NCBI GenBank assembly: GCA_938005265.1
Contig: CALLOA010000160.1
Coordinates: forward strand, 1 to 37,992
Direction of reading: 5' to 3'
Length of the DNA: 37,992 bases
From: an uncultured Granulosicoccaceae bacterium
GTDB taxonomy: Bacteria > Pseudomonadota > Gammaproteobacteria > Granulosicoccales > Granulosicoccaceae
The stretch's first letter is position 1. Each line of letters opens with the position of its first letter. This document shows, piece after piece, positions 1-37,992 of this stretch. The position numbers and the translations under genes were made by a program. The notes below the pieces were generated by a model that was not told the DNA's origin, made no database searches, and worked only from the letters and a program-made list of their open reading frames with translations.

Positions 1-1
1 G

Positions 2-874
2 GGCCTGTACCTGTTTGAGTTACAGCTCACCTATCATTCATTGCACGGAAGCTCCTGTAGTGCCGATTTTGATTTCGAACTGTACAACGATTCGGTTACT
101 GCAATTGCACCGTTCCAAACAGATTTACTCATCCCTGACACTCCCTACTCTGACCCGTATGAACATCTGTTTCCAGATGAAGATGCTTATCGCCTGGCGC
201 AAACCTCATACGCCACCTATCTGTCAAACGGGGGCACATTAAGCTTTCTTGATTGGTTAGCACGGGTTTTCTGGGGTGACGAAGGCGAAGGCCAATTACC
301 AGTTTCAACCGACGGTGCACCGCCACAGCCACCAGATTTTATAGCTGCATTTGAACAATACGAGCAAGATGGTGGAACACTTGAATTTCATGATTGGTGG
401 ACAAACGTGGCTCCTGGTTTGCCAGGGGTTACTATTCAACAGCTACACGACTTTGCTCAACAAAACGATTGGTACAGCCCAAACGACTCAAGTGCTATTC
501 TTTACCCACCTTATAACGGGCATCTCAATGGTTGGTTTGAACCTGTATTATTACCACCCGGTTCTACAATAGACAGATATGGCCACTTGAATGGGTCTTT
601 TTTTGGAGAAATAGGGTCAGGAATACCCGGACGAGCGTTGCCTCCTGATGTAGACACAAGTACCGGAACTCACACTATTCAAGTAGAAAGGGAACTACCT
701 GTATTACAGGGTATAGCTGCTGAATGGTTTGGCGAACCTGGCGGGGCTGTACAATACGAAATCAACTGGCAGGCAATAGCTGATGAAGACGGTGTAGATA
801 TCAGCGAGATACTTGGTTACCTAACCGGAAGAGTGCGATACTTAGCAGACAACGGGTGGATAACAATACTCTAA
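2..874 (+). CDS. C-terminal part of a polymorphic toxin with a TNT NAD-glycohydrolase domain (5' end outside window)
   Basis: The frame is open from the first bases of the window, so this is the tail of a longer gene. A TTG at 41 is only an internal codon. Residue numbers below count from that TTG. The last ~118 residues (about 160-277) read as a TNT (tuberculosis necrotizing toxin) domain: an LPPGSTIDRYG stretch (residues 171-181), a RALPP motif (198-202), LPVLQG (219-224) and a WFGEPGGAVQY motif (229-239) whose Gln matches the catalytic-region Gln of TNT. Known TNT toxins hydrolyse NAD+ in the target cell. Upstream are two copies of a Y-x3-GGTL-x-F-x-DW motif (residues 60-72 and 107-119), perhaps a repeated linker. 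The delivery part (Rhs, PAAR, adhesin or similar) lies outside the window. Two small paralogues follow directly and are the likely immunity genes. Base use is visibly A+T-richer than the rest of the window, consistent with transfer. Confidence 0.8.
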   Translation, partial: GLYLFELQLTYHSLHGSSCSADFDFELYNDSVTAIAPFQTDLLIPDTPYSDPYEHLFPDEDAYRLAQTSYATYLSNGGTLSFLDWLARVFWGDEGEGQLPVSTDGAPPQPPDFIAAFEQYEQDGGTLEFHDWWTNVAPGLPGVTIQQLHDFAQQNDWYSPNDSSAILYPPYNGHLNGWFEPVLLPPGSTIDRYGHLNGSFFGEIGSGIPGRALPPDVDTSTGTHTIQVERELPVLQGIAAEWFGEPGGAVQYEINWQAIADEDGVDISEILGYLTGRVRYLADNGWITIL

Positions 875-934
875 AAAGGATTTTTCTATTAGCCTAATAT
901 TCAAAAAAGCCGAAATAGAAAAACATGAGAACAA

Positions 935-1351
935 ATGACTAAACCACAAGAACAATTACAAAAGACTCTTGATGAATATAGTCTACGACTAGATTCTTCA
1001 GGAAAATATACTTCGTTTTTTCAAATCATCGAAAAGGGAGAAATGTCGAGAAAACTTTATATCAGGGATAATGAATATGAAATCGTTCTATCAGAAAGAG
1101 CCAAACCCTTTCTACAAAAAACATTCTTTGATACAGATGAATTGCTCTACTGGCTCACAACTGAAGCTCTAAAAAATATAGTTTCTCAAAATACTGAAAG
1201 AAAAAGAAAAGACGAACCACTTTCCGAATATCTAAAAATGTTTTTTCAGCGAAAAAAAGAATTAATGCACATGATCAACGATGAATGGGCTGAGAGGGCT
1301 TATTCTGAAGGAATGGACTATACAAAAAGGCTGACGAAAAATACCGACTGA
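935..1351 (+). CDS. Probable immunity protein, copy 1 (Imm63-like, tentative)
   Basis: A 138-residue soluble protein with no signal peptide or membrane segment, beginning 60 nt after the TNT toxin gene. It is very rich in Lys and Glu. Visible motifs are YEIVLSERAKP, a DELLYWLTTEA helix and FFQRKKELMHMINDEW near the C terminus. This general pattern (ERGK-like, LLYW, R..F..Q.ELL..I...W) recalls the Imm61/Imm63 groups of polymorphic-toxin immunity proteins, but I cannot confirm the family. Position right behind a TNT toxin is the main reason for the call. If correct, it would bind the TNT domain and protect the producing cell and its kin. The start follows a weak GAG about seven bases upstream and matches the second copy. 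A+T-rich like the toxin. Confidence 0.6.
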   Translation: MTKPQEQLQKTLDEYSLRLDSSGKYTSFFQIIEKGEMSRKLYIRDNEYEIVLSERAKPFLQKTFFDTDELLYWLTTEALKNIVSQNTERKRKDEPLSEYLKMFFQRKKELMHMINDEWAERAYSEGMDYTKRLTKNTD

Positions 1352-1575
1352 CCAACATTTTCCTTAATTTCTAAATAATGCTTATTTGGCTGGATCTACC
1401 TAACACGCAAAAGACACCTATAATATGGCACGATTACACCATTTTAATAAATGTATAAACTACAGCGACAATCATGATTATTTTCCTATTAATGAATTAG
1501 TAGTAATCATAGAGCAATCCAGATTTTTTATACCACTAAAACTAATCTTCACAAAATGAAGATCAGTAGATGCAC

Positions 1576-1992
1576 ATGACAGAATCTCAAGAACAACTAC
1601 AAAAAACTCTCGATAAATATAGTCTCTTACTCGACACATCAGGAAAATACACTCCGTTTTTTCAAATTGAGGATTTTAACGAATCGTCGAGAGAACTTTT
1701 CATATCGGATACTGAGTATGAAATTGTCCTGGCAGAAAGAGCCAAGCCTTATTTACGAAAAAAATTTTCTGATATAAATGAATTGCTTTACTGGCTCACA
1801 ACTGAAGCTATAAAAAAAATAGTCTCTCAAAACAGAGAAAAAGACAGAAAAGGCAAGTCGCTTTCTGAATATCTAAAGAATGTTTATCAGCAACAAAAAG
1901 AACTAATGCACATGATCAACGATGAATGGGCTGAAAGATTTTATTTGGAAAGGTTGGAATATGGAAAACGAGTGATGAAAATATCCGACTGA
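1576..1992 (+). CDS. Probable immunity protein, copy 2 (paralogue of the gene at 935)
   Basis: A 138-residue paralogue of the preceding gene, the same length without gaps and roughly two thirds identical by eye. YEIVLAERAKP, ELLYWLTTEA and KELMHMINDEWAER are all retained. I place the start at the ATG at 1576 (MTESQEQ), which aligns with MTKPQEQ of copy 1; an in-frame ATG six bases upstream (1570) is possible. Differences cluster at residues 32-38 and near the C terminus, as expected if the two copies recognise different toxin variants, but that is inference. No second toxin is seen between the copies, so copy 2 may be a spare or orphan immunity gene left from earlier toxin-tip exchange. Confidence 0.6.
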   Translation: MTESQEQLQKTLDKYSLLLDTSGKYTPFFQIEDFNESSRELFISDTEYEIVLAERAKPYLRKKFSDINELLYWLTTEAIKKIVSQNREKDRKGKSLSEYLKNVYQQQKELMHMINDEWAERFYLERLEYGKRVMKISD

Positions 1993-2080
1993 CAACATTT
2001 TTCTTATTAATTAAAATATGCTTCTTTGGACAGATCCACGCACCGACCAAAGGACAATTACACTCTGACACGACCACACC

Positions 2081-2348
2081 CTCCAATTTAAGTTGGCCAT
2101 GAGGGCACGAATCCAAACATCACATCAACGCTCCCCCTTTGACACTGTCACGCCAAAACCCCGCATTTGCGAAAAGAAAACTCCCTGTCGGTCTAACGAA
2201 TTTGTCACTTTTATTACATATGTAGCCATAACTTTCTCTATAAATTCACGGCAACCAGAATCACCCCAAAGTACGATAGAATCAGCTTAGCATCGGTAAA
2301 TCGCATCTTCCAATTCAGGAAAACTCGGGCATAAGGATGAGTATTTTA
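2081..2348. other. Intergenic stretch with nothing recognised
   Basis: Together with the duplicated flank this makes about 355 bases (1993-2348) without a gene. Base composition changes here from the A+T-rich toxin block to the more balanced composition of the rest of the window. The short frames present have no recognisable content. A TTGACA-like hexamer lies near 2138 but has no matching -10 at proper spacing. No terminator hairpin is seen after the immunity genes. Confidence 0.5.
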
Positions 2349-3281
2349 ATGTTTCGAACTCTGGGTATTGTCGGCATTTCACTGCTTGCCGCCTGTGGAG
2401 GCGGTAGTAGTGGCGGCGGGTCGGAAGTAATAGATACACAAGGCCCCATTCCGAACCCCGATAGTCGGCTGATAGGCTTGTTCCAGGAACCTCGCTGTCA
2501 AAGGGCTGAGAACTCTTCATCCAATACCGCTACTCGATTCAATCCGGACGGGACCTACGACTTTACGTTGACGTCATATCTGTTGCTGAACTGCTCTGTT
2601 CCGGCCTATACCCTGGACTACTCAGGTAACTTTTTCGAAGGGAACACAAGCCTGTTACCGAATGGATTGGAAGCAGTAGAGCTGGACCTGCAACAGACTA
2701 CCCAGCGATCACTCACGCCTATGAGTCAATTTGCCGCTGAAAGGCTAAACAATCAAATGTTGTGCGGCATCGATGACTGGCAGTCCCTGGTTCCACAAAC
2801 AATTGAAGGATGTGTACTCGAAGCTAATCGGGAATCAGTCATCCTGCCTACTATCTATCAGATTTACCATCTGCAGGAAAATCACTATCTATACCTTTCG
2901 CAGGAAACCAGCTTTGCGGAGGAAAATCGACCAGCCAACCTACCCGCTATACCTTTCTATGTGCGTGAACTGGCACCTGTCGATGACTTTTCTTCAGACG
3001 CGCTGGGAGTCTGGAGCTCCGGTAACGGCAACGTATTTCTGGAATTCAGGCAGGACGGGATTCTATACGTCTACACCGAAGACGATACCAATGCTTGCTA
3101 CACCTTAGGCATGGAGCCGTTTCTGCATCAAGGAGACAATATATACAGCGGCTTCGACGGTGAAGCGTTTGAACTGACCAACACCACCGAAGGACTACTG
3201 TTTAGTGTTCCGGAACGAGACGAGCCGGCCCTGTTTATTCGGGATACTGTGGATACACTGCAGCATCTGATTCTTTGCTAA
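2349..3281 (+). CDS. Predicted outer-surface lipoprotein of unknown function
   Basis: Starts with a short basic and hydrophobic leader ending in a clear lipobox (LLAAC), so it should be lipid-modified on Cys and anchored in a membrane. A Gly/Ser-rich linker follows the Cys. The rest (about 290 residues) is a soluble domain with several scattered Cys (for example LNCSV, MLCGIDD, EGCVLE, NACYTL, ILC at the end) that could form disulfides. I see no known enzyme motif. Two ATGs are possible. I prefer 2349 because an AAGGA sits 11 bases upstream, whereas for the ATG at 2337 it would overlap the start codon. The gene is flanked by unrelated genes and faces the BtuF-like gene tail to tail. Confidence 0.75.
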   Translation: MFRTLGIVGISLLAACGGGSSGGGSEVIDTQGPIPNPDSRLIGLFQEPRCQRAENSSSNTATRFNPDGTYDFTLTSYLLLNCSVPAYTLDYSGNFFEGNTSLLPNGLEAVELDLQQTTQRSLTPMSQFAAERLNNQMLCGIDDWQSLVPQTIEGCVLEANRESVILPTIYQIYHLQENHYLYLSQETSFAEENRPANLPAIPFYVRELAPVDDFSSDALGVWSSGNGNVFLEFRQDGILYVYTEDDTNACYTLGMEPFLHQGDNIYSGFDGEAFELTNTTEGLLFSVPERDEPALFIRDTVDTLQHLILC

Positions 3282-3286
3282 CCCGA

Positions 3287-3311
3287 GGCTGTCGACCCCA
3301 AGCTGACAGCC
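3287..3311. terminator. Stem-loop between convergent genes, possible terminator
   Basis: A perfect 7-bp stem (GGCTGTC / GACAGCC, 3287-3293 with 3305-3311) with an 11-base loop lies in the 47 bases between two convergent genes. There is no T-tract on either side, so it is at best a weak intrinsic terminator or an RNA-stabilising hairpin. Confidence 0.35.
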
Positions 3312-3328
3312 CCAAGCTGAAAACAGGC

Positions 3329-4156
3329 TTACTGCTTGTCACCCCAGCTTTTGACTATGGCGTGAATCTGCTCCAGTCCATCGGTCAATGCTGCCGGCCC
3401 TGGCTGTAGAATGTTCACCGATTTTATTTCGTGTAATTCCTGATTCTGCACGGCTTTGATTTCGTGCCAGCCCTCACGCGCCGCCACTTTTTCCGGCCTG
3501 AATTTCTTGCCGCACCAGGAGCCAAGAATTATGTCGGGGTTGCGTTCTATGACTTCGTCGTTGTTTGCAATAATCCTGTTCTTGCCCAGGCTTTCAACCG
3601 ATAGCTCCGGAAAACAATCTATACCTCCAGCTACCTGCACTACTTCAGACACCCAACGTATACCCGAAATCAACGGGTCATCCCATTCTTCAAAATAGAC
3701 TTTGGGTTTTACTGCGGTATTGGAGGCTATGGATTGCAGCTCGGTGATCCGTTGACTGTACTGGCCAAGTAACTCGCGGCCCTTTTCCTCAGCCCCCACT
3801 ATGGATGACAGCATCAGAATCATATTCAATATTTCCGATATGCTGCGCTGATTGAATATCATCACATTCAATCCTCGTCGCACAAGCTCAGCGGCAATAT
3901 CGGCCTGCAGGTCTGAAAATCCGATAACCAAATCGGGTTTCAGATCGATTATTTTTTCAGTCTTGGCCGAGAGAAAGGCAGAAACCTTGGGCTTTTCCTT
4001 GCGTGCGATCGCAGGCCTTACCGTAAAACCGGAAATGCCTACGATTCGGTCCTGCTCTCCTAAAAGATAGAGTGTTTCGGTCGATTCCTCGGTCAGGCAA
4101 ACGATACGCTCTGGAGGCGCAGGGTTACTGACTACTAATGGGTTAGATGCAGACAT
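3329..4156 (-). CDS. BtuF-like cobalamin/siderophore ABC-type binding protein without a signal peptide
   Basis: A 275-residue helical-backbone (class III) substrate-binding protein. It has RIVCLTEESTETLYLLGEQDRIVGIS at its start, split below into recognisable parts: the RIV(S/C)L opening, the E-T-LY-LG segment, KPDLVIGFSD, and a later NPDIILGSWCG block. These match the BtuF/FhuD fold that binds B12, haem or siderophores. No Sec leader or lipobox precedes the fold (it begins MSASNPLVVSNPAPPERIV), so as written it would stay in the cytoplasm, which is odd for an ABC binding protein. Leaderless BtuF relatives annotated as cobalamin-binding proteins exist, often without transporter genes beside them, and none is here. 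It lies 68 nt behind the P450 gene on the same strand, so co-transcription is possible. No strong Shine-Dalgarno is seen. Confidence 0.75.
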   Translation of the reverse strand: MSASNPLVVSNPAPPERIVCLTEESTETLYLLGEQDRIVGISGFTVRPAIARKEKPKVSAFLSAKTEKIIDLKPDLVIGFSDLQADIAAELVRRGLNVMIFNQRSISEILNMILMLSSIVGAEEKGRELLGQYSQRITELQSIASNTAVKPKVYFEEWDDPLISGIRWVSEVVQVAGGIDCFPELSVESLGKNRIIANNDEVIERNPDIILGSWCGKKFRPEKVAAREGWHEIKAVQNQELHEIKSVNILQPGPAALTDGLEQIHAIVKSWGDKQ

Positions 4157-4224
4157 TGTTATTTGTATAATTCTTCATGGTGAACAGCCAGGCTGAACAA
4201 ATGGAATAACGATTATTAAAGTTG

Positions 4225-5445
4225 CTAAAACCTGACAGGCAATTCACTAAAACCACGAAAACGTGCCAATGGCATTCTTTTGGGAGTACCGGCAGGCTTC
4301 ATTTCAGGAAATCGTTCTATCAGTTTTCTGAATGCAATTCTTCCTTCATACCGGGCGAGTGTCGCACCCAGGCAGACATGGATACCGGTAATAAACGCAA
4401 GGTGACGATTAGGTACCCTTGTAATATCCACCGTATCCGGTTTTTGGAAAACTTGCGGGTCACGGTTAGCAGCCGCTATTGATGTATGTATATAGGTTCC
4501 GGCAGGTATGGTTTTTCCACCAATAAGACTTTCCACAGTGGTGAGCCGATTTCCTATCTGCAAAGGGCTTTCAAATCTGAGAATCTCCTCCACTGCACTG
4601 TCTACCAGATCCGGAGTACTTGCAAGTAAACGGTACTGTTCAGGTGATTGAAGCAACATCCCGACACCATTCGCCATCAGGCTGGTTGTCGTTTCATGCC
4701 CAGCATTCAAAAGAAATATGCAATTCTGAATCAGTTCCTCTTGCGTGAGCTTTCGCCCCTCAAATTCACCAAAAATCAGTGCTTCGAGCACCTCACCCTG
4801 GCCTGCACCTTCCGGATTGGCACGTCGATGATTGATCAGATCACTCAACATGTCGCTGAATTCACTAACAGCTTCATTACCAGCCTCCAACCGCGCTCCA
4901 GATACAACAGGATCCAGTGCCCCTAAGATGGCCAATGAAAAACCTCGCAGCTTTTTTCGGTGCTCCTTTGGCACACCCAACATAAAAGATATCACTTCAG
5001 TGGGTAATCGCATGGCAAAGGCCGTAACAAAATCAACATCCCCCGCACCCTGAAGCTCATCCAGTAACGTGTCCACAATTTCACCGATCAGCGGTTCCAT
5101 TTCTGCCAGTTTGCGGGCTGTAAATGCAGACGCCAGCAGTTTTCTTACCGTCGTATGATAAGGCGGATCATTAAAAATGAGGCTGGTTGTGTGGTGGGTG
5201 TACAGTGGCCCATCACCAAATTTATCCTTGAATGCAACCGTTTTATCCGAAATCATCGTGCGGTCGCGGTACACAGCACGTACATCTTCATAGCGTGTCA
5301 GGTACAGCGAACCATCCGGATTGATATGTACCGGATCGTGCTCGCGCAAATTTGCTAAAACCGGATATGGGTCGTCAATAAAGCGTTGGTCAATCGAATT
5401 CAGATCGAACGCTATCGCTTGTGCTTTTGAATCAGCTATGACCAT
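4225..5445 (-). CDS. Cytochrome P450
   Basis: A 406-residue soluble bacterial class I P450. The diagnostic motifs are all intact: I-helix AGHETT at 248-253 (oxygen activation), ExxR at 287-290 (EILR), and the haem-binding loop FITGIHVCLG at 351-360 with the proximal thiolate Cys358. There is no membrane anchor. Such enzymes oxidise small hydrophobic molecules and need a ferredoxin and a ferredoxin reductase. A 2Fe-2S ferredoxin gene of the suitable type lies far away at 30715-31032, and no reductase is seen. The substrate cannot be told from sequence. It is divergent from the secreted hydrolase gene, and a BtuF-like gene follows. Confidence 0.92.
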   Translation of the reverse strand: MVIADSKAQAIAFDLNSIDQRFIDDPYPVLANLREHDPVHINPDGSLYLTRYEDVRAVYRDRTMISDKTVAFKDKFGDGPLYTHHTTSLIFNDPPYHTTVRKLLASAFTARKLAEMEPLIGEIVDTLLDELQGAGDVDFVTAFAMRLPTEVISFMLGVPKEHRKKLRGFSLAILGALDPVVSGARLEAGNEAVSEFSDMLSDLINHRRANPEGAGQGEVLEALIFGEFEGRKLTQEELIQNCIFLLNAGHETTTSLMANGVGMLLQSPEQYRLLASTPDLVDSAVEEILRFESPLQIGNRLTTVESLIGGKTIPAGTYIHTSIAAANRDPQVFQKPDTVDITRVPNRHLAFITGIHVCLGATLARYEGRIAFRKLIERFPEMKPAGTPKRMPLARFRGFSELPVRF

Positions 5446-5647
5446 ATGCTATTGCCGTTTAAAAGTGAAAAGGCTCGCGTTTACTGCCGATATAAATCCA
5501 CCCTACAATGATTATCGGGTAATGCCAAGCGCACATGCAAAAGAGAATATGCCGCCCGTTTCTCATACCGCCACTGCAATCGCTGTATTTTTGCATGATA
5601 TGCTCAACAATGAATAACCAACAGCACAACAAATGGAGAGCAGACAG

Positions 5648-6607
5648 ATGCGGCATTCTCTTATAGCCTTTCTGCTAGTTATGATTTCCTACCCGCTTCA
5701 CGCAGGATCTGACAGTCCGATTGAACAGGCAGTAACAATCGATGCAGGAAAGGCGCAGTTGCATGGTTCATTGCTACTGCCCGTGGCCGCAAAGGATGAG
5801 GCCGTTCAGAATCTGACAGTAGCGCTGATAATTGCCGGTTCCGGGCCAACCGATCGTGATGGCAATAACCCTGTGAATACCAACAATCATCTGAAATTGC
5901 TGGCGAGAGGATTGGCTGAATCAGGTATCGCAAGTTTGCGTTACGATAAACGGGGTATTGCTGCAAGCCAGGCGGTTGGACCAAAAGAGCAGGATTTACG
6001 TTTCGAGCAATATGTCGATGACGCTGTAAACTGGCTTGCCTTTCTTGGCAGGGACACTCGGTTCAAAAAAATTATGGTTATCGGCCACAGTGAAGGCTCG
6101 TTGATCGGTATGCTGGCGGCCCAACAAGGTGGTGCAGATTCATTTGTTTCAATCGCAGGTGCCGGTCGGCGTGCTGACAGGATTATCACCGAACAACTGT
6201 CTCACCAACCACAAGAAATCAGGGAAATAGCTGAACCCATACTCGAAAGTCTGGCCGCCGGCAAACTGGTCGAAGACGTCGACACCATGTTCTACGCCTT
6301 GTTTCGACCTCGCGTACAGCCTTATATGATTTCATGGTTTAAATACGACCCGGCAGTAGAGATTGCCAAGCTGGATATACCGGTTTTGTTATTACAGGGA
6401 ACTACCGACATCCAGGTCGGTGTGGAAGATGCACAACTTCTGGCAAGGGCGCAACCCAGAGCTACCTTGCATATGGTCGAGAATATGAATCATATTCTCA
6501 AAAAGGCACCAGCCGACAGAGAGAAAAACGTTGCAACCTACAAGCAGCCCGATCTAGCTGTTGTAGTTGAAATTATTGATAGCATCGTGGCGTTTGCAGA
6601 CAGCTAG
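5648..6607 (+). CDS. Secreted alpha/beta hydrolase
   Basis: A 319-residue alpha/beta-hydrolase with a Sec signal peptide (MRHSLIAFLLVMISYPLHAG). The fold markers are the oxyanion segment IIAGSGPTDRDG, the YDKRG turn, the nucleophile elbow GHSEGS (Ser148), an acid in LLQGTTD (Asp254) and the catalytic His in MNHILK (His282), numbered from the chosen start. This arrangement is that of a serine esterase or peptidase-like hydrolase acting in the periplasm. The ATG at 5648 is preferred because GGAG lies nine bases before it; an in-frame ATG at 5633 lacks a site and would spoil the leader. The natural substrate is unknown. Confidence 0.85.
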   Translation: MRHSLIAFLLVMISYPLHAGSDSPIEQAVTIDAGKAQLHGSLLLPVAAKDEAVQNLTVALIIAGSGPTDRDGNNPVNTNNHLKLLARGLAESGIASLRYDKRGIAASQAVGPKEQDLRFEQYVDDAVNWLAFLGRDTRFKKIMVIGHSEGSLIGMLAAQQGGADSFVSIAGAGRRADRIITEQLSHQPQEIREIAEPILESLAAGKLVEDVDTMFYALFRPRVQPYMISWFKYDPAVEIAKLDIPVLLLQGTTDIQVGVEDAQLLARAQPRATLHMVENMNHILKKAPADREKNVATYKQPDLAVVVEIIDSIVAFADS

Positions 6608-6630
6608 ACTTTCAATCAACTACACACCGC

Positions 6631-6660
6631 ATTGATGCCGCCCTAGTGCAAGGCATCAAT
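6631..6660. terminator. Stem-loop at the convergent ends of the hydrolase and dctM genes
   Basis: A perfect 9-bp stem, ATTGATGCC with GGCATCAAT (6631-6639 and 6652-6660), has a 12-base loop and overlaps the dctM stop codon. It lacks a T-tract, so a terminator role is only suggested by its position between convergent genes. Confidence 0.4.
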
Positions 6661-7963
6661 TGAGGATTGCTGTACTCAGTGCCGGGTACTTGATCAAAAG
6701 AATAAGCACCAGCAACATAACAAACGCAAATGGCAAGGCACCCAGAAAAACATCCTTAAGCTTTATCCGGTCATCATTCAAAGTCGACTTGATAACAAAA
6801 CAACTAATACCCAAAGGCGGCGTAAGCAGCCCGATCTCCGCACCGACCACCGTTACTATGCCAAACCACACCGGACTCAAACCCAAAGGTTCGATCAGTG
6901 GCAGAAACAGAGGCACAACAATCAGGATGATAGATGCCGTGTCCAATAAAGTGCCCAGAAACAACATAAGGATGACATACATCACCATGATGGCTGTGAA
7001 ACTAAGCTGATTATTAGCAATGATGTCAGCCAGTTCGTTAGGCAATGCCGCAAGCCCCAACATTCGGCTATAAATTGAAGCTGCTGTGATCAGGAAAAGA
7101 ATTGCTGCCGTTATATGGCCCGTTTCAAGTAGCGCTTCCCAGAACGTTTTGAGGGTCATGCGGCCACGCAAAATCGCAATCAGCAAACCCACACCGGCAC
7201 CGGCAGCACCTGCTTCCACCGGCGTAAAAAAGCCTGAGTAAATGCCACCCAGCACAATCACAATAAGCGCCACCAGCGGCAAGGTTTTACCCGCAACTTC
7301 TCGCTTGGACATCGGCTCGTAGTCGGTCGCAGGCCGGCCACCTATAAAATTGGGGAAAAATCGCCCGGCAAAAGCAATAGCGGCAATATAGGCAATTGCG
7401 AGCATGATGCCGGGTACAATGCCGGCAAGAAACATGTCGCCGACTGATTGCTCGGCAACAAAAGAATAGATAATCAGCATTGCTGAAGGCGGAATGATCA
7501 TCCCCAGTACGGATGAACCGGCGACGACACCGACTGCAAATCGCCGGTTGTAGTCGTAACGCAACATTTGCGGAACAGCAACTGTAGAGAATACAGATGC
7601 AGACGCGATTGATGACCCGGTAACCGCTGCAAAAACCGCATTGGCACCAACGGTTGCCATACCAATACCACCTTTGATCTTGCGAAAAGCAGCATTCATC
7701 ACGTCATAGATATCACCACCCATGCCGGCTTTGGAGACTATAAGCCCCATAAAGGTAAACAGCGGTACCGTGGCAAACGTGTACTCCATGACACTATCAC
7801 CTACCGCGATCTTGATCAGATTCATCGCCAGATCAAAGTTGTCTCGCATTAACCAGATCGAAACAAACGAGACGACCCCCAATGCTATAGGGATGTAAAC
7901 GCCCAGATAGATCAGAACAACGATGGCAATTACGGATGCCAGCCCAATTTCTATCGGACTCAC
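6656..7963 (-). CDS. dctM: TRAP transporter large permease (DctM type)
   Basis: A 435-residue very hydrophobic protein with about 12 membrane segments. It has the typical DctM signatures: VPLFTFMG near residues 65-72, GGIGMATVGANAVFAAVTGSS followed by A-SA, and the second-half repeat ending LLTPPLGISCFV. In TRAP systems this subunit is the ion-coupled permease, driven by sodium or protons in the inner membrane. The start codon is GTG and overlaps the dctQ stop as GTGA, showing translational coupling. Length is normal for the family. The substrate is set by the DctP protein and is unknown; nearby dddP makes DMSP, acrylate or another small carboxylate reasonable but untested guesses. Confidence 0.93.
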   Translation of the reverse strand: MSPIEIGLASVIAIVVLIYLGVYIPIALGVVSFVSIWLMRDNFDLAMNLIKIAVGDSVMEYTFATVPLFTFMGLIVSKAGMGGDIYDVMNAAFRKIKGGIGMATVGANAVFAAVTGSSIASASVFSTVAVPQMLRYDYNRRFAVGVVAGSSVLGMIIPPSAMLIIYSFVAEQSVGDMFLAGIVPGIMLAIAYIAAIAFAGRFFPNFIGGRPATDYEPMSKREVAGKTLPLVALIVIVLGGIYSGFFTPVEAGAAGAGVGLLIAILRGRMTLKTFWEALLETGHITAAILFLITAASIYSRMLGLAALPNELADIIANNQLSFTAIMVMYVILMLFLGTLLDTASIILIVVPLFLPLIEPLGLSPVWFGIVTVVGAEIGLLTPPLGISCFVIKSTLNDDRIKLKDVFLGALPFAFVMLLVLILLIKYPALSTAILN

Positions 7964-8529
7964 AGTCGGTCAGATTCCGGTTGAGGAGAGCCGGATTTGG
8001 ACGTGCCTGCAGCAGACGCACCAGCGTAAAGCGAAGGCCTGACAACTTTTAACGCAAACAACAAGCAACACAAACAGGCACTAAGAAAAATTACAAGCTT
8101 GATGGGCCACCACGGGGCCGTGAACACACCGGGTACACCAAAGTAATCTTTGGTTTCCAGCATCTCGACAAATTCCGGCCAGATTGCGATCGAAATCAGC
8201 AGCATGAATACACACGCAACCACATTGATAATTTTATCGATGACAGAGGCCAGTCCGGGCCAACGGTTACCAGCGATCGAGAGAAAACCATCCGACCTGG
8301 TCAGTCGATTGACACGAACAACATCCGGCAATTGAAGAAATACGATCAGCACCATCGAAAACTGGACCAATTCGACAGCACCATGGAAAGGCTTGTGGAA
8401 AGCTTCACGGGCAACAACATCAAAATTTACGACAGCAACCAATGCCAGCACAACTAGCGTACCGATAGCATTGGCAGCTATTGCTACGCGCTCGGCGGCC
8501 GAGACAAAAACCTGCAGTAAGCTATTCAC
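7960..8529 (-). CDS. dctQ: TRAP transporter small permease (DctQ type)
   Basis: A 189-residue protein with four predicted membrane segments, the architecture of DctQ, which pairs with DctM in the inner membrane. It carries the common FHKPFHGAVELVQFSMVLIVF region in the first half; the family typically has a conserved E-L in this helix. The frame starts with GTG at 8529, since no ATG fits the family start. It ends by overlapping dctM by four bases. About 200 nt separate it from dctP, with no recognisable gene in between, so the three genes may still form one transcript. Confidence 0.88.
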   Translation of the reverse strand: MNSLLQVFVSAAERVAIAANAIGTLVVLALVAVVNFDVVAREAFHKPFHGAVELVQFSMVLIVFLQLPDVVRVNRLTRSDGFLSIAGNRWPGLASVIDKIINVVACVFMLLISIAIWPEFVEMLETKDYFGVPGVFTAPWWPIKLVIFLSACLCCLLFALKVVRPSLYAGASAAGTSKSGSPQPESDRL

Positions 8530-8725
8530 GGGATATCAGTTGATAATGTCGTTGGCGAAAATTATCGGCGGATATTGTTGGCGGAATTTGTTAACAGAAC
8601 CGGGAACTAAAACCACCCACAGAAACCGCGGGAAGTTCTCACCACGGCTTTATGACACAATCTATACACAGGGCTGCCGGCGTTGAACCAGCGACCAACA
8701 CCAAGCAGCCATGCATGGGCGCGAC

Positions 8726-9814
8726 TTATAGTTCTGACGCCCAGTCGCGGGTTGGCTCATAGCCTGCAGCTGACAGCTTACCAAGATAGCTCTTCAGCAT
8801 GTCTGTTCCCGGCTCGCCCTTATCGTCCAGGTTTTTCGCCCACTCAGCAGCGATATTCGGCATTGCTGCAGCCCAGGCAGCACGGTCTTCAGCAGACACC
8901 TCAATCACTTTTCCGCCAGCTTCTTCATAGGCCTTGCGACTGGCCTCAGCCCGATCCATAGCCACTGATGCAACGTGATCACGGTAGGCTACAGCAACTT
9001 CCTGCAGTACACCTTGCACTTCTTCAGGCAATTTCTTCCAGTAGTCAGCATTCACTGTCACTGTTTTGGAGTTAACCGCACCCAGATCGGCCCTCAGCAT
9101 CGTTGGCGCTACTTCGGCAATTTTGAAAGTCTTGGCAGCTTCAGGCCACAACATGGCATGTTCGACAAGACCGGTTTGTAACATGTTGTAGAAGTCAGTC
9201 AGACCACCACGCACACCTACCGCACCTTCAATGCCTTCAACATAGCGCATATTCATTCCGGCACCCGCTACCTTGCCACCTTCAATGTCCTTCAGTGAAG
9301 CAATATCCTGTGTGCTGAATAACTGGTAGGTATCCAACACAACTCCGGTCGCCAGATAGACCTGATTCTGTTTTTCGAACTCCTTTTGCATCGTCGGGAA
9401 TTCTTTGGCTATCTCATCCACCGCCTTGGCCACAGCACGCGCATCAGGTGCAATAAAAGGGGTTACAGCCGACAAAGCCTGGCTTGGCAACTTGGAGTTA
9501 TGGAAAATAGTGGTAACAATACCGATATCACCCAAACCGAGTTTAATACCTTCCAACACACCCTTCGGCTTGACAATGGAACCGCCGTAGCTTTCCTGCC
9601 AGTCCATTTCGTAGTTACCGGTTTCAGCCAATCGCTTATCGACTTCCGGAATAAAGAAGCCGGTAAATTCTTTTACCCACATGGCTTTTGCCGGGTAACC
9701 GTCAATCACTACTGCCTTGATTTTCTCAGCAGCAAAACCACTAAACGGGGCTGCCAGCAGACAACCTGCAGTTGCCACAATCGCAAGCCATTTGGGTGAT
9801 TTATTGAGTGTCAT
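8726..9814 (-). CDS. dctP: TRAP transporter periplasmic substrate-binding protein (DctP type)
   Basis: A 362-residue exported binding protein with a Sec leader ending at about FSGFAAE. It contains the family layout: an early K-W/F-ExxGG-like patch (QESYGGSIVKPKGVLEGIKLGLGDIG), a central Y-Q-LFSTQDIASLKDIEGGKVAGAG and a later region LVEHAMLWPEAAKTFKIAEVAPTM. These are shown as short parts of a longer match. A strong Shine-Dalgarno (GGAG) sits about eight bases before the ATG, suggesting it is the highly translated member of the set. Its ligand cannot be read from sequence. Transcription continues leftward to dctQ and dctM. Confidence 0.92.
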   Translation of the reverse strand: MTLNKSPKWLAIVATAGCLLAAPFSGFAAEKIKAVVIDGYPAKAMWVKEFTGFFIPEVDKRLAETGNYEMDWQESYGGSIVKPKGVLEGIKLGLGDIGIVTTIFHNSKLPSQALSAVTPFIAPDARAVAKAVDEIAKEFPTMQKEFEKQNQVYLATGVVLDTYQLFSTQDIASLKDIEGGKVAGAGMNMRYVEGIEGAVGVRGGLTDFYNMLQTGLVEHAMLWPEAAKTFKIAEVAPTMLRADLGAVNSKTVTVNADYWKKLPEEVQGVLQEVAVAYRDHVASVAMDRAEASRKAYEEAGGKVIEVSAEDRAAWAAAMPNIAAEWAKNLDDKGEPGTDMLKSYLGKLSAAGYEPTRDWASEL

Positions 9815-10055
9815 TAATTCTCTCCTGTTGTTTCAACAAGTGGTGATCCCTTGGGCAACTATTTGTGCCACTTGAGCGATCAATAATTTTTATGTACATC
9901 TTCTACTAACTGCCAGGTTCGATTCTTTTAATTGTTACACCCGGCGCACCCGGCAATACCAGGAAAATCCTTGCTAGCAATATTTTTATCCGTTTTTTGT
10001 CCTTTACGAAGGTTCCATTCCAACAATAAACAGTCCTGTATTTTTCGATCGGTTT

Positions 10056-10721
10056 TTATAAATAGCTACAGACTTCGTCAAACGGAAACCTCGGTAGCTT
10101 CTGGAACAAAGCCGACTCATCGGCGTAACCGAGATTTATCAGGAAATTCGATTTCCAGTTTTTATCAGCAAAGAATTCCTTGTCGACAATCTCGTTTGAA
10201 AAACCGGACATCGCTCCTACATCCAGCCCCAGTGCCCTGGCGGCAATGGTGAAGTAGGCACCCTGCAAAGTGGAATTACGGAAAGCCGTGTCTTCTATAT
10301 AAGCCGTTTTTCCTTCAAAAAATGGCCGGCGATCTTCGTGAGGAAATAAAAACGGCAGCTGTTGCCAGAAATCAAGATCATAGGCGAGAATCACAGTGAC
10401 GGGCGCTGACATCATCTTGTCAACATTTTTATCTTTCAGTGATTTAGCCAGTCGTTGTTTGCCCTCATCGGAGGTGACGAATATAAAGCGCGACGGGCAA
10501 CAATTCATGCTGGTGGCCCCGGCCGCCGTAATTTCATAAATCGTCTCCAGCACCCCTTCCGGCACCGGCGTATCCTTCCATGCATAGTGCGATCGGGCTC
10601 CGCGCAGGATAACGTCGATGGAATCATCATCAAGACGTTCTTTGCGGTCACGCAATGCTCTGTACATGGCCTGCGCCTCAGCGCGCGCCTCTTCCAGCGC
10701 AGCACCGGTTAACGCACTCAT
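10056..10721 (-). CDS. RutE-like nitroreductase-family oxidoreductase (malonic semialdehyde reductase type)
   Basis: A 221-residue flavin nitroreductase-fold protein closely resembling RutE/HadB-type enzymes. The key stretches are RSHYAW, the TSMNCCPSRF segment, APVTVILAYD, LFPHED, TAFRNSTLQGAYF, ARALGLDVGAMSGF and WKSNFLINLGYAD, all characteristic of that subfamily. RutE reduces malonic semialdehyde to 3-hydroxypropionate in pyrimidine breakdown. No other rut gene is in the window. Because malonic semialdehyde and 3-hydroxypropionate are also intermediates of acrylate use after DMSP cleavage, its place between dddP and the TRAP genes may be meaningful, but that is inference. There is no clear Shine-Dalgarno. 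It is divergent from the YciI-like gene. Confidence 0.8.
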   Translation of the reverse strand: MSALTGAALEEARAEAQAMYRALRDRKERLDDDSIDVILRGARSHYAWKDTPVPEGVLETIYEITAAGATSMNCCPSRFIFVTSDEGKQRLAKSLKDKNVDKMMSAPVTVILAYDLDFWQQLPFLFPHEDRRPFFEGKTAYIEDTAFRNSTLQGAYFTIAARALGLDVGAMSGFSNEIVDKEFFADKNWKSNFLINLGYADESALFQKLPRFPFDEVCSYL

Positions 10722-10965
10722 AATGAACTACCCAACGTCATACAAATTGTCCTGATGGTTTTTCAGTATTTTTAACAGGGTAAGCAGAAAGGCTGACGTG
10801 TTCGTCTAGCATTGGTCTTTTGAATGACAACACTCAGCTAATCTACAGCAGACCCTATAATTGGCGTTTTTTTGGTACAATGTCAAGTAATATCGATATT
10901 TTTATGGTTGGTAGTTGCGTGACCAGCCTGCCCAACCATCTTCACGTTATTTACAGGTGATAACT

Positions 10966-11349
10966 ATGCCAGCATGGAACGAGTATAAAAACATGGCCCG
11001 TGAGCGCGGTGCTCTCGCTCATGAACTTTACGTGGTCTTCAGCGAGCCAGCAGCACCACCGGAGCAGATGAAAGAACAATTGCCCGGTCATTTGGCTTAT
11101 CAGGCTGAACAGGAGAAGGCAGGCAATCTGGTCATGGCAGGTCCCATGTCCGATACGAGCGGGGAGTTGATGGAGGGCGTCGGTATGATTATCTACCGGG
11201 CAGAATCATTGGAGGCAGCAACCAAACTGGCTGAGGGTGACCCGATGCATAGCTCGGGTACTCGTACTTTTGTCATTCGCCGCTGGCTGATCAATGAAGG
11301 CAGCCTCACAATCAACGTAAAATTGTCGGCGCAGTCGGTTTCCTTGTAA
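10966..11349 (+). CDS. YciI-like (YCII-related domain) protein
   Basis: A 127-residue protein with a YCII/dimeric ferredoxin-like fold signature: LPGHLAYQAEQEKAGNLVMAGPM, seen as HLAYQ, then GNLVMAGPM, then SLEAATKLAEGDPMH. The His and Asp of these blocks are typical of the family, whose biochemical roles are mostly unknown. I place the start at ATG 10966 because AGGTGA lies five bases upstream. A longer frame from a TTG at 10915 lacks such a site. It is transcribed divergently from the RutE-like gene and convergently with the Lin0512 genes. Only its position suggests a link to the dddP cassette. Confidence 0.8.
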   Translation: MPAWNEYKNMARERGALAHELYVVFSEPAAPPEQMKEQLPGHLAYQAEQEKAGNLVMAGPMSDTSGELMEGVGMIIYRAESLEAATKLAEGDPMHSSGTRTFVIRRWLINEGSLTINVKLSAQSVSL

Positions 11350-11489
11350 ACCGCAGCCTTGTTATAAACCGCTGCCTTGTAAACCGATGCCCTGTAAGTC
11401 AATGCCCGGACTGTTTCAGTTGCACGGTCCGGGAGAAGGTCGTCAAATCACAGTACTTTTCTAAGGAACGGCTAAGCAACGGAACTTTT

Positions 11490-11855
11490 TCAGGAAGCTG
11501 CCTGATTCCATTTATCAGGGATGTCCAACCATGCTTCCACTCCGACCGTTGCCACAACGGTAGTTCTGTTCGTTACCTCATCAAACACGTTCATTCCGCC
11601 CTTGACCGCAACCACCGTTGCCTGGCCACGCGGTAAGGTTGCCGCCACTGCAGCCGTTTCAACTTTTTCAGGTTCCTGTACGCCTACAGTGACTTTGACT
11701 TGCATCGATGCAGAATCGATGTCCAGTGCGTTAAACAGACTGATGGAGCTATGGTGCAAAGCATCCTGCACCGCTCGATTAGCCGCCTTTGTGTAGTCTT
11801 CACCGTACAGGTCATTACCCGTACCCATTTCCAGAATGATGCGTTGCAAAGCCAT
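11490..11855 (-). CDS. Lin0512-family conserved protein, second of two adjacent paralogues
   Basis: A 121-residue soluble protein. It shares with the preceding gene an N-terminal motif of the form E-MG-G-DL-G-DYTKAA-RA-QDAL and a central V-VTV-V-P-V block, about 40% identity by eye. Both fit the conserved hypothetical family named after Listeria Lin0512, whose function I do not know. Its ATG directly follows the TAG of the upstream paralogue with no spacer, and a G-rich site (GGGGGG) lies upstream, so the two are translationally linked. This suggests they form a hetero-oligomer. It is the last gene of the dddP operon on this strand. Confidence 0.75.
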   Translation of the reverse strand: MALQRIILEMGTGNDLYGEDYTKAANRAVQDALHHSSISLFNALDIDSASMQVKVTVGVQEPEKVETAAVAATLPRGQATVVAVKGGMNVFDEVTNRTTVVATVGVEAWLDIPDKWNQAAS

Positions 11856-12212
11856 CTACCCTACCCCCCGTTCTTCCAGATCGAGATAAACTACGGCAGC
11901 TGCATTTGCCATCACAGTTATTTTGGAACCATCCGCACTGGGCATATCCAGCCCCCCCTCAACCACCTTTACTTCAGATTGTCCGTAAGGCAGAACAGCC
12001 TGAACGACTGCAGCATCTACCTCAGAAGGCTTTGCCACGGCAACGGTTACTTCTACCATCATCTTTTCACGATCAACACCAAACGCTGGTGCAACGGTTA
12101 AAGAATTATGCCGGAGGGCATCCTGTAAAGCGCGAACTGCAGCTTTGGTATAATCCTGACCCTGAAGGTCAGTGCCCATACCAAACTCCACTACCATGCG
12201 TTTCTTACTCAC
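11856..12212 (-). CDS. Lin0512-family conserved protein, first of two adjacent paralogues
   Basis: A 118-residue soluble protein with the motif FGMGTDLQGQDYTKAAVRAL at residues 10-29, the family hallmark, followed by an alternating beta pattern. It starts with GTG at 12212, 45 nt behind dddP, and ends directly against the ATG of its paralogue. Compared with the partner it keeps the Gly-rich and Asp residues of the motif (GMGTDLQGQDYT against GTGNDLYGEDYT). Function is unknown. Operon position places it with dddP, so a role in handling the DddP substrate or product is possible. Confidence 0.75.
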   Translation of the reverse strand: MSKKRMVVEFGMGTDLQGQDYTKAAVRALQDALRHNSLTVAPAFGVDREKMMVEVTVAVAKPSEVDAAVVQAVLPYGQSEVKVVEGGLDMPSADGSKITVMANAAAVVYLDLEERGVG

Positions 12213-12257
12213 TATATTCTTTTATTATCCCGGTTTGTTTCAGTGTAATAGTCCGGC

Positions 12258-13604
12258 TCAGGCCAGCAAATTTTCTTCATACGGATACCTGGACAGGCAT
12301 TCGACTCCGGTCTCGGTTATTAAAACCTGGTCCTCCAGCTTGATACCTTCGGCACCGCCTACAGCACCTACATAGGCTTCAACACAAATCATATTGCCAG
12401 GCTCCAACGGGTAGTCGAAACGACCGGGCTCGTATTTGTCCGGATAGGATATCAACGGCCACTCATCGCACAATCCCACACCATGCATTGCACAGCCGTA
12501 TTTCAGCTCCTGAAATTCAGCTGGCAGGGGGCGCAAATCAGCAATCACATCGCCAATCATTTTGCCCGGTGCAAGTGCCTTGGTATTGTCCATAATCTGC
12601 GCATGTGCCTCGGTATACAAGCGCTTCTGTTCGGCTGTCGGTTCACCATCACCGATAAACCAGGTACGGGAAATATCGACACACATACCATAGCAACCTA
12701 TCAGATCAGTATCAAAAGCCAGGATTTCATTGTTCTGTATGACTCGCGGGCCGCACTCCTGGAACCATGGATTGGTACGTTGGCCCGACGCCAGCAGGCG
12801 AGTTTCAATCCATTCGCCGCCACGCTTGATGTTCTCTGCATGTAACACCGCCCAGACATCATTTTCAGTCATGCCGGGAACCGCCTGTCGTTGCATCTCG
12901 TGAAGTGATTGTTCACAGGCATACGTGGCGCAGCGCATGGCATTGATTTCATCTTCACCTTTTACGGCTCGGGTTTTCTCCATCACTTCCTCACCGTCAC
13001 AGACTTCAATGCCCTTGGACTGCAACGCTAACAGACCGTTGACCATAATCTTGTCTACCGCAAGGCGCCGGTTAGCACCACAGTGTTGCTGCATAACATC
13101 AACGATCTCACTGGCAAATCTGTCTGCATCACCCTCAGCTCCGTCACCACTTGAAAAATAAAAAGTGGATGCACCTCCTCGTGCTTCTTTTACCAGGGGG
13201 TTGTAAGCGGTTAACAGATCAAGCCCCTTGTAATCCCAGACAATCATGTAGCCGTCGGCGCTAACGAAACAGGCACGGAACATATTATGTGTATTCCACA
13301 GCTGCATGTTTGTGGTGTCAGTGGCGTAGCGGATATTCAAGGGGTCATAGACCAGCACACCACCGAGATCGCGTTTGCGAATCTGCTGCACCAGTCTTTC
13401 AAGACGGAAGCTGCGCATACGTTTGAGATTGGGAGCTTGCAAACCAGCAGCGGCCCATTCCTCAAACGCCAGAGCGGTTGGACCAATCTCAACCCGGTCA
13501 TTACTGTCTGGTGTACCGTCGGGCCGTGCACCACCAGCCTCCGCCACCGTCGGGTTTAAATGGGGATTAATCTTGCGCTCTAACACATAGGCTGCATCAT
13601 TCAT
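12258..13604 (-). CDS. dddP: DMSP lyase DddP (M24 metallopeptidase-fold)
   Basis: A 448-residue creatinase/M24-fold protein. All residues known for DddP function are present with correct spacing: metal ligands Asp298, Asp300 and Asp310 (FDTDLIG...CVDISR), His374, Glu409 and Glu424, and the catalytic Asp380 in HGVGLCDEW. Each is offset by exactly three from the Ruegeria lacuscaerulensis DddP numbers as I recall them (295, 297, 307, 371, 377, 406, 421). The N-terminal half also has DddP-typical text (NDRVEIGPTALAFEEWA; RYATDTTNMQLWNTHN). DddP cleaves dimethylsulfoniopropionate to dimethyl sulfide and acrylate in the cytoplasm. GGAGG lies nine bases before the ATG. It heads an operon with the two Lin0512 genes. 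A relative acting on another substrate is the main alternative. Confidence 0.87.
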   Translation of the reverse strand: MNDAAYVLERKINPHLNPTVAEAGGARPDGTPDSNDRVEIGPTALAFEEWAAAGLQAPNLKRMRSFRLERLVQQIRKRDLGGVLVYDPLNIRYATDTTNMQLWNTHNMFRACFVSADGYMIVWDYKGLDLLTAYNPLVKEARGGASTFYFSSGDGAEGDADRFASEIVDVMQQHCGANRRLAVDKIMVNGLLALQSKGIEVCDGEEVMEKTRAVKGEDEINAMRCATYACEQSLHEMQRQAVPGMTENDVWAVLHAENIKRGGEWIETRLLASGQRTNPWFQECGPRVIQNNEILAFDTDLIGCYGMCVDISRTWFIGDGEPTAEQKRLYTEAHAQIMDNTKALAPGKMIGDVIADLRPLPAEFQELKYGCAMHGVGLCDEWPLISYPDKYEPGRFDYPLEPGNMICVEAYVGAVGGAEGIKLEDQVLITETGVECLSRYPYEENLLA

Positions 13605-13797
13605 ACGTTGCTACCTCCAATGGCTGGGAAATATTCTTTTGCAAACACCCTGATTCGCGATTGTGCTGCAAGATGGCAGGCAAGGCAAACGGTATTGAAC
13701 CATGGCAAACACCAAATAGTGCGCAATAATCGTAGTCTCCGGGCACCGCTGAAGGTAGCATGGCAGTCTGCTTATTTTCGATCAATGTGTCACTGAA

Positions 13798-14979
13798 ATG
13801 AAATTTGCTTCACTTACGCAACGCCTGGGCAGCGACTCGGCCGATGCCTGGCATGTCCATTCACTCGCCACACAACGCATTGCCGCGGGCGACGATATTA
13901 TTATGCTCAGTATTGGCGAGGAGTCTGGAGTACCGGCGTCCTCAGAGATCACTGAAGCTGCTTGTAGCAGCCTGCGCGCCGGCCGCCATCATTACTCTGA
14001 TGTGCGTGGTACTGAGTCACTACGCCAGAAGATTGCCACCTACCACCAAAATCTGACTGGCCAGATTGTCGACGAAGATAACTGTACGGTTTATGCCGGC
14101 GCCCAGAATGCTCTGTTCGCTGTCTCTCTTTGCCTGCTGGAAACCGGTGATGAGGTGTTGTTACCGGAACCCTATTACACCACCTACCCTGGGGTGTTCA
14201 GTTGCAGCGGCGCCATATTAAAAAAAGTCAGTGGCAGCAAGGAGCGAATGTTTCTATCAAGTATCGAGCAAATAGAAGCCGGTATTTCAGAGAATACCAA
14301 AGCCATCGTGATTACCCAGCCGGGCAACCCCATGGGCACTTGGTACAACAAAGATGAAATCGCTCAGCTGGTGGAGCTGTGCCGCAAGCGCGGCATCTGG
14401 CTTATCAGTGATGAAGTCTACAGCGCCCTGTTGAGTGATGAGCAACGGGCAAGCCCGGCTTCAATTGCCAAAGCAGACGATCTGATCATAACGATAAACA
14501 GTTTATCCAAATCTCACCGTATGACCGGCTGGCGAATTGGCTGGGCAGTGACACCGGCCGATCTGGCCGTTCATCTGGCCGAACTTTCCATGGTTATGAG
14601 CTATGGTCAGCCACCATTCACCATGGATGCAGCAGAAGAGGCCTTGGCAGATAACGGTGCAACGGCTGAAAGCATTCGGAACACCATGGCACGTCGGCGC
14701 GAAGTCTGCAGGAAATCGCTGCATACATTGCCTGGCGTGGATTTACTCGATGGGGGTGCTGGTATGTTTGTCGTTCTTGATGTAGCGGGCACTGGACTGG
14801 ACGCGAACCGTTTTGCAGAACAACTTCTGGCCGATATGGCAATCTCGACTTTGCCCTGCACCGGGTTTGGCAGCAGCTGCAACACGCTAGTGCGTATCGG
14901 GCTTTGCGTTCCGGAAGCGCAGATTGCTGTGGCCTGTGAGCGAATTGCGCGCTTTTGCGAGCTGATTAAACAGCAATAA
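13798..14979 (+). CDS. PLP-dependent aminotransferase, class I/II (aspartate aminotransferase fold)
   Basis: A 393-residue fold-type I aminotransferase. PLP-site residues are visible: Asn177 in QPGNPMG, Asp205 and Tyr208 in ISDEVY, the Schiff-base Lys238 in NSLSKSHRMTGWRIG, and the carboxylate-binding Arg in LVRIGL near the C terminus. The likely reaction is amino transfer between an amino acid and a 2-oxo acid; the substrate cannot be named. It is transcribed divergently from dddP across a 193-nt region, so shared control is plausible. No strong Shine-Dalgarno is seen before the ATG. It ends just before a strong terminator. Confidence 0.9.
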   Translation: MKFASLTQRLGSDSADAWHVHSLATQRIAAGDDIIMLSIGEESGVPASSEITEAACSSLRAGRHHYSDVRGTESLRQKIATYHQNLTGQIVDEDNCTVYAGAQNALFAVSLCLLETGDEVLLPEPYYTTYPGVFSCSGAILKKVSGSKERMFLSSIEQIEAGISENTKAIVITQPGNPMGTWYNKDEIAQLVELCRKRGIWLISDEVYSALLSDEQRASPASIAKADDLIITINSLSKSHRMTGWRIGWAVTPADLAVHLAELSMVMSYGQPPFTMDAAEEALADNGATAESIRNTMARRREVCRKSLHTLPGVDLLDGGAGMFVVLDVAGTGLDANRFAEQLLADMAISTLPCTGFGSSCNTLVRIGLCVPEAQIAVACERIARFCELIKQQ

Positions 14980-14986
14980 ATCTAAA

Positions 14987-15014
14987 AAAAACGCCCCGAT
15001 TACGGGGCGTTTTT
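14987..15014. terminator. Strong bidirectional rho-independent terminator
   Basis: A perfect stem ACGCCCCG / CGGGGCGT (14991-14998 and 15003-15010) with a 4-base loop is flanked by an A-run on the left and a T-run on the right. It therefore has a U-tract in both directions. It lies eight bases after the aminotransferase stop and about 40 bases beyond the end of the convergent lipoprotein gene, so it can serve both. Confidence 0.95.
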
Positions 15015-15052
15015 CGTACTTGATTTTTGCCAGCCTTGCAGCGGGCAAGTGT

Positions 15053-15943
15053 TTAGATTCGCGACAAAATGGCGGTAAATGTTCTGTTACCGTTGTCACC
15101 ATCTTCACCGATAGTATTCAGAATCAGGCGATCGCTGTTTGTACGGTCGCGATAGATAACACCAGCCCGGTTCTGGCCATTCCATTCAAAGGCAATGGTC
15201 ATATACAAGTTTGAATCAGCTGCTGCAGTCAGCTGACCAGCCAGCGGAATCGGATCAAACGGCACAAACAACGTAGAGCCACTGACGGCAGTACCATTGA
15301 AAGTCATGTTTAACGCCAGATCACAACCTGAGGGGCAGAAAGACGTTAATGCCTGCCAGTTACCAGCAATGCCCGCAGCATCAATAGCAGCAAGATCGTT
15401 AGCAGTACCAAAAGTTAATTGGAAATCCCCCAGGCCACCAGCATTGTTTAATTGTTGGCCATCGTTGACAACCGAGAGGTTGTAGTTAACAAGCTCCGGA
15501 CTACCATTAGCCAGCAAAGAAGGGTCACCTACCAAAGTAAAAGAATCACCGTGTGCAGGATTATCACTGTCACGGTGAAAGAAGCGCTCCAGCGATCCGC
15601 CTACCGTACCGTGTATGGCTTCGTAATCACTACCCGCATTACTCAGCGCGTAAATACGATTGGTGTTATCGATAATAACAACGCCTTCTCCAAAGCTGGT
15701 AGCACCAAACCATGCGCCGCTCAAACCACCGGCAGGGTTTGCACCTGTGACAGGCATCTGCTCAACCGGAGTTTGCTCTACGGGAGTCTGTTCAACCGGA
15801 GTCTGCTCAACGGGAGTTTGCTCAACCGGAGTCTGTTCTACGGGTGTGTTGTTGCCATTGTTGTTATCGCCATCGCTACCACCGCTGTCTGAACAACCAG
15901 CCAGCACTGCAAGACACGAGACAAACGCAAGTTTCTTAAACAT
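15053..15943 (-). CDS. Predicted lipoprotein with six TPVEQ repeats, function unknown
   Basis: I start this gene at the ATG at 15943, which has GAGGG seven bases upstream and begins MFKKLAFVSCLAVLAGC, a short leader with lipobox LAGC. A longer frame upstream has no such site. After the lipidated Cys come a Gly/Asp/Asn-rich stretch and a perfect pentapeptide repeat TPVEQ (six copies), a flexible stalk. The rest (about 230 residues) looks beta-rich, with GAWFGATSFGEGVVIIDN and a TSFCPSGCDLALNMTF segment containing two Cys. It probably sits on the cell envelope. I do not recognise a family. Confidence 0.8.
   Translation of the reverse strand: MFKKLAFVSCLAVLAGCSDSGGSDGDNNNGNNTPVEQTPVEQTPVEQTPVEQTPVEQTPVEQMPVTGANPAGGLSGAWFGATSFGEGVVIIDNTNRIYALSNAGSDYEAIHGTVGGSLERFFHRDSDNPAHGDSFTLVGDPSLLANGSPELVNYNLSVVNDGQQLNNAGGLGDFQLTFGTANDLAAIDAAGIAGNWQALTSFCPSGCDLALNMTFNGTAVSGSTLFVPFDPIPLAGQLTAAADSNLYMTIAFEWNGQNRAGVIYRDRTNSDRLILNTIGEDGDNGNRTFTAILSRI
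15758..15847 (-). repeat. 15-bp tandem repeat, six units, coding TPVEQ
   Basis: Six 15-base units in frame within the lipoprotein gene, each coding Thr-Pro-Val-Glu-Gln. Units differ only at synonymous positions (for example CTGCTCAACCGGAGT and CTGTTCAACCGGAGT on the plus strand). Such an array can gain or lose units by slippage without shifting frame. Confidence 0.95.
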
Positions 15944-16107
15944 TTTTTTCCCTCGGTAATTAACCCTGAATTCCCGACCGATGATATCTGTTAACGCACA
16001 AATAATGGCGCTAGATGTTGTTACCGTTCGGTAGTATAGGAGAAATATCGGCAACCAGACCTAAAACATAATTGATTTAAAATCTACCGGGAGTGATTAC
16101 CCGCTGA

Positions 16108-17061
16108 TCAGTCCGGGGTGAAATTTTCGTGCCAGTGCTCTGCAATATCTATCCGTCGTGTCACCCAGACATCTTTTTTGCTTGCAACATAATCCAGGAA
16201 TCTGGCCAATGCTGCGGCCCTTCCCGGACGTCCAACCAGACGGCAGTGCAAACCGACCGACATCATGCGCGGCTGCCCGGCTTGCCCTTCAGCCAGTAAA
16301 AGATCAAAACTGTCTTTCAGATATTGCTCAAATTGTGAACCACTGTTAAAGCCCTGTGGTGTAGCAAAACGCATATCGTTGGCATCAAGCGTATAAGGCA
16401 CCATCAATTGCCAGCCATTTCCCGCATTCGCGTTTGCTTGCCAGTAAGGAAGCTCATCAGCGTAAGAATCAGCACAATAGCGAAACCCGGGAACGGCCGC
16501 AGCCAGATTGATGGAATGTTCTGACGTGCGCCCTGTGTAGATTCCAACCGGTGCTGAACCTGTTACGCGCTCATGAATGGCAATTGCCTGCATCAAATGA
16601 TCTTTCTCAGCCTCTTCAGAAAAATCTTTGTAATCGATCCACTTCAGACCATGTGTTGCGATTTCCCAGTCAGCCTCCAGCATTGCAGCCACAGCATCCG
16701 GGTTTTTCTCCATTGCAGTTGCGACTCCAAATACGGTAACGGGCATCTGCCGTTCAGTGAATAATCGCCACAAGCGCCAGAAACCACTACGTGAACCGTA
16801 CTCATAAATAGACTCCATGTTCATGTGCCGCTGACCGGGCCAGGCGGCCGCGCCGACTATCTCTGACAAAAAAGCCTCAGAGGCGGCATCACCGTGAAGA
16901 ATATTATTTTCACCACCTTCCTCGTAGTTGATGACAAATTGCAGTGCCAGCTTTGCATTACCGGGCCAGGCCGGATCCGGTGTTGTACGACCGTAACCAA
17001 CCATATCGCGAGGATACCGGCCATCGCCATTGTTATCGTTATTATGCTGAGTCATATTCAT
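16108..17061 (-). CDS. puuE: Allantoinase PuuE (polysaccharide-deacetylase fold)
   Basis: A 317-residue NodB-fold protein matching the PuuE type of allantoinase, which opens the ring of (S)-allantoin to allantoate without the binuclear metal site of the amidohydrolase type. Visible family text includes RYPRDMVGYGRTTPDP at the N terminus, INYEEGGE, YEYGSRSGFWRLWRLF, PVTVFGVATAMEKNP, EIATHGLKWIDY and GIYTGRTSEHS. Length is normal (about 300-310 in relatives). It is the last gene of the leftward seven-gene operon, 67 nt behind hpxW. The ATG at 17061 follows a G-rich site. Its neighbours supply the steps after allantoate. Confidence 0.92.
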   Translation of the reverse strand: MNMTQHNNDNNGDGRYPRDMVGYGRTTPDPAWPGNAKLALQFVINYEEGGENNILHGDAASEAFLSEIVGAAAWPGQRHMNMESIYEYGSRSGFWRLWRLFTERQMPVTVFGVATAMEKNPDAVAAMLEADWEIATHGLKWIDYKDFSEEAEKDHLMQAIAIHERVTGSAPVGIYTGRTSEHSINLAAAVPGFRYCADSYADELPYWQANANAGNGWQLMVPYTLDANDMRFATPQGFNSGSQFEQYLKDSFDLLLAEGQAGQPRMMSVGLHCRLVGRPGRAAALARFLDYVASKKDVWVTRRIDIAEHWHENFTPD

Positions 17062-17128
17062 CCCCTGCCTGGCAGTAAATCCAGATCAAGCTGGTTATTT
17101 GAACCACTGCTTTCTGATTAACGTTTCC

Positions 17129-18745
17129 CTAAAAAGCCGCCACGGAACCGTCACTACGTGGATCAGCGGCCCCTTCAATCGTACCCGCACGATCCCCTTT
17201 GGTATGCAATACCAGAGCGCCAGCGTGTCCCATAAATTCCTCAAACTCACCTACCTGTTCAACGTCATGACCTGCGGCCAGTAATTGCTGGTAAACCTCC
17301 GGCTTGAAACCCTGCTCAATTCGAAGATTGGTTTTTTCACTACCCCAGGTTTTACCGAGCAACCAGCGCGGAGCAGTTACGCACTGCTGCAGTGCCTGGC
17401 CGTAATGAGCATAGCGACTGAACACCATCGCCTGGGTCTGTGGCTGGCCTTCGCCTCCCATGGTGCCGTAGGGCATCACCCGGCCATCACCCAGCACAGC
17501 CATAGCCGGCTGGATCGTATGAAACGGGCGCCGAAATGGTTGCAGGCAATTATGATGATCGGCGTCCAGTGAGAAACTGGTGCCGCGATTCTGCCAGGTA
17601 ATGCCGGTCTCTGGCAGCACAACACCCGAACCGAACTCCCAGAAAACACTCTGGATAAAACTCACCGCACACCCATGTTTATCTACGGCTCCCAACCATA
17701 CCGTATCGCCACCAGCAGGAGCCTGAGGCCATGGTGCGGCTTTGTTAAGATCCACGCTGCCAACCAGTTCCCTGATCATGTCATCGCTCAGAAAGCTGCT
17801 GGCCTGCTGTTGCATATAGGCAGGATCAGTGACATGGCTATCACGAATACGAAACGCAGCCTTGGTGGCTTCAACCAGTGCATGCACGTAAGCGAAATCA
17901 TCGGCAATGGGTGCAGCTCCTTGTTGATGCAGCTGGTCAAACACGCCGAGCAACAAAAGTGATGCTAGCCCTTGTGTAGGTGGTGGCATGTTGTAAAGAC
18001 TGTGCTCGCGAATCTTTAACGCCAGCGGCTCGACATCCAGAGCATTATGTCGTGTAAGGTCGCTGTGACGTAAGGGGCTTCCAGCAGCTTCCAGATCCTT
18101 GGCAATGGATGCAGCGAGATCGCCACGATAATAATCACCCAGTCCAGCGCTAGCCAGTTGCTCAAGCGTTGATGCAATGCGCTCCTGTAACAACTTCGAA
18201 CCTTCGGCTACGGGTTTGCCACCCGGCAAATATCGCTCTGCAAAACCGGGTTGCGGTTCAAGCTGATCGCGTTTTCCTGCTGCATTGTCTGACAGCGTGG
18301 CCGTAACCGCGACACCGTTTTTCGCATGACTTACGGCATCAGCCAGCAAGCGATGCAAAGGCAAACGATTCCCTGGAAGCGCTTGACCCAACTCCAATGC
18401 GCGCTGCCAACCCGACACAGCCCCTGCAACTGTCACGGCTGCCAATGGCCCACGATCGGGAATTTGATGGAGCTTCTGATTCTTATACCAGTCAATATCA
18501 GCCAGCCCCGCTGCGGCACCGCAGGCATCAACAGCATTGACCTTGCCATCCGGCATACGTATCAACCAGAAGTTGTCACCGCCTAATCCGTTCATGTGCG
18601 GGTAAACAACTGCGATGGTACTGGCGGCGGCAACCATTGCCTCGATAGCGCTGCCGCCCTCTCTGAGTACGGCAATACCTGCCTGCGAGGCCAGATGGTG
18701 CGGTGCCACCACCATACCGTTATAGCTTTTTGGAGTTTGCAGCAT
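17129..18745 (-). CDS. hpxW: Gamma-glutamyltransferase-family Ntn hydrolase, probable oxamate amidohydrolase HpxW
   Basis: A 538-residue GGT-fold protein. It has the processing and nucleophile Thr348 in AGGDTVWL, preceded by the large-subunit portion, plus the family motifs GLGGDNFW (53-60), QNRGTSFSLD (385-394) and GTMGGEGQPQTQ. It has no signal peptide, unlike true periplasmic GGT, so it should self-cleave and act in the cytoplasm. Klebsiella HpxW is a GGT homologue that hydrolyses oxamate to oxalate and ammonia. Because the same operon encodes a complete oxamate transcarbamylase that would make oxamate, that role fits best here. The strong context supports the call; sequence alone would allow another GGT-like amidase. 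GGAAA lies eight bases before the ATG. Confidence 0.8.
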   Translation of the reverse strand: MLQTPKSYNGMVVAPHHLASQAGIAVLREGGSAIEAMVAAASTIAVVYPHMNGLGGDNFWLIRMPDGKVNAVDACGAAAGLADIDWYKNQKLHQIPDRGPLAAVTVAGAVSGWQRALELGQALPGNRLPLHRLLADAVSHAKNGVAVTATLSDNAAGKRDQLEPQPGFAERYLPGGKPVAEGSKLLQERIASTLEQLASAGLGDYYRGDLAASIAKDLEAAGSPLRHSDLTRHNALDVEPLALKIREHSLYNMPPPTQGLASLLLLGVFDQLHQQGAAPIADDFAYVHALVEATKAAFRIRDSHVTDPAYMQQQASSFLSDDMIRELVGSVDLNKAAPWPQAPAGGDTVWLGAVDKHGCAVSFIQSVFWEFGSGVVLPETGITWQNRGTSFSLDADHHNCLQPFRRPFHTIQPAMAVLGDGRVMPYGTMGGEGQPQTQAMVFSRYAHYGQALQQCVTAPRWLLGKTWGSEKTNLRIEQGFKPEVYQQLLAAGHDVEQVGEFEEFMGHAGALVLHTKGDRAGTIEGAADPRSDGSVAAF

Positions 18746-18810
18746 GGTGAATGTTTCCTGATAACTTGATAATTAGATTATTACGCACTGAGCCGTAAGT
18801 CCGGCAAGAT

Positions 18811-19968
18811 TCAATGCAAAGCATCATGCTCGTTAGCGGTTTTCGCAGTAAGCGCAGAACCGAAACGCTTATCAATGCAACTGCGACTGCAACTGAGACC
18901 GCGCAACTTCACCATCGGTGACATCGATTTAGCAGTACGCGATTGCCCGATATGCAGTGCCACTACCATACCGGCTAAAAAGTCCCAGCCGGAGGATGCA
19001 CCCATGGAATCGCATGCTGCAATGAGCTTTGCAACTTCAGCCTGCGGTTTTTGTGGCATCAGCAACAGCTCCGCGAGAGCGGTTATGATAGCCATGCTCG
19101 CATCATTGGCATTTCCGCAACATGCTTCATATAGGTGAGCGGCGGATATCGGATGAGTCCGGGACAGCATAGTGGAAACAAGCACAGACTTCAGCTCATC
19201 CAGGTATGGCGCTTTATCCGTCAGGTAAAACGCAGCGATGACACCACAGATAAAATCATCTCCCGAAGGCGTCAGCCCCGTGCCTGTTCCAAGCATGCCG
19301 AGAATTCCTGCAAACTGAGTCGATGGACGTGTAGATGTTTGCAAGCGATAAATATCCCGGCAACAACTTGCCAGAGCGTCATGTGAGTCGTAATGTGTGT
19401 CCACCGGTTTCATACCCTTAAAACATCGCTCTAAACTGAATTCAGTTTCAACCAGCCAGCCCAATGCCTTGATGCAAAAACTTTTATTGGGTGATGTTTG
19501 AAAAGACGCAAGCGACGCTGCATATAAACACTGCAAACAACCAGGTGAAATCCAGGTTTGTGCCGCTGCCAGATTTCCATTAACCGGAATGCGAGACTTT
19601 GCATCAAGCACATCACAGAAAGCGTAGTGCAGTTTCGTATCAGCACCCAAACGCAATATACGGGATTCACGGTCGTTAGATAACCGCGCGCCAACTTTCA
19701 AATAACGCTTCTCCGTTGCCGCCAGACCCGGAACACAACAATGTAACGGCCCGTCGCCCAACAAAGGATCAACAATACAAATAATATCGGGTTGAAAACA
19801 AGAGTCGCTGGCCTCACGTTTTGCAACCGTCGGAGGCAAGCAGGCTTGCAGGTAAATACTGCGCTGGAAAACAGCCAACACTTTAAAAGTTACCGCACGC
19901 GCAAGTAATGCGTCTGCTGTGGCTCCACAGCGTTGCACGTGAAGCACAAGGCCATGCTTGTTAATCAT
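18811..19968 (-). CDS. allH: DUF2877 protein, AllH-type subunit of oxamate transcarbamylase
   Basis: A 385-residue protein with the DUF2877 signature LGTGTGLTPSGDDFICG at about 226-242 and no signal peptide. In E. coli the homologue YlbF was reported to be one of three proteins (AllF, AllG, AllH) needed for oxamate transcarbamylase, which phosphorolyses oxalurate. The start ATG overlaps the carbamate kinase stop (ATGA), so the two are translated together. It has more than the usual number of Cys residues, and its C-terminal ~40 residues after ALHIGQSRTAKS are probably a lineage-specific tail. A 65-nt gap separates it from hpxW. Confidence 0.85.
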   Translation of the reverse strand: MINKHGLVLHVQRCGATADALLARAVTFKVLAVFQRSIYLQACLPPTVAKREASDSCFQPDIICIVDPLLGDGPLHCCVPGLAATEKRYLKVGARLSNDRESRILRLGADTKLHYAFCDVLDAKSRIPVNGNLAAAQTWISPGCLQCLYAASLASFQTSPNKSFCIKALGWLVETEFSLERCFKGMKPVDTHYDSHDALASCCRDIYRLQTSTRPSTQFAGILGMLGTGTGLTPSGDDFICGVIAAFYLTDKAPYLDELKSVLVSTMLSRTHPISAAHLYEACCGNANDASMAIITALAELLLMPQKPQAEVAKLIAACDSMGASSGWDFLAGMVVALHIGQSRTAKSMSPMVKLRGLSCSRSCIDKRFGSALTAKTANEHDALH

Positions 19969-20939
19969 GTATTTCGGCTGTCAGAAACAATGTGAGTGCC
20001 AGTACGTCCTTGCAAAGCATCAAAAGCATCATCGATATTTGCAATGATGACACGTTGCCCACCACCGTTTATGAATCGAATGGCTGCTTCTATCTTTGGC
20101 CCCATGCTGCCTGCCGGGAACTGCCCTTCATTTAAATATTTACGTACCTCACGCACGGTCACCTGCTCAAGTTTCTGCTCATTCGCTTGGCCGAAATTGA
20201 TCGCCACTTGAGACACCGCGGTCAATATCATCATCACCGGTATACCCAGGACATTAGCCATGTGCGCCGATGTCATGTCTTTATCAATAACCGCTATCGC
20301 ACCTTGCCTGGTTCCTTTGGGACCTCGTATAACCGGAATACCACCACCACCACCGGCAATCACAATCGTACCGCGCCGCGCCAACACCTGTACCAGCGAC
20401 ACATCACACACATGTCTTGGCATCGGCGATGCCACAACATGACGCCAGCCGCGGCCCGAGTCTTCTTTCATTGGCCAACCCAGCTCATTTGAGATCTGTC
20501 GGGCCTGTTCTTCGGTGTAAAAAGCACCAATCGGTTTTGAAGGATTCTCAAAGGCCGGATCATCAGCATCCACTTCAACCTGTGTCAGCAGGACCGCGCA
20601 GTGGCGTTCATTGTTCAGTTCGCGCAAGGAATTCTCGATTGCCTGCATCAGTAAATAGGCTATCCCGCCCTGACTGTGAGCCACGCAGATATCCAGCGGC
20701 ATCGGAGCAATACGCTCGCGGGTCAGAACCTGCCGCATCAGTATTTTGCCGACGACAGGACCATTACCATGGGTGATGACAAGTTCGTTGTCGAGCGACG
20801 TGAGTGGCAAAAGCGCTCGAGCCGTTGCTGCTGCAATGGCATTCTGTTCAGCAGAAGTACCTTCGATATCTTCCGGGTGCGTCGCATTGCCCCCCACTGC
20901 AACCAGCAAACGTTCAGGTATCTCCAGCGCTTCATACAT
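19965..20939 (-). CDS. allK: Carbamate kinase of the ureide pathway (AllK/ArcC type)
   Basis: A 324-residue carbamate kinase. The family motifs are clear: LLVAVGGNAT at the start, THGNGPVVG (phosphate binding) at about 56-64, VAHSQGGIAYLLMQ, the IVIAGGGGGIPV glycine loop, AVIDKDMTSA and GSMGPKIEAA. It transfers phosphate from carbamoyl phosphate to ADP, yielding ATP, CO2 and ammonia. Lying between allF and allH it should consume the carbamoyl phosphate released by the oxamate transcarbamylase, which is the energy-yielding step of the route. It starts at an ATG 38 nt behind allF. Confidence 0.93.
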   Translation of the reverse strand: MYEALEIPERLLVAVGGNATHPEDIEGTSAEQNAIAAATARALLPLTSLDNELVITHGNGPVVGKILMRQVLTRERIAPMPLDICVAHSQGGIAYLLMQAIENSLRELNNERHCAVLLTQVEVDADDPAFENPSKPIGAFYTEEQARQISNELGWPMKEDSGRGWRHVVASPMPRHVCDVSLVQVLARRGTIVIAGGGGGIPVIRGPKGTRQGAIAVIDKDMTSAHMANVLGIPVMMILTAVSQVAINFGQANEQKLEQVTVREVRKYLNEGQFPAGSMGPKIEAAIRFINGGGQRVIIANIDDAFDALQGRTGTHIVSDSRNT

Positions 20940-20977
20940 GGTCGATTAAACCCCTGTGCTGATAAAGTTGGTGCACG

Positions 20978-22609
20978 CTATCCCAATCCGGCCAGAATCT
21001 GTGCACGGCGTACGGCAGCGGCATTCGATTCGCACACTTGAACACCGTATTCGAGCAAGGCTGCAACCTGGGCCGCGAAATCCTGAGGGTCGTTTTCAGT
21101 ACCTGTAACTGATGCAACGATATGTGGAACCGCTTTGCCATCAGGGCGGGGAAACTTCTCCAGAACCCGAATAATGCTGGCAGCGGGATCTATATGCGAG
21201 CCGTAACCGAGAACACAATCCAGCAGAACCACAGCTGTCGTGTCATCAGACATTGACTGTTCAATTGCCGCATCACGAATGGCAGGCTCAATCATGGGGT
21301 GCGGTTTACCTCGAGTGAACTCGTCAGCGCCCAGATCAAGCAGGCAGTGGGCCGCCGGCAGATCAGCTCCACGGTTGATGGTGTCAGCGGCAGTATCCAA
21401 CTGCTCAACACCAGGAATCGAGGCATTGGACAGCAAGCCGGCATGAGCTCCAAGAATCACCTGTGCTTCCGCGCACAAAGTTCCACCACAATACAGGCCG
21501 CGTATAAAACGTCGCTGACTGTTGCTTGCAGTGGCGCCTGGTGTTGGTTCGCCAGAAGTATCAACTGCAGCGGAAGTCGACGCATCAAGAGAACCTTTGT
21601 ATGAGCGTGTTACGGCATTGGCTGCAGCTTCCAGCGTTGAGACCATCTGTATTTGACCCACTGCGTCAGCTGCGGAACCATCATCGCCAATAAAACAGAC
21701 CACTGCGGGCTTTTTGCTGGCAGCGACTCGTTGCAATACAAGATCGCGCACTTGTGCTGCAGGGGGTTTTGAGATCAGTACCAATGATTCGGTCGCATCG
21801 TCAGCATCCAGCAGGTCAAGTGCCTGCAGCGTTGAAATGCCACCGATTTGAGCTGACAGATCACGCCCACCCACACCGATCGCATGCGAGATACCAACCC
21901 CGGCTCTATCGAGCAAACAGGTTACTTCCTGAATTCCAGTGCCTGAAGCTCCTACCACCCCTACACTGCCGCGATTCACTCGATTGGCAAACGCCAGCGG
22001 CACACCGGCAATAATTGCAGTACCACAATCAGGGCCCATAACCAGACAACCCAGCTCACGCGCCTCCTGTTTTAATGCGAGTTCTTCATCAACCGAAACG
22101 TTGTCGCTGAATACCATCACATTCATACCATTGCGAATCGCCTTGCCCGCTTCCGCAGCAGCAAACTCACCCGGCACAGATATCAGAGCAAAATTGGCAT
22201 CGGGGCTTAACGCGACTGCCTGGCGAATCGAACGAACGGGCTGCTCACCGGAAGCTTTGCCGGCGCGCGAAGACGATGGCGCATCCAGTAACGTTTCAGC
22301 AAGTTTCAGTGCATTGTCTGCGGCATCAGATGTTGTCGCGGCCACTGCCATCACCAAATCGGATGGTGAAGCATCCACGTTCGCCTCCAACAATCCGGCG
22401 TTCTGCATGATTTCGATATTAGCCGGTGTCGCCATCATCAGGGCAGCGTCACTGACATCTTCAGCAGCTGTCAGCTGTTGCGACAATCGCATCAATGCTA
22501 CCGAGTCAAGGTAATACTGGCGCCGCAGGCGGTGATATACAAACAGATTACCGGTATCAGGCATGGGTAAATTTGGTGTTAGTGATAGACAGATAAAAAG
22601 ACCGGTCAA
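20978..22609 (-). CDS. allF: FdrA/AllF-type subunit of oxamate transcarbamylase
   Basis: A succinyl-CoA-synthetase-like protein of the FdrA group. It has the N-terminal YYLDSVALMRLSQQL and MATPANIEIM segments, then the CoA-ligase-like core: GPDCGTAII, VGVVGASGTGIQEV, GGRDLSAQIGG and a C-terminal LDLGADEFTRGKPHPM. In E. coli FdrA (AllF) was reported to be part of oxamate transcarbamylase. The start is uncertain. A TTG at 22609 would overlap the allG stop (TTGA), giving a 543-residue product. The first ATG is at 22564, and family similarity begins only at about 22545. No strong Shine-Dalgarno marks either. The C terminus ends at ILAGLG, without the extra tail discussed for the 77-residue gene. 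Confidence 0.88.
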   Translation of the reverse strand: MTGLFICLSLTPNLPMPDTGNLFVYHRLRRQYYLDSVALMRLSQQLTAAEDVSDAALMMATPANIEIMQNAGLLEANVDASPSDLVMAVAATTSDAADNALKLAETLLDAPSSSRAGKASGEQPVRSIRQAVALSPDANFALISVPGEFAAAEAGKAIRNGMNVMVFSDNVSVDEELALKQEARELGCLVMGPDCGTAIIAGVPLAFANRVNRGSVGVVGASGTGIQEVTCLLDRAGVGISHAIGVGGRDLSAQIGGISTLQALDLLDADDATESLVLISKPPAAQVRDLVLQRVAASKKPAVVCFIGDDGSAADAVGQIQMVSTLEAAANAVTRSYKGSLDASTSAAVDTSGEPTPGATASNSQRRFIRGLYCGGTLCAEAQVILGAHAGLLSNASIPGVEQLDTAADTINRGADLPAAHCLLDLGADEFTRGKPHPMIEPAIRDAAIEQSMSDDTTAVVLLDCVLGYGSHIDPAASIIRVLEKFPRPDGKAVPHIVASVTGTENDPQDFAAQVAALLEYGVQVCESNAAAVRRAQILAGLG

Positions 22610-23907
22610 ATACCGAGTTGCAGGGCAAAAGCTTCAAGAGCATCAGTAAAGCAGTCCATTGGTGCGCGTACAATGCCGGCGCCCACTTGCCCGATACCCG
22701 GTTCACGGTGAGCTATGCCAGTGTTAATTACTGGTGCCACACCCGCATCCACTACCCGACGAATGTCAATCCCGGTTGGCACGCCCTGATAGTCCAGCCC
22801 GGGAATACTCCACTCAGGATTTTCTGAAAAACAGATATCCAGCATACTACGTGTGTAGTTGCCAGCATCGGATGCTGCACCGGCACCGACGAAACCGGCA
22901 ACCGCTGGTGAGGCTCCCATGGCGAATCCACCGAGGCCGATAGTCTCAACAATCGTCGAATCCCCCATATCGGGGTTGGCATCTTTCTCAGTGAATCCGG
23001 GAAAATACAAACCTTGTGGCATCTCGACGGCTGCAGTGAACCAGCGATCGCCAAGCGAGGAAACGCGGATACCAAAGTCAGTGCCATTGCGAGACATGGC
23101 TGTGACAATTGTAGACATGGGTATGTCACGAACCGGATCCATTATTGATTTGCCTGTCGCCATACCGACATTCAGGAAAAATTGATCATTACCGCCCATA
23201 AAAGCGAGTAACTCAGCCAGCTGATCAGCATCTTTACTGACCCGCGCCAAATGCGGTGACAACTCTCGCAACAACAGCCCCGAACAGGCGACATTACGCT
23301 GGTGCATCTCATCCCCCATGGTCAAACCACGAGCAATGACGTTTTTAACATCCACGCCATCACTGCCACGCAATGCTTGCTGCATCAGCGGGCCGGCAAC
23401 ATCACGCAACCACGCTAGTCGTTTCAGCACACTTTCATCATTGCCACCAAATCGCATCACTTTGCCGAGACCTTCGTTTATTGCACAAAACGCGCGATTA
23501 CCAAACTTGCGATTTTCCACCACCATTAACGGCTGGCTGCGTGTAGTCATGCCTGTCATGGGCCCCACGGCATTAAAGTGGTGATTAGGATGAAACTCGA
23601 ATTCACCGGCAGCAGCCATATTTTCGGCATCTGCCAGCGACCCGGCCCAACCTTCAAAGACAGCGATGCCGGCAATCGCACCTCGCATGGGCCCGCACAT
23701 GCGAGACCAGTCGATAGGTGGTCCGGCATGCAAGATTTTTCGCCCTTCAGCCAGTTCCGGGATGGCCTCTTGTGCATTAACCACATCGACCAGCACGGGT
23801 TCAGCAGCCAGCATGCGCTCAACAGCCAGTTTGTTGGCCGCGGTAACCTGTGCCGCAATGTCGTCAGTTTTGGGAGTTGTCACAGATGACGGGATTTCAG
23901 AAGTCAT
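22606..23907 (-). CDS. allG: DUF1116 protein, AllG-type subunit of oxamate transcarbamylase
   Basis: A 433-residue DUF1116 (YlbE) protein. Recognisable blocks are HAGPPIDWSRMCGPMRGA, EFEFHPNHHFNAVGPMTGM, FGGNDESVLKRLAWLRDV, TMGDEMHQRN, FMGGNDQFFLNVGM and RNGTDFGIRVSSLGDRWF, spanning most of the length. The E. coli homologue was reported as AllG, one of three subunits of oxamate transcarbamylase. The start lies two bases after the stop of the 77-residue gene, with GGGA upstream, and its own stop overlaps the likely allF start. This tight packing indicates one complex made from one transcript. Confidence 0.9.
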   Translation of the reverse strand: MTSEIPSSVTTPKTDDIAAQVTAANKLAVERMLAAEPVLVDVVNAQEAIPELAEGRKILHAGPPIDWSRMCGPMRGAIAGIAVFEGWAGSLADAENMAAAGEFEFHPNHHFNAVGPMTGMTTRSQPLMVVENRKFGNRAFCAINEGLGKVMRFGGNDESVLKRLAWLRDVAGPLMQQALRGSDGVDVKNVIARGLTMGDEMHQRNVACSGLLLRELSPHLARVSKDADQLAELLAFMGGNDQFFLNVGMATGKSIMDPVRDIPMSTIVTAMSRNGTDFGIRVSSLGDRWFTAAVEMPQGLYFPGFTEKDANPDMGDSTIVETIGLGGFAMGASPAVAGFVGAGAASDAGNYTRSMLDICFSENPEWSIPGLDYQGVPTGIDIRRVVDAGVAPVINTGIAHREPGIGQVGAGIVRAPMDCFTDALEAFALQLGI

Positions 23908-23909
23908 AT

Positions 23910-24143
23910 TTATGTCCCGACAATCGAAAGGATTTTGGCAAGGCGTGCGCCACCCGCGGGGGGTCGCCAGTCAAGTTGGACAACAGAAACACCCTGCGAC
24001 GCCAACTCCTCAGCGAATCCCGGCACACCCACATTGACGATATGGGGCGCAACGTTCAGCAAACTGGCTGCCGGTTTCAAAGGAGCAGCACCAGACCTCG
24101 CTATGGGGTCGGTTTTACCATTCTTGTTGTCGTTCAGACTCAT
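23910..24143 (-). CDS. 77-residue protein resembling a detached domain of the FdrA/YlbE system
   Basis: A small soluble protein that heads the leftward operon. Its first 25 residues are polar and probably disordered. The remainder contains a short ordered block, HIVNVGVPGFAEELASQG then VVQLDWRPPAGG. From memory this INVGL-x-FA-x-L-x-QG-x-V-x-x-V-x-WxPPAGG pattern is found as a terminal domain within some FdrA or DUF1116 proteins. Here it is encoded separately. It is spaced two bases from allG, so it is probably translated and a real small subunit rather than a chance frame. I cannot tell which larger protein it was split from. The divergent promoter region with an inverted repeat lies just upstream. 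Confidence 0.65.
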   Translation of the reverse strand: MSLNDNKNGKTDPIARSGAAPLKPAASLLNVAPHIVNVGVPGFAEELASQGVSVVQLDWRPPAGGARLAKILSIVGT

Positions 24144-24182
24144 GCTATGTGATTCACCAAACTATTCCGGGCACAAAGATTA

Positions 24183-24211
24183 TACTCCCACAGCTACTTG
24201 AGCTGTGAGTA
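24183..24211. promoter_or_regulatory. Inverted repeat in the divergent promoter region of the ureide operons
   Basis: Perfect 7-bp arms CACAGCT / AGCTGTG (24189-24195 and 24201-24207) have a 5-base spacer. They are continued by outer arms TACT / AGTA after a two-base bulge. It lies in the 103 bases between the starts of the leftward operon (24143) and the rightward operon (24247), a suitable place for an operator that controls both. No regulator gene is in the window, so the binding protein is unknown. No clear -35/-10 pair could be fixed. Confidence 0.45.
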
Positions 24212-24246
24212 CAGATTTCTCCGAAACCATGGGAATAGCACAATAA

Positions 24247-25056
24247 ATGAATGAATCTGAAGAAATCAGCATACGGCTTGACCATGCGCGAAAGGTGGCG
24301 CGTGAAGCCGCAGCTCTGGCGCTCAACTATTTCCGTGACATCCATGAACTGAAAATTGAAAGCAAGGGTACTCAGGATCCCGTATCAAACGCTGATCGCG
24401 AAGTTGAATTATTTGTTCGCCAACAGCTGTTAGCCGCTTTTACAGAAGACGGGATAATCGGTGAAGAACACGCGCCCGTAACCTCCAAAAGTGGATATAC
24501 ATGGGTTATTGATCCTATCGATGGCACTGCTAATTTCATTGTCGGCAGCCCCGGCTGGGCGGTAGTGATCGCATGCGTTCAGGCCGGCCATACGGTCGCT
24601 GGCGTGATTCACGATCCGGTCGCGGATGAACACTTTTGCACCAGACTGGGCCACGGCGCGCAACTCAACGACAAACCACTCAGAGTTGCCGATTCAACCA
24701 GCCTGAGTGACGGTATCCTGGCTGTGGGGCATTCCAGCCGCGTTCCAGTCAGCAACACCATCAGAGCACTGACAGAGATCATGAACGCGGGCGGTATTTT
24801 CTACCGCAATGGCTCAGGAGCTCTGATGCTGGCCTACGTGGCAGCCGGTCGCTTGATCGGTTACTGCGAACCCCACATGAATTGCTGGGATTGTATTGCC
24901 GGAATGCTGATGATCACAGAAGCGGGTGGCCGAATTGACCCGTATGACAGCGAAGCCATGTTGCAACAGGGACATGAGGTGGTGGCAGCCTGCCCGGGTA
25001 TTTATCCTGAACTGCAGGCCATCTGCGCTCGATCATTTAACAACGAGCTTGATTAA
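24247..25056 (+). CDS. Inositol-monophosphatase-family phosphatase
   Basis: A 269-residue member of the Mg-dependent, Li-sensitive phosphatase family. The metal-site motifs are complete: GEEH (72-75), DPIDGT (89-94) with the NF that follows, and NCWD (212-215) before an alanine/glycine-rich helix. Such enzymes remove phosphate from inositol phosphate, histidinol phosphate, PAP or related compounds. Which substrate applies here is unclear. It is the first gene of the rightward operon, divergent from the transcarbamylase genes, and 263 nt from allC. No phosphorylated intermediate in the ureide route is an obvious substrate, so its presence is unexplained. Confidence 0.87.
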   Translation: MNESEEISIRLDHARKVAREAAALALNYFRDIHELKIESKGTQDPVSNADREVELFVRQQLLAAFTEDGIIGEEHAPVTSKSGYTWVIDPIDGTANFIVGSPGWAVVIACVQAGHTVAGVIHDPVADEHFCTRLGHGAQLNDKPLRVADSTSLSDGILAVGHSSRVPVSNTIRALTEIMNAGGIFYRNGSGALMLAYVAAGRLIGYCEPHMNCWDCIAGMLMITEAGGRIDPYDSEAMLQQGHEVVAACPGIYPELQAICARSFNNELD

Positions 25057-25319
25057 GAAGCCCGGTCGCTTGCCCAAATGCTCCGCCTGCTTGATCGCTC
25101 GCCTGCAGCAGCTACCGACATACGGCCAAGCAGGACGCACTACTATACTGTGGTTTTCAATATCCGAGGTGGATCTGCAGCTACAGGGGCTAATCTGCGA
25201 ATCAACTGATATACAGTGGCTTCCAGAACCGCTACGCTATCAGGCTAACCTTAACAAACCCGATTTTCGGATTAAAACTGCGGCCTGGCGTTACCTCCAG
25301 GCCTGCGGCCTGCCAGATC

Positions 25320-26558
25320 ATGAACATGCCCAACGAAGATACAGCAAACACCCTGATGCAGCGGATAGCGGTTCTGGAGCAGATCTCAGAATCGCCGGAT
25401 TTTCTATGCCGACGCTTTGCCACTGCGGAGCATCGACGCGCCAATGATCAAGTCGCTGAGTGGATGAAAGCCGCCGGTTTAACTGTTCAAGAGGACCAGA
25501 TTGGCAACATTATCGGACGATTCGAAGGGATTGAAAATGACGCACCTGCGATCATGATGGGATCGCACCTGGACACCGTTGTAAAGGCTGGCAAGTACGA
25601 CGGCATGCTGGGTGTGTTGTGCGCCCTGGCTGCCGTTGAGCATTTTGCAAAAAGAGGCGAGCGACTACCATTTGCTCTGGAAGTTGTCGGTTTCGCAGAC
25701 GAAGAAGGTGTGCGCTACCACTCAACCTATCTGGGAAGCAAAGCGATAACCGGTAAGCTTGACGTGGCCGAGCTTGATCGGATTGATGGAGAAGGTATCA
25801 GTATGCGCAACGCACTGATTCAATTCGGCAAAGACCCTGAGCAATTGCATACGGCGAAGCGGCAGGCAAGCGACCTTCGCGGATTCATAGAGGTACATAT
25901 TGAACAAGGCCCGGTTCTGGAGCGTGAGAATCTGCCGGTCGGCGTCGTCACATCAATCGCCGGCGCAACGCGGCTTGCGGTGCAGTTGCACGGTGAGGCG
26001 GGCCATGCCGGAACCGTACCAATGCATCTCAGACGCGATACTCTCTGTGCTGCTGCTGAATCCATTTGCGCGATAGAGCGTATCTGTAAGGCAGACCCCG
26101 AACTCGTAGGTACGGTGGGACGTATTGACGCCGATCCGGGGGCATCAAATGTAATCCCCGGGCACACCACATTTACCGTAGATGTTCGTTCCCCCAGTGA
26201 TGAAAAAAGACTAAGGGCCATCGATGAAATCAAGCATCACATACTGAACGCTGCAGCCTCCCGGGGTGTTGAAGCTCAAATTGAACAGCCTCACGCGGAA
26301 CCAAGCATCGATTGCGATGCTGATATCAGCCGTATTATGGCTGAGGCTGTAGGCAATCACTGCACGAGCGTTCAATGGATTCCGTCGGGTGCCGGGCACG
26401 ACACTGCGGCCATGCTGGAAATGACGCCTTCGGGTATGCTGTTTGTTCGTTGCAAGGGAGGCATCAGCCACCATCCGGATGAATCGATTGAAGCAGAGGA
26501 TGGTGCCATTGCCATCAAGGTACTGATAGAGACACTACAAAAGCTGGCACAACAATAA
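25320..26558 (+). CDS. allC: Allantoate amidohydrolase AllC (M20 family)
   Basis: A 412-residue M20/M28-fold amidohydrolase with the AllC/N-carbamoyl-amino-acid hydrolase layout. Metal ligands are in order: His83 and Asp94 (GSHLDTV ... KYDG), Glu128/Glu129 (DEEG), His193 (EVHIEQGP) and the C-terminal HHPDE. The positions agree within two residues with those of E. coli AllC as I recall them. It hydrolyses allantoate to (S)-ureidoglycine, ammonia and CO2 in the cytoplasm. Related enzymes act on ureidoglycolate or N-carbamoyl amino acids; the location between PuuE and PucG steps favours allantoate. The first ATG is at 25320; an ATG two codons later is possible. No strong Shine-Dalgarno is seen. 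Confidence 0.87.
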   Translation: MNMPNEDTANTLMQRIAVLEQISESPDFLCRRFATAEHRRANDQVAEWMKAAGLTVQEDQIGNIIGRFEGIENDAPAIMMGSHLDTVVKAGKYDGMLGVLCALAAVEHFAKRGERLPFALEVVGFADEEGVRYHSTYLGSKAITGKLDVAELDRIDGEGISMRNALIQFGKDPEQLHTAKRQASDLRGFIEVHIEQGPVLERENLPVGVVTSIAGATRLAVQLHGEAGHAGTVPMHLRRDTLCAAAESICAIERICKADPELVGTVGRIDADPGASNVIPGHTTFTVDVRSPSDEKRLRAIDEIKHHILNAAASRGVEAQIEQPHAEPSIDCDADISRIMAEAVGNHCTSVQWIPSGAGHDTAAMLEMTPSGMLFVRCKGGISHHPDESIEAEDGAIAIKVLIETLQKLAQQ

Positions 26559-26577
26559 TCCACAATGACGATTTGAT

Positions 26578-27828
26578 ATGACTGACTCTGGCACACAACT
26601 GTTTGAAGAACTTGACCCGCAACCGAGATTGTTGATGGGCCCGGGACCTGTGGATGTCTATCCCCGAGTTCTGCGAGCCATGTCAACGCCCCTGCAAGGG
26701 CAGTTTGATCCTCAGTTCACTGAATACATGAACCAGGTTCAGGTGCTTTACCGGCAGGTATTCGAAACTGCCAATCACCAGACTTTTCTCGTCAACGGTA
26801 CAGCCCGTGCCGGCATAGAAGCATGTTTAACATCCATCATCGAAAAGGGAGATACGGTACTCGCGCCCATCTACGGCCGGTTTGGTCACTTGCTAAAAGA
26901 AATTGCAATGCGCGCAGGTGCAAACGCTGTCAGTATCGATACGGAATGGGGTCAGGTCTTCACCGCCGAGCAGTTTGAAGAAGCCATCGCCAAACACAAA
27001 CCTCGCCTTGTCGCAATCAGCCACGGCGATACCTCCACCACCATGAAGCAGCCACTGGCGGAGCTGTCTGCAATATGCAAGCAGCACGACGCTCTGCTGT
27101 ACATTGACGCAACGGCAACGTTAGGTGGCAACGCCTTACCGGTAGATGAATTGGGGCTTGATATGGTTAGTGCCGGATTGCAGAAGTGCTTGTCTGGCCC
27201 TCCGGGCTCTTCCCCGATCACATTCTCGGACGCGGTTGCAGAACGTTTGTTAAAACGTAAGCACACTGAAGCTGGCATCCGTTCGGCTGAGGCTGAAGCG
27301 CTGGAAGGTGATGGTCCGATCATACAGTCAAACTACTTCGATCTGCCGATGTTGATGGACTACTGGAGTCCCAAACGACTCAACCATCACACCGAATCAG
27401 CAAGTATGTTGTACGCTGCACGGGAATGTGCGCGCCTGTTACTGGAAGAAGGGTTAACCGCTTGTCAGCAAAGGCATCAACTGACATCTAAAGCCATGCG
27501 AGCCGGGCTGGAAGCGATGGGCCTCGAATTGTTTGGCGACCCGCAAAATCGAATGGATAATGTAACCGGGATATTTATACCCGAAGTTTGTGGTGATGGT
27601 GCTGCTCTTCGCGCGCAGATGCTGGAAGACTTCGGCATTGAAATCGGTACATCCTTTGGGCCACTGGATGGCAAGATCTGGCGTATCGGTACAATGGGTT
27701 ATGTTTGTCATAAAGCTAACGTATTGCGTTGCTTGAGTGCATTGGAAATGACGCTGCACCGCAACGGATTCAAAACACCTCAAGGTGCCGGTGTGGATGC
27801 TGCATACCAGGTCTACAACAACAGCTAG
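26578..27828 (+). CDS. pucG: Ureidoglycine-glyoxylate aminotransferase PucG
   Basis: A 416-residue class V aminotransferase. The PLP Lys203 is in GLQKCLSGPPG and the pyridine-binding Asp177 in YIDATA; MGPGPVDVYP opens the fold. Two residues reported to separate ureidoglycine aminotransferases from alanine-glyoxylate ones are present: Gln42 in GQFDPQF (where AGTs have His) and Asn269 in RLNHHTES. Their spacing of 227 equals that of Gln37 and Asn264 of Bacillus PucG. The reaction is ureidoglycine + glyoxylate to oxalurate + glycine. It starts 19 nt after allC and is followed by the DUF1028 gene. Oxalurate is the substrate of the divergently encoded transcarbamylase. Confidence 0.92.
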   Translation: MTDSGTQLFEELDPQPRLLMGPGPVDVYPRVLRAMSTPLQGQFDPQFTEYMNQVQVLYRQVFETANHQTFLVNGTARAGIEACLTSIIEKGDTVLAPIYGRFGHLLKEIAMRAGANAVSIDTEWGQVFTAEQFEEAIAKHKPRLVAISHGDTSTTMKQPLAELSAICKQHDALLYIDATATLGGNALPVDELGLDMVSAGLQKCLSGPPGSSPITFSDAVAERLLKRKHTEAGIRSAEAEALEGDGPIIQSNYFDLPMLMDYWSPKRLNHHTESASMLYAARECARLLLEEGLTACQQRHQLTSKAMRAGLEAMGLELFGDPQNRMDNVTGIFIPEVCGDGAALRAQMLEDFGIEIGTSFGPLDGKIWRIGTMGYVCHKANVLRCLSALEMTLHRNGFKTPQGAGVDAAYQVYNNS

Positions 27829-27863
27829 AACCAGGTTTCCTGACAACGAATTAAGGGTACGCC

Positions 27864-28541
27864 ATGACTTTCTCAATCTCCGGCAAATGCGAAAGAACCG
27901 GCATGTTTGGTGTCGCCATTACCACTTCATCGATTTGCGTTGGCTCACGTTGTCCGCACGCTCGTGCCGGCGTAGGCGCTGTTGCCACACAAAACATAAC
28001 CGATCCGAGTCTGGCAACACTGGTACTTGACCAACTGCAGGCCGGCGATGATGCTGCCACGGCGATAAACAAGGTGGTTAAAGACCGCGACAATATCGAA
28101 TACCGGCAACTGACCGCGGTTGATACTGAAGGCCGCACGGCACACTTCACGGGCAAGGAAATTCTCGGTATCCACAGCGTTGCAGAAGGCGAAAATTGTG
28201 TCGCGGCCGGCAATCTACTTTCGGGCCCGGAAATTCCAGCCGCTATGGTAGATGCCTTTAACCGCGATAGCTCGGCTCATCTTGCAGAAAGACTTTTAGG
28301 CGCACTGGAATCGGGAGTTGCGGCTGGTGGTGAAGCAGGCCCAACGCATTCGGCCGCATTGGTGGTTGCAGATAAAATGCCTTTCAAGCTGGTTGATTTG
28401 CGTGTCGACTGGGATGATGATGACCCGGTTTTGAAGCTGCGCCATTTATGGACTGGCTATGAGCCGCAGATGCTTGATTATCTCAACCGCGCGATCAATC
28501 CAACCGCAGCTCCCAGCTATGGGGTTGCCGGTGACCCCTGA
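27864..28541 (+). CDS. DUF1028 family protein (Ntn-hydrolase-like), unassigned role
   Basis: A 225-residue protein of the DUF1028 family. The N terminus, TFSISGKCERTGMFGVAI, follows the family pattern (TFSI-x-x-x-D/C-x-x-T-G), so Thr2 would become the N-terminal residue after Met removal. Other blocks are GVGAVATQN, DRDNIEYRQLTAVD and GNLLSGPE. DUF1028 proteins have a fold like N-terminal nucleophile hydrolases, but I know no proven reaction. AAGGG lies about seven bases before the ATG, and the gene is 35 nt behind pucG at the end of the rightward operon. This makes it a good candidate for an uncharacterised amide or ureide hydrolase in the pathway. Confidence 0.87.
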   Translation: MTFSISGKCERTGMFGVAITTSSICVGSRCPHARAGVGAVATQNITDPSLATLVLDQLQAGDDAATAINKVVKDRDNIEYRQLTAVDTEGRTAHFTGKEILGIHSVAEGENCVAAGNLLSGPEIPAAMVDAFNRDSSAHLAERLLGALESGVAAGGEAGPTHSAALVVADKMPFKLVDLRVDWDDDDPVLKLRHLWTGYEPQMLDYLNRAINPTAAPSYGVAGDP

Positions 28542-28645
28542 GATTACCAAGGGCGCTCGGGTCGGGAAGCGCGTCGGCAGCGAGAAACCGACCTGCCACC
28601 CTGGACTCCCCCAAAATGTACTAGGCTAGATGCCTGCGAGGCGTA

Positions 28646-29182
28646 CTAGGTGCATGCGAGGCTGGCTTCCAGCCGTAATCGTGCAATCTGGTGAATGTTG
28701 TCCAGCGCGAGGTTAAATTCCTGCTCCCTGCTGTTATCTATGCGGCTGGCAAACGCTTCCAGAATTTCGCAGCGTGTGCGATTACGCACAGCCATGATAA
28801 ATGGAAAGCCGAATTTGTCCTTGTAATCCCGGTTAAAACGCTGGAAATTTTCGTACTCAACCTCACTACATTGATCAAGTCTGGCGCTGGATTGTTCATC
28901 AGTGGAGTGACTGGTCAGTTCTCCTGTCACTGCAGCCCTGCCCGCCAGATCGGGGTGCGCTCGGATTAACGCCAGCTGAGGTTCCTCTCCGGCTTCACGA
29001 ACCACTGCAGCCATCGTGTCCAATAGTATGTCAGGCTCAACCACACAGGCTTTGCCCGGATTAGCCGAAAAATCAGAATCAAGTTTTTCCCAGGCACGCG
29101 CTGCTATCCACTCCGAATGCTCATAAAGAGCGCCATAGGTTTCAACGAAGCGGTCTTGATCCTCTATCCAGATATTAGTCAT
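28646..29182 (-). CDS. uraD: OHCU decarboxylase UraD
   Basis: A 178-residue all-helical protein. The catalytic His76 is in IRAHPDLAGR and Glu96 in TDEQSSA; their spacing of 20 equals that of His67 and Glu87 in the zebrafish enzyme. A second family block is FNRDYKDKFGFPFIMAVRNRT, here seen as KFGFPFIMAVR (123-133). It decarboxylates 2-oxo-4-hydroxy-4-carboxy-5-ureidoimidazoline to (S)-allantoin. A longer frame upstream exists, but I start at 29182 because this ATG lies one base after the stop of the yheU-like gene, and family similarity begins there. The last codons before the stop, with the next ~20 bases, form an imperfect direct repeat (ACTAGG and TGCGAGGC twice), perhaps a recent small duplication. 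Confidence 0.9.
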   Translation of the reverse strand: MTNIWIEDQDRFVETYGALYEHSEWIAARAWEKLDSDFSANPGKACVVEPDILLDTMAAVVREAGEEPQLALIRAHPDLAGRAAVTGELTSHSTDEQSSARLDQCSEVEYENFQRFNRDYKDKFGFPFIMAVRNRTRCEILEAFASRIDNSREQEFNLALDNIHQIARLRLEASLACT

Positions 29183-29183
29183 G

Positions 29184-29477
29184 CTAGTCAGCCACTTGTT
29201 CATTATCGTCAGCCACACCAATTCCCACGGCTTCTGCATCTCTTTTATAAGCGCTTTCTTCCTCGCGAATTTGTTCCGATGACACCAGCGATGCTGATTC
29301 CAGTTCCACATTCCAAAGTAATCGGGCTCGACCCGATTCCAGAGAGCGACGCGCACCTTTTACCTTTTCTGCGGTAGTCAACTCTCGCGCCCCGTAGTCA
29401 GTGCCATCGCGCGTAACCATCTCCGACAGCAACCTGTCCAGCGTTTCATCATCCAATGTTTGCCAGGGTATTTCCAT
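29184..29477 (-). CDS. YheU-like (UPF0270) small protein with C-terminal extension
   Basis: A 97-residue protein. It opens MEIPWQTLDDETLDRLLSE, then VTRDGTDYGARE, the hallmark of UPF0270/YheU, normally about 70-75 residues. The remaining ~25 residues are an acidic tail with no resemblance known to me. I choose the ATG at 29477 because AGGA lies seven bases upstream and the family starts with M-x-IPW; an ATG five codons earlier (29492) has no such site. Its stop is one base from the uraD start, so the two are translationally coupled, which is unusual company for this family. Function unknown. Confidence 0.8.
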   Translation of the reverse strand: MEIPWQTLDDETLDRLLSEMVTRDGTDYGARELTTAEKVKGARRSLESGRARLLWNVELESASLVSSEQIREEESAYKRDAEAVGIGVADDNEQVAD

Positions 29478-29554
29478 GCCAGTTTCCTGCATTTTACAAA
29501 ACCTGCGTTAATTCAAATAATGATCTGATTATAACTAATCGGCTGCATAATCCG

Positions 29555-30688
29555 ATGCAGATCACAATTGATAAAAACACCTGCGTTAAGCAATCCGCTC
29601 TGCGAACCGTTTACTCGACAGTAAAGTCGTTGCGGACAAGAATTCGGGTCATGCATTCTTCACCACGTCCCACACCCGAATCCAATCCCGACAACGGTTT
29701 TACAGTCACTACAAGCCGCTTAGCGGGTACTGATCTGCAACTGCCACCTCTAGGGATTTCATTGGCGTCGGCAACCGATGACGCGCTACACCATCAACGA
29801 CTGTTCACGCTGTTCGATGAAGGTATAAATTGTCCCGTGTCTGCAGCAGATGCCGGATTCAGCAACTCGAACCGGCAAAGCTCCGACCTATTGCAAAGCC
29901 GCAGGGGATTTCGCAATAACCCCGATGGCGCGATAACACTCAGGCGTATCGGGCTGGATGACATCCGCCATGCCGCGGAAGGCATCCACAGTGCGCAAAT
30001 TGACTATGCCGGCGTTCTCAAGGCTTTCCGAAAACTCCGCATCTCCCCGCAGGCCAGTCAGTCAACAATTATCCTGCTTGACGGATGTGCCACACTCAGC
30101 CGGCCAGATCTTAACAACGAATTACACTTTTCGATTGCTATGGAAGGAGGCCTCAAAGCTCTCCAGGAATTAAAACGCGACGGTGAAATTGCGGCCTACG
30201 GATTCGTCTCGGATTATGCCGAATTTTGCCAACGTGCCTTGCTTGCAGGTCACTGGGATCTGTTTGTACTGAACCACCGCTACACATTGCTTGAGCAATG
30301 GCCATTGTTCGGGTTATTGCCGGAGTGTGAAAAATCCGATACGGCGGTGATCGTCGGCAACCCCTTCAACAGTGGCGTTTTGCGCGGTGAGCCATCCTGG
30401 AACTTTTCAACTCCACCCGACTTCGTCACGGCGCGCATCGAGAATATTGCACACGTGTGCGCCTTGCACCAAACCCCTATGGAAGCTGCCGCGTTGCAAT
30501 TTCCGCTGGCGCACTCCATGGTGCCATCGATACTGGTTAGAGCCCCTTCGGTTGCCGCTCAGCAACAGATCTATAGCTGGTTAAATCACCCTATTCCCAC
30601 TTCATTGTGGGACGACCTGAAGCTCGCTGCTGTGATGCATGAAGAGGCACCCGTGCCTGAGCCCCGGGGATTCAAAGCAGCGGGCTGA
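29555..30688 (+). CDS. Divergent aldo/keto-reductase-fold protein, probably without the catalytic tetrad
   Basis: About 345 residues of the downstream frame resemble aldo/keto reductases of the D-threo-aldose dehydrogenase kind: LPPLGISLA at the start of the barrel, GGLKALQELKRDGEIAAYGFV in the middle and VIVGNPFNSGVLRG near the end. The catalytic residues are not where expected. The usual FDTA-x-x-YG reads PVSAADAGF, the STK lysine region reads TLRRIG and the HxxD region reads LLDGCAT. It may therefore be a pseudoenzyme or a fold relative with another role. The start is unclear: ATG 29555 or ATG 29651, the latter nearer to where similarity begins. It is divergent from the yheU-like/uraD pair. 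Confidence 0.65.
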   Translation: MQITIDKNTCVKQSALRTVYSTVKSLRTRIRVMHSSPRPTPESNPDNGFTVTTSRLAGTDLQLPPLGISLASATDDALHHQRLFTLFDEGINCPVSAADAGFSNSNRQSSDLLQSRRGFRNNPDGAITLRRIGLDDIRHAAEGIHSAQIDYAGVLKAFRKLRISPQASQSTIILLDGCATLSRPDLNNELHFSIAMEGGLKALQELKRDGEIAAYGFVSDYAEFCQRALLAGHWDLFVLNHRYTLLEQWPLFGLLPECEKSDTAVIVGNPFNSGVLRGEPSWNFSTPPDFVTARIENIAHVCALHQTPMEAAALQFPLAHSMVPSILVRAPSVAAQQQIYSWLNHPIPTSLWDDLKLAAVMHEEAPVPEPRGFKAAG

Positions 30689-30714
30689 AAGTCGGATTGA
30701 AGACTCGTCAGGTA

Positions 30715-31032
30715 TCAGGCAGGAACGTGTAATACGATACCATCGAGCTCATCAGACATTGTTATCTGACAGCTCAGACGGCTGCTGTTGGGTCGTTTGG
30801 CAACATCAGTCACATCCAGCATTGCCTCTTCCATATCATCAGTTTCACCGGCCTTGGAAAACCATGCTTCATCAACAAACACATGGCACGTAGCACAAGA
30901 CAGGCAGCCGCCGCACTCACCGATAATCTCAGGTATGTCATTATCCAGCGCAGCTTCCATCAGCGTTGTGCCGGCATCAACATCGGCAACTATTTCACTG
31001 CCATTGGGCAATTTCCAGGTAACTTTCGGCAT
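30715..31032 (-). CDS. [2Fe-2S] ferredoxin, adrenodoxin/putidaredoxin type
   Basis: A 105-residue plant/adrenodoxin-fold ferredoxin. Cluster ligands are Cys40, Cys46 and Cys49 in ECGGCLSCATCHV (C-x5-C-x2-C) and Cys88 in RLSCQI. An additional Cys43 inside the loop is not part of the standard set. The acidic helix DETDDMEEAMLD-like region (residues 64-73) is typical of adrenodoxin types that serve P450s. The only P450 in the window is 25 kb away, so pairing with it is a guess. It is a single gene 168 nt behind the MFS gene and ends 26 nt before the end of the aldo/keto reductase gene on the other strand. Confidence 0.9.
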   Translation of the reverse strand: MPKVTWKLPNGSEIVADVDAGTTLMEAALDNDIPEIIGECGGCLSCATCHVFVDEAWFSKAGETDDMEEAMLDVTDVAKRPNSSRLSCQITMSDELDGIVLHVPA

Positions 31033-31200
31033 TTCGATTCTCTAACGATAGATCTTTTTTGTCATGAAAATAAAGTTCTGCGGTAGCACAATGCTGTTGC
31101 AAGAAGCCGCTACCACACAAATAACGATGCCGAAGTATACAGGCTAAGCCGAAGCTGCGTCGCCAAGAAGCAGTTAAACCCACCATAGCGGGTACAATTT

Positions 31201-32406
31201 CTAGGCTTTTTGGCCGGTATCCAGTAGCCGGCCCCGGTTTCGATACCATGCATACATCATAGCCAGACTCACCACAGGGATTAGCGTTATAGCAATACCC
31301 CAGTAAAGTGCGCTGGTTTGCACGAACCAGCCAATCAACATACCCATACTGGCTGCGACCAGCATGCCAAAGGATCCCAGCAAGGAGGCACTAAAGCCTG
31401 CAATACCGGGGTGCGGCATCAAGGCAATGGCGGTTGAGTTGGCGGAGACGCTCAGGTAGCCGAAAGCGAACAACGTGACCAGCGCGGTGAACACAGCAGC
31501 CGATGCCAAACCGGCCAATGCAGTTATGATCACAAGCAAACCGGCCGAGATCATGAACAGCGATGCCATCATTGCTGACAACAAGGGCCCGTAACGAGGA
31601 ATCAACCAACGATTAAGCATTTGCCCGAAGATTATCCCTACTGCGTGTAAGGAAAAAAACAACGCGAATTGAATACCGCTGACATCAAACTCAAGCTTAT
31701 AAAGTGGTGCCGCAGTAGCAATAATCAGGATCATGCTGATCTGGGTGACCGCATTGACAAGCATAAACCAACGGGACTGCGGGTGACGAACCACGACTAG
31801 CAGATTTTCAGCAAGGGTAGTCCAGTGCATTGCCTGCCGGTTGCGATTCCGGTTGGTTTCCGGCACAAAGAAAACCAGGATGAACAAGAGCACTGCAGCA
31901 TAGGCCAGCATGGCAGTGAATACCCAACGCCACTCACCACCAACAAGGATGAGCAGAGCCCCCAACAAAGGGGCAACAATGGGCCCGACAGAAAATATTG
32001 CAGTAGCCAGCGACATCTGTCTTGCCAGATCTGCGCCGGTTGAAAGATCCCGCAATATGGAGCGCGATGTCACAAATGCGGCACTCGCTCCAATGCCCTG
32101 CAGCGCACGTCCAACAATTAGCAGCGTAAAGTTGCTCGACACAGAGGCTACAACCGAACCAATAAGGAATATGCACAAACCGGCAATGAGTGCCACTTTT
32201 CGACCGTAGCGATCAGAAACCGGTCCGAAGACAATCTGCATCAGGCCAAGGAATAACAACAAGACCGTTACCGTCAATGGCATGCTGGTCAGAGGCATAC
32301 CCAGAGAATCAGCAATTCGGGAAAAGAAAGGCAGCGTAATATCAATGGAAAATGCTGACAGCGACATCAACAATCCGCAATAAACAACTATGCCGCGCTT
32401 TCCCAT
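31201..32406 (-). CDS. MFS multidrug efflux transporter, Bcr/CflA type
   Basis: A 401-residue protein with about 12 membrane helices. Bcr/CflA hallmarks are near the N terminus: DITLPFFSRIADSLG, QIVFGPVSDRYGRK (MFS motif A, about 56-69), RALQGIGASAA (motif B), SRSILRDL and a PIVAPLLGALL segment (motif C region). It should exchange protons for a small toxic or metabolic compound across the inner membrane. Its own substrate is unknown; similar pumps export drugs, sulfonamides or amino acids. Length is normal. No regulator gene lies beside it. Confidence 0.9.
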   Translation of the reverse strand: MGKRGIVVYCGLLMSLSAFSIDITLPFFSRIADSLGMPLTSMPLTVTVLLLFLGLMQIVFGPVSDRYGRKVALIAGLCIFLIGSVVASVSSNFTLLIVGRALQGIGASAAFVTSRSILRDLSTGADLARQMSLATAIFSVGPIVAPLLGALLILVGGEWRWVFTAMLAYAAVLLFILVFFVPETNRNRNRQAMHWTTLAENLLVVVRHPQSRWFMLVNAVTQISMILIIATAAPLYKLEFDVSGIQFALFFSLHAVGIIFGQMLNRWLIPRYGPLLSAMMASLFMISAGLLVIITALAGLASAAVFTALVTLFAFGYLSVSANSTAIALMPHPGIAGFSASLLGSFGMLVAASMGMLIGWFVQTSALYWGIAITLIPVVSLAMMYAWYRNRGRLLDTGQKA

Positions 32407-32580
32407 AAATCGCCCTCCTCGCGGCGCCAGCGCACCTTACGTGAGCCCGCCCCTCAAGGCAATAGCCATAAAAACAGGGCAATAGCCCGGTAACCGCTGC
32501 GGCCAATAGCCCCAGCGGCAAAGAACTGCAAAATAATGACAGAACTTCGCCGGTAAGCGCAGGCTTTTGCAGCTTGGAGC

Positions 32581-32586
32581 TATAAT
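32581..32586 (+). promoter_or_regulatory. Possible -10 box before the gap gene
   Basis: A perfect TATAAT lies 100 bases before the GTG start of the GAPDH gene. No convincing -35 hexamer is found 16-18 bases upstream, so the promoter call rests on the -10 alone. A hairpin CCGCTG...CAGCGG is located about 70 bases further upstream. Confidence 0.3.
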
Positions 32587-32685
32587 CCGGCTATAGATCG
32601 GTTACCTCTTTGCCGATATCCTGTTAACACAATTGTGTGACTGAATTTTTCGAAAACGCGACCTGACGCCAGCTGAGTTCCCGAC

Positions 32686-34152
32686 GTGAATAAAAACGCA
32701 AATCTTCATCTCGACAACTACATTTCCGAACAAAGTCTTGCCGAAAAAATGATTCCGGCAGTCGGTGATCTGTATCGCGAACACGGCGTCATCATCACGG
32801 TGTTCGGGCGCAAGCTGATGGGCGCATCTGTGATTGAAATCATCAAGGCGCACAAGTTCTCTACCCAAATCGAGAGCGATGAGATAACACTCGAAGATAC
32901 TACGGAGATACTGGCTGCAATATCCGCAGCACCACCGGGCAGTTGCCGTATCGATATTGGCCGTCTCGCAATGGATCGGCAAAAGAGCGAAGACAAGCTG
33001 CAAGCATTTATCGCCAACGCCCTGTCTCCCGTTGCCAACAATCCCAGCTCGACTATGGCTGAGCCGGTTGATGTCGTTCTTTATGGCTTTGGCCGTATTG
33101 GTCGCATCATGGCGCGCTTGATGATCGAGCGTACTACGTCAGCGAACCCCATGCGCTTGCGAGCTATAGTGGTCAGGGGCGGTAAGGATGGGGACCTGAT
33201 GAAGCGTGCCAGCCTGCTGCGCCGCGATTCCATACACGGACCGTTCAACGGTCATATCAGGGTAGATAAGGAAAACTCGGCCATCATTGCCAATGGTAAT
33301 TTCATCAAGGTCATTTATGCCAATCAGCCGGAAGATATCGATTACACCGAGTACGGTATCAATAACGCACTGATTGTGGACAACACCGGTGTATTCAAAG
33401 ATGAAGAAGCCCTGTCCCGTCATCTGGTACCCAAAGGAGCATCAAAGGTTCTGCTAACGGCACCGGCAAAAGGCGCTATAAAAAATATTGTTTACGGTGT
33501 TAATCACAACGACATAGAAAACAGCGACAAAATTCTATGCGCGGCTTCCTGTACCACTAACGCCATTACTCCCGTGCTGAAGGTGATTAACGATGGCTTT
33601 GGTATAGCTAACGGCCACGTTGAAACCGTACACTCCTATACCAACGATCAGAACCTGATTGACAACTACCACAAAGCCGAGCGACGTGGCCGCAGCGCGC
33701 CGTTAAATATGGTTTTGACAACAACCGGAGCCGCCAAGGCGGTTTCCAAAGCATTGCCTGAGCTGGAAGGCAAGCTAACGGGAAATGCGATCAGGGTCCC
33801 GACACCTAATGTCTCCATGGCGGTAATGAATCTTAATCTGGAGAAAGCTACCAGCAAAGACGAATTGAATGCTTACATCCGTAACATATCACTCGACTCC
33901 AGTCTCAGCCAGCAGATAGCTTACAGCTACTCTACAGAAGTCGTATCAACTGATTTCGTTGGCACACCGGAACCGGGCATATTTGATTCCATCGCAACGA
34001 TTGTTGATGGCAATCGTTGCGTCGCCTACGTTTGGTATGACAATGAATTTGGCTACAGCACGCAGGTACTGCGCGTATTGCAGCATATGGCCGGTCTGAA
34101 GATTCAGGACATCCCTTCCGAGCATGGCCAGTTGTTGGCACGAGCCAGCTAA
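32686..34152 (+). CDS. gap: Glyceraldehyde-3-phosphate dehydrogenase, long form with N-terminal extension
   Basis: A 488-residue GAPDH. Residues ~127-488 are the normal enzyme: NAD-binding YGFGRIGR (133-140), the catalytic Cys289 in AASCTTN, the base His316 in HSYTND and the C-terminal WYDNEFGYS (450-458). Ahead of them are ~125 extra residues, mostly helical, starting LDNYISEQSLAEKMIPAVGDLYREHGV, a known type of extension in long GAPDHs of gammaproteobacteria such as Pseudomonas. It converts glyceraldehyde 3-phosphate and 1,3-bisphosphoglycerate with NAD(P). Translation appears to start at a GTG; the leading ribosome site is weak. A single gene. Confidence 0.93.
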   Translation: MNKNANLHLDNYISEQSLAEKMIPAVGDLYREHGVIITVFGRKLMGASVIEIIKAHKFSTQIESDEITLEDTTEILAAISAAPPGSCRIDIGRLAMDRQKSEDKLQAFIANALSPVANNPSSTMAEPVDVVLYGFGRIGRIMARLMIERTTSANPMRLRAIVVRGGKDGDLMKRASLLRRDSIHGPFNGHIRVDKENSAIIANGNFIKVIYANQPEDIDYTEYGINNALIVDNTGVFKDEEALSRHLVPKGASKVLLTAPAKGAIKNIVYGVNHNDIENSDKILCAASCTTNAITPVLKVINDGFGIANGHVETVHSYTNDQNLIDNYHKAERRGRSAPLNMVLTTTGAAKAVSKALPELEGKLTGNAIRVPTPNVSMAVMNLNLEKATSKDELNAYIRNISLDSSLSQQIAYSYSTEVVSTDFVGTPEPGIFDSIATIVDGNRCVAYVWYDNEFGYSTQVLRVLQHMAGLKIQDIPSEHGQLLARAS

Positions 34153-34269
34153 GCTAACTAACCACCTCCCGCACTGCGTTAGATAGTGCGCAAGCACATT
34201 TGTAGTGCGCAAGGACATTTGCGCAAAAGTTATATCAGCAAGGCTCAAACGCAGAGAGTCATTTATTGA

Positions 34270-35145
34270 TCAATGGGTCATGCCGTAAATGACATAGTTG
34301 ACCCCAAGCCGATAGGCAGTCGCGGTGTACAAAGCGCTGTACTCTTCCATATCGGCGTGTTCCCAGGCATCACCCAGATCCATATTCCAGTTAACCATCA
34401 CCATAACCCGGCCGTCGTCATCGAGTATGGCACGCCAGTGCGGTTGCTGGCGTGAGGCGTTGCTTTCAACAACACCCGGAGCCTTGGTAATAGGGAGCTC
34501 CCACGTCTCTCCCGGATTAAGACACAATGCCCTGAGCCCCGGAATCTGAATAAATTCGTCGATATCGAAATGGACGTGAAAAATCTCATGGTCAGGTGCC
34601 AGGTCAACGATTTCCCGTTCCGGGAATACTTCACCAATCCACTGACTGAATTGCTCCCATTGATAACTGCCATGAAAGTCATCAACCAGCAGGAACCCGC
34701 CACGCAGCAGGTATTCCTTCAGATTTTCACTCTCGGTTTCACCGAAAGAGGCAAAACCCGCCTCCACAACATACAGCATGGGATAGTCGTAAATACGATC
34801 ATCAAGCAGCGAAATCGACTGGCTGTCAGTATTGGTATCAAGTCGGGTCAGGCGTTGCAAAGCCGCGATGAAATGGGGTTCTGATTCAGAACAGTCGGCT
34901 TGCCAGTGCGGATAGCCTATTCTGTCGCCAAGGTCATTAATTGCGCGCTGGTTGTCAGCGAAAATCAGCCGGGAAAAGGTAAATTCCTGGTCTGTAGTAC
35001 CTCGAATGGCCTGCGGACAGCTGGGGCGCATCGGAGTTGTACAGATGGCAAGCTCGGAAGTTGCCGATTGCGCATACAACAAACCCGACACCAGAGTCGC
35101 GGCTGTAGCAACTAGTAATCTCGTGCCAATTCCCGGTTTCTTCAT
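34270..35145 (-). CDS. Exported DUF4159 protein
   Basis: A 291-residue protein with a Sec leader (ending at LLYAQS). The body fits DUF4159: FTFSRLIFADNQR, HWQADCSESEPHFIAALQRL, YDYPMLYVVEAGFASF, LLRGGFLLVDDFHGSYQWEQF, VFPEREIVDL and HEIFHVHFDID, in order. This domain is usually encoded with MoxR ATPase and von Willebrand-type genes, none of which is here. It probably acts in the periplasm; function unknown. The convergent position and 117-nt gap separate it from the gap gene. Confidence 0.85.
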   Translation of the reverse strand: MKKPGIGTRLLVATAATLVSGLLYAQSATSELAICTTPMRPSCPQAIRGTTDQEFTFSRLIFADNQRAINDLGDRIGYPHWQADCSESEPHFIAALQRLTRLDTNTDSQSISLLDDRIYDYPMLYVVEAGFASFGETESENLKEYLLRGGFLLVDDFHGSYQWEQFSQWIGEVFPEREIVDLAPDHEIFHVHFDIDEFIQIPGLRALCLNPGETWELPITKAPGVVESNASRQQPHWRAILDDDGRVMVMVNWNMDLGDAWEHADMEEYSALYTATAYRLGVNYVIYGMTH

Positions 35146-35535
35146 TGTTGTTAACTTATCGTAATCGCCACTGTCAATCCGCCTTCACCGCGAAGGTAAT
35201 CCGACCCGCCTGACAACAGAGCGTTCCAATGCCGGCTTGGACCATTATATAGCCGATAAACGGCCAGCATGATCATCGTGTTGCATACATACTATAGCCC
35301 TTCGATGGTTGGGCGTCCCGTTGGTTCATTGTCAGGTGCCGGGAAACCCGAACCTGACCGCCTACCAAGGTTTCTATCCATGACAGTGAATTGATAAACC
35401 AATACTTGCCTGCGCGGCGTATACTAGAACGGAGTCTGCAACAAAGAGGCTTGATTATTGGGTGTACAACGTCAGCGCATAACACTGAATCGCTCTAATC
35501 AAAGCGCTGCAAATCAAGAATTAAATTCAATATTT
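35146..35535. other. 390-bp intergenic stretch with one stem-loop
   Basis: No convincing gene. The main feature is an imperfect stem-loop at 35331-35358: outer arms GTCAGGT / ACCTGAC, a small internal loop, and inner arms CGGG / CCCG around AAA. It has no T-tract. A TATACT hexamer at 35420-35425 could be a -10 box for the membrane protein gene, without a clear -35. Confidence 0.5.
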
Positions 35536-36078
35536 ATGAATCAGCAATTAACAAGCCGGAGCTTGCTCGGGAATCTGGCTTTTATTTGGGGGCTCGGCGG
35601 TTTTTTGCTGTTGCTGGCATTTGCCATCTACCGCCTCACGCCGATAGCCTGGTCCGCGGTGCAACAACCCCTTACCGGCTTGCAATATGTATTGCTGATA
35701 GGCAATACACTGTTTATGGCGCATAGTGAGGGATACAAGGGATTCCAAAAGGCCTATTCACCTCGAGTGGTATCAAGAGCTTTTCACTTGCGCAGGCATG
35801 CCACTGTGGCAACTGCACTGCTGGCACCGTTTTTCTGCATGACGTATTTTGGTGCTCCTCGCAAGCGTATTATCGTAAGCTGGTCTCTGACGGCGGCGAT
35901 CATCGTGCTGATAATGATTTTTCAGCGGCTCCCCTCTCCCTGGCGCGGGATTCTGGACGCAGGCGTTGTTGTCGGGCTGACCTGGGGAGTCACAGCGACT
36001 TTGATCATCCTGTTCCAGACTGCGAAGAAAACTCGTGAACTGGCAGATCCGGAAGTTGCTCCCGGAGTTTTAACCTGA
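35536..36078 (+). CDS. Multi-pass membrane protein of unknown function
   Basis: A 180-residue protein with about four or five membrane segments (FIWGLGGFLLLLAFAIYRL, LQYVLLIGNTLFMA, ATVATALLAPFFCMTYF, IIVSWSLTAAIIVLIMIF and a last one near VVVGLTWGVTATLIIL). I do not recognise the family. The segment AHSEGYKGFQKAYSPRVVSR forms a charged loop that may be the most characteristic part. The start is put at ATG 35536; a TTG start 78 bases earlier would add polar residues. No strong Shine-Dalgarno. It lies 77 nt before the SDR gene on the same strand and may be co-transcribed with it. Confidence 0.7.
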   Translation: MNQQLTSRSLLGNLAFIWGLGGFLLLLAFAIYRLTPIAWSAVQQPLTGLQYVLLIGNTLFMAHSEGYKGFQKAYSPRVVSRAFHLRRHATVATALLAPFFCMTYFGAPRKRIIVSWSLTAAIIVLIMIFQRLPSPWRGILDAGVVVGLTWGVTATLIILFQTAKKTRELADPEVAPGVLT

Positions 36079-36155
36079 TAAGACTAATTCAATAAAGAAA
36101 CTGCTTTCGATTAGATTGGCAAATACTTGCAAACCATTTGACGGAAACCCTCACT

Positions 36156-36899
36156 ATGGTTGAAGCGCAAAAACGTACAGTAGTACTCACCGGTGCCAGT
36201 CGAGGTATCGGTCATGCCACCGTGAAACGATTCTCCAGTGCCGGCTGGAGGGTTATAACCTGCTCGAGAATGGAATTTTCCGAGCATTGCCCCTGGGAAG
36301 CCGGTCCAGAGGACCATATCCAGGTTGACCTCGGCGACGACGAAAGTCTGCAATCATCGATTAACGAGATTCGCACGCGCCTTGGCGAAAATGGCGAACT
36401 GAATGCGCTGGTCAACAATGCCGGCACCTCCCCCAAAGACGCAGACGGTAATCGACTGAATGCTATGGCTACCAGCAGGGAGGAATGGCAACGCGTATTC
36501 AATGTGAATTTTTTCGCACCCATCATGTTGGCCAAAGGTCTATCACAGGAACTACAGCGCGCCAAGGGCTCAGTGGTGAATGTCACATCCATAGCCGGCG
36601 GTCGCGTTCACCCGTTCGCCGGCGCAGCCTATTCCACCTCCAAAGCAGCATTGGCCGCGCTGACGCGTGAAATGGCGCACGACTTTGGACCCATGGGCAT
36701 AAGGGTTAATTCCATTGCACCCGGGGAAATCGACACTTCAATTTTATCGCCAGGCACCAGCAAGATAGTTGAAAGTTTGCCACTACAGCGAATTGGCGAG
36801 CCTGAAGAAGTAGCATCAATGATCTATGTCCTCTGCACCCAACCCTCCAGCTACGTCACGGGAGCAGAAATTCATATTAACGGTGGTCAGCATATTTAA
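36156..36899 (+). CDS. Short-chain dehydrogenase/reductase (classical SDR)
   Basis: A 247-residue classical SDR. The NAD(P)-binding TGASRGIG lies at 12-19, NNAG is followed by TSPKDADGN, the catalytic Ser is in VTSIAGG, the Tyr and Lys are in AAYSTSKAAL and the product-side loop is RVNSIAPGEIDT. The C terminus GAEIHINGGQHI is typical. It oxidises or reduces an alcohol or carbonyl; the substrate is unknown. The ATG at 36156 fits the family start better than the upstream TTG at 36138, although the ribosome site (CGGAA) is only moderate. Confidence 0.9.
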   Translation: MVEAQKRTVVLTGASRGIGHATVKRFSSAGWRVITCSRMEFSEHCPWEAGPEDHIQVDLGDDESLQSSINEIRTRLGENGELNALVNNAGTSPKDADGNRLNAMATSREEWQRVFNVNFFAPIMLAKGLSQELQRAKGSVVNVTSIAGGRVHPFAGAAYSTSKAALAALTREMAHDFGPMGIRVNSIAPGEIDTSILSPGTSKIVESLPLQRIGEPEEVASMIYVLCTQPSSYVTGAEIHINGGQHI

Positions 36900-37068
36900 G
36901 CTTATCAGCACCCTGAGGTTCTCAGAGCCAGCCGCGGGCTCAATAAAACTGTGGTTTCAACCCGCAGGCCACCGCGCATAGCCCTGCGACTGTTGCATCT
37001 CTTCTGCAAACAGGTTCGCGATTTCCCTCTCAGATTGCCTGCTAATAGCCATGCTATTGAAATTCAGG

Positions 37069-37074
37069 TATATT
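37069..37074 (+). promoter_or_regulatory. Possible -10 box for the riboswitch transcript
   Basis: TATATT lies about 20 bases before the first conserved riboswitch element. I find no matching -35 hexamer. The 180 bases between the SDR stop and here hold no gene and only weak hairpins. Confidence 0.25.
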
Positions 37075-37084
37075 CGCCGCTCAG

Positions 37085-37464
37085 CATTGGTTCCACTTGT
37101 GGATGAATAGGGAACGAAGTCAAAGCTTCGGCTGCCCCCGCAACTGTAAACAACGTAGCTGTCGATTTCCGGCGTCTGTTACTTTGCATAGCAACATCGT
37201 TTAAATGCAATTTGATCGATATCCGGAAGCTCACTGAACAAACGAGCGCCTCTTGAGCCTATACCTGAGACTGTACTAACAGGCTCACTAGCTTAAAGCA
37301 GGCAATCAAAGACACCGTCGGGAACACCGGTTGTAATGAAGGTGTTCACCCAGGTGATCGTTCGGGAAGAGCCAGACAGTTTGCCGCTTTGCTTTTTTTA
37401 AGGCCCGCATCACATTGTGGTGCCAGCAACAGCAAGCGCCCGTTGTAAGCCAGGAGACCTGCCA
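37085..37464 (+). ncRNA. Cobalamin (adenosylcobalamin) riboswitch, unusually long
   Basis: All sequence-conserved landmarks are present in order: GGTTCC (37089-37094), GAATAGGGAA (37104-37113), GGCTGCCCCCGCAACTGTA (about 37130-37148) and the 3' B12 box GCCAGGAGACCTGCC (37449-37463). A closing helix ACAACG / CGTTGT (37150-37155 with 37441-37446) joins the two halves. The segment it encloses is about 285 bases, far larger than the ~70-110 of ordinary examples, with a GGGAAG element near 37365. The RNA lies directly before a BtuB-like receptor gene, where B12 should repress synthesis. Confidence 0.93.
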
Positions 37465-37567
37465 ATGTTGTGAAGCTTAACGACCAAACGGGGTGTTTGG
37501 CGTCGCGCATGCATTGCCCGGGCAACGACTATCCATACTGTCCAGCTAGCGGCACTGCGTACGACGC

Positions 37568-37593
37568 CGTTCCCGTTTTTTGTTTCGGGGACG
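37568..37593 (+). promoter_or_regulatory. RBS-sequestering hairpin (expression platform) of the btuB-like gene
   Basis: CGTTCCCG (37568-37575) can pair over eight positions (one G-U) with CGGGGACG (37586-37593), with a U-rich 10-base loop. The 3' arm contains the only Shine-Dalgarno (GGGGA, 37587-37591) for the TTG at 37601. Two further elements lie between the B12 box and this hairpin: a stem CCAAAC / GTTTGG (37484-37500) and a 12-bp palindrome TTGCCCGGGCAA (37514-37525), either of which might take part in the switch. There is no U-tract terminator, so control is probably at translation. Confidence 0.65.
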
Positions 37594-37600
37594 ACGGGTC

Positions 37601-37992
37601 TTGCTATTTAACCTACACAACGAACTACCGAAGTTTTGCAGACGTAAAACTTTCAGTGCCATCAAAGAGGCAGCTCTATACCTGCCTGCCATAGTCGCTG
37701 CCCTGCTGTTTAAGCTGCCCGTAATCGCGCTGGCAAATGACGCTGGCACAAATGAGCGCCTGCAAACGATTGATGTTGTTGCCGAGATTCCCGAAACCGG
37801 TGAGGTTCTGCATGAGGAATTTACCGGTAGCTACCAGCACCTGGACCAGGCACGGCTGAACAGAGGTGATGTTTCACTGGCTGAAATTGTGGCGCAGGAA
37901 ACCGGTGTTCAAAGTCGCCAATCCGGTGGTTTCGGTACCTTCTCCAGCATTACGGTGCGGGCTGCCACTGCCGCACAAACCGGTGTTTATCT
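37601..37992 (+). CDS. TonB-dependent receptor, BtuB-like, N-terminal part (runs off the window)
   Basis: The frame has no ATG before the leader; translation most likely begins at TTG 37601, nine bases after GGGGA. A previous in-frame stop lies at 37547. The first ~45 residues form a long Sec leader (basic RRKTFSAIKEAALY, then hydrophobic LPAIVAALLFKLPVIALA). After it come a TonB-box-like TIDVVAEI stretch and the start of the plug domain: SLAEIVAQETGVQSRQSGGFGTFSSITVR is seen as LAEIVAQETGVQ and SITVRAAT. The receptor lies behind a cobalamin riboswitch, so it probably imports cobalamin through the outer membrane. The barrel lies outside the window. The gene was found by reading the end of the sequence directly. 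Confidence 0.85.
   Translation, partial: MLFNLHNELPKFCRRKTFSAIKEAALYLPAIVAALLFKLPVIALANDAGTNERLQTIDVVAEIPETGEVLHEEFTGSYQHLDQARLNRGDVSLAEIVAQETGVQSRQSGGFGTFSSITVRAATAAQTGVY

Follow-up and report, generated by a model that had tools for sequence, protein, structure and literature searches.

A predicted ureide route joining a PucG-type transaminase to oxamic transcarbamylase genes in a Granulosicoccaceae bacterium

Introduction

Oxamic transcarbamylase was reportedly assigned its genes only in 2024, as the enzyme of anaerobic allantoin use in Escherichia coli. Among the genes of the Klebsiella HPX cluster are those named hpxJ and hpxK. The E. coli AllFGH proteins constitute oxamic transcarbamylase by assay, and Klebsiella pneumoniae is without allFGHK (PMC11326118). 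Oxamate was the product of approximately 80% of the allantoin in E. coli (PMC8550087). Ammonia-oxidising archaea and comammox Nitrospira possess allFGHK without known upstream purine genes (PMC12625717).

The locus considered here is located in a window of 37,992 nucleotides, the whole stretch of DNA analysed, from an uncultured Granulosicoccaceae bacterium. Judged from its sequence, it quite probably encodes a ureide route by which OHCU-derived allantoin would be converted to oxalate, glycine, ammonia and CO2 with one ATP saved.

Results

Gene content and predicted route

The preliminary description had placed genes for UraD, PuuE, AllC, PucG, AllFGH, a carbamate kinase and HpxW at one locus, which is borne out, as open frames for all of them are present at 16108-29356 and each matched its own family in profile and PDB searches:

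16108..17061, minus strand: puuE, cofactor-independent allantoinase, predicted to convert allantoin to allantoate (TIGR03212)
17129..18745, minus strand: hpxW, predicted oxamate amidohydrolase belonging to the GGT family of Ntn hydrolases
18811..19968, minus strand: allH, oxamate transcarbamylase subunit by family (PF11392)
19965..20939, minus strand: allK-type carbamate kinase (NF009007)
20978..22609, minus strand: allF (fdrA), oxamate transcarbamylase subunit by family (NF004760)
22606..23907, minus strand: allG (ylbE, DUF1116), oxamate transcarbamylase subunit by family (PF06545, PDB 3clq)
24247..25056, plus strand: inositol-monophosphatase-family gene between both runs (PF00459, 179 bits)
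25320..26558, plus strand: allC, allantoate amidohydrolase, predicted to convert allantoate to ureidoglycine (NF006775)
26578..27828, plus strand: pucG/hpxJ, ureidoglycine-glyoxylate aminotransferase, predicted to convert ureidoglycine and glyoxylate to oxalurate and glycine (3nnk, 3isl, tree)
27864..28541, plus strand: DUF1028 protein, encoded third in the run with allC and pucG (PF06267, 224 bits)
28646..29356, minus strand: uraD, OHCU decarboxylase, predicted to convert OHCU to allantoin (TIGR03164)

The minus-strand run allG-allF-allK-allH-hpxW-puuE has intergenic gaps of at most 67 bp, with allF and allG overlapping by 4 bp, and diverges from the plus-strand run allC-pucG-DUF1028, whose genes are 19 and 35 bp apart. 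The minus-strand uraD is located outside both. The DUF1028 and phosphatase-family genes had not figured in the preliminary description. The DUF1028 protein matches PDB 2imh (E 1e-18) and its gene recurs among the loci compared only in L043, the term DUF1028 not being met in the literature searched; the phosphatase-family gene was matched at none of the other loci that were searched for it.

PuuE (506 bits, cut-off 425) and UraD (188 bits, cut-off 96) pass their models; the UraD profile match starts at residue 66, and the frame as listed probably begins too early. The allantoate amidohydrolase passes NF006775 (525 bits, cut-off 479) and stays below the cut-off of the AllC model TIGR03176 (266 of 598 bits). 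All three subunits of the oxamic transcarbamylase are over cut-off inside 18811-23907, AllF/FdrA with 488 bits (cut-off 433), AllH with 67 bits (cut-off 25) and AllG with 297 bits, the latter also matching 3clq, an uncharacterized protein, at E 9e-120. The carbamate kinase passes NF009007 (327 bits, cut-off 266) and falls below TIGR00746 (333 of 358 bits).

From these assignments, UraD would convert OHCU to allantoin, PuuE allantoin to allantoate and AllC allantoate to ureidoglycine, NH3 and CO2, upon which PucG would form oxalurate and glycine from ureidoglycine and glyoxylate. AllFGH would then phosphorolyse oxalurate to oxamate and carbamoyl phosphate; the carbamate kinase would form ATP from the latter, and HpxW would release oxalate and NH3 from oxamate. 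The four allantoin nitrogens would thus end up as three NH3 and one glycine, and the ATP would be saved because phosphate and not water would split oxalurate. As carbamoylation is generally the favoured direction of carbamoyltransferase equilibria (PMC4016543), oxalurate splitting may need pulling, and oxamate removal by HpxW would pull the transcarbamylase forward. In the genome of the bacterium, which is 91% complete, no ureidoglycine aminohydrolase AllE was over cut-off (22.8 of 200 bits).

Supply of OHCU and fate of oxalate

The same genome is predicted to encode OHCU formation by xanthine dehydrogenase (XdhB is present), a PuuD-type urate oxidase and HIU hydrolase, the gene for the latter (TIGR02962 over cut-off) adjoining that of PuuD. 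A uricase (PF01014) as the urate oxidase was rejected, none being found in the genome. The route would probably be aerobic, since this urate oxidase is expected to need respiration.

The preliminary description had let the route stop at oxalate. Oxalate is probably not the final product, as genes for oxalyl-CoA decarboxylase (Oxc), formyl-CoA transferase (Frc), formate-THF ligase and formate dehydrogenase are located together elsewhere in the genome; oxidation would probably proceed via Frc, Oxc and formate dehydrogenase. Among relatives, Oxc is found in eight of 10 AllG-bearing genomes (G015 counted though its fragment is just below cut-off; absent from G006 and G017) and in two of 30 AllG-free ones.

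Linkage of pucG and allG

The fetched stretch contains pucG in 35 of 80 named AllG loci. For 44 of the AllG loci the flanks reach 7 kb or more in either direction; pucG is present in 20 of these and hpxW in 33. The 24 that lack pucG include 19 with hpxW, in keeping with oxamate as the common intermediate. All nine other AllG loci found in 40 relatives belong to the same family and have pucG within 0.4 kb of allG; eight of the nine show the order allC-allK-pucG-allG with hpxW outside the stretch, and in the genomes of these eight an HpxW-type gene is found on a separate contig (pieces only in G019 and G021). AllG and PucG co-occur in six of 397 sampled genomes of the phylum and are linked only in the window's own, the genes of the other five being on different contigs or more than 1 Mb apart. 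As a codon-scored gene caller overlooks some genes, the counts of gene presence are based on tblastn matches above identity thresholds set by the analyst.

Two neighbouring modules might alternatively be at hand, of which allC-pucG-uraD-puuE makes oxalurate and AllFGHK-HpxW degrades imported oxalurate or a related ureide. The divergence of the two runs is in line with such an arrangement, as is AllFGHK with HpxW and without pucG being common (19 of the 44 loci with long flanks, for the most part from Bradyrhizobium and Afipia), and as are the nitrifiers with allFGHK and no upstream genes (PMC12625717). However, puuE shares its run with allFGHK-hpxW and pucG is located at most 0.4 kb from allG in 38 of 44 linked loci measured, which makes the separation into two modules improbable.

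Oxalurate and oxamate as probable substrates

It is more improbable still that the true substrates are a different ureido acid for AllFGH and a different amide for the GGT-family protein, so that oxalurate and oxamate would be transferred names. AllG relatives do occur in other settings, for example with ArgJ and a creatininase-family gene at L035, and of 12 further AllG loci retrieved from the 397 sampled genomes, 11 encode an AllG only 27-52% identical to that of the window. On the other hand, the expected product of the neighbouring PucG is oxalurate, Oxc occurrence tracks AllG across the relatives, and the GGT-family protein has its closest relatives in the HpxW group.

The best PDB match of the latter protein is 5hft (E 2e-95 for the large and 2e-68 for the small chain), ahead of 2e0w (E 9e-49); both carry the PDB name gamma-glutamyltranspeptidase, but we take 5hft to be the Klebsiella oxamate amidohydrolase and 2e0w to be an E. 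coli GGT. In the alignment, residue 1 of the small chain of 5hft is matched by Thr348, so the small chain would begin with Thr. The protein is 49% identical to the product of a gene adjoining hpxX and hpxZ at L129, where both neighbours are over the cut-offs of the NCBI HpxX and HpxZ models, and its full-length matches at 57-65% identity are set off as a group from the remaining GGT-family matches, none of which exceeds 40%. HpxW is without a curated NCBI model of its own. With 316 of 358 bits the protein stays below the NCBI GGT model TIGR00066, as does its L129 counterpart, and a GGT was rejected on the scores together with the PDB ranking; with 5hft taken as HpxW, the protein is closest to HpxW.

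PucG has its fold family in common with the alanine-glyoxylate aminotransferases, but it is very unlikely to be simply an alanine- or serine-glyoxylate aminotransferase that makes no oxalurate here. Its full-length similarity to 3nnk, named ureidoglycine-glyoxylate aminotransferase (E 5e-147, 493 bits), and to the PucG 3isl (E 5e-124, 417 bits) clearly exceeds that to the best alanine-glyoxylate type chain 1vjo (E 1e-76, 261 bits). Each of the 57 PucG sequences that are 390 residues or longer possesses GQ[FY]DP and HHTE ([ST]NYFD in 47) where aligned 1vjo has GHLDP and HHTA, and pucG shares a run with allC.

AllFGHK instead of an HPX-type amidase

In 10 of 14 allFGH-free PucG loci fetched, hpxW is near pucG, which is the known HPX layout. 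An amidase is near pucG in 11 of these 14 loci versus one of 45 allG-linked loci. In 18 of the 45, the flank on one side or both is shorter than 7 kb; without these, the count is one of 27. The sole linked locus with an amidase is L067, where it lies 2.4 kb beyond hpxW and pucG is only a fragment. Amidases are also found around allG in some loci without pucG (L009, L053, L063, L147, L149, L150). In the window, HpxX, HpxY and a second amidase query gave no match, and the hpxXY pair is absent beside hpxW. The allG-linked PucGs form one clade in the tree (SH-aLRT 95), so that the contrast between amidase and AllFGHK, one PucG clade against another, may reflect one historical event. The amidase in most related clusters compared likely wastes the energy that splitting with phosphate would save.

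Sister loci with an aspartate-transcarbamylase-like gene

Seven sister loci (L033, L043, L045, L075-L077, L085), from SAR324, Arenicellales, SUP05-clade, Pedosphaera and others, have an aspartate-transcarbamylase (ATCase)-like gene and are without allC. STRT, HPTQ, HSLP and GCS are present in all six ATCase-like sequences that were scripted; with STRT, HPTQ and H[ST]LP present and the ATCase RXQ lost, the motifs fit a putative ureidoglycine transcarbamylase. H[ST]LP/GX[SC] denotes pseudo-ATCase 2 in Table 1 of PMC4016543, and the Rubrobacter enzyme has H(T/S)LP (PMC4581275), so that the sequences may belong to either subgroup. The gene predicts a second carbamoyl phosphate.

An asparaginase-like gene is present in all seven of these stretches and hpxW in none. 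Its substitution for HpxW is weakened by an HpxW-type gene elsewhere in the genomes of L075, L077 and L085 (57-59% identity); in the genomes of L033, L043 and L045 no HpxW-like match exceeds 38%, and the L076 genome has none at all. Another role was suggested for a similar Rubrobacter gene by Barba et al. (PMC4016543).

Discussion

The route and gene roles read earlier from this locus are supported by homology, solved relatives and gene context; oxalate is probably not the endpoint, and the gene combination also occurs at other loci. The combination of pucG with allFGH and hpxW had been singled out, yet pucG is already in many named AllG loci and its company with hpxW belongs to the HPX layout; the new element is allFGHK replacing the amidase near pucG. 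No description of pucG, allFGHK and hpxW in combination was found in the open-licence literature searched.

A broader proposal, for which we consider the chances evenly balanced, is a third bacterial ureide route beside ALL and HPX, in which a PucG subfamily co-inherited with AllFGHK would let oxalurate be phosphorolysed in aerobic purine breakdown and oxalate be burned for NADH, with a sister form that would also phosphorolyse allantoate via the ATCase-like enzyme and gain two ATP per allantoin. If the present reading of the locus is right, oxamic transcarbamylase works in a probably aerobic route of many proteobacteria, in which a transaminase supplies the oxalurate and the oxamate is drawn off as oxalate; purine nitrogen recovery would include an ATP-forming step, and purine breakdown would be tied to oxalate and formate oxidation. 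It would also help to assign HpxXY, the amidase replaced by the module, and predict a role for the ATCase-like genes that the sister loci contain.

With the E. coli anaerobic allantoin pathway (AllB-AllC-AllE-AllD-AllFGH-AllK) the window has AllFGH and the carbamate kinase in common. While E. coli obtains oxalurate via AllE and AllD, one transaminase, PucG, is expected to do the work of both; the allantoinase of the window is of the PuuE type, and HpxW would consume the oxamate that E. coli releases. The Klebsiella HPX pathway (hpxWXYZ) is alike in leading from a transaminase to oxalurate, oxamate and, via HpxW, oxalate, but Klebsiella-type loci mostly have an amidase (AtzE-family HpxY or other) near pucG/hpxW where the window has AllFGHK. 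The PucG of Bacillus subtilis (3isl; PMC10163214) shares the transaminase family and the expected reaction, the window protein being less similar to it than to 3nnk. The archaeal and comammox clusters likewise place allFGHK outside the enterics, but known upstream purine genes are missing from those clusters (PMC12625717), while in the window the predicted chain from OHCU is complete. Finally, the ureidoglycine transcarbamylase cluster of Rubrobacter xylanophilus is alike in that a ureide derived from allantoin yields carbamoyl phosphate and ATP, but there it is allantoate that is phosphorolysed, by an ATCase-like enzyme (PMC4016543), a gene for which was not seen in the window; the sister loci merge genes predicted for Rubrobacter-type allantoate and AllFGH-type oxalurate phosphorolysis.

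Gene content of the locus

The preliminary description had claimed a full gene set for the route from OHCU to oxalate at one locus, and this is borne out: the locus consists of two gene runs and one lone gene, in which all frames are open and each named gene matches its own family in profile searches. The genome (4.9 Mb, 91% complete) carries the window as contig 160.

23907 down to 16108, minus strand: allG, allF, allK, allH, hpxW and puuE; no gap exceeds 67 bp, and two neighbouring pairs overlap by 4 bp
25320-28541, plus strand: allC, pucG and a DUF1028 gene, with gaps of 19 and 35 bp
28646-29356, minus strand: uraD, a single gene

The closest solved structure to PucG is 3nnk, by its PDB name a ureidoglycine-glyoxylate aminotransferase (E 5e-147; closest AGT-type chain 1e-76). 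For HpxW it is 5hft (E 2e-95 and 2e-68), which bears the PDB name gamma-glutamyltranspeptidase and which we take to be the Klebsiella oxamate amidohydrolase; Thr348 of the window protein falls on the first residue of the 5hft small chain. HpxW is also 49% identical to the product of a gene adjoining hpxX and hpxZ in the fetched locus L129, where the hpxX and hpxZ products exceed NCBI cut-offs as oxalurate catabolism proteins. The locus is real and coherent, while its function and chemistry are predicted from known family members.

Elsewhere in the window, a gene whose product has a TNT-type toxin domain precedes two Imm63-type immunity genes (41-1992), the TRAP transporter genes DctP, DctQ and DctM (6656-9814) lie 6 kb off the cluster, and two Lin0512-family genes are adjacent at 11490-12212, a pair also found near hpxW in the same-family locus L113 (from 1639).

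The route beyond the locus

The window's genome, at 91% completeness, yielded no uricase PF01014; it encodes a PuuD-type urate oxidase, directly adjoined by HIU hydrolase (TIGR02962, 127 bits, cut-off 87), and an XdhB match above cut-off at a contig end. The ureidoglycine aminohydrolase AllE has no match above cut-off in this genome, and ureidoglycine would therefore pass through PucG. The net reaction would be allantoin + glyoxylate + ADP + Pi + water -> glycine + oxalate + 3 NH3 + 2 CO2 + ATP, where some of the glyoxylate for PucG could come from the breakdown of unstable ureidoglycine.

Oxalyl-CoA decarboxylase (987 bits) and formyl-CoA transferase (702 bits) share contig 22 of the same genome (L114) with formate-tetrahydrofolate ligase and the formate dehydrogenase alpha subunit; a TctA-family transporter gene and a GntR-family regulator lie in the same stretch as oxc and frc, which is an oxalate/formate cluster. 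A search of 40 genomes, with this one among them, found oxalyl-CoA decarboxylase in 8 of the 10 that bear AllG and in 2 of the 30 that do not, with G006 and G017 as the AllG-bearing exceptions and G015 counted from a fragment just below cut-off. Within the same family the figures are 8 of 10 with and 2 of 15 without AllG (Fisher 0.002, kinship ignored).

Recurrence of the pucG-allG linkage

A scan of named AllG genomes, biased toward AllGs resembling that of the window, gave 146 stretches, 141 confirmed relatives and 80 retained loci, 35 of which have pucG within the fetched stretch. The 44 loci flanked by 7 kb or more on each side combine pucG with hpxW and allC (10/44), with hpxW (4/44), with allC (3/44) or with ATCase-like and asparaginase-like genes (3/44); 19/44 have hpxW without pucG and 5/44 have none of these. 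The joint presence of pucG, allFGH and hpxW, put forward earlier as the notable feature, holds for the window and recurs elsewhere. By record title, linked loci belong to Granulosicoccaceae, Rhodospirillales, Rhodobacteraceae, Hyphomicrobiales, SAR324 and others. Together with the nine family loci described next and the window they total 45; in three pairs neither PucG nor AllG differs, which leaves 42 distinct.

Outside the window, 40 relatives yielded nine AllG loci; all nine belong to the same family, and in each pucG is at most 0.4 kb away. hpxW is missing from the stretch in eight of the nine, and all eight genomes have an HpxW-type gene on another contig, found as pieces only in G019 and G021 (search of 24 hand-picked genomes, two of them present under two handles). 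L113 repeats the arrangement of the window, with hpxW-allH-allK-allF-allG divergent from pucG.

Across the phylum, 397 evenly drawn genomes include 17 with AllG above cut-off, 28 with PucG (E up to 1e-95) and six with both (Fisher 5e-4, kinship ignored). Only the window's own genome links the two, the other five having them on different contigs or more than 1 Mb apart; the linkage is therefore confined to certain lineages.

Among other AllG contexts, L047-L074 (including Bradyrhizobium, Afipia and kin) have AllFGHK and HpxW but no pucG. Frequent neighbours there are a TetR-family gene, identified by a family scan of L050, a relative of a cytosine-deaminase-like amidohydrolase, identified likewise in L041, and genes resembling, by eye, a branched-chain-type ABC transporter. 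Many of these loci contain allF and allG twice, the two pairs being about 40-48% identical. Oxalurate, or a ureide related to it, perhaps has a different origin in this context. In L031, L035, L036, L042 and L068, a creatininase-family gene adjoins AllG, and an ArgJ-like gene is present in four of the five stretches, with the family assignments coming from a scan of L035 alone; pucG and hpxW are absent from these stretches.

Amidase or transcarbamylase

The 397-genome draw contains 27 PucG loci besides that of the window, and 14 of them, picked by hand, were fetched. Their stretches contain no allFGH, and hpxW is near pucG in 10 of the 14. With HpxY (AtzE family) from L129 and a different amidase from L126 as queries, an amidase was found near pucG in 11/14 (exceptions L133, L136 and L137) versus 1/45 linked loci (Fisher 1e-8), or 1/27 once the linked loci are restricted to those whose allG is flanked by 7 kb or more on each side (Fisher 1e-6). 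One branch separates the two PucG sets (SH-aLRT 95) in a quick tree whose 58 rows omit the L067 fragment, so that these Fisher values overstate independence. The single linked case, L067, has its amidase (34% identity) 2.4 kb past hpxW and a fragmentary pucG. Klebsiella-type loci (hpxWXYZ, hpxJ) probably hydrolyse oxalurate, while the linked loci would, by homology, phosphorolyse it. HpxY is termed oxalurate amidohydrolase in the text and otherwise in a figure legend in the available part of PMC12625717.

One old swap could explain this contrast. In the AllG tree (98 rows, some pucG-less ones being short contigs) pucG-linked rows fall on several branches, with 13 changes, at least two of them forced by starred branches. 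Amidases also occur around allG in the pucG-less loci L009, L053, L063, L147, L149 and L150. Separately, L138 (G154) keeps pucG, allC, hpxWXYZ and puuE together despite a very small genome of 1.1 Mb, which looks like purine nitrogen recycling in a reduced genome.

A sister layout

Seven loci (L033, L043, L045, L075, L076, L077 and L085) share the order ATCase-like, asparaginase-like, allK, pucG, allG, allF, allH. Contig ends truncate some of them, L033 shows no match to allK, and neither allC nor hpxW lies within their stretches. The ATCase-like protein of L043 reaches 175 bits where the ATCase cut-off is 237, and all six scripted sequences keep STRT and HPTQ, contain HSLP and have GCS in place of the ATCase RXQ. 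A related Rubrobacter enzyme is reported to phosphorolyse allantoate (PMC4016543); as the motif H[ST]LP/GX[SC] is listed under pseudo-ATCase group 2 (PMC4016543, Table 1) and the Rubrobacter enzyme itself is given H(T/S)LP (PMC4581275), the group of the ATCase-like proteins is ambiguous. Should they act on allantoate, two carbamoyl phosphates would be gained per allantoin. Replacement of HpxW by the asparaginase-like protein is only partly borne out, an HpxW-type gene being found elsewhere in 3/7 of these genomes. L043, from SAR324, also has a DUF1028 gene (3815-4453) like that third in the allC-pucG run of the window (27864-28541); the L043 gene adjoins one for ureidoglycine aminohydrolase (TIGR03214 above cut-off).

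Comparison with known systems

Searches of the open-licence literature yielded no description of PucG, AllFGH and HpxW joined, and subscription papers may hold more. In the available parts of the sources, AllFGH is identified and Klebsiella pneumoniae is without it (PMC11326118), oxamate is the main allantoin product of E. coli (PMC8550087), and oxamate formation via ureidoglycine aminotransferase and HpxW is discussed with AllFGH absent from the scheme (PMC5270733). In PMC3560190, gene context across 22 proteobacteria serves to tell hpxW and ggt apart, and an unclear third group is mentioned; the portions available of PMC3364942, PMC6022934, PMC10163214 and PMC12507026 do not join the three either. 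The parts of the cluster are already known; their combination is a new variant.
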